Positions 1-31,578 of a DNA stretch of 31,578 bases are shown here, one piece after another (within the stretch, counting starts at the first letter, position 1; each line of letters starts with the position of its first letter). The position numbers were made by a program, and so were the translations under genes. The DNA comes from Myxococcota bacterium (lineage in GTDB: Bacteria > Myxococcota_C > UBA6777): contig JAKLKB010000071.1 of assembly GCA_023150835.1 (NCBI GenBank), forward strand, positions 1 to 31,578, written 5' to 3'. The notes under the pieces were generated by a model, which saw only the letters and a list, made by a program, of their open reading frames with translations, was not told the origin of the DNA and did not search any database.

Positions 1-160
1 GTTGATCTGTTGATCTCTTTGGCGAATTGTCCGATGGTATATCTTTTCTCTGTCATCTGCTCTCTCGATCACATAAAAATCCTCAACTGTGATCAACTCT
101 CATCACTTGTGATCAAAAAAGCAAGACCTAGAGTAAGCTCTTCTCTTGCACAGATGAACC
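1..160. other. Gene-free left edge
   Basis: No convincing gene is visible between the window start and the first dispersed repeat. The sequence is AT-richer than its surroundings and holds several copies of the short palindrome TGATCA (for example near 91 and 111). Short open frames here have no ribosome-binding site and no recognisable product. Confidence 0.5.
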
Positions 161-302
161 GTCGACAAAAAAACCCCGTGTCGTGCCCCTCCAAGCGATG
201 CAGTCGTTGATTTGAAAAACGGCGCTGTCTTCGCCAACATGGGGGTCAAGGGGCGTAAGTCCCTTGCGGGGCGTGGGGCAGAGCCCCACAAACACTATCC
301 GA
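161..302 (+). repeat. Dispersed twin-hairpin repeat, copy 1
   Basis: This block of about 142 bp matches 27949-28093 (same strand) and 31184-31316 (opposite strand) over nearly its whole length. It starts with a GTCGACAAAAAAACCCCG-like end, has a central TTGAAAAACG-like stretch, and ends in two hairpins. Hairpin one is CAAGGG...CCCTTG (247-266); hairpin two is GTGGGGC-AGA-GCCCCAC (273-289). It ends 11 bp beyond the stop codon of the minus-strand gene at 314, so its hairpins could also act as a 3' end structure for that gene. No coding content is likely, although all frames yield short shadow ORFs. Confidence 0.75.
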
Positions 303-313
303 CTGCACAACCC

Positions 314-994
314 CTATTTCAAAAAGACCGTGTAGATATGACGGAAGTTATCCATCTCGGCCCCTTTGCGCGTGTAATCCAGCTTCTTGTCATCTTTGAT
401 CTTGACTTGGCCTCCGTCGATCTGGCCGGGATAGATCTTGAGGTTGAGATCGCCAGCTTCGCGTGCGTTCATCTTCGAGGCTTCAAGGACGATCTCGTTG
501 GAGCCTTTTTTCAAAAAGGGCGTGATATCCGCGACATCTTGTTCGACATTCAGCGGGATATTGCGTGCAAGACGCCCGTTGATCCGAAGTTTCACGGCAT
601 ATCCGCTTGCGCGTGCGCTGGTGCGCTGGATCAACAGCACATATTTCTCGGCGGGGGCTTCTCCGACCGCATACCGAGAAGGGATCGTCACTTTGCCGCT
701 TGAAGACGGCGTGGGTTCGGTCGTGGTCGGCGTTGGATCAGGCGTATTCATCGCCGGGTCGGGCGTCCGTAGGCTTGGCGGAGTCGGGCTGGCGGGGCCT
801 TGGATCTTGACTTGGTATTGTTTCCCGTAGATGTACACGTTGCCCATCGCATCGATCTTAACGGAAACATTCGCAAAATTCTGATTGCGCACAGAGTTGA
901 TCGGTACATCGTTCAAATACACGCGGCGTGCTTCCGCTTGTTTGGGCAACACAAGCCCCAACAATCCGAACAAGACAAAGATTCTGATAGACAT
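314..994 (-). CDS. Secreted protein of unknown function downstream of recJ
   Basis: Predicted product of 226 residues. The ATG at 994 is chosen over the longer frame (to 1078) because AAGGAG lies at ideal distance and a Sec signal peptide starts there (MSIRIFVLFGLLGLVLPKQAEA, cleavage likely after AEA at about residue 22). The mature N-terminus (residues 23-65) has a strand-rich segment, RVYLNDVPINSVRNQNF...IDAMGNVYIYG, which resembles from memory a short motif of deltaproteobacterial exported proteins. A Pro/Thr-rich linker follows (about 68-100, TPDPTPTTTEPTP), then a beta-rich C-terminal domain with LRINGRLARNIPLN and FLKKGSNEIVLEASK, which looks like a sandwich or carbohydrate-binding-like fold. 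No catalytic motif is visible. It lies 80 bp after recJ on the same strand and may be co-transcribed; a functional link to recJ is not implied. Confidence 0.75.
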   Translation of the reverse strand: MSIRIFVLFGLLGLVLPKQAEARRVYLNDVPINSVRNQNFANVSVKIDAMGNVYIYGKQYQVKIQGPASPTPPSLRTPDPAMNTPDPTPTTTEPTPSSSGKVTIPSRYAVGEAPAEKYVLLIQRTSARASGYAVKLRINGRLARNIPLNVEQDVADITPFLKKGSNEIVLEASKMNAREAGDLNLKIYPGQIDGGQVKIKDDKKLDYTRKGAEMDNFRHIYTVFLK

Positions 995-1074
995 CCCGCT
1001 CTCCTTTTTTGTTGTGTTGGCAGCATCTTCACGAAGCGGAGTGTAGCCAACAAAACAAACAGGCGTCAAGCTTC

Positions 1075-2796
1075 TCACATCACACGGATCTGTTTGATCA
1101 TCACTTCGATCGAGCGTCGGCCTTGAAAATCGTTGATCTGTGGTCTGTAGGCGATCGCGATACGCTTGGCAGGGGGGAGCGGACTTTGATTGAAGGCGAT
1201 CCCATCGCGGGGTTGTTTTCGCCCGCGCACCGACAGTTTGAGATGCTGTTGTTTGACGATGCGCTGGCTTACGATCGCCAGATCACGCGCCACAAAGACG
1301 GGAGCGGGGTTCCCCATCCCAAAAGGCTCCAAGCGTTCGAGTGCATCAAGCAGCCCTTGGTTTAGATCGCCCGGGTCCATCTCGATATCGTACTCAAGGC
1401 GTGGCTGGAGATCTTCGGGGGTCAGGGCGGCGCGGGCTTGAGCGGTAAAGGCTTCTCGAAACGCCCCAAGCTGCTCGGTTTTGATCGAAAGGCCGGCTGC
1501 CGCAGCGTGTCCACCGCATTTGATCAACAGCGGCTCACAAGCTTTCAAGGCATTGTACAGATGGAAGCCGGAGATGCTGCGTGCCGAGCCTTTGCCTTCG
1601 CTGCCATTCAAGGCGATCACCACAACAGGCCGATGATAGGCGTCAACCAACCGTGACGCCACGATCCCGATCACCCCGGGATGCCATTGTTCGTGGCCCA
1701 ACACGATCGCGTACTCCGAAAGCAGATCGGGTGATTTTTCCAGAAGATCTCGTGCTTGGTTTTGGATCTCTCGTTCGGTCTGTTGGCGTTCTTGGTTTTC
1801 GCGGTTGAGGACTTCCGCCAAAGACCGCGCTCGATGAAAGTCTTGGGTCGTCAACAACTCCACCCCTGCGCTCGCATCGCTCATCCGCCCTGCTGCGTTC
1901 ACTCGCGGCCCGATCTTAAACCCCAGATCGTACGCTTCGACCTTTTCTTTCGCCCCGGCCACTTCCATCAAAGCCCGCAGACCCAGCCACTCGGTGCGCT
2001 GCATCTGATGAAGTCCCTTGTTCACCAACAAGCGATTCACGCCGCGCAAAGGGACGATATCGGCCACCGTACCCAAAGCCACCAGATCGAGATAGCGATT
2101 GAGCTTCGGTTCTGCCCGACGCTTCGCCGTAAAGAAGCCGCGTTCGCGCAGAAAAGAGCGCAGTCCGATCATCAACTGAAACGTCACACCCACCGCAGCA
2201 AGGATCTTTTCAGGATACGGGCATCGCGGTTGATGGGGGTTCAAGATTGTGTTCGCTTCGGGAAGATCGGGCGGCGCTTGATGGTGATCGATGATGATCA
2301 CGTCCATCCCCATCTGCCGCAACTCGCCGACCTCTTCACGGCTCGATATCCCGCAGTCCACCGTCACCAGCAGATCACACCCCAACGCCACGATCTCAGG
2401 AAAACAGGCTTTTTGCAGGCCGTAGCCATGCGTCACGCGATGCGGAATAAAGAAGTGCAGTCGATCGCTTTGAACACCCAACTCCAACAAAAACAGATAC
2501 AACGTCGACGTCGACGTCACCCCATCCACATCATAATCCCCGTAGATCACGATGCGTTCGTTACGTTCCAACGCCAACGTGATCCGCTCACAAGCCTCCT
2601 TCATCCCCAGCATCTGCTCGGGCTTGGGCATGTGATCCCACGCGGGCGATAAAAAACGCTCGGCTTCTTCGGTCGTATGGATATCACGCAACACCAATAG
2701 CCGCGCAACCGTCGGATCGATCCTCAGTTCTTCTTCCAGTCGCCGACAGATCGCAGGATCCACCGCTCGACGCTCTCGCCATATCGTCGCATTCAT
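1075..2796 (-). CDS. recJ: Single-stranded-DNA-specific 5'-3' exonuclease RecJ
   Basis: 573 residues, the normal length for RecJ, a DHH/DHHA1 phosphoesterase that degrades 5'-ended single-stranded DNA in recombination (RecFOR pathway), mismatch repair and base-excision repair. All core motifs are present (numbering within one residue): DYDVDG near 88, VTVDCGIS near 146, DHH near 171, GTVADIVPL near 243, GPRVNAAGRM near 297, and GGHAAAAG near 429 in the DHHA1 domain. The C-terminal OB-like domain includes ERLEPFGMGNPAPVF. These residues coordinate the two metal ions in the family, so the enzyme should be active. The frame opens with GTG-ATG; the ATG at 2796 is preferred, but the ribosome-binding site is weak (GAAAGAAG). 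A dispersed palindromic repeat lies about 80 bp upstream and may carry or disturb its promoter. Confidence 0.97.
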   Translation of the reverse strand: MNATIWRERRAVDPAICRRLEEELRIDPTVARLLVLRDIHTTEEAERFLSPAWDHMPKPEQMLGMKEACERITLALERNERIVIYGDYDVDGVTSTSTLYLFLLELGVQSDRLHFFIPHRVTHGYGLQKACFPEIVALGCDLLVTVDCGISSREEVGELRQMGMDVIIIDHHQAPPDLPEANTILNPHQPRCPYPEKILAAVGVTFQLMIGLRSFLRERGFFTAKRRAEPKLNRYLDLVALGTVADIVPLRGVNRLLVNKGLHQMQRTEWLGLRALMEVAGAKEKVEAYDLGFKIGPRVNAAGRMSDASAGVELLTTQDFHRARSLAEVLNRENQERQQTEREIQNQARDLLEKSPDLLSEYAIVLGHEQWHPGVIGIVASRLVDAYHRPVVVIALNGSEGKGSARSISGFHLYNALKACEPLLIKCGGHAAAAGLSIKTEQLGAFREAFTAQARAALTPEDLQPRLEYDIEMDPGDLNQGLLDALERLEPFGMGNPAPVFVARDLAIVSQRIVKQQHLKLSVRGRKQPRDGIAFNQSPLPPAKRIAIAYRPQINDFQGRRSIEVMIKQIRVM

Positions 2797-2876
2797 CACA
2801 AAACTTCTTTCTGGCCCAACGCAAACCGCCCAACCTAGGCCATCTCCGCGTATGTTGCCTGCACAAAGATCGTGTC

Positions 2877-2968
2877 ATACGAAATCTGCCCACAGTGTGA
2901 TCGACCTCTGTAGGGGCAGCCCCCTGTGGCTGCCCGACAATAGGGCGTGCGAATCGCACCTATCGTCT
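2877..2968 (+). repeat. MITE-like palindromic element, copy C (degraded)
   Basis: The left end ATACGAAATCTG and the central hairpin GGGCAGCC/GGCTGCCC match the fuller copies at 7371-7487 and 28100-28216. The right half is shortened and its terminal inverted repeat is decayed. It fills much of the 313-bp gap between the recJ start and the secF stop (2797-3109). The rest of that gap holds nothing I can recognise: no T-run terminator after secF and no clear recJ promoter. Confidence 0.65.
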
Positions 2969-3109
2969 CGCTTCAAGGACTAGGCAAACAAGACGTCACA
3001 TCAAGTCGATCAATGACTTCGGCCTCGCAAAAGAAAACACAGACGGGGGAGGATGAAACAACACAGGGGGGAGGGAAAGCTCGGAAGGATCGAGGGATTC
3101 CAGCAAGGA

Positions 3110-4525
3110 TCAGGTGGTCACACCTTTTCGACGCAAGCGGCGGGTTTCGCGCTTTTCGATCGCGTCTTGTTCCGCTGCGCGCTCGCCTTGCGTGAAATAA
3201 TTGTCGAAGAAGTACACCAACGGACTGGCGATCGCGATCGACGAATATGTACCGATCAAGATCCCAAACATCATCGCAAACGAGAACCAACGGATGTTCG
3301 AGCCACCGTACAGATAGATCGGCGTCACCGCAATAAACGTCGTCAACGACGTCAACAGCGTGCGGCTCAGCGTCTCGTTAATCGAGCGGTTCATCACTTC
3401 GCCAAAGTCCACACGCGACTTTTGCCAGTTTTCACGGATACGGTCGTACACAACGATGGTGTCGTTTAGTGAGTATCCGACGATCGTCAACAACGCCGCG
3501 ATGATGCTGAGATCAAAGGGCAGAGACAACACGCTGAACAATCCGACGGTGATCACAACGTCGTGAACCAACGCAAGCACCGCACCCGGCGCATAACGGA
3601 AGTCAAAACGGATCGCGATGTAGATCAAAATGAAAAACATGGACAACACGATCGCCAAAATACCTTGGTCTCGCAGTTGGCGGCCGACACGCGGCCCAAC
3701 CGATTCGACGCGCTCGATCTTGTAAGTGTTCTTCCCATACAACGAGATCAACACTTTTTCCAATTCCCCACTCAACCCCGAAAACGACATCGTATACTCG
3801 AACCCTTCGACTTTTCCGCCCGAAGGCTCGCCGATCTCGACTTGACCAAGACCCAGAGAACGAAACACTTCGCGGATGCGCTCGCCTTCATCCGCGATCT
3901 TCGTGACGTCCAATTTCGGGGGAGTTTTCTTCGCGTGAGCTGCCGTCGTGGTTTGGGTTGCTGCAACAGTCGCAGGCTTCGAGGTTGGGGACTTCTCGCC
4001 CTTCTTTGCTGCCAGCTTCAACGGGCGATTGAAACGCACTTCCACGCGATCGCCGCCTTCTTCGCGGAAACGAAACGAGCGGATCGTGAGTTGTTCATCG
4101 CCTTTCAGTTTGGCCTTGTCTGCAAACGCCGCATAAAAGGCGTCTTTCAGCTTGTCTACGTCGTCCTTCTCGCCCGCTTTTTTGTCGGCTTTTTGCTTCA
4201 GTACGGAGACGCTTCCGAACTTAAACAAAAACTCCCGACCATCCGCACCAAAGCTTTGGATCTCTTTACCAACGTCGGGCATCGCCTTGTCAAAGTCCGC
4301 CAAGATCTGGCCCTGTTGGAGCTTTGCCGCTGGCACTTTGTTGTCAAAACGCACTTGGATCTCGGTACCACCTGAAAAGTCGATACCAAAGTTGAGGCCC
4401 CGCGTAAACACCAGCACAAGGCTCGCAACAAACAAAATGCCGGAAAACACCAGAAACTTTCGGCGCATGCCGATAAAGTCATAATTGACGTCCGGCGAAA
4501 CGACTTGAAAAAATTTTCTTTCCAT
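3110..4525 (-). CDS. secF: Protein translocase subunit SecF
   Basis: 471 residues; partner of SecD in the proton-driven complex that pulls preproteins through SecYEG from the periplasmic side. Visible signatures are TM1 (about 24-42), the post-TM1 motif FGIDFSGGTEIQVRF (46-60), the ESVGPRVGRQLRDQG motif before TM2 (274-288), and TIVGYSLNDTIVVYDRIRE (347-365) in TM4, followed by the remaining helices. It is about 150 residues longer than the E. coli protein (about 323). The surplus lies in the periplasmic region between TM1 and TM2, including a low-complexity Lys/Thr/Ala/Pro linker at about 173-205. The ATG at 4525 has GGAG eight bases upstream. It follows secD by 18 bp, so the two are surely co-transcribed. 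Confidence 0.96.
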   Translation of the reverse strand: MERKFFQVVSPDVNYDFIGMRRKFLVFSGILFVASLVLVFTRGLNFGIDFSGGTEIQVRFDNKVPAAKLQQGQILADFDKAMPDVGKEIQSFGADGREFLFKFGSVSVLKQKADKKAGEKDDVDKLKDAFYAAFADKAKLKGDEQLTIRSFRFREEGGDRVEVRFNRPLKLAAKKGEKSPTSKPATVAATQTTTAAHAKKTPPKLDVTKIADEGERIREVFRSLGLGQVEIGEPSGGKVEGFEYTMSFSGLSGELEKVLISLYGKNTYKIERVESVGPRVGRQLRDQGILAIVLSMFFILIYIAIRFDFRYAPGAVLALVHDVVITVGLFSVLSLPFDLSIIAALLTIVGYSLNDTIVVYDRIRENWQKSRVDFGEVMNRSINETLSRTLLTSLTTFIAVTPIYLYGGSNIRWFSFAMMFGILIGTYSSIAIASPLVYFFDNYFTQGERAAEQDAIEKRETRRLRRKGVTT

Positions 4526-4543
4526 AATTCAGGCTCCGGTCCG

Positions 4544-6670
4544 TCAGATGCTCAAGGTTTGGGTGGTTTTGTAATGGAGGATGATATCGTACATGAGACG
4601 AGTCACCACAATCGCCGTAAAGACCGAACACAAGATACCGATCAACATCGTCACCGCGAATCCACGAATCGGTCCTGAACCGTATTGGTACAACACAATC
4701 CCTGCAATCGCCGTTGTAATGTTCGCGTCCAGAATCGTCGCAAACGCTTTCTCATAGCCGGTTTGCAACGCTACACGCACCGTCTTTCCAGACGTCAGTT
4801 CTTCTCGCACGCGCTCAAAGATCAAGATGTTTGCGTCCACCGCCATACCGATCGTCAACAAGATCCCCGCAAGCCCGGGCAGTGTCAACGTCGCTCCAAA
4901 ACTCGCCATCAGCGACATCACGAAGAAGATGTTTAACACCAACGCAAGGTTGGCGTTCATTCCCGAACCTCGGTAATACACCAACATAAACAGCACCACC
5001 AACAACAAGCCGATCCCCAACGACACCACTCCGCGATAAATCGAGTCCGCTCCAAGTGCCGGTCCCACAGTCTTTTCATACAAAACCTCGACGGGCGCTG
5101 GCAACGAACCCGACTTCAATACAAATGACAGGTCTTTGGCATCTTGCAGCGCTTCTTCGTAGCCTTTGAGACCGCCAAGCGTGATCCGCGCACGGCCCCC
5201 ACCGATCTTCGTTTGAATCACAGGCGCTGAGTCGACTTTTTCTTCCAACACGATCGCAAAACGGCGGCCCACATACTGCCCTGTCATCCGCTCGAACAGA
5301 TCCGCGCCTCGGCGGTTAAAGGTCAAGCCGACTTCCGGACGGTTCATCTCTGGATCGATCTGGGGACGGGCTTCTTCGAGATCGTTCCCTGTCAACGATG
5401 ATTTCCGATACAACAGATACGTCCGTGTGGGGCGCTCGCCCTTGTCGCGATTTTCGATCTCGTACTCACCCACAAACACCTGATACTTCGGGTATTGGCG
5501 CAGCAGCTTCAAGTTCCATTGCTTCACCCAATCCCGCAACTGGGTTTTGTTGTCGCTCCAAAAGTATCGATCCGTTCCCGGCATCTGGCCTTGAGGACGC
5601 GAATACGACGACACTTCCGACTTGATCTCGCTTGGAAGCCCACCGCGCATCAGGTCATAAATCTTCTGGCTATCGCCTTCGTCTTCGACCACATGAAAAG
5701 CCAACAGCGCGGTCTTTCCGATCAGCTCTTTCGCTCGACGGGGATCTTTCAAACCGGGAAGCTGGATCGTAATCCCCACTTCACCGCGCTTCGAGATCGA
5801 CGGCTCCGAAACACCGAGCGCGTCTACGCGACCACGAATCGTCTCGATCGCTTGCGAAACCGCCGACTCACGCGCCTTTTGGATGTAGTCGTCCGAGTAC
5901 GCCACCCGCAGTACCTCAGGTTTTGCCGTCGTCGTCGTCCGCAGATAATCCCACATCTTCTCCACTTCGTTTCGGAAAGTCGTCACATCTTTGGCGTTGT
6001 TCAACGTCACTTCGATGTATGTGGTCGACGGATCATGGAACACTTGGCGTGCGTCCTTGATCAGTTTTTTGCCTTTGAGGAATTCGGTCAAGTCATCCGC
6101 AAGACGAATCGCTTTGTTGATGATCGCCTTCTTCACATCCACACCCAACTCCAAGTGCGTTCCGCCTTGAAGGTCCAACCCAAGCCGAAGCTGGCGCTTG
6201 TATGGGAACAATGTCTTGTACAATCCGGGAAGATAGCATCGCTCCCACACCGCGTCCGTCAACCCTGCGTGAGTCGTCTGCACCTTGCCTTTGTCGTCCA
6301 ACACAGGCTTGTTTTCTGCGTCCAACACAGGCACTTCCACATACAACAGCTTTCCGCCCTTGTCCCGCTCTGGAACACACAGGCCTTCTTTGTCTCGCGC
6401 AAAGACAGGGATTGGCTGTCCGTTTTCATCGCGGATCTGCTCGCCTTTCTTCTTCCCTCCTTTGTGCATCTCGTACAGGATGACAGCCTTCCCGTCTTTG
6501 TCTTTCTCGATTTTTCCGTCGTCGTCTTTTTTGAACTCGACTTGAAAACGAAGTAGTTTGCCCCCCGCAAAGCTCTCTTTGCGAAAGACAAACGTTGGAA
6601 CAAGCGCTCGGATCGCCAACAATACCAAAAAGGTGACGAAACCGAATCGAAACCACCAGTTGCTACCCAC
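4544..6670 (-). CDS. secD: Protein translocase subunit SecD
   Basis: 708 residues from a GTG start at 6670, chosen because GAGG lies six bases upstream and TM1 (WWFRFGFVTFLVLLAIRALV) follows at once; the upstream in-frame ATG at 6733 has no ribosome-binding site. SecD couples the proton gradient to late translocation. Signatures are LRLGLDLQGGTHLELGVDV (161-179), a periplasmic P1 domain with RGRVDALGVSEPSI, and six C-terminal helices with TIGMAVDANILIFERVREE. E. coli SecD has 615 residues. Here about 100 extra residues sit between TM1 and the LGLDLQGG motif (about 30-155), very rich in Asp, Lys and Gly (KDDDGKIEKDKDGK, DDKGKV) and containing two Cys. It belongs to the yajC-secD-secF operon, and its start overlaps the end of a 28-codon upstream frame. 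Confidence 0.97.
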   Translation of the reverse strand: MGSNWWFRFGFVTFLVLLAIRALVPTFVFRKESFAGGKLLRFQVEFKKDDDGKIEKDKDGKAVILYEMHKGGKKKGEQIRDENGQPIPVFARDKEGLCVPERDKGGKLLYVEVPVLDAENKPVLDDKGKVQTTHAGLTDAVWERCYLPGLYKTLFPYKRQLRLGLDLQGGTHLELGVDVKKAIINKAIRLADDLTEFLKGKKLIKDARQVFHDPSTTYIEVTLNNAKDVTTFRNEVEKMWDYLRTTTTAKPEVLRVAYSDDYIQKARESAVSQAIETIRGRVDALGVSEPSISKRGEVGITIQLPGLKDPRRAKELIGKTALLAFHVVEDEGDSQKIYDLMRGGLPSEIKSEVSSYSRPQGQMPGTDRYFWSDNKTQLRDWVKQWNLKLLRQYPKYQVFVGEYEIENRDKGERPTRTYLLYRKSSLTGNDLEEARPQIDPEMNRPEVGLTFNRRGADLFERMTGQYVGRRFAIVLEEKVDSAPVIQTKIGGGRARITLGGLKGYEEALQDAKDLSFVLKSGSLPAPVEVLYEKTVGPALGADSIYRGVVSLGIGLLLVVLFMLVYYRGSGMNANLALVLNIFFVMSLMASFGATLTLPGLAGILLTIGMAVDANILIFERVREELTSGKTVRVALQTGYEKAFATILDANITTAIAGIVLYQYGSGPIRGFAVTMLIGILCSVFTAIVVTRLMYDIILHYKTTQTLSI

Positions 6671-6695
6671 GACAGACCTCAAACAGTTTGGCTGA

Positions 6696-6758
6696 ACCCG
6701 AAAGCCGACAACGCAACACGCGCAAACATCCACAGCACAACGCGCTCATCTTTCGGGT
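6696..6758 (-). promoter_or_regulatory. Inverted repeat in the yajC-secD intergenic RNA
   Basis: Perfect 9-bp arms ACCCGAAAG (6696-6704) and CTTTCGGGT (6750-6758) enclose 45 nt between the yajC stop and the secD GTG start. In the minus-strand mRNA this would close a stem about 25 nt before secD. There is no T-run, so it is not an intrinsic terminator. It could modulate secD translation or mRNA stability; that role is inference. Confidence 0.4.
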
Positions 6759-6773
6759 CGCAAGGTTAGTCTT

Positions 6774-7175
6774 TTATTTTTTCTTCTTTTTGAATGACTT
6801 GGAGGGAGAAGAATTCGCTTCTTCTGTGCTTTCTTCCTCGGCTGATTCGGTCTCTCCGACGGTACTCCGCTCGTTGCCGCGTGCGGTCAACACCACCACC
6901 GCGTTTCGCTGCATCGTCACTTTCACCTTCGGTGCGATCTCTACGATGATCGTATCCGGGGTCAAGGCGCTGATCTCCCCATGCACCCCGCTCGATGTGA
7001 TCACCTTGTCGCCCCGGCGAAGGTTGTTCAGCATATTCTTATGCTCGCTATCTCGTTTCCGCTGCGGGCGAATGATCATAAAATAGAACAACACAAAGAT
7101 CAGAACCAACGGAATAAATTGTACCAGCGGTGAGGCACCTGCTTGTTGCGCGATCCACCAAGAAAATCCGGTCAC
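6774..7175 (-). CDS. yajC: Sec translocon accessory protein YajC
   Basis: 133 residues. YajC is a single-span inner-membrane protein that associates with SecDF and the holotranslocon. Seen here: one transmembrane helix (about 16-35, LVQFIPLVLIFVLFYFM) followed by the hallmark IRPQRKR, then the conserved soluble domain NNLRRGDKVITSSGVHGEI...VEIAPKVKVTMQRNAVVVL. The tail is unusually long and acidic (ESAEEESTEE) and ends in SKSFKKKKK. The frame could open at a TTG (7181), but AGGAG abuts that codon and sits six bases before the GTG at 7175, so the GTG is preferred. It heads the yajC-secD-secF operon. A weak possible promoter lies upstream (TTGCAT at 7242-7247, 17-bp spacer, poor -10 TAGTAG). 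Confidence 0.93.
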   Translation of the reverse strand: MTGFSWWIAQQAGASPLVQFIPLVLIFVLFYFMIIRPQRKRDSEHKNMLNNLRRGDKVITSSGVHGEISALTPDTIIVEIAPKVKVTMQRNAVVVLTARGNERSTVGETESAEEESTEEANSSPSKSFKKKKK

Positions 7176-7318
7176 TTCCAACTCCTCTCGTCTAGGGACT
7201 GCAATTCAAAGGACGGTACTACTACCAAAGTCTTTTCCAAAATGCAAGCCTACTCTTCTACCCCCAAAGCTTCGCTTCGGCGCACCTCTTTGAGACTGGT
7301 CTGGGGGGATACAAACGG

Positions 7319-7556
7319 ATACGAAATCCGCCCGTGTTATGGCCGTAACGGCGTCGGGGCAGCCCCCTGTCATACGAAATCCGCAGGGTGTGTGATCGTC
7401 AAAGCGTAGGGGCAGGCAGGTGTGGCTGCCCAAGAATCGGGCCTCTACGCACTCTCCTATGATCACACTTCATTCGGATATCGTATAACTACCCAACGAC
7501 AGGGCGTCCACAGCGGATCGCACTTCTCTTTCGATCACACTTCTCTCGGATATCGT
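7319..7556 (+). repeat. MITE-like palindromic element, copy A, split by an insertion
   Basis: The left half lies at 7319-7370 (ATACGAAATCCGCC to GGCAGCCCCCTGT). It stops exactly in the loop of the central hairpin, and the right half resumes at 7488-7556 (CCCAACGACAGGGCGTC to CTCGGATATCG). The missing middle is replaced by copy B. Read together, the halves match the intact copy at 28100-28216. This accounts for most of the 435-bp gap between yajC and the lipoprotein gene (7176-7610); the remainder shows nothing recognisable. Confidence 0.7.
7371..7487 (+). repeat. MITE-like palindromic element, copy B, nested inside copy A
   Basis: A complete unit of about 117 bp with terminal inverted repeats ATACGAAATCCG (7372-7383) and CGGATATCGTAT (7475-7486), subterminal inverted TGTGTGATCGT/ATGATCACACT, and a central stem around GGCAGGCAGGTGTGGCTGCC. 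It interrupts copy A at the tip of its hairpin. A clear target-site duplication cannot be assigned. It encodes no protein. Confidence 0.75.
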
Positions 7557-7610
7557 TTTCAAGACAGGCGGAGAATCGGGCGGGAGAGAACACAGGAGCT
7601 AGGACTTGTT

Positions 7611-8222
7611 CTACTTTTCGCGGTTCATCGAAAACTCCACCAACTCCATCGTGTTGTAAACGAGACGGCTCTCTCCATCATCGCGGATCGCCACGTTTTT
7701 GATCAACCCAACACGCGGGGCGAAGATAAGTAGTGCCTCGATCGCTCCTTGTCCAGCACGTTGTTCTCGCGCCTTCACCACAAGGCAGTTTTTGTATTCC
7801 CCTGCCGGCACCTTCTCCGTCCGATCGATCTCGATGATCGTGTACCGCTCCACCGACGTAATGTTTGTCACACTCAACCACTGCGTACCCACCCGCAACG
7901 GATACTTCAACAAGTACCGCACGTTGTTGTTGCGCAGACCGTACGAGTCCACCACAAAGCTCTGCTGCAAGTTATCCACAAAGCTATCGCCCTCCCGCTT
8001 GACGATCCGTATCGAATGCTCGATCGGCTTCGAATTCAACGACGATATCCGATACGTCCAACGATTCCCCACCTGCAACGGATAATAATCTTCTAACTTC
8101 AACGTCAGCCCCTTCGCCTCCCCCGTGTTCTCGCTTGATTTGGTCGTCGCACACGAACTCATCCCCACCCACAACCACAACAACCCACCTAGCCACCCAC
8201 ACTTCTTGATCCTTGCCATCAT
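7611..8222 (-). CDS. Putative lipoprotein of unknown function
   Basis: 203 residues from the ATG at 8222 (AGGAAG six bases upstream; a second ATG follows directly). The N-terminus has basic residues, a hydrophobic Trp-rich core (LGGLLWLWVG) and a lipobox-like MSSC with the acceptor Cys at residue 24, followed by a Ser/Thr/Asn/Gly-rich linker typical of outer-membrane lipoproteins. The mature part begins DYYPLQVGNRWTYRI and continues as alternating strands, with EYKNCLVVKAREQ and a C-terminal APRVGLIKNV segment. 'Plxvgn.W.Y' starts occur in many beta-rich exported proteins, but I cannot assign a named family. It is co-directional with and 185 bp downstream of the HEAT-like lipoprotein gene. 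Confidence 0.75.
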   Translation of the reverse strand: MMARIKKCGWLGGLLWLWVGMSSCATTKSSENTGEAKGLTLKLEDYYPLQVGNRWTYRISSLNSKPIEHSIRIVKREGDSFVDNLQQSFVVDSYGLRNNNVRYLLKYPLRVGTQWLSVTNITSVERYTIIEIDRTEKVPAGEYKNCLVVKAREQRAGQGAIEALLIFAPRVGLIKNVAIRDDGESRLVYNTMELVEFSMNREK

Positions 8223-8238
8223 GCTTTACTTCCTGCTT

Positions 8239-8310
8239 TGTGCTGTCTCGATGCACTTCTCAAGGCCCGCTTCTTGTGCTGTATCGAGGCACTTCTTAAG
8301 GCCCGCTTCT
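8239..8310. repeat. 36-bp tandem duplication between two lipoprotein genes
   Basis: Two adjacent 36-bp copies (8239-8274 and 8275-8310) differ at three positions and share GGCCCGCTTCT ends. Further degraded CCCACTTCTCTC motifs continue to about 8390. The block lies just upstream of the 7611-8222 gene start, so it is in its leader or promoter zone. Confidence 0.7.
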
Positions 8311-8407
8311 CTGCCCACGATCACACCCTTCTCTTGGCCCACTTCTCTCTCGCTGCTCTGTTGTGCGTGACCCACTTCTCTCCCACCGCTCTACCACGCC
8401 CCTCACC

Positions 8408-9376
8408 TCACCGCAACGGCTCTCCCTTGCGAGAGATCGGTGACACCGCGATCTGCGGCCCTTCGGGCGATGTTCGCTTCATGCGCAACGCTTCGAATGC
8501 CTCTCGGGCGCTTTCCCGAATATGTCGATCTTGATGCGCGCTCGACAACATCGCAAGAAATCCCTCGGCATGCCTACCACCCAACACCGCCACCGCCGAC
8601 ACAAGGTGCTGCAAAAACACCGACGATGCTCGCGGGGCCAACCGTATCAACGGAACCACCGCTTCTTCCGCCTTCAATCTCACCAATCCACCCATCATCG
8701 CCAACAACTTCGTCTCCTCCGACCCCTCCAATTGCCCCACCAACAACGGGATCGCTCGCCGCTCCCCTCGCATCCCTAACAACATCGCCGCTTGCCGCTG
8801 CTCCAACGCGCTCCCTCGCACCAACAACTCCAACAGATGCGCATTACTCGCCCCATCCAACCGCGTAAAACTATCCAACGAACGCGCCCCCATCACCACC
8901 AACTCACGACTCCATCGACGGATCTTCCCCAGCGGCGGTGAAATCGAACTATCGTACAACGCGCTGCGTTCCTCCCGAAACAACAACTCCCGCTCCCTCT
9001 TGTCCAACGGTAACAGCTTCAACTTCATTACCAGATACATCCGTGACTTCGGCTCTTCCGCGATCCCGTTCTCGATATCGTGCGCAAACCGCAGATGCAG
9101 CGAAAAAATCCCCGCATAACGCCCTCTGCGCACCTTTTTCTCTTGCGTCCAACGGATCTTGTTGTTCCCCTTCAACCCGCCCCGAAATATCTTTTCCATT
9201 ACTGTCTGAGAGAGCCTCAACCGATCCAAAAACCGCCCTCCCGCATCATTCCACACCAACGGCGACACCACCTCCAACCCTTCTCTCTGCGCGCTTGGCG
9301 AGCGACACCCCCACAACAACAACACTCCCCACCCACACACCAACCACCCCTTCACCTTCCGCGCTCTCGTTTCCAT
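8408..9376 (-). CDS. Putative lipoprotein with HEAT-like repeats
   Basis: 322 residues. The ATG at 9376 is preferred over the GTG before it because GGAGG then sits seven bases upstream. The signal is KVKGWLVCGWGVLLLWGC with a good lipobox (LWGC, Cys24). Residues about 35-170 form a region of unknown fold rich in Arg/Lys and Leu. From about 185 to 305 helical pairs recur: LELLVRGSALEQRQAAMLLGM, RRAIPLLVGQLEGSEETKLLA, EEAVVPLIRLAP, ARESAREAFEAL-like. These fit HEAT/PBS-lyase-type repeats, which serve as protein-protein scaffolds. Its place next to another lipoprotein suggests an envelope pair. The partner and role are unknown. Confidence 0.75.
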   Translation of the reverse strand: METRARKVKGWLVCGWGVLLLWGCRSPSAQREGLEVVSPLVWNDAGGRFLDRLRLSQTVMEKIFRGGLKGNNKIRWTQEKKVRRGRYAGIFSLHLRFAHDIENGIAEEPKSRMYLVMKLKLLPLDKRERELLFREERSALYDSSISPPLGKIRRWSRELVVMGARSLDSFTRLDGASNAHLLELLVRGSALEQRQAAMLLGMRGERRAIPLLVGQLEGSEETKLLAMMGGLVRLKAEEAVVPLIRLAPRASSVFLQHLVSAVAVLGGRHAEGFLAMLSSAHQDRHIRESAREAFEALRMKRTSPEGPQIAVSPISRKGEPLR

Positions 9377-9570
9377 CACACACCCTCCAACGCGACAAGC
9401 CTATCTGCTTGGTATCCCTCACCATAGCGCGCCCATCCCTCCGAAACAAGCGCCCCTTTCTTTTGATGATGTGGGGGTCCACCCCATAGGCACCTTGTGA
9501 AGCCACATCTGGCCCCTCTTACATGGGTACAAAACGCGGGCATCACGCAGAGGATATCGAAAAGAAGAGT

Positions 9571-9801
9571 CCACGGAAAGCACGGAAAGCACCGAAAGCA
9601 CCGAAAGTACCGAAAGTACCGAAAGTACCGAAAGTACCGAAAGTACCGAAAGCACGGAAAGCACGGAAAGTACCGAAAGCACGGAAAGTACCGAAAGCAC
9701 GGAAAGCACGGAAAGCACGGAAAGCACGGAAAGCACGGAAAGCACGGAAAGCACGGAAAGCACGGAAAGCACGGAAAGCACGGAAAGTACCGAAAGCACG
9801 G
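9571..9801. repeat. 9-bp tandem repeat, about 25 units
   Basis: Uninterrupted 9-mers from 9571 to 9795, then a partial unit. Three unit types alternate: GCACGGAAA, GTACCGAAA and GCACCGAAA. In order: one CCACGGAAA, one GCACGGAAA, two GCACCGAAA, five GTACCGAAA, two GCACGGAAA, a GTACC/GCACG/GTACC alternation, ten GCACGGAAA, one GTACCGAAA. Because the unit is a multiple of three, all frames stay open (Lys-Ala-Arg, His-Gly-Lys; Leu-Ser-Val on the minus strand), but none has a credible start. It sits in the 550-bp gap between the methyltransferase-like and HEAT lipoprotein genes (9377-9926). Confidence 0.95.
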
Positions 9802-9842
9802 CGACGGGGTTTCTCTGTGCGCTCAGACTTTCTGCTTTCTTT

Positions 9843-9914
9843 CCCCTCGCGGCAGTAGCGAGGCTTTGCGAGCGTCGCAGGGAGAGGGGTGTCGCGAAGC
9901 GACGGGGTGAGGGC
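9843..9914. repeat. Two-hairpin REP-like element
   Basis: Contains the hairpins CCTCGC-ggcagta-GCGAGG (9845-9863) and GTCGC-gaa-GCGAC (9891-9903) joined by GGGAGAGGGG, and ends in GGGGTGAGGG. Sequences of this look are, from general knowledge, widespread REP-type intergenic palindromes in proteobacteria. It lies just beyond the stop of the gene at 9927 and could act as a 3' stabilising structure. Confidence 0.45.
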
Positions 9915-9926
9915 GACGCAATCATA

Positions 9927-10745
9927 TCACAACAATCGGGCGTATTTTGCGTGGCCTTGTGCGTCCATTTGTTGCAGTGCTTCTGCGCGTTTTTGCTGGT
10001 ATTGCTCACGCAGGGCGGCAAAGTGCTGTGGGGAAGGGGAGCTTGGGTCGGAAGGTTCAGGAGCGGCAGAGAAAAACAGGCCCGAAAAAAAAGCAGGAGA
10101 GAGGCCGTGTTGTTGGAGGGCGTCTTGATACCATCGCGCAGCATCGGAGAATGGAAGGCGAAAACCCACATCACGCAAGCGAGCTTCGATCTCGGCGTAT
10201 TGTTGGGGAGAAGCGTTGTGGATCTCGGCGATGAATCGGCCTCCTTCACGCAGCGCATCAAAGAAAACAGCGATGGCTTGGGATTGTTGGGGGGGAGATA
10301 GGCACTGCAAGGCTCGAAAATTCAAGATCAGATCAAGATCTTCTTGGGGGGCTTGTTGGCAAAAGTCCTGACATCGGGGGTAAAGCAGCAAGGGCGGATG
10401 GGGTGGAAAAGGCAGATGGTGTTGTTTGAGGCATTCTTTGAGCGATGGGATATGCTCGGTCCAACGGGGGTTTTGGAAAGTGCTGAGCATCTTGATCGCA
10501 CTTGGAGCGATATCGGTCACCCATGTCTCACAACCGAACGACGCAAACAGCAGCGGGGCAAGAGATAACCCATTGCCTGCGAACCACACCCGCCGTTCTT
10601 GTTGCGCAAGCAGCCAAGGCAAAAAAGCTGCGGCGCGTTCGATGTGGTAAGACAGAGCGCCTTTTTCCAGATGGTGGCCCTGCGCGATCAGTACGGCGAT
10701 ATGGTCTTCCCATCCTTGCGGATCCTCGGGACTCTTGTGTCGCAC
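9927..10745 (-). CDS. Class I SAM-dependent methyltransferase-like protein
   Basis: 272 residues from a GTG at 10745 that has GAGG six bases upstream; the longer frame from a TTG at 10805 has no ribosome-binding site. The core resembles a Rossmann methyltransferase: motif I VWFAGNGLSLAPLLFASFGC (53-72), an acidic end of strand 2 (TD at 77-78), LDLILNFRALQCLS (137-150) in the motif IV position and LREGGRFIAEIHN (165-177) after it. Motif I lacks the usual D/E-x-G-x-G-x-G form, so cofactor binding is less certain. The C-terminus is Pro/Ser-rich, then helical and Gln-rich. The substrate is unknown. It follows the TraX-family gene by 75 bp on the same strand. Confidence 0.7.
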   Translation of the reverse strand: MRHKSPEDPQGWEDHIAVLIAQGHHLEKGALSYHIERAAAFLPWLLAQQERRVWFAGNGLSLAPLLFASFGCETWVTDIAPSAIKMLSTFQNPRWTEHIPSLKECLKQHHLPFPPHPPLLLYPRCQDFCQQAPQEDLDLILNFRALQCLSPPQQSQAIAVFFDALREGGRFIAEIHNASPQQYAEIEARLRDVGFRLPFSDAARWYQDALQQHGLSPAFFSGLFFSAAPEPSDPSSPSPQHFAALREQYQQKRAEALQQMDAQGHAKYARLL

Positions 10746-10820
10746 CGCGTGCCTCTTTTGGAAGGGACTTGTTGTGTTGCGCAAGATCGAAGCAGAAATC
10801 GCCAACGATGCAAGCGAAGA

Positions 10821-11612
10821 TCAAGATATCGAAAAGATCTCCCAAGGCCATTTGCCCATGCCAAGGCGCAAAAGGCTCAATAGTGCGAGATGGGCGGGGT
10901 AGTACACATAAAACGTCAGACGGGGGAGGTAGCGTCGAGTTCGGATCGCACAAGAGGATCCATACGCAACGATCGGGAGCACCAACGTCCCCGCTGTCGT
11001 CCAACAAAAGTCCGCCACAGGAAAAGCCATCGACCAAACACCCTCTTCGTAAGACAGCAGATGCCCAAGATCGATGTTGAGAAACACCGCCAACAAGGCA
11101 CACCAAAACCACCCGATGCGTCGGCCTTGTAAGATCATCACAAGCGCTACAGGAAAGACCAGCCCTACCAGATCGTAATCAAACGGATCTTTGAGCACAA
11201 AACTCACCAAAGAAAGCCCCAAAAGCAAATGCTGCCACACCGGCGATTGTTCGAGCAACCACCGCGAGATCAATGCCGTAAAACACAGGATAAACAGGAT
11301 GTTGATCTGCGGCTCGTCGAAGGCAAGCAAATAAAAAGGTTGGCTGAGCAGCGCGTACGCTATGATCCGTTGAAGATACCGATCCATCGGGTCTTTGCGG
11401 ATAAGATGACACGCCATCGCAAAACAAAACAGCGGATAGGCTCCTCGACCAAGATAAGTCAGCGAGGCGTATTCACCCCCAAACAACGCTTGGTTGGTGT
11501 GATCGAGTGTCATCAAGAACAACGCCCACAGCTTGAGCGTATCCAAGGCCCCTTCGGTTAAGAGCCACGGTGAAGGCGATGGGATGGGGAATTCGGAGGA
11601 AGGGATGTGCAT
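10821..11612 (-). CDS. TraX-family integral membrane protein
   Basis: 263 residues with about seven or eight hydrophobic helices. The N-terminal LDTLKLWALFLMTLDHTNQ, then LGRGAYPLFCFAMACHL, RIIAYALLSQPFYLLAF and NILFILCFTALIS, match the pattern of TraX proteins. The F-plasmid TraX N-acetylates pilin; chromosomal relatives are presumed membrane acyltransferases with unknown substrates. The ATG at 11612 has only a distant AAGGA, so the start is moderately sure. It lies 110 bp after the giant surface-protein gene and before the methyltransferase-like gene, all minus, so the three could form one transcription unit. Whether it modifies the giant protein is speculation. Confidence 0.8.
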   Translation of the reverse strand: MHIPSSEFPIPSPSPWLLTEGALDTLKLWALFLMTLDHTNQALFGGEYASLTYLGRGAYPLFCFAMACHLIRKDPMDRYLQRIIAYALLSQPFYLLAFDEPQINILFILCFTALISRWLLEQSPVWQHLLLGLSLVSFVLKDPFDYDLVGLVFPVALVMILQGRRIGWFWCALLAVFLNIDLGHLLSYEEGVWSMAFPVADFCWTTAGTLVLPIVAYGSSCAIRTRRYLPRLTFYVYYPAHLALLSLLRLGMGKWPWEIFSIS

Positions 11613-11638
11613 GATCGGGAGTGCGATCCTTTTTTGGG

Positions 11639-11718
11639 GGGGAGTCGAAGTGAAGGGATGTGAAGACTTGATCGTATCAACCGCTTGATCAAAGCGGTCG
11701 GGGGAAGTCGAAGTGAAG
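11639..11718. repeat. Direct repeats flanking a hairpin after the giant gene
   Basis: A 17-bp direct repeat ending AGTCGAAGTGAAG occurs at 11639-11655 and 11702-11718 (one mismatch). Between the copies lies the inverted repeat ACCGCTT-GATCA-AAGCGGT (11680-11698). The hairpin is short and has no T-run on the minus strand, so it is only a weak terminator candidate for the giant gene, whose stop is at 11723. Confidence 0.45.
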
Positions 11719-11722
11719 AGCG

Positions 11723-14700
11723 TCAGAACTTTCCGACAGCGCGGATGAAGAAGCCGCTGTAATCGCGGGTATCGTCGAGGAAGAGGTTGTCGGTAAAGCG
11801 TGTGAAGTTGTAGCCGACGCCGACGTAGGCGAAGCGATGGATATTGTACGAGGCTTCGACCAAGAAACCGTGATCAAAGGTCGAGTGGCGTAGGGCTTCG
11901 CCGCCTGAGCCTTGCCATTGCCAGAAGAGACGGTACTCGACGCCGATATCCAGTTTGTCAATCAGATGGAAATTCAGGCGGTTGATCCATAGGATCGTGG
12001 CAGTCGAAGCGGGCTGTAGTCCGGCGATCTCTTCTTTGCGGAACTTGACGTTGAATTGCTCGACGATCTGGAGACGGAAAGGCAACTCGAAGATCGGAAC
12101 CAGCGAGAAAACCTCCGTTACAGAGCGCTGTTGTTCGTTGGTGCCCGTCAATCCGAGGGGACGTTGTTCTTGGCGCAAGGTGTACTTGAGCAGGACACTC
12201 ACCCAATCAAATCGGACGGGGCGATACGCAAGACCCGCCGTGAATTCGAGCAGCTCGCCTTCGGTGCCGCCTGCGCCGCTGTTAAAGGAGAAGTTGTGTG
12301 TGAGCGCGTAGTTGAGTCGGATCAAGAAGGCGACATCTTCGGTGAATTGCCATGTCACGTTGTTGAGGGTGACAAACTGGAGCTTGTCGCCTGTGTTGAG
12401 GAGGGGGTTGTTTTCGTCGTAGCGAAGCTCGTAGCGACCCGAGGCTTTGATGTTTTTCCAACGGGTGAGTTGGAAGGTTAAACGCCCGACAGTTCGGCCA
12501 CTTGCGCCTGCGCGAGGATCAAGGAACATCGCTCGCTCAAAGCCTGCACCAAGAAATACCCCTTGGAAGAACTCGAAGACGTGGTTGAGACCGACGACTG
12601 CGCGGGAGTTTTCGTTGGAGATGCCGCTGTCGAGCTGATATTCGCCATACACACGGCTGCCACGGCTGAGCTTTTGCTCTGCGCCGATCACGACGGTATT
12701 GACGAGACCTGTGCTGAATTGTTGGTAGGTGATCTCTTCGCGGATGTAAGCTGAAGACGTTTCGTTGAGCTTGGTTTTGAGGCCGACTTGGGCGGAATGA
12801 TTCCCGCTCCATCGGAGGGTTCCCGCGACCGTTGCGTAAGTATCCGTGTCGAAAAGTTTGAGGTTCAGTCCCAACGTCGTGGCAAAGTGATCCATGACCG
12901 TGAGCGGTGCGACGGTTTGGGTTTCAAAGGCAAGCTGTTGGCGGAGCATGACTTGGACGTATTTGTTGATCTTCCACGAGCCACCAAGTGTGACGAAGTT
13001 GCCCCAGAGGTTGAGTCGTCGGAGGCCATCAAAGTCTTGGGTGTGGCTGTATTCGATGGTGACGTCCCAACTTGGGTTGATAAAGAAGGCATACTGCAAG
13101 TTGAAGAGGTGCTTGATGTAGTCGTAGGATTGGTTGGTGGTGGGATCGAATTGAAGGCCGATGCCGCCGTCGTATTTGAGTTGGATCTGATGCTTTTTGA
13201 ACAGTTTGAGGCGTGCGACCGCACCGCCTTTGGTGGTGCCTTGTTCGGGAGCTTGGCCTGACGCGAAGAAGTCGCGGTCTCGATGGGAAAAATACGCCGA
13301 GGTGATCAACTCGATATCTTTCCATTTGGTGAGTTCGGAGATGTCGGAGTTGAGGCGGACAGCGACGGCGTTTCCTTCGAGGGGGACGGCGCTGGTGGTG
13401 CCTTGTTGACCGAGTAGGCCAGAGAAGCGTTGGTTGTTGTGGAAGCCTTGGAGCGGTCGGAAGGTGAGTCCACCGTCGTCGCTAAAGAAGCTTTGCGAAT
13501 CAAAAGAAAGACTGCGTGCGTATTCGGCTTGAAGGTAGGTGTTTTTGTTCCATCGTGCGGTCAGGTCAAAGCCCCACAGTTGATAAGCTGGAGTGCCGCC
13601 CGTTGCGCGATTTTCTTGAACGAAGCTAAAGCCCACTTTGATCTTGTCGAAGAAAGATTGGCTGACTTGGACGCCGACAGTCAGTCCATTTTGGCCGTCG
13701 AGGTTTTCGTATTCGTAATCGGCTTCGATGTAGAGGGGGTTTCCGTCGAGGGTGGAGAAGAGGTTGTGTTGTGTGAGCAAGAAGCTATCGGCGACAGCAG
13801 AGACGGGGTGTTTAAAGAAGATACGGCCTTCAAAGTATTGGACGTTGTAATCGTCGTAACGTCGGAGGGGGATCTGGTGAAGGATGATGCCCGAGTCTTT
13901 GTCGCGGATGGTGAGTCGGATCTGCTCGGAGCCTTCGAGGATATTTTGATGGGGTAGATAGTAGAGCGAGCCGCCTGTTCCACGCATCTGGATGTGGGCT
14001 TTGAGTTGTTGTTGCTGTCCGTCAGAGACGAAGACGCGGGCGCGAGTGTCGTAGTGTTTGGCGAAACGCTTTTGGAAGTCGATATCGACGCCGTGTACGG
14101 TGCGATCGTAGCGGATGATCTCGACGCCGCGCAGTTTGGTATTGAAGTTTCCTGCGACAAGACGGGAGCGATCCGCTTGGACCATGACGTAAAGCGGCAT
14201 ACGGTAGGATTGATCACCGACTTTGAAGCCCCAGCCACGGGTTTGAACGTCTTGGACTTGTTTTCCTGAGTCGCCATACACGGGGTAATAGCGGTCTGGA
14301 TCGATTAGCTGTTGGTAAAAATCCGTGATCTCGCGGCGTTTGGGGGTTTCGATATAAGCGGTGTATTGGATATTTTTGAAGATCGCGCTGAGAAGGTGTT
14401 TTCCTTGGACTTGGCCTTTGGCGTAAAAGACGGCTCGACCGTGGATCATCACACCGCTGCCTTGGAAAGAGCCGATCGATTCGAGTCCTTCGATCTGGGT
14501 GCTTTGTGTGCCAAAGGTCATGTCTGCGAGCGCAAGCATAAACAAGCGGTTAAGGTTGACGTTGATCGGCCAGTTGATCTCGCCGCGATTGCCTTCTTTG
14601 TCTTCGGCGTAGAGTTGAAGTTTTTGCTGGCCGTGTTTGAGCTTGACCTTGACGGAAAAGACCCCTTTGTCAGAGACGGTCGCGGTCTGTCCGTTGGCAA

Positions 14701-17700
14701 AGACCTTGTTTCCGGGTTCGGTGTACCCTGTGAGGGTGAGTTCTTCGCTGTGAATGACCGAACCTTGGGGAGGAAGCGTGACGCGCAGTTTTGCAGCGGC
14801 GACTTCTTTGGCTTCGGACAGCGGGATCTCGACCAGTTTGGTTTTGGGTTCAGAAGGCGCGGGCTTTGCGGGCTTTGCGGGCTTTGCGGGCTTTGCGTCT
14901 TTGGTGGACGATGGGGGGAGGGCGGTTGATTTGGCCGAATGTACGGTGGCTTGCGCGACGGTAAGCGTTTTCTTTGCGGAAGCGGGGTCTTGTGCGAGGT
15001 TGGTTGTTTTGGTCGAAGGGGTGGTCGTTTGCGCAACGTTCGGGGTGTTGTTCGAGGATTTTGCCGAAGGGGTGGTTGTTTGCGGCGAGGTCGCGTCGAA
15101 AGTGAGCGGAGCCGGTGTGGGGGCTTGGGCGACACGAAGGTGTTTGCCGCGCCGTCCGTTGGTTTCGGAGGGGGTGTTTTGGGTGAGGTGATCGACTTTG
15201 TTTGCGGAGAGATAGAGTCGGAAGGTGGGTTGATCGTTGGCGGAGAGCAGGGGGTGGTTGTTTGGATCTTGGAACTCAAGCAAGAAACGCTTTTTGTTGA
15301 AGATCTGAGAAGGGTGCAAGATCAAGGACTTGCGAGGAGTAAAGGTGCGGCGTTTGAACCAAGCGAGGGGATCTTTTTTGGGCGCGGTGGAGGGCGATTT
15401 GGGGATCTGTGGTTTGGGCGCGGGTGCGGTGGTGGGAGCTTTTTTGAGGATAACGACGGGGAGATCGACACGTCCACCGCGTGGGGTGGTGATCTGGAGT
15501 CGGATCTCTCGGACATAAGGGGGTTGGAGAGTATGTTCAAACTGGCCGCGAGCGGTAAGCGGGAGGTTGAGTTGTTCGATCTGGGCCATCGGATCGTAGG
15601 ACATCCCGGGGATGGCGTTTCCTGCGGCGCTTTGTTCTTCGGTGACGCGGATCTCGATGCGCAGGTTTTTGCGTTTGTTGCGTGTACTGATGTTGGGCAA
15701 GAGCGGGCGACCTGCGCCAAAGCCGCGAGAGACGATCTGTGTGGAGGGTATCTGGAGCGAAGTTTGGAGGAAGTTGGCGATCGAGACAGCGCGGCGAACG
15801 GTGAGGAAAAGTGCGCGTTGACGGGGGAGATCGGTGTTGTGGTGGACGTGGACTTCGAGGCGGGTGTTGGATTCTTTGAGCAGAGCGAGGACTTTCTTAC
15901 GGAAGGCAGCGCTGCGCAGACGCGAGCGCAGGCGCCCGTAAACTTTGATGCCGCTGCGGCCCATCCATTGAGCGGGGAAAGTTTGGTTGAAGAGGACTTT
16001 GCGCGGCTTTTTGGTGACATTTGCCCCGAAGATGCGGGGAGGGCTTTGGCTGATCGTGTCGTCGAGGGTGGTCAAGGTGAATTGGGCGATGTAAAGGCTG
16101 CGTTCGCGCAAGACAAAGACGCCTGCGTTGGAATCGCCCATCCATTCGATGAGAGGAGGCGGGGTGCCAACGCCTTTCATGGTGCGGATCATCAGGCCCA
16201 TTTTTTTGCCTTGGGCTTTTTCGTAGAGGTCGATGCGCCAGTTGGCAGGGCGCGTCCCTTCGGCGACGCGCAGATGGAAGGCGGCGGGTTTGGGGAGGCT
16301 TTTGTCGCGTAGTTCTAGATCGATGCCTTGTTCGCTTTCAAAGTTGGGCAGGTGATCTTTTTCAGCGGTGATGGCGAGATCCACGACGGGGAGAGGACGG
16401 GGTTGTCCGTTGATGGCGAGGCGGGGTCCGTAGACGCTGCCTGTGATGCGGATGGGTTGGGGCTTGGGTTTGGGGATAACCTTTTTGCGCAAGAAGACTT
16501 TTTGAACGGTGGAGGTGACCGAATTGCATTTGACGGCGAAGTTGATTTTTCGGAAGAGACCGCGAGAGATGTAGAAGATACGGTCGGGGGTATCGATCAT
16601 GGTCGAGCCGGGGGGGAGGGTTTGGGCATCGATCTTGAGCATATGGTTTCCGGGATCGATGGCTTGGATATGGTATTTGCCGGTCTCGTCGGTTTCGGCG
16701 TAGTGTCCGTTGTCGAGATAGATGCGGACGCCACCGATGCCCGTGTCATCGGGGTCTTGCCAGCGGTTGCCGTTTTTGTCGCAGAAGACTTTTCCAAGCA
16801 CAGTACCTTGGTCAAAGATCGGATCGTAGGTGACTTGGACGACGGCGCGGGCTTGTTCGCTGATGGCTCCGCCCGCTTCGTTTTGGACGGTGGCGATGTT
16901 GACGTAAGAGCCGACAGGAAGGCCGCGACTGACAGCGACTTGGTAACGCAGCGTGATGTCGGTGAGTCCGGGCAGATCGAAGGGTCCAAAGCGCATCAGG
17001 CGGGTGGGCGTGATGGATTGGCCGTTTTTGCGGTTGGTGTTGGCTTCTGCGAGGACTTCGCGGCCATCGGAGCGTTTGACGCGAGGGCTGAGGGAAAGCA
17101 GGTTAAAGCCCGCAGGGAGGATATCGTTGATGTAGATCCCGCCGGTTTTTTTGTTGGAGTCAAAGAGCAAGTCGACGGGGCTGCGGTTTTCGACTTTGAG
17201 GGTGTAGGTGATGATATCGCCGACGGTGGCGACTTTGAGGGAGGCGGTTTTGCTGAGGATGATCAGGCTATCGAAGGAGTCGAGGGGGAGGTGGTTGTTT
17301 TGGATGACTTGTGGGCGGTTGGTGACGGAGAATCGGACATAATAGGTCTTGGGTTGGTTGGTATTTCCGGGGTTGGGTCGATCTTGGGGGATGATCTTTC
17401 CAAGATCGGTGAAGGTGGCGAATTGTGCGATGCCTGCTTCGGGAGCGATGCGTGTGGAAGGGAAGACCAAGGTGGGGATGGGGGAACGGACGGCGATGCG
17501 GTAGCTTCGTTCGTTTGAGGTGGGCGGATCGAACTTGTACATACCTCGGCGGTTGGTGGGTTGGCCTTGTTGGTTTTCGGGGAGATCGGTTTGGGAGACT
17601 TGTTGTCCGCAGCGGCCTTCGCGGTCGCCCGCTTTTTCTCGGATGCAAAGGCCGGTGTTTCCGCAATCACTGTCACGTCGGCAGGCCGTGTTTCCAAGAT

Positions 17701-20700
17701 CATCGAAGACAAGGAAAACACGGGCATCTTCGATAAAGTTGCCGTTATCGCTTTGGTAGATGCGGCCTGTGGGAGCGACTTCGAGGTTGCGGTTGAGGGT
17801 GCCGCCGTTGCTGAGATCGATATCGTACTCAGCGAATTGGACATTTTTCTCGGAGTACACGCGGATCTTGTAGGTGGCGTTGGGGAGGTTGGCGAGTCGA
17901 TAGTTGGCTTGTTCGTCTGCGGTGGCGGTGCGGACGGGGTTTTGGAGGTTGTCGCTGCGATAGGCGCGTACTTGGAAGGCCGAGAGGCGTTCGTCGGTGT
18001 CGGCATCAAAGGAAGTGTTGGTGCCGATCTCTTGGTAGATGATCCCTTGGAGGGAGGCGGTACCACCGCCGCTTTGGACGGTGGTTTGGACTTCGTTGGT
18101 TTCTTCGCTGAGGTTGGGTGGAGCGGTGAGGGTGGCCTTGTTGCGGATGACGGTTCCAGCGGGGGCGTTGGTGGCGATCAAGACTTGGAAGATCAGCAGG
18201 GCGCTTTGGTTGGGGGCAAGGGTGATACCGCTGAAGATCACAGTGCGGGAGTTGGCGTCGAAGGTGTTGGTGCCGGGTCCTTGGGCGCTGTTGTTGCGGT
18301 AGGTGGTGTTTGGGGAGATGGGGTCGCGAACCTCGATGTTGGTTAGTTCGGTCTGTCCGCCGTTTCGGACGGTGATTCGGTATTCGAGGATATCGCCCGG
18401 GTTAGCGTCGCCGCCGTTGAGGTCGACGACTTCTTTGACGCCGACAAGTAGGCTTTGTGTGCCGACGGGGATGACGGTGGGTTGGTTGCCGTTGGCTTCG
18501 TTGTCATCGGCATCGGTGGCTTCGCGGCGGAAGTTGTTGGCTTGGACGAAGCCTTGGTTGGAGATCAGTTTGCCGCCCGTGATGCGGACGCGGAAAGTGA
18601 CGCGGGCTTGTTGTCCAGCGGGAAGGTTTCCGAGGTTGACAAAGACAGTTCCGCGCCCAGCACCTGCGCGAAACTCGGCAGCATCGGCGTCAGCGGTGTC
18701 TGTAAGAGAACGCCCATCAAGGGTAATGGAGGAGCCGATGTAAAGGGTGTTTTCGGGGATCTCGTCTTCGATACGGGCGGCGTTGGCGGGGGCGTTGCCG
18801 GAGTTTCGGACAAGGAGGGTGTATTCGAGGACGTCGTTGATATCGGCGACGTTGGGAGTGCCGGCGTCTTCGGCGATACGGACGGTTTTGGCGGTGGCGG
18901 TGAGGTTGGGTCCACCGCCGACGACGACATCGGTGGGGTCGTTGGGAGCGGGTGTTTCGGGATTGTCGGTGCGTAGCGGAGGAACATTGCTGCCCGAGAT
19001 GCGGCCTTGGTTGGAGAGAATCGTGCCGTTGGCGACGCCTTGGTTGACACGGACTTGGAAAGTAATGGTGGCGGATTCGTCCTCGGGTGGGGTGCCATCG
19101 TCGGGGAGAAGGGTTCCGGGTTGGGTTCCTGATCGAGCGCTTTGGACGAGGATTCCTACTGCAAGGGGGTTGTTGGTGCCGTCGTCAGGGACTTGTTGGC
19201 TGTTGAGGCGTGTGGAGCCCGGGATATAGGTGGTGTTGGCAGGGGTGGCGTCGATCAATTGGAGTTGTTGCGCATTGAGAGAGCCACGGTTGCGGAGGAT
19301 CAGGGTGTAGGTGAGGATATCGTTGGCCTCGACTTGACCGCCGTTTTCATCACGGACGGTTTTGGTGGCGACGACGAGCGCGCTGGCTTGGACAGTGACG
19401 CGGGTGGGATCTTTGGGGGTGGGGGTGGTGGGATCATCGGAGAGTTGGGGGGTGGTGATCTCGCGGCTGGTGACGCGGGCTTGGTTGTCGAGGTTGGTGC
19501 CGTTGGGTGTGTTGGGATCGACGGTTGCGTTGAAGGTGAGTAGGCGCGTTTGCCCGGGGCCGATGCTTGGGAGATTCCAGACGATCTCGTTGTTGACGAC
19601 GATGCCGCCTTGTCCGGGGAGTATGTTGATCAAACCGGTGGGGACGGGGTCACGGACCTCGACGCTGTTGGCGGCTTGTGAGCCTGTGTTTTGGACGGTG
19701 ATGGTGTAGGTGAGTTGTGTGCCGGGACTGGCGATGCCGTTGGTTGTGCCGCTGACGGTTTTGGTGATGTTGGAGAGGTTGGGTGCGCTTTGGACGGTGA
19801 TGCGGGTGGGATCGTCGGAGGCGGGAGTATTGGGATCATCGGTGAGGGTGTCGGAGGTGGTTTCGGTGCTGCGGATGGTAGCTTGGTTGGATATCACGGT
19901 GCCATCGGTAGTTCCAGCGCGGATCCTAGCGCGGATCGTGAGCAAGACTTCGGATTGGGCATCGATGCGTGCGAGTGCAGGGGTGGTGGTGGGATTCCAA
20001 GTGAGGGTGTTTCCGCTGAGTGTTCCGCCGTTTCCGGGTCGGATGTTGTCGAGGTTTGGATCGATGGGGTCGGTGACGATGACGTTGGTGACAGGGGTGT
20101 TGCTGGTGTTGCGGATGCGGAGGGTGTACTCGATCTCGTCGTTGGGTTCGGCAGAGCCACCGTTGATATCGCGAACTTCTTTGGTGGAGGCAGAGATATC
20201 GGGGAATGCAACAAGGAGGAAGGTGGGGTCGTTGGGTGTGGGAGTGGCGGGATCATCGGAGAGCAGTTGAAGGGTGCCGTCGTTGTTGGTGGCGCGGGCT
20301 TGGTTGGGGATGCGTGTTCCGTCAGGAACACCCGCACGGATGCGTGCTTCAAAGGTGACTTGGGTTTGTTCGCCCGGCTTGAGTTGGGTGAGTGCAGGGA
20401 CTTGGGCTGCGGTCCAAGTGATGGTGTTTCCAGAGACTTGGCCGTTGTTGAGGGCGCGGACGATCTCAAGGTTGGCGTCGACAACGTCTGTGAGTGTGAT
20501 CTGATCGACGTTGCTGGTGCCTGTGTTGTTGATCGTGACGGTGTATCGGACGATATCGCTCGGTCGATAAGAGCCACCGTTGAGATCAGCGGCTGTTTTG
20601 GTGAAGGTGAGGCGTGTGGTGGAGCGGACGATGACGACGGTGGGATCGTTGGGAGTGGGAGTGTTGGGATCGTCGGTGGGGAGAGGGGTTGCGACCTGAT

Positions 20701-23700
20701 CGGCGGAGACTTGGGCTTGGTTGGCGATGCGGGTGTTGTCAGCGAGTCCCGTTTTGATGCGTGCGGTGAAGGTGACTTGTTGGCTTGCGTTGGCGGGGAT
20801 CGCAGAGATGGTCCAGAGGATGCGGCCTGTGTTGGGGTCAAAGATGCCGCCATTTGCGGGGTTGATGGCCTCAAGGGTGTTGGTATCAATGGGATCGTTG
20901 ATCACGACGTTGGTGGCGGGCTGTGTTCCCGAGTTTCGGACGGTGAGGGTGTAGGTGAGCGTGTCGCCCGGGGCAGGATCGCCGCCGTTGTTGTCGGTGA
21001 CGGTTTTGGTAGAGGCCAAGAGGGCTTGTCCGCCGACGACGATGGCGGTGGGATCATCAAGGGCAGGGGTGGTGGGATCATCGGTGGGTACGGGTGTATT
21101 GAGTCCTTGGGCGGTCAAAGTGCCTTGGTTGAGGATGCGTGTTCCAGCGGGGACACCTTGGGCGATCTGTGCGGTGAAGGTGAGTGTCACGCTGGTGTTG
21201 GGGGCGATGTTGCGCAGCGCAGGGGTTGTATTGCCGTCCCAGTTGATCGTGCCACCGCTGAGCGTCCCACCTTGCCCGGGGGCGATGTTGATCAAGTTGT
21301 TGGTGTCGATGGGATCGCGGACCACGACGTTGATGGCTGCGCCTTTGCCGGTGTTTCGGACGGTAAGGGTGTAGGTGAGGATATCGCCCGGCTGAGGTGT
21401 ACCGCCGTTGTTGTCGCGGACTTCTTTGGTGGAGTCAGCGAGGGTGGGGCCTGCGACGACGGTGACTTTGGTGGAGTCGTTGTCTTCGGTGGTACGGGGA
21501 TCATCGGAAGGTTCAGGGGAGGTGATCTCGGTGCTGGTGACTTGGGCTTGGTTTTCGATGACGGTGCCGTTTTGGGCGGTGGTGAGGACCACAGCGGTAA
21601 AGGTCAATGTGACGGAAGCGCCGACGGGGAGATTGGCGAGGGCAGGGGTGGTGGTGGCATTCCAAGTGATGGTGTTTCCTGCGAAGGTTCCGCCTTGTCC
21701 CGGGGTGATCTGGTTGATCTTGGTCGTGTCGATGGGATCGCGTACAACGACATTGGTTGCGGCAGAAGTTCCGGTATTTCGGAGGGTAATGGTGTAAGTG
21801 AGGGTATCGCCGGGTTCGACTTGTCCGCCGTTGTTGTCGGTGACTTCTTTGGTGGTGTTGGCGAGCGATGGGCCCGAAGTGACGGTGATGATCGTGGGAT
21901 CGCTGGGGGCGGGAGTGGTGGGGTCGTCGGTGACGGTAGCGTTGGCGTTGGCGGCGGTGATGCGGCCTTGGTTGGAGATCTTGGTTTGGTTGGGGAGAGC
22001 AGGTTTGACGCGGGCCGTAAAGGTCAAGCGAACTTCGCTGTTGCTGGCGATGCTTGGGATGTTCCAAGAGATGACGTTTCCAGCGAGTACACCGCCGTTT
22101 GCGGGGACGATGGCTTCGAGGTTGGTGTCGACGGCATCGGTGACGAGGACGCTGGTTGCGGCGACGTTGCCGGAGTTTCGGATGGTGAGGGTATAAGAGA
22201 CGGTTTCACCGGGCAAAAGCTGGCCGCCGTTGATATCGCGGACTTCTTTGGTGGAGGTGGTGAGATCGGGGCGTGAACGAACGGTGACGCGGGTGGGATC
22301 GTTGGGGGCGGGAGTGGCGGGATCGTCGGAGTTTTGTGCGGGGATGCCTGTGGCGTTGAGGATGGCTTGGTTGTCGATGAAGGTGCCGTCGGGGAGATTG
22401 GCTTGGACACGTGCGGAAAAGGTGAGGCGGATCTCATCGCCGGGGTTGAGGTTGGCGAGGGCGGGAGTGGTGGTGGGATTCCAAGTCAGGGTGTTTCCGC
22501 TAAGTGTTCCGCCATTTCCGGGTTGGATCTGGGTCAGTTGTGCAGGGACAACGTCGGTGACGACGACGTTTCGGTAGGGGGCATTGCCTGAGATGCGCAG
22601 GGTGAGGGTGTAGGTGAGGATATCGCCCGGGACGACATCGCCCCCGTTGGCATCGCGAACTTCTTTGGTGAAGGTGGCGGTGGCTTGGGATTGGACGGTG
22701 ACGCGGGTGGGATCGTTGGGTGTGGGGGTGTTGGGATCGTCGGAGAGGATCTCTGTAAAGTTTGCGCCGTTGATGCGGGCTTGGTTGGAGAGGACGGTGC
22801 TGTTGGGGAGTGGGGCGCGGATCTGTGCGGTGAAGGTGACGGTGGTGGTGGCGTTGGGGGCGAGGCTTGCGAGGGCAGGCGTGGTGTTGCGGTTCCAGAC
22901 GATGGCTCCGCCCGTGAGGGTGCCGCCATTTGCGGGGACGATGTTGATCAAGTTGGCGTCGATCGGGTCGGAGATCACGATGTCGGTTGCGGCGGTACTG
23001 CCGGTGTTTCGGAGGGTGATGGTGTAAGTGAGGGTATCGCCGGGTTGAGGGGAACCGCCGTTGTTGTCGGTGACGGTTTTGGTGGAGGCAAGGTTGGGAC
23101 GTGCGACGACGCGGATGACGGTGGGATCGCCGAGGACGGGGGTGTTTGGATCATCGGTGCGTTGGGCGCCGCCGATGTTGGGGCCTTGGATCACGCCTTG
23201 GTTGGGGATGACGGTCCCGTCGGTGGTTCCGGCCTTGATGCGTGCTGTAAAAGTTAACACAACGGTGGCGTTGGGAGCGATGCTTGCGAGGGCGGGAGTG
23301 GTGGCCGTGTTCCAAGTGATGGTGTTTGCTGCGAAGGTTCCGCCATTTGCGGGGACGACGTTTTCGAGGTTGGGATCGATGACATCGATCACGACAAGGT
23401 CGGTGGCTGCGCGGTTTCCAGAGTTTCGGAGCGTGAGTGTGTAGGTGAGGGTGTCGTTGGGTTCGATTTGACCGCCGTTGTTGTCGGTGACGGTTTTGGT
23501 GGAGCGAGAGAGTTCGGGTCCAGCGATCACGGTGAGCGTTTGCGAAGATATCGAGAGTCGGCTGTTGTCTTTTTCGTCGATGATATCGCCGAGATTGGTG
23601 ATGGCTGTGCCGTTGGGGACGTTGGGATCGATGGTGACGCGAAAGACGATCTGTGCGGATTGTCCGACGTTTAGTGCGATATTGCGTACGGTCAGCAGCC

Positions 23701-25918
23701 CTGTTTGGTTGGCTCCTGCGGGGGCGGGTTGGAATTGAGGTAGGCTTCCAACAGGGATCGTGACTTGTTGGTAATTGGTGACACCAAGGGGGAGATTGTC
23801 TTCCCAACGGACGGTGGTGTTTCGGGATCCGTTGTTGCGGAGGGTGACGGTGTAGGTGAGGATGTCGCCGGGTTCGGGGCGTCCGCCGTTATCGTCGGTG
23901 ACGGTTTTGGTGGAGGCGGAGAAGTCAGGCTTGTAGTTGACGATGACGACGGTGGGATCGTTGCGTGGAGGCGTGTTGGGGTCGTCGGTCAGGAGCGTCA
24001 CACCCGCGAGAGTTTGTCGGGCCTCGCCTTGGTTGGACAAGCGTGTGTTGTGGATCTTGTCGATGGTGACGCCTGCTGCGATGAATTCGGCTTCGGTAAA
24101 GACGGTGAGGGTGTAGCGGATCTCGGCGGTGAAATTTGCGGGGATGGTGATATTGCGGATATCGATGAGTCCTGTGCCGTTGGTTCCGCCTGTTGCGCTG
24201 GAGCGGTTGTCAGCGGGGCTGGTTCCAGCGGGGGGGATCACGCTGTTGGGATCGAGTTTGACGTAGGGCGGAAGGTTGTCGACGTATTGGACGCCGCTTG
24301 CGGAGGCGCTACCGCTGTTTTGGCCGACGATGGTGTAGCGCAGTTGTTCGCCCGGTCGGACATCGGTGGCTCCGGGGCGGGTGAGGTTTTCGAAGCGTTT
24401 GGTGAGCGAGCCAAGTTGCGGGGCTTGGATCGTTGTGATCGCGGTGTTGCTTTGGGTGGGTCCGACTTCATCGGACTGGACGGTGAAAAAGTTGGCGATC
24501 TGCCGATTGGGCGGGGTGCTTGTGATGCGGACTTGGAAGGTGATCTCGCGATCGTTGTCTCCGCGAAAGTCGATGGTTCCGAGGTTGAGTCCATTGACGA
24601 GAGGGCTTGTGCCTCCGACATCGGCGCGAGGTTGTCCATCGACGCGGGTGGAGTTGGGGATGTAGCTGGTGAAGGCGGGGATGCTGTCGCGGATGATGGT
24701 GTTTCGAGCCGCAAGCGAGCCTGTGTTCACCACTTCGAGCGTGTAGGTCAGGATATCGCCGACGCCTGCATTGCTGCGGTCGACGCGCTTTCGGGTGCGG
24801 GTGTTGCGAAAGTTGGGAGTGAGGGTGTCGATGGCAAGGATAATAAAGCCAAGAAAGACCAGTTCACCGTCGCCGCATTGACCGCCCGCACAAGCGATGC
24901 CATCGCCTGTTCCGAGTGTGAGGTCGGCGAATGTATCGCCCGGTTTGAGCAAACCGAGGCCGCGTTGTCCGATCTCGAACGTGTCCAGATCGACGCCCAA
25001 AGCCAATGTCGAGTTCCAGATGTTGCCTGAGGGGTTGTAGGGGGTGGCGGAAAATAAGCGGGTGCTTTGTGTGGCGGATTGTGCTCGAAAAGAGATGAAG
25101 TCGCTGTTTGTGGCGGGTTCTGGGGGAGATCCGAGGAATTGGTCACCTTCGAGACCAAAGAAGGTGAACGTTCCTTCGGGTGGATCGCCGACTTGGAAGC
25201 CGCTGATGCGGAAGTTGGTGATCCCCGAACTGGGAGGGTTTTGTTCTTCGTCCATCATCAAAAAGCCGTCATAGAGGACGATATCGCGGCGTACAGTCGT
25301 GGTGGGGCTTTTCCAAACGACAGCCATCGACCAAGCAGCGTAGTTGGCTTGGCAGAAAGGGTTGTTGTTGCAATCGCCCGGCAGAGCGTTGAGATTGGCA
25401 ACGGTGTAGGTGCCGTTGAGGTTGTTGCCTGTGCCGAGTTGCTTGACGAGGGCGGTGATATCGGCGCGACAATAGAAAAAGTCGAGGTTACCGAGGACAC
25501 GGCGAACGGTTTGACAGGAAGTCGAAGTGACCGCGATACGTGTTCCGTTGGGGAGAGTGAAGTCCACCGAATTATCGGGCGTTCCGTTGACGGTGCCTGT
25601 CCACCAAAGATAGGCGGCTTCGACTTCGCCATCAAAGGGGATGCCGCTGATCTGCGCCGAGTTTTGCGGAAGAAGGATATCGTTGACGTTTCCGGGGGGG
25701 CTTGCTGACATCATGGTGTTGCCGGAGATAGCGGCAGAACCAAATAACTTGTAGGTTGCAAGGACCGCAGGGGGCTGTCCTTGAACGCCCGCATACACGG
25801 GAGCGCTCGCAAAGATCAAGAAACAAGTAAGCAGCCACCACGTCAAACGCATCATCAAGTGTGGACGCCAAAGTGCCGTTGCCATGGAAGACATGGCGCT
25901 TTTTGTCGAACTATCCAT
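11723..25918 (-). CDS. Giant DUF11/SdrD-B/OmpA-like protein with C-terminal outer-membrane barrel
   Basis: About 4,731 residues in one uninterrupted frame. From the ATG at 25918: signal peptide ending APVYA (about 43); a unique N-terminal domain (44-365) with several Cys; sixteen tandem DUF11-type repeats (365-2617) of about 140 residues, typically TDNNGG, PGDTLTYTLTLRNSG, DPIDTN, ITWN, TDDPNTP, DPT; a carboxypeptidase-regulatory-like module (2620-2880) holding a Cys cluster; a further DUF11 copy (2884-3035); an SdrD-B domain (GKVFCDKNGNRWQDPDDTGI, 3035-3107); a beta domain; an OmpA-like domain (3337-3427, RAVSIANFL, SRGFGAGRPLLPN); a Thr/Pro/Ala linker (3597-3697); an Ig-like domain; and a barrel of about 940 residues (YYPVYGDSG, GTGGSLYYLPHQ) ending in Phe. 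The weak ribosome-binding site (GGTGGG) leaves the start open: ATGs at 25885 or 25855 would also give a signal peptide, while the frame above 26060 lies outside the transcript. Function is inferred as adhesin or envelope-spanning surface structure. Confidence 0.88.
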   Translation of the reverse strand: MDSSTKSAMSSMATALWRPHLMMRLTWWLLTCFLIFASAPVYAGVQGQPPAVLATYKLFGSAAISGNTMMSASPPGNVNDILLPQNSAQISGIPFDGEVEAAYLWWTGTVNGTPDNSVDFTLPNGTRIAVTSTSCQTVRRVLGNLDFFYCRADITALVKQLGTGNNLNGTYTVANLNALPGDCNNNPFCQANYAAWSMAVVWKSPTTTVRRDIVLYDGFLMMDEEQNPPSSGITNFRISGFQVGDPPEGTFTFFGLEGDQFLGSPPEPATNSDFISFRAQSATQSTRLFSATPYNPSGNIWNSTLALGVDLDTFEIGQRGLGLLKPGDTFADLTLGTGDGIACAGGQCGDGELVFLGFIILAIDTLTPNFRNTRTRKRVDRSNAGVGDILTYTLEVVNTGSLAARNTIIRDSIPAFTSYIPNSTRVDGQPRADVGGTSPLVNGLNLGTIDFRGDNDREITFQVRITSTPPNRQIANFFTVQSDEVGPTQSNTAITTIQAPQLGSLTKRFENLTRPGATDVRPGEQLRYTIVGQNSGSASASGVQYVDNLPPYVKLDPNSVIPPAGTSPADNRSSATGGTNGTGLIDIRNITIPANFTAEIRYTLTVFTEAEFIAAGVTIDKIHNTRLSNQGEARQTLAGVTLLTDDPNTPPRNDPTVVIVNYKPDFSASTKTVTDDNGGRPEPGDILTYTVTLRNNGSRNTTVRWEDNLPLGVTNYQQVTIPVGSLPQFQPAPAGANQTGLLTVRNIALNVGQSAQIVFRVTIDPNVPNGTAITNLGDIIDEKDNSRLSISSQTLTVIAGPELSRSTKTVTDNNGGQIEPNDTLTYTLTLRNSGNRAATDLVVIDVIDPNLENVVPANGGTFAANTITWNTATTPALASIAPNATVVLTFTARIKAGTTDGTVIPNQGVIQGPNIGGAQRTDDPNTPVLGDPTVIRVVARPNLASTKTVTDNNGGSPQPGDTLTYTITLRNTGSTAATDIVISDPIDANLINIVPANGGTLTGGAIVWNRNTTPALASLAPNATTTVTFTAQIRAPLPNSTVLSNQARINGANFTEILSDDPNTPTPNDPTRVTVQSQATATFTKEVRDANGGDVVPGDILTYTLTLRISGNAPYRNVVVTDVVPAQLTQIQPGNGGTLSGNTLTWNPTTTPALANLNPGDEIRLTFSARVQANLPDGTFIDNQAILNATGIPAQNSDDPATPAPNDPTRVTVRSRPDLTTSTKEVRDINGGQLLPGETVSYTLTIRNSGNVAATSVLVTDAVDTNLEAIVPANGGVLAGNVISWNIPSIASNSEVRLTFTARVKPALPNQTKISNQGRITAANANATVTDDPTTPAPSDPTIITVTSGPSLANTTKEVTDNNGGQVEPGDTLTYTITLRNTGTSAATNVVVRDPIDTTKINQITPGQGGTFAGNTITWNATTTPALANLPVGASVTLTFTAVVLTTAQNGTVIENQAQVTSTEITSPEPSDDPRTTEDNDSTKVTVVAGPTLADSTKEVRDNNGGTPQPGDILTYTLTVRNTGKGAAINVVVRDPIDTNNLINIAPGQGGTLSGGTINWDGNTTPALRNIAPNTSVTLTFTAQIAQGVPAGTRILNQGTLTAQGLNTPVPTDDPTTPALDDPTAIVVGGQALLASTKTVTDNNGGDPAPGDTLTYTLTVRNSGTQPATNVVINDPIDTNTLEAINPANGGIFDPNTGRILWTISAIPANASQQVTFTARIKTGLADNTRIANQAQVSADQVATPLPTDDPNTPTPNDPTVVIVRSTTRLTFTKTAADLNGGSYRPSDIVRYTVTINNTGTSNVDQITLTDVVDANLEIVRALNNGQVSGNTITWTAAQVPALTQLKPGEQTQVTFEARIRAGVPDGTRIPNQARATNNDGTLQLLSDDPATPTPNDPTFLLVAFPDISASTKEVRDINGGSAEPNDEIEYTLRIRNTSNTPVTNVIVTDPIDPNLDNIRPGNGGTLSGNTLTWNPTTTPALARIDAQSEVLLTIRARIRAGTTDGTVISNQATIRSTETTSDTLTDDPNTPASDDPTRITVQSAPNLSNITKTVSGTTNGIASPGTQLTYTITVQNTGSQAANSVEVRDPVPTGLINILPGQGGIVVNNEIVWNLPSIGPGQTRLLTFNATVDPNTPNGTNLDNQARVTSREITTPQLSDDPTTPTPKDPTRVTVQASALVVATKTVRDENGGQVEANDILTYTLILRNRGSLNAQQLQLIDATPANTTYIPGSTRLNSQQVPDDGTNNPLAVGILVQSARSGTQPGTLLPDDGTPPEDESATITFQVRVNQGVANGTILSNQGRISGSNVPPLRTDNPETPAPNDPTDVVVGGGPNLTATAKTVRIAEDAGTPNVADINDVLEYTLLVRNSGNAPANAARIEDEIPENTLYIGSSITLDGRSLTDTADADAAEFRAGAGRGTVFVNLGNLPAGQQARVTFRVRITGGKLISNQGFVQANNFRREATDADDNEANGNQPTVIPVGTQSLLVGVKEVVDLNGGDANPGDILEYRITVRNGGQTELTNIEVRDPISPNTTYRNNSAQGPGTNTFDANSRTVIFSGITLAPNQSALLIFQVLIATNAPAGTVIRNKATLTAPPNLSEETNEVQTTVQSGGGTASLQGIIYQEIGTNTSFDADTDERLSAFQVRAYRSDNLQNPVRTATADEQANYRLANLPNATYKIRVYSEKNVQFAEYDIDLSNGGTLNRNLEVAPTGRIYQSDNGNFIEDARVFLVFDDLGNTACRRDSDCGNTGLCIREKAGDREGRCGQQVSQTDLPENQQGQPTNRRGMYKFDPPTSNERSYRIAVRSPIPTLVFPSTRIAPEAGIAQFATFTDLGKIIPQDRPNPGNTNQPKTYYVRFSVTNRPQVIQNNHLPLDSFDSLIILSKTASLKVATVGDIITYTLKVENRSPVDLLFDSNKKTGGIYINDILPAGFNLLSLSPRVKRSDGREVLAEANTNRKNGQSITPTRLMRFGPFDLPGLTDITLRYQVAVSRGLPVGSYVNIATVQNEAGGAISEQARAVVQVTYDPIFDQGTVLGKVFCDKNGNRWQDPDDTGIGGVRIYLDNGHYAETDETGKYHIQAIDPGNHMLKIDAQTLPPGSTMIDTPDRIFYISRGLFRKINFAVKCNSVTSTVQKVFLRKKVIPKPKPQPIRITGSVYGPRLAINGQPRPLPVVDLAITAEKDHLPNFESEQGIDLELRDKSLPKPAAFHLRVAEGTRPANWRIDLYEKAQGKKMGLMIRTMKGVGTPPPLIEWMGDSNAGVFVLRERSLYIAQFTLTTLDDTISQSPPRIFGANVTKKPRKVLFNQTFPAQWMGRSGIKVYGRLRSRLRSAAFRKKVLALLKESNTRLEVHVHHNTDLPRQRALFLTVRRAVSIANFLQTSLQIPSTQIVSRGFGAGRPLLPNISTRNKRKNLRIEIRVTEEQSAAGNAIPGMSYDPMAQIEQLNLPLTARGQFEHTLQPPYVREIRLQITTPRGGRVDLPVVILKKAPTTAPAPKPQIPKSPSTAPKKDPLAWFKRRTFTPRKSLILHPSQIFNKKRFLLEFQDPNNHPLLSANDQPTFRLYLSANKVDHLTQNTPSETNGRRGKHLRVAQAPTPAPLTFDATSPQTTTPSAKSSNNTPNVAQTTTPSTKTTNLAQDPASAKKTLTVAQATVHSAKSTALPPSSTKDAKPAKPAKPAKPAPSEPKTKLVEIPLSEAKEVAAAKLRVTLPPQGSVIHSEELTLTGYTEPGNKVFANGQTATVSDKGVFSVKVKLKHGQQKLQLYAEDKEGNRGEINWPINVNLNRLFMLALADMTFGTQSTQIEGLESIGSFQGSGVMIHGRAVFYAKGQVQGKHLLSAIFKNIQYTAYIETPKRREITDFYQQLIDPDRYYPVYGDSGKQVQDVQTRGWGFKVGDQSYRMPLYVMVQADRSRLVAGNFNTKLRGVEIIRYDRTVHGVDIDFQKRFAKHYDTRARVFVSDGQQQQLKAHIQMRGTGGSLYYLPHQNILEGSEQIRLTIRDKDSGIILHQIPLRRYDDYNVQYFEGRIFFKHPVSAVADSFLLTQHNLFSTLDGNPLYIEADYEYENLDGQNGLTVGVQVSQSFFDKIKVGFSFVQENRATGGTPAYQLWGFDLTARWNKNTYLQAEYARSLSFDSQSFFSDDGGLTFRPLQGFHNNQRFSGLLGQQGTTSAVPLEGNAVAVRLNSDISELTKWKDIELITSAYFSHRDRDFFASGQAPEQGTTKGGAVARLKLFKKHQIQLKYDGGIGLQFDPTTNQSYDYIKHLFNLQYAFFINPSWDVTIEYSHTQDFDGLRRLNLWGNFVTLGGSWKINKYVQVMLRQQLAFETQTVAPLTVMDHFATTLGLNLKLFDTDTYATVAGTLRWSGNHSAQVGLKTKLNETSSAYIREEITYQQFSTGLVNTVVIGAEQKLSRGSRVYGEYQLDSGISNENSRAVVGLNHVFEFFQGVFLGAGFERAMFLDPRAGASGRTVGRLTFQLTRWKNIKASGRYELRYDENNPLLNTGDKLQFVTLNNVTWQFTEDVAFLIRLNYALTHNFSFNSGAGGTEGELLEFTAGLAYRPVRFDWVSVLLKYTLRQEQRPLGLTGTNEQQRSVTEVFSLVPIFELPFRLQIVEQFNVKFRKEEIAGLQPASTATILWINRLNFHLIDKLDIGVEYRLFWQWQGSGGEALRHSTFDHGFLVEASYNIHRFAYVGVGYNFTRFTDNLFLDDTRDYSGFFIRAVGKF
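18070..24825 (-). repeat. Tandem array of sixteen DUF11-coding units
   Basis: Units of about 390-460 bp recur. In the centre (about 19300-23500) they are close to 415 bp apart and similar enough at the DNA level that strings such as GGTGTAGGTGAG, CCGCCGTTGTTGTCGGTGAC and GTGGGATCGTTGGG recur near every unit boundary. The outermost units (1-3 at the N-terminal end, 14-16 at the C-terminal end) are more divergent in length and sequence, the usual pattern of an array that grows by internal duplication. The DNG-type TDNNGG loop and DDPNTP linkers suggest calcium binding, but this is not shown. Confidence 0.85.
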
Positions 25919-25960
25919 GTTTCTACCCACCAAGCGAAAAAACAATGCAACACCTATCTC

Positions 25961-26041
25961 TTTTTTGAGACACCGACGAGCTTTGGGCGAATTTGCGTCG
26001 CACAAGCGCCTGTTCTTCGATGCGATGATTTTTTGAGACAC
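25961..26041. promoter_or_regulatory. Two identical 13-mers in the leader of the giant gene
   Basis: TTTTTTGAGACAC occurs at 25961-25973 and 26029-26041 (GTGTCTCAAAAAA on the coding strand), 68 bp apart and both within the predicted leader of about 140 nt. They could be paired protein-binding or RNA-regulatory sites; nothing further is visible. Confidence 0.4.
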
Positions 26042-26066
26042 AAAAGACCTTCTCCAAAGTCCACGC

Positions 26067-26094
26067 ATTATAGAGGATAGCTTTGCGCTGGCAA
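26067..26094 (-). promoter_or_regulatory. Sigma70-type promoter of the giant gene
   Basis: On the minus strand, -35 TTGCCA (26089-26094), a 16-bp spacer and a perfect -10 TATAAT (26067-26072). Transcription should start near 26060, giving a leader of about 140 nt before the ATG at 25918. This also excludes the longer in-frame start at 26068, which falls in the -10 box. Confidence 0.75.
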
Positions 26095-26183
26095 GGCCAC
26101 GCGGATCTTACGGAGTATGCGCATTTTGGGATGGAACCAAGGCCACGCGGATCTTACGGAGTATACGCATTTTGGGATGGAAC
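26092..26183. repeat. 46-bp tandem duplication at the giant-gene promoter
   Basis: Two head-to-tail 46-bp copies (26092-26137 and 26138-26183) differ at a single base (TATGC versus TATAC). The promoter-proximal copy overlaps three bases of the -35 box, so the pair occupies the classical upstream-activator region (about -35 to -125). A third repeat begins after 26183 but stops after five bases. Confidence 0.9.
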
Positions 26184-26466
26184 CAAGCTTTTTTGACCCG
26201 CCCAAGAGCCACGTCCCTCGCTCTTCAAAGCGTACGAGGATGCGAAGAGGTCTGCGGAACAAAATATGAACGCTTCGCCATCGCCCATGCTGTACGGTTC
26301 GAGCGTACAAAAGCGCACAGTCTCTTGTCTGGTTTTGTGGTCGGATGGAGCGGTGGGTTGGTTTGGGTGGGCAGGATCGTTCGGTGTTTGGCGGGGGTCT
26401 CGAAGAGGTCGAGGCTTTCGATGCTCTCTCTCGCGGATTCAGGTGATGGGTGGATATCGTAGACGC
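26184..26466. other. Gene-free stretch upstream of the giant-gene promoter
   Basis: Together with the promoter, leader and repeats this fills 25919-26511. Short open frames exist on both strands, but none has a ribosome-binding site, a signal or a recognisable motif, and I see no further structure. Confidence 0.4.
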
Positions 26467-26504
26467 AAAAAAGCCGACTCTTTATGAAAAAGAAGTCGGC
26501 TTTT
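26467..26504 (-). terminator. Intrinsic terminator of tRNA-Ala
   Basis: The perfect 11-bp arms AAAAGCCGACT (26469-26479) and AGTCGGCTTTT (26494-26504) form a hairpin; on the minus strand it is followed by TTTTTT. It lies 8 bp after the tRNA-Ala 3' end. The A-rich start also allows bidirectional function. Confidence 0.9.
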
Positions 26505-26511
26505 GAAGATG

Positions 26512-26584
26512 TGGAGCTAGGCGGGATCGAACCGCCGGCCTCATGAATGCCATTCATGCGCTCTCCCAGCTGAGCTATAGCCCC
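26512..26584 (-). tRNA. tRNA-Ala(GGC)
   Basis: 73 nt without encoded CCA. The acceptor GGGGCTA pairs with TAGCTCC (one G-U), the D-arm is GCTCAGCTGGGAGAGC, the anticodon stem CATGA/TCATG holds the loop ATGGCAT (anticodon GGC, alanine GCC/GCU codons), and the T-arm is GGCGG-TTCGATC-CCGCC. The discriminator base is A. It has its own promoter upstream and a terminator directly downstream. Confidence 0.97.
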
Positions 26585-26604
26585 AACACGGTCGGGTGAG
26601 GCAT

Positions 26605-26633
26605 GAAATAGCGGAGGTTGAGGCAAGTGTCAA
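26605..26633 (-). promoter_or_regulatory. Promoter of tRNA-Ala
   Basis: A consensus -35 TTGACA (26628-26633) is followed by a 17-bp spacer and the -10 TATTTC (26605-26610). The tRNA 5' end lies about 20 bases downstream. The promoter sits between the stop of the Cys-rich protein gene and the tRNA, so the tRNA is expressed independently. Confidence 0.7.
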
Positions 26634-26642
26634 GAGTTTTTT

Positions 26643-26873
26643 TCAGTCTTGTTGCATCGGGCGGCATTCGCCTTCGATGCAGATCTGCTCTTGGTGACAA
26701 TCGTCTTTGGTTTTGCATTGGTCGACGCAGTAGCCTTGCTTTCCGCAGATCTTTTTGTCGGGGCAATCGCTTGCAAAGCGGCAACGGATAAGCTGTTTGC
26801 AGCTACTGGCCGCGAGATAAGGCGTCATGGCAAAAAGCAATGTGAAAGCGATCCAGCGAAGCGTTCGTGTCAT
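26643..26873 (-). CDS. Small Cys-rich exported protein
   Basis: 76 residues from the ATG at 26873, with a weak GGAG eleven bases upstream. The open frame runs further up to 27155, but that part lies over the tRNA-Val and is not plausible. The N-terminus MTRTLRWIAFTLLFAMTPYLA is a Sec signal, followed by ASSC, which could be an atypical lipobox or a signal peptidase I site. The mature part has ten cysteines spaced as ASDCPDKKICGKQGYCVDQC and KDDCHQEQICIEGEC. This 'DC..x.C..G.C' pattern recurs in large secreted proteins of myxobacteria and related groups, where cysteines probably form disulphides. A similar cluster sits in the giant protein. Function unknown. Confidence 0.75.
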   Translation of the reverse strand: MTRTLRWIAFTLLFAMTPYLAASSCKQLIRCRFASDCPDKKICGKQGYCVDQCKTKDDCHQEQICIEGECRPMQQD

Positions 26874-27064
26874 CTGTGAGGGTCTCCGAAACAGATAGGG
26901 GGGCGGAGCCGAGCGGCGACGCCATGATGTGGAAACGAAAGCGATGGGGATGATAGCGAAGGGATGGGCTGATGCGCAAGCACAAAAATGATCGCCCTCG
27001 GAATGAACAGGGGATTGTACGGGGGTGGGGTGGGGGGTTGTGTGGGATGGAAGGGATACAAACA

Positions 27065-27094
27065 AAAAAAGCAACCTGTGAGGGTTGCTTTTTT
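27065..27094 (-). terminator. Intrinsic terminator of tRNA-Val
   Basis: The arms AAAAAAGCAACC (27065-27076) and GGTTGCTTTTTT (27083-27094) enclose a six-base loop, with a continuing T-run on the minus strand. It lies 15 bp beyond the tRNA 3' end. Confidence 0.9.
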
Positions 27095-27109
27095 GTTTGT
27101 TTTTTGGTG

Positions 27110-27183
27110 TGGGCGATACTGGAATCGAACCAGTGACCCCTTGCATGTCAAGCAAGTACTCTAACCAGCTGAGCTAATCGCCC
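27110..27183 (-). tRNA. tRNA-Val(GAC)
   Basis: 74 nt without encoded CCA. The acceptor GGGCGAT pairs perfectly with ATCGCCC, the D-arm is GCTCAGCTGGTTAGAGT, the anticodon stem CTTGC/GCAAG holds the loop TTGACAT (anticodon GAC, valine GUC/GUU codons), and the T-arm is CACTGG-TTCGATT-CCAGT with discriminator A. Anticodon GAC rather than GTC distinguishes it from tRNA-Asp. Confidence 0.96.
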
Positions 27184-27196
27184 GAGACGAGGAAGG

Positions 27197-27225
27197 GGTA
27201 TAGCACAGGGGTTGTGGGATGTCAA
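27197..27225 (-). promoter_or_regulatory. Promoter of tRNA-Val
   Basis: -35 TTGACA (27220-27225), a 17-bp spacer, and -10 TATACC (27197-27202), with the tRNA 5' end 13 bases beyond the -10. It has the same architecture as the tRNA-Ala promoter. Confidence 0.75.
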
Positions 27226-27396
27226 CTGTTTTTTTGCGGGAGGTGGGATCTTGCAGTTTGGCGTGGGTTCGTGTATTGCAACGCGGGAGAGATCGCAGCG
27301 GTTTGACGGATAGCGTGCGAAGAAGTCGGAGCCATCGAGAAGATGGTGGGTATGTGGTTCGTGCGCGAGCGTCATTGTTTTGGAGAGAGCGAGCGG

Positions 27397-27927
27397 ATGG
27401 GAGCATTGAGGAAGGAAGGTCACGCGGCAGAGAGACAAAGGGGATGGGGGGCGAGATTTGCGAGCCGTCATGGTTTGTGGATCGTGGGGCTGTGTTGGGT
27501 GGTGGTTTCGGTCGCGCTGGTCTGGGGATCGAGGACTGCCTTGTGTCAACGTGCGGATTCGACGAACGTAGGCGCGTACAAGTGCAGAGGCTGCCATGAG
27601 TCGGCGCACAACGTTTGGGAGAAATCGGCCCATGCGCGGGCTTTTTCGGTGCTGCCAGAGAAGGATCGCAACAATGCGCAGTGCTTGCGTTGCCATAGCG
27701 TCGGCAAGCAGCCGCATCTGCAAGGCGTTCAATGCGAAAGCTGTCATGGGGGCGGGAAATACTATTCGATTCCTGAGGTGATGGTGGATAAAACGCTTGC
27801 GCGGGCTGCGGGACTCGTGGTGATCAAGGGAGAGAAGGGCTGCGTGGATTGCCATGCAGGCCACTCGCCCAAGCTGCGCAAGTTTGATTACGCCACGATG
27901 TGGAAAAAGATCGCGCATACCAAATAG
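27397..27927 (+). CDS. Membrane-anchored tetrahaem cytochrome c (c554-like)
   Basis: 176 residues from the ATG at 27397, the most likely start (GGAG eleven bases upstream); in-frame ATGs at 27343 and 27352 are alternatives. A basic N-terminus precedes one hydrophobic helix (WIVGLCWVVVSVALVWG, about 28-44) that acts as a signal anchor or uncleaved signal. The exported part carries four CxxCH haem sites: CRGCH, CLRCH, CESCH and CVDCH. The spacing CRGCHESAHNVWEKSAHARAF (given here in pieces: CRGCHESAHNVW, EKSAHARAF) is the usual first-haem signature of cytochrome c554-type proteins that shuttle electrons in the periplasm. It has no redox partner gene next to it. A weak promoter may lie at 27251-27279 (TTGCAG, 17 bp, TATTGC). 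Confidence 0.85.
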   Translation: MGALRKEGHAAERQRGWGARFASRHGLWIVGLCWVVVSVALVWGSRTALCQRADSTNVGAYKCRGCHESAHNVWEKSAHARAFSVLPEKDRNNAQCLRCHSVGKQPHLQGVQCESCHGGGKYYSIPEVMVDKTLARAAGLVVIKGEKGCVDCHAGHSPKLRKFDYATMWKKIAHTK

Positions 27928-27948
27928 ATCCGTTCTTTGAGGTCGAAG

Positions 27949-28093
27949 TGGCCGACAAAACCCCCCGCGTTCGCGCCACATCAAGCGGCAGTGTTGTTGT
28001 TTTGAAAAGCGTCTGAACGCCCCGCCAAAACAGGGTCAAGGGAGCCTCGCTAAGGGCGCGGGGTGTGGGGTAGAACCCCACAAAAACCATCCA
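27949..28093 (+). repeat. Dispersed twin-hairpin repeat, copy 2
   Basis: Matches copy 1 (161-302) through its length, including CCGACAAAA, the CGCCAAAACAGGGTCAAGG core and hairpin two GTGGGGT-AGA-ACCCCAC (28065-28081). In that hairpin the closing C-G pair of copy 1 is replaced by T-A. It begins 21 bp after the cytochrome stop and is followed at once by a MITE-like element, so 27928-28246 is almost wholly repeat. Confidence 0.75.
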
Positions 28094-28099
28094 ACAAGT

Positions 28100-28216
28100 G
28101 ATACGAAATCCGCCCATTGTGTGACCGTAACGGCGTAGGGGCAGCCCCCTGTGGCTGCCCAAGGATAGGGCGTCTACGCACTATCTTACGATCACACACC
28201 ACTCGGATATCGTATG
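28100..28216 (+). repeat. MITE-like palindromic element, copy D (intact)
   Basis: Terminal inverted repeats ATACGAAATCCG (28101-28112) and CGGATATCGTAT (28204-28215), subterminal inverted TGTGTGACCGTAA/TTACGATCACACA, and a central stem GGGCAGCC/GGCTGCCC (28139-28160). A flanking TGA on both sides is a possible 3-bp target duplication. It ends 30 bp before the start codon of the membrane-protein gene and so makes up its immediate upstream region. Confidence 0.75.
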
Positions 28217-28246
28217 ACTCCTTTGAGAGACAAAAAAGGTGATGTG

Positions 28247-29746
28247 ATGTTGATAGAGCAGAAAGAAGCTGCGGTGTCGCGTGGCTTGCTGGAGGTGGAG
28301 TCTTGGGTGTTTCAGTCTCGCGGCACGAGAGCGTCGCGGGTGTGGGCGTGGTTTTTGGGCGGTGCGATGGGGCTTTGGGCGATCGGCCTTGCGCTGACGG
28401 AGGGGTGGCAAGGTTGGGGTATCTCGTGGGCGTGGTGGGATGCTTTGGAAGAAGGCTTGCAAGCGTGGGTGATGGGGGTGTTTTGGTGGTTGTGGTCGAT
28501 GAGTGTGGGTGGAGCGTTGTTGCATCGGTTGTTTGCGGTGCGAGCGGAGCGTTCGTTGGCGGGGTTGCTCGAAGCCCCGGGTTCATGGGTGCGGATGCAA
28601 AGCAAGGGAAAAGATTTCCCGACGCAAGCCGTGATCTGTGAGCGGATGGATCGAGTTTTTTCGATCCCGACGCAGCAAGCGGGTGGTTGGTTGTGGGCGG
28701 AGCGAGGGCGATTGGCGTCGATCGGTGAGTTGTGGCTGTTGGGTGGTGTGGCGACGGCGATCTTGGGGGCATGGGTACAGCCCTTTGCACCGACGATGCC
28801 GTTGTGGGGGCGTGCGATCTTGTTGGCGGCTCCGTGGGTTGCGATGGGAGCATTTTTGATGTTCGAGCAACCCGCCCGTCAGATGGCGGTTTGGAGAGAG
28901 GGAGACACGTTGTTGATCAAGGTAGCGTGCGAGCGCGATGCGTGGTGTGCTTCTTTGGATGCGATGGCGTTGGTGCGTGAATTAGAGGGCCTAACGGAAC
29001 AAGAGGGAGCCTTGGTGTGGGTGGAAGCGTCGACGAGTAAGCAACCATCGCCGCGATCGTTCGGTTGGAGTGCGTTGGGTCCGTTGCTTGCGCTTGGTCT
29101 GACGGGGGCGTTTTTGTGGAGGGCGGGGGCGTTTTCATCGTTGGATGGGCTGTTGCGTTCGTTGTCAACACCGATCAGCGTGGGCTGGTGGGGGATGGGG
29201 ATGGGCTTGATGGTCGGAGTGTTGTGGGCGGCAAGACGAGCATCCTCCGATGTTTTGGGAGGCGTGTCTTGGTTGGGCGGGGTTCTTGGCCTTGGGATGG
29301 CGTGGTTGACGTATCTTCCCGTAAAGTCCGTTCAAAAAGTGTTGGTCGGCCATGAGATCTTTGCGTTGGTGTTGTGGGGATTGGGGTTGGGGTTGTTGTT
29401 GGCGTCGGCGTTGTTGGCGGTGCGCGCTGGGCTGTTTGTGGAAAAGAGCGAACAGGCCGATCTGTATGCTACACAACAGAGCGGCATGATCGCGCTGGTG
29501 TTGTTGGGAGGGGCTTTTTTGGCGGCTGTGTTTTGGGGATGGCAGGCCGATCTTTTGCAACGTATGGGGCGGGTGTTTGTGGTGTTTGCGTTGACGAGCG
29601 TGGTGTGGATGCCGTTGCGATCGAGTGGATCGCGCACGCAACGACTGCCCTCTGCTGTGGTCTCGATGGGATGGGTCTTGTGGTCGTTTTTTGTTGCGGT
29701 GTCTGTGTTGTCTTGGATGCTTTTGTGGATGATCGCGGTGGTCTAA
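28247..29746 (+). CDS. Polytopic membrane protein of unknown function
   Basis: 499 residues. The ATG at 28247 has AAGGT six bases upstream; the longer frame from 28214 begins inside the MITE-like element. About ten or eleven hydrophobic helices are visible, the first pair at about 33-50 and 72-95, a second pair at about 155-203, then a soluble stretch (about 205-260, MAVWREGDTLLIKVACERDAW) and a helix-rich C-terminal half. The protein is very rich in Trp, Gly, Leu and Ala, with helices such as VMGVFWWLWSM and WVLWSFFVAVSVLSWMLLW. I recognise no transporter, sensor or enzyme motif. Gene order (73 bp before engB, same strand) suggests co-transcription with engB, but a related role cannot be claimed. 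Confidence 0.75.
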   Translation: MLIEQKEAAVSRGLLEVESWVFQSRGTRASRVWAWFLGGAMGLWAIGLALTEGWQGWGISWAWWDALEEGLQAWVMGVFWWLWSMSVGGALLHRLFAVRAERSLAGLLEAPGSWVRMQSKGKDFPTQAVICERMDRVFSIPTQQAGGWLWAERGRLASIGELWLLGGVATAILGAWVQPFAPTMPLWGRAILLAAPWVAMGAFLMFEQPARQMAVWREGDTLLIKVACERDAWCASLDAMALVRELEGLTEQEGALVWVEASTSKQPSPRSFGWSALGPLLALGLTGAFLWRAGAFSSLDGLLRSLSTPISVGWWGMGMGLMVGVLWAARRASSDVLGGVSWLGGVLGLGMAWLTYLPVKSVQKVLVGHEIFALVLWGLGLGLLLASALLAVRAGLFVEKSEQADLYATQQSGMIALVLLGGAFLAAVFWGWQADLLQRMGRVFVVFALTSVVWMPLRSSGSRTQRLPSAVVSMGWVLWSFFVAVSVLSWMLLWMIAVV

Positions 29747-29819
29747 AGAGTTTGTTTGGGGTTGTTTGGGGAATGGTTTCCGTCTGCTCGGTGGGTAGGC
29801 GGTTTGAAAGGATCGAAAC

Positions 29820-30866
29820 ATGACGGACACAAAGAAGCGCCCTACCCGTATCGCAAAGCCTTCTTCTGCAAAAGGACGAGGCGAAAAGAGGAAAGGCCAA
29901 ACAGCGGCACGCGCACCGAGCAAGAGCGAGGTCGCAGCAACAAGGGCGTTAAAAAGCCGAGCGGAGGCCGCTGCGGTAAGTGTAGGGAGAAGCAACGGCC
30001 CGATTGCATCGACGCGAGAGGCCGAGCAACAGGGCGAGATCGAGAAAAGCGTGGCGTCAGAATACAGCGAGCAGAGCGAGGAAAGCGAAGCATTGAAAGA
30101 CGACGGTGAGGCCGATGCGGTTGTGGACGCGGAAGCGGAGGGCGCGCCTGTGGTGTGGGATGCCGCAGCAAGGATGGCTTTTGCGCAAGAGGTGTTGGCG
30201 TCTTCGACGATGGAGACTTTTTTGCCCTTTCATCATGTGCAATTTGTCAAAAGCGCCGTACAGCCGAAGAGTTATCCGCCTCCGATATTTCCCGAAGTGG
30301 CGGTGGCGGGGCGTTCCAATGTGGGAAAATCTTCGTTGCTGAATTCGTTGTTTCAGCGCAAGTCTTTGGTGAAGGTCAGCAAGACGCCGGGTCGGACGCA
30401 GTTGCTTAACTTTTTTGAAGTGGATCGGCAATTGATGCTGGTCGACCTGCCCGGGTATGGGTTTGCCCAAGTCCCCGACGCTGTAAGGCGTCAATGGCAG
30501 CCGATGATCGATCGTTATCTCAACAAGCGCGAAGTCTTGATGGCTTGTTTGTTTCTTTTGGATATCCGTCGTTTGCCGAGCGAAGAAGATCTCGAACTGT
30601 GGGAGTGGCTGCAACATTTCGAGATGGATGTGATCCCCGTCTTGACGAAAGCGGACAAACTATCAAGTCAGCAGCAACAAAAACAATTGCACCAGATCGC
30701 AGAAGCGTTGGACGCACCGCATCAAGGCTTGGTGGTGACGTCCGCCAAAGATCACAAAGGGCGTGATCGTTTGCGCACGATGTTGCGTGCTTATGGCTGG
30801 CAAGCGTGGCAAGCCTATGCGACGGGGGTTTGGGGATCGCTCGAAGAGAAGATGTTGGGAGAATAA
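29820..30866 (+). CDS. engB: Ribosome-biogenesis GTPase EngB (YsxC/YihA) with long N-terminal extension
   Basis: 348 residues; a TRAFAC-class GTPase needed for late assembly of the 50S ribosomal subunit. G-motifs: P-loop GRSNVGKSS (164-172), G2 TPGRTQ (189-194), G3 DLPGYG (209-214), G4 TKAD (276-279), G5 SAK (308-310). EngB proteins are usually about 200 residues; that unit starts here near Met131 (METFLPFHHVQFVKSAV). The first 130 residues are low-complexity, first Lys/Arg-rich (about 1-50), then Glu/Ser/Ala-rich and acidic (about 66-108), and probably disordered. The ATG at 29820 has AAAGGA at ideal spacing, whereas the internal Met131 has none, so the extension is likely translated. Confidence 0.94.
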   Translation: MTDTKKRPTRIAKPSSAKGRGEKRKGQTAARAPSKSEVAATRALKSRAEAAAVSVGRSNGPIASTREAEQQGEIEKSVASEYSEQSEESEALKDDGEADAVVDAEAEGAPVVWDAAARMAFAQEVLASSTMETFLPFHHVQFVKSAVQPKSYPPPIFPEVAVAGRSNVGKSSLLNSLFQRKSLVKVSKTPGRTQLLNFFEVDRQLMLVDLPGYGFAQVPDAVRRQWQPMIDRYLNKREVLMACLFLLDIRRLPSEEDLELWEWLQHFEMDVIPVLTKADKLSSQQQQKQLHQIAEALDAPHQGLVVTSAKDHKGRDRLRTMLRAYGWQAWQAYATGVWGSLEEKMLGE

Positions 30867-30890
30867 TTTCGCAGACCATTCACTGCGAAA
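30867..30890. terminator. Hairpin directly after engB
   Basis: The perfect inverted repeat TTTCGCAG-accattca-CTGCGAAA starts at the base after the engB stop codon. There is no T-run beyond it, so it may end the transcript weakly or protect its 3' end. Confidence 0.5.
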
Positions 30891-31183
30891 AGCATCCAAA
30901 CCAGTTAGGCGTTACGCAGGGGTGAGGGTGTTTGTGGGGTTTCACCCCACAGGCGTTAGGTGAAGCGGAGGAAAGCCCCCCACCCCGCCCTTCCCCGTGA
31001 ACAGGGGAGGGAGCGAAAGTCGGAAGCATCGGGGATGTTGTTTTTTCATGACGCACGCTGTATGCACGAAATGCAGACGCTGCCCGTTCCAACTTCCCCC
31101 CGTTCACGGGGGGATTGAGGGGGGGGGGAGAAAAAAAAAGGCGATCAAGACCGACTCTACGAGGTTTCCACCTTAACAAGGCG

Positions 31184-31316
31184 CGTATGGGGTTTCACCC
31201 CACGCCCCACAAGGGAGCTTTGCCCCCTTGACCCCGTATTGGCGAAGAGATCGCAGGTTTTTCAAGATAACGACCCTGGCGCTTGGGCGTTCGCGAACAC
31301 GGCTTTTTTTGGCAAC
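31184..31316 (-). repeat. Dispersed twin-hairpin repeat, copy 3 (inverted)
   Basis: Read on the minus strand it aligns with copies 1 and 2: GCCAAAAAAAGCCGTG at the start, CTTGAAAAACCTGCG in the centre, then CTTCGCCAATACGGGGTCAA. Hairpin one is CAAGGG/CCCTTG with a longer loop (31210-31230); hairpin two is TGGGGT-GAA-ACCCCA (31188-31202). Confidence 0.75.
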
Positions 31317-31327
31317 CGCGTAAGTTC

Positions 31328-31398
31328 TATCGGAGTGATCTATGATCGAAGGATAGCGCCCATGCGCCCTATCCTTGGGCCATAGGGGGCACTTGGAC
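31328..31398 (-). repeat. Partial MITE-like element, copy F
   Basis: On the minus strand GCCCCCTATGGCCCAAGG, ATAGGGCGC and GATCATAGATCACTCCGATAG follow the right half of the intact element at 28150-28212. The left half is not recognisable. It sits next to twin-hairpin copy 3, as copy D sits next to copy 2. Confidence 0.55.
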
Positions 31399-31541
31399 CA
31401 ACTCAATCGATTCGTTTCGCTGACAACACGACTCTTTGTTTCCCTGCGTAACGAGGTTTCTGCTCCGGACTGTTCGCTTTGACGGCTGCTTTTTTCAAAG
31501 CAAACAGTTTCTACGAGTTCCGTCCGTGAAGTACGTGAAAA

Positions 31542-31578
31542 AGTAGGGGCAGACAGGTGTGGCTGCCCAATCACAGGG
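31542..31578 (+). repeat. MITE-like element, copy E, cut by the window edge
   Basis: GTAGGGGCAGACAGGTGTGG with the following CTGCCCAA matches the central hairpin of copy B almost base for base. The remainder lies beyond the window. Confidence 0.6.

Follow-up and report, generated by a model that had tools for sequence, protein, structure and literature searches.

A giant DUF11 fibre protein of a Myxococcota bacterium: a modular envelope system possibly condensed into one chain

Architecture of the locus

The window, which is the whole 31,578-nucleotide stretch of Myxococcota DNA analysed here, carries a giant open reading frame (ORF) on the minus strand (26068..11723); stop codons crowd the plus strand there. 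The initial annotation had reported one open frame at 11723-25918; the coordinates are right, the strand was not given, and position 25918 is Met51 of the giant ORF. The signal peptide MMRLTWWLLTCFLIFASAPVYA begins at about residue 72, and translation likely starts near Met72/Met73, ahead of this clear signal peptide, giving a protein of about 4,710 aa. No strong ribosome-binding site stands out near the likely start. The features of the locus are as follows:

11723..26068, minus strand: entire giant ORF, 4781 aa when counted from the first ATG, with Met72/Met73 as the likely start region
25787..25852, minus strand: Sec signal peptide, residues about 73-94, MRLTWWLLTCFLIFASAPVYA, read from the sequence
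24809..25786, minus strand: N-terminal head domain, residues 95-420, without Pfam or PDB match
18089..24790, minus strand: 16 tandem DUF11 (CLIPPER) domains, residues 427-2660, Pfam, Lys-Asp-Asn isopeptide triad in each
17759..18031, minus strand: CarboxypepD_reg / SpaA-like prealbumin-fold module, about residues 2680-2770, sub-threshold in the window protein
16880..17230, minus strand: 17th DUF11 domain, residues 2947-3063, Pfam
16598..16816, minus strand: SdrD_B domain, residues 3085-3157, Pfam
15614..16006, minus strand: OmpA-like domain, residues 3355-3485, diverged, with Asn in place of the ligand Asp and the Arg retained
14804..15601, minus strand: region of about residues 3490-3755, whose end is a flexible linker rich in Thr, Pro, Ala and Lys that carries AKP repeats
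14570..14791, minus strand: Ig-like Glucodextran_B domain, residues 3760-3833, Pfam (29.2 against a cut-off of 27)
11726..14557, minus strand: C-terminal outer-membrane barrel-like domain, residues 3838-4781, ending GFFIRAVGKF, putative barrel fold
10821..11612, minus strand: TraX-family acyltransferase-like neighbour, TraX match 2.4e-29
9927..10805, minus strand: methyltransferase-like neighbour, sub-threshold match only

The giant gene is present in a single copy in the window genome. Complete single-chain versions that keep this domain order are encoded by two relatives, G003 (4685 aa) and G004 (4693 aa); both start with signal peptides once aligned and share 60-62% identity with the window protein in the C-terminal region. 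The window lineage is a phylum, and the C-terminal domain is present in all five of its genomes examined; among these, one copy is truncated where its contig stops, and the G001 contig ends inside the gene. The initial annotation had described a single-chain fusion of a DUF11 fibre, an OmpA-like domain and an outer-membrane-type C-terminus ending in Phe, and had proposed a search for homologues with this order; all of these elements are borne out, and G003 and G004 are such homologues. That the frame is an artefact, joined or mis-assembled, was the objection which that annotation raised against itself. It is scarcely credible, since both relatives show the same 4.7-kaa order at 50-60% identity and purifying selection is seen across the whole C-terminal part.

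Immediately upstream of the giant gene, a 46-bp direct repeat (26092-26187; two copies matching 98%) might be regulatory. Further upstream lie tRNA-Ala (ggc; 26511-26584) and tRNA-Val (gac; 27109-27183) on the minus strand, and the ORFs listed at these two positions are translations of the tRNAs.

The two downstream neighbours had been proposed as modifying partners. Their identities were recovered in part: the TraX assignment holds at the value given above, while the methyltransferase gave only a sub-threshold match. The partnership was rejected because the pair is not conserved beyond the genus. Both genes follow the giant gene only in the window genome (G000) and in the 99%-identical G001, whereas G004 and G002 carry different genes there, the same pair in both (MoxR-type ATPase on our reading); in G003 the contig end is reached. 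Dedicated partners are therefore unlikely. Just downstream of the methyltransferase-like gene, a 9-bp repeat (CACGGAAAG, 25.6 copies, 9572-9801) gives runs of Lys-His-Gly or Leu-Ser-Val when spurious ORFs are translated and is possibly a slippage site or spacer array.

The head domain and the DUF11 fibre

The N-terminal head (residues 95-420), for which Pfam and PDB sequence searches gave no match, is a possible adhesive tip. Behind it, Pfam placed 17 DUF11 stretches above cut-off (E 5.5e-140), settling an earlier estimate of 16-17 repeats, and NCBIfam returned twelve "isopeptide-forming" RrgB-type matches across the array. A PDB sequence search with the repeats gave only a weak match, to the pilus protein 3kpt (0.052). 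According to excerpts of PMC12617251, DUF11 is known from surface stalks and was renamed CLIPPER after a crystal structure (9IFR) revealed a Lys-Asp-Asn isopeptide bond. By inspection, Lys, Asp and Asn lie in register in 17/17 repeats of the window protein, and K9, D46 and N107 are invariant in an alignment of ten repeats, suggesting that isopeptide bonds form in this array.

The fibre is interrupted by the prealbumin-fold module, and SpaA scores above cut-off at the matching position in G004. The SdrD_B domain, also present in the initial annotation, clears its Pfam cut-off narrowly (30.1 vs 29.7 bits).

The C-terminal domain is a likely outer-membrane barrel

Comparison of G000 with the near-identical G001 revealed that constraint varies along the C-terminal part, with dN/dS values of 0.26 in the linker (3640-3755; the weakest constraint), 0.12 on the OmpA side and 0.019 over the Ig domain plus barrel, the barrel being most strongly constrained. 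The linker between the OmpA-like and Ig/barrel domains contains a 9-bp tandem repeat encoding Ala-Lys-Pro (14859-14897), at which slippage could change linker length. Glucodextran_B occurs at the same place in G004, G211, G248 and G360.

The last 944 residues match nothing among Pfam models, NCBIfam models or PDB sequences, and PDB sequence searches with the domain and with its profile were likewise negative. Several properties are consistent with a barrel. The final residue is aromatic in 19/22 family members whose barrel ends the ORF, and Porin_4 and DUF2490 score above cut-off in relatives G031a and G031b. The window domain holds 45 amphipathic segments against 29 in shuffles, although this test is not specific to barrels: family members have 3.1-4.8 segments per 100 residues, LptD, FhuA, OmpF and FimD 3.4-3.8 and the DUF11 array 2.1, and the soluble beta protein FimH scores 3.9. 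Thirteen residues are invariant in 26 sequences of the domain, several of them charged (D3933, R3989, E4182, E4547 and R4616). AlphaFold run on the 944 residues as a single sequence without alignment gave a model of no interpretive value (pLDDT 29), and hhalign of the barrel profile against single sequences of LptD, FhuA, OmpF and FimD found no profile similarity, the FimH comparison being uninformative too. The window genome encodes Omp85 proteins, so the organism is a diderm; the window locus is not among the Omp85 matches. Judged from these sequence features, the C-terminal domain is likely an outer-membrane barrel.

Profile A1 of the C-terminal domain was run against a sample of 386 genomes spread over the taxonomic domain. 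Relatives that score E 1e-8 or better occur in 34/386 genomes from about 16 families, including the window's own, and at values stronger than 1e-20 in 23/386 (about 6%). tblastn against named plasmids added Sinorhizobium meliloti, Nitratireductor, Phyllobacterium, Pelagibacterium and Devosia, as well as Sulfitobacter, Roseivivax, Paracoccus, Croceibacterium and Eleftheria, together with Vibrio campbellii, Acinetobacter haemolyticus and the cyanobacterium Kovacikia. Scans of viral contigs found no barrel relatives. A 1456-aa protein of G071 (locus L075, 3744-8114), with several partial repeats of the region around the family's DYxxxYxxGxI motif, possibly represents a separate family sharing an inserted domain.

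The relatives are variously annotated as "TonB-dependent receptor", "OmpA family protein", "outer membrane protein transport protein" or "hypothetical protein". The first of these labels, borne by several plasmid-encoded relatives, would favour a TonB-dependent receptor or nutrient porin. We regard this as very unlikely, because plug and TonB_dep_Rec domains are absent from the window protein (Pfam, E up to 1) and the relatives scanned, and the operon partners are DUF11 fibres rather than uptake genes.

Fibre, OmpA module and barrel occur fused and split

Local HMM scans of diverse relatives revealed a constant order, DUF11(n)-SdrD_B-(OmpA)-barrel, with the Ig domain ahead of the barrel. Single-chain forms with 16-17 DUF11 domains are found in G000, G003 and G004; other single chains (G211, G248, G285, G109, G312, G375 and others) have 0-4, often with further DUF11 genes adjoining. 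In five genomes with neighbouring DUF11 genes (G031, G266, G285, G312 and G375), 29/34 DUF11 matches are no more than about 15 kb away from the barrel gene, where about 1% would be expected by area. The barrel relative in G032 has no DUF11 at all. In G018 (L024, 5808-14825), a right-handed beta-helix replaces the DUF11 array of the single-chain form, which indicates that the barrel/OmpA base carries different fibres.

In two-gene forms, the barrel gene is immediately preceded by a gene encoding DUF11 and/or SdrD_B in 12/12 named loci inspected, and five annotated pairs overlap by 4 bp. The upstream "A" protein ends shortly after SdrD_B, and the downstream "B" protein generally begins with its own signal peptide. 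In Sulfitobacter and Roseivivax the A genes measure about 18.5 kb and encode proteins of about 6,100 aa. On a Paracoccus alcaliphilus plasmid (L097, 6491-14604), the fibre gene looks broken by insertions of the IS110 and IS5 families; only an SdrD_B remnant remains behind the insertion sequences, and the barrel gene is intact.

The position of the OmpA domain also varies. It lies in the barrel chain in the window clade, G018, G211, G248, G285, G109, G312, G375 and Eleftheria, in the A protein in Croceibacterium, and in separate operon genes in Vibrio and Acinetobacter; HMM scans detected none in G120, G255, G360, G266, G031, G032 and Kovacikia. Directly behind the Vibrio campbellii barrel gene, a lipobox protein with two OmpA domains is encoded (L089, 14593-15498), likely a trans-acting cell-wall anchor.

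A refuting case named in the initial annotation was a barrel encoded by a separate, unrelated gene in homologues. Separate barrel genes do exist, but beside a DUF11 gene, which supports a functional link. Since the pieces are split within one operon elsewhere, the window protein represents a fusion of what is probably a two-partner system. No other line of evidence speaks as strongly for a joint function of fibre, OmpA module and barrel as this pattern of fusion and fission.

The OmpA-like domain and the topology of the chain

The OmpA-like domain of the window protein scores 24.7 bits, just below the Pfam cut-off of 27.2, and G018 carries a clear OmpA domain at the aligned place (8e-22). Residues 3355-3485, modelled from sequence alone, gave an OmpA topology (pLDDT 65, pTM 0.59). 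The top Foldseek matches of this model are all OmpA-like (E 4.3e-4), and a second PDB structure comparison returned 5nhx (Z 11.3, rmsd 2.8, 114 aligned). Thus, for this part of the chain, the structure prediction called for earlier supports an OmpA fold.

We take the peptidoglycan-binding residues of A. baumannii OmpA to be D271 and R286. The D271-equivalent position is Asn in the window protein, His in G003 and Asp in G004, with the Arg kept, and the Asn of NxxLS is lost throughout the window clade. The full GHTD..N..LS..RA set is retained in most relatives having an OmpA domain. With its ligand Asp replaced, the window domain is doubtful as a cell-wall binder by the known chemistry. A new role for the OmpA-like domain, one of three options offered by the initial annotation, thereby gains partial support, as the binding Asp is lost in two of the three clade members.

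These substitutions bear on the side of the membrane at which the domain would lie. Were export to follow a classical autotransporter-like route, the whole chain ahead of the barrel would be outside, with the OmpA-like fold as part of the stalk. The passenger-then-barrel order, as in type Va, and the loss of the Asp in G000 and G003 and of the NxxLS Asn in the whole clade are in keeping with this. So is a suggestive hint that alphaproteobacterial A proteins might have another, degenerate OmpA-like stretch at their ends: hhalign of their C-termini against OmpA gave E 2.7e-4 at a probability of 42%, and the comparison with the window's OmpA region was negative. The motif set kept in most relatives and the separate Vibrio lipobox protein, which fits a periplasmic cell-wall role, make such an arrangement improbable.

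Conversely, the barrel could be an outer-membrane anchor only, with the DUF11 chain kept in the periplasm as a tether between peptidoglycan and outer membrane. Topology would give this by default, as an OmpA domain N-terminal of the barrel places the adjoining chain in the periplasm. Seventeen Ig-size domains would span an estimated 60 nm or so, well beyond the usual periplasm, the Roseivivax and Sulfitobacter partners reach the size given above, and DUF11 is a stalk domain of surface proteins in the excerpts of PMC12617251, so a purely periplasmic fibre is quite improbable.

The lipobox protein, the order of the genes (A, then B) and the motif that most OmpA domains retain together fit best with a periplasmic OmpA module and an exported fibre. 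In this best reading, the barrel would anchor the fibre, the OmpA module would stay in the periplasm, and the barrel would probably export the fibre. Domains locked by isopeptide bonds are not readily unfolded, which implies export before folding. We propose, with a probability of roughly 0.55, that the window protein condenses into one chain a modular envelope system which elsewhere is spread over two or more genes. One component, A, would comprise a signal peptide, a tandem DUF11 fibre, SdrD_B and sometimes an OmpA domain; the other, B, would join an Ig domain to a large outer-membrane barrel, and in some cases a separate gene would supply OmpA. The chain would be exported by Sec and its C-terminal barrel folded into the outer membrane by BAM. 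The fibre would then thread outward, unfolded, through a closed barrel, and isopeptide bonds would lock it outside, where it may be exposed and adhesive. The OmpA-like module would remain periplasmic as a stop and cell-wall-side anchor, with the SdrD_B end near the pore. Weighing against this proposal are the beta-helix of G018, the lack of DUF11 in G032, the missing ligand Asp in the window's OmpA-like domain, the relatives in which no OmpA domain was detected, and the negative comparisons of the barrel profile with LptD, FhuA, OmpF and FimD. A broader proposal is more tentative, and we give it rather less than even odds: that this is a distinct, widespread export route, in which a large barrel family threads isopeptide-locked DUF11 fibres outward while an OmpA module, in cis or from an adjoining gene, holds the complex on the wall, built as a two- or three-gene operon or, in the window lineage, as one self-sufficient chain.

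Comparison with known systems

The initial annotation had found the domain order at odds with every textbook secretion type, and as a puzzle this holds: the order fits no standard type V layout known to us. The inverse autotransporters (type Ve; intimin, YeeJ) likewise combine a peptidoglycan-binding-type module, an outer-membrane barrel and a long Ig-like fibre in one chain. The order is mirrored, however, with LysM, barrel and Ig fibre in E. coli YeeJ (PMC5595812) and fibre, OmpA and barrel in the window protein, whose barrel is not N-terminal, is far longer and is unrelated in sequence to anything in Pfam. The split relatives resemble two-partner secretion (type Vb, TpsA/TpsB) in having a large secreted-type gene followed by an outer-membrane barrel gene, but the proteins scanned contain no filamentous-haemagglutinin TPS domain, POTRA or Omp85 barrel, and the present system involves an OmpA module and has cis-fused forms.

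OmpA and Deinococcus SlpA, which we take to be a barrel-first and an SLH-barrel protein, respectively, also tie the outer membrane to the wall through a barrel and a peptidoglycan-side domain. They differ in that OmpA has its barrel first, SlpA uses SLH instead of OmpA, and both are without a DUF11 fibre; relative G031a weakly matches the SlpA barrel. DUF11/CLIPPER fibrillar adhesins share the tandem DUF11 domains, the Lys-Asp-Asn triad, the signal peptide and the stalk-like array, whereas anchoring by an OmpA domain and a C-terminal barrel is not described in the excerpts of PMC12617251 (9IFR). T11SS, DUF3233 autotransporters and surveys of fibrillar adhesins were considered and judged to be different things, and we found no description of the combination of fibre, OmpA and barrel in the open-access literature.

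We file the system as a variant of outer-membrane-anchored fibrillar adhesins with a barrel family lacking a name, and the data point to a widespread and apparently undescribed machine for displaying adhesive fibres. A barrel family genetically tied to DUF11 fibres, and now annotated as receptors, OmpA family proteins or hypothetical proteins, offers a testable answer to how long Ig-fibre proteins reach and hold the surface of non-enteric diderms, as the two-gene versions occur in culturable bacteria in which fibre, barrel and OmpA module can be removed singly.
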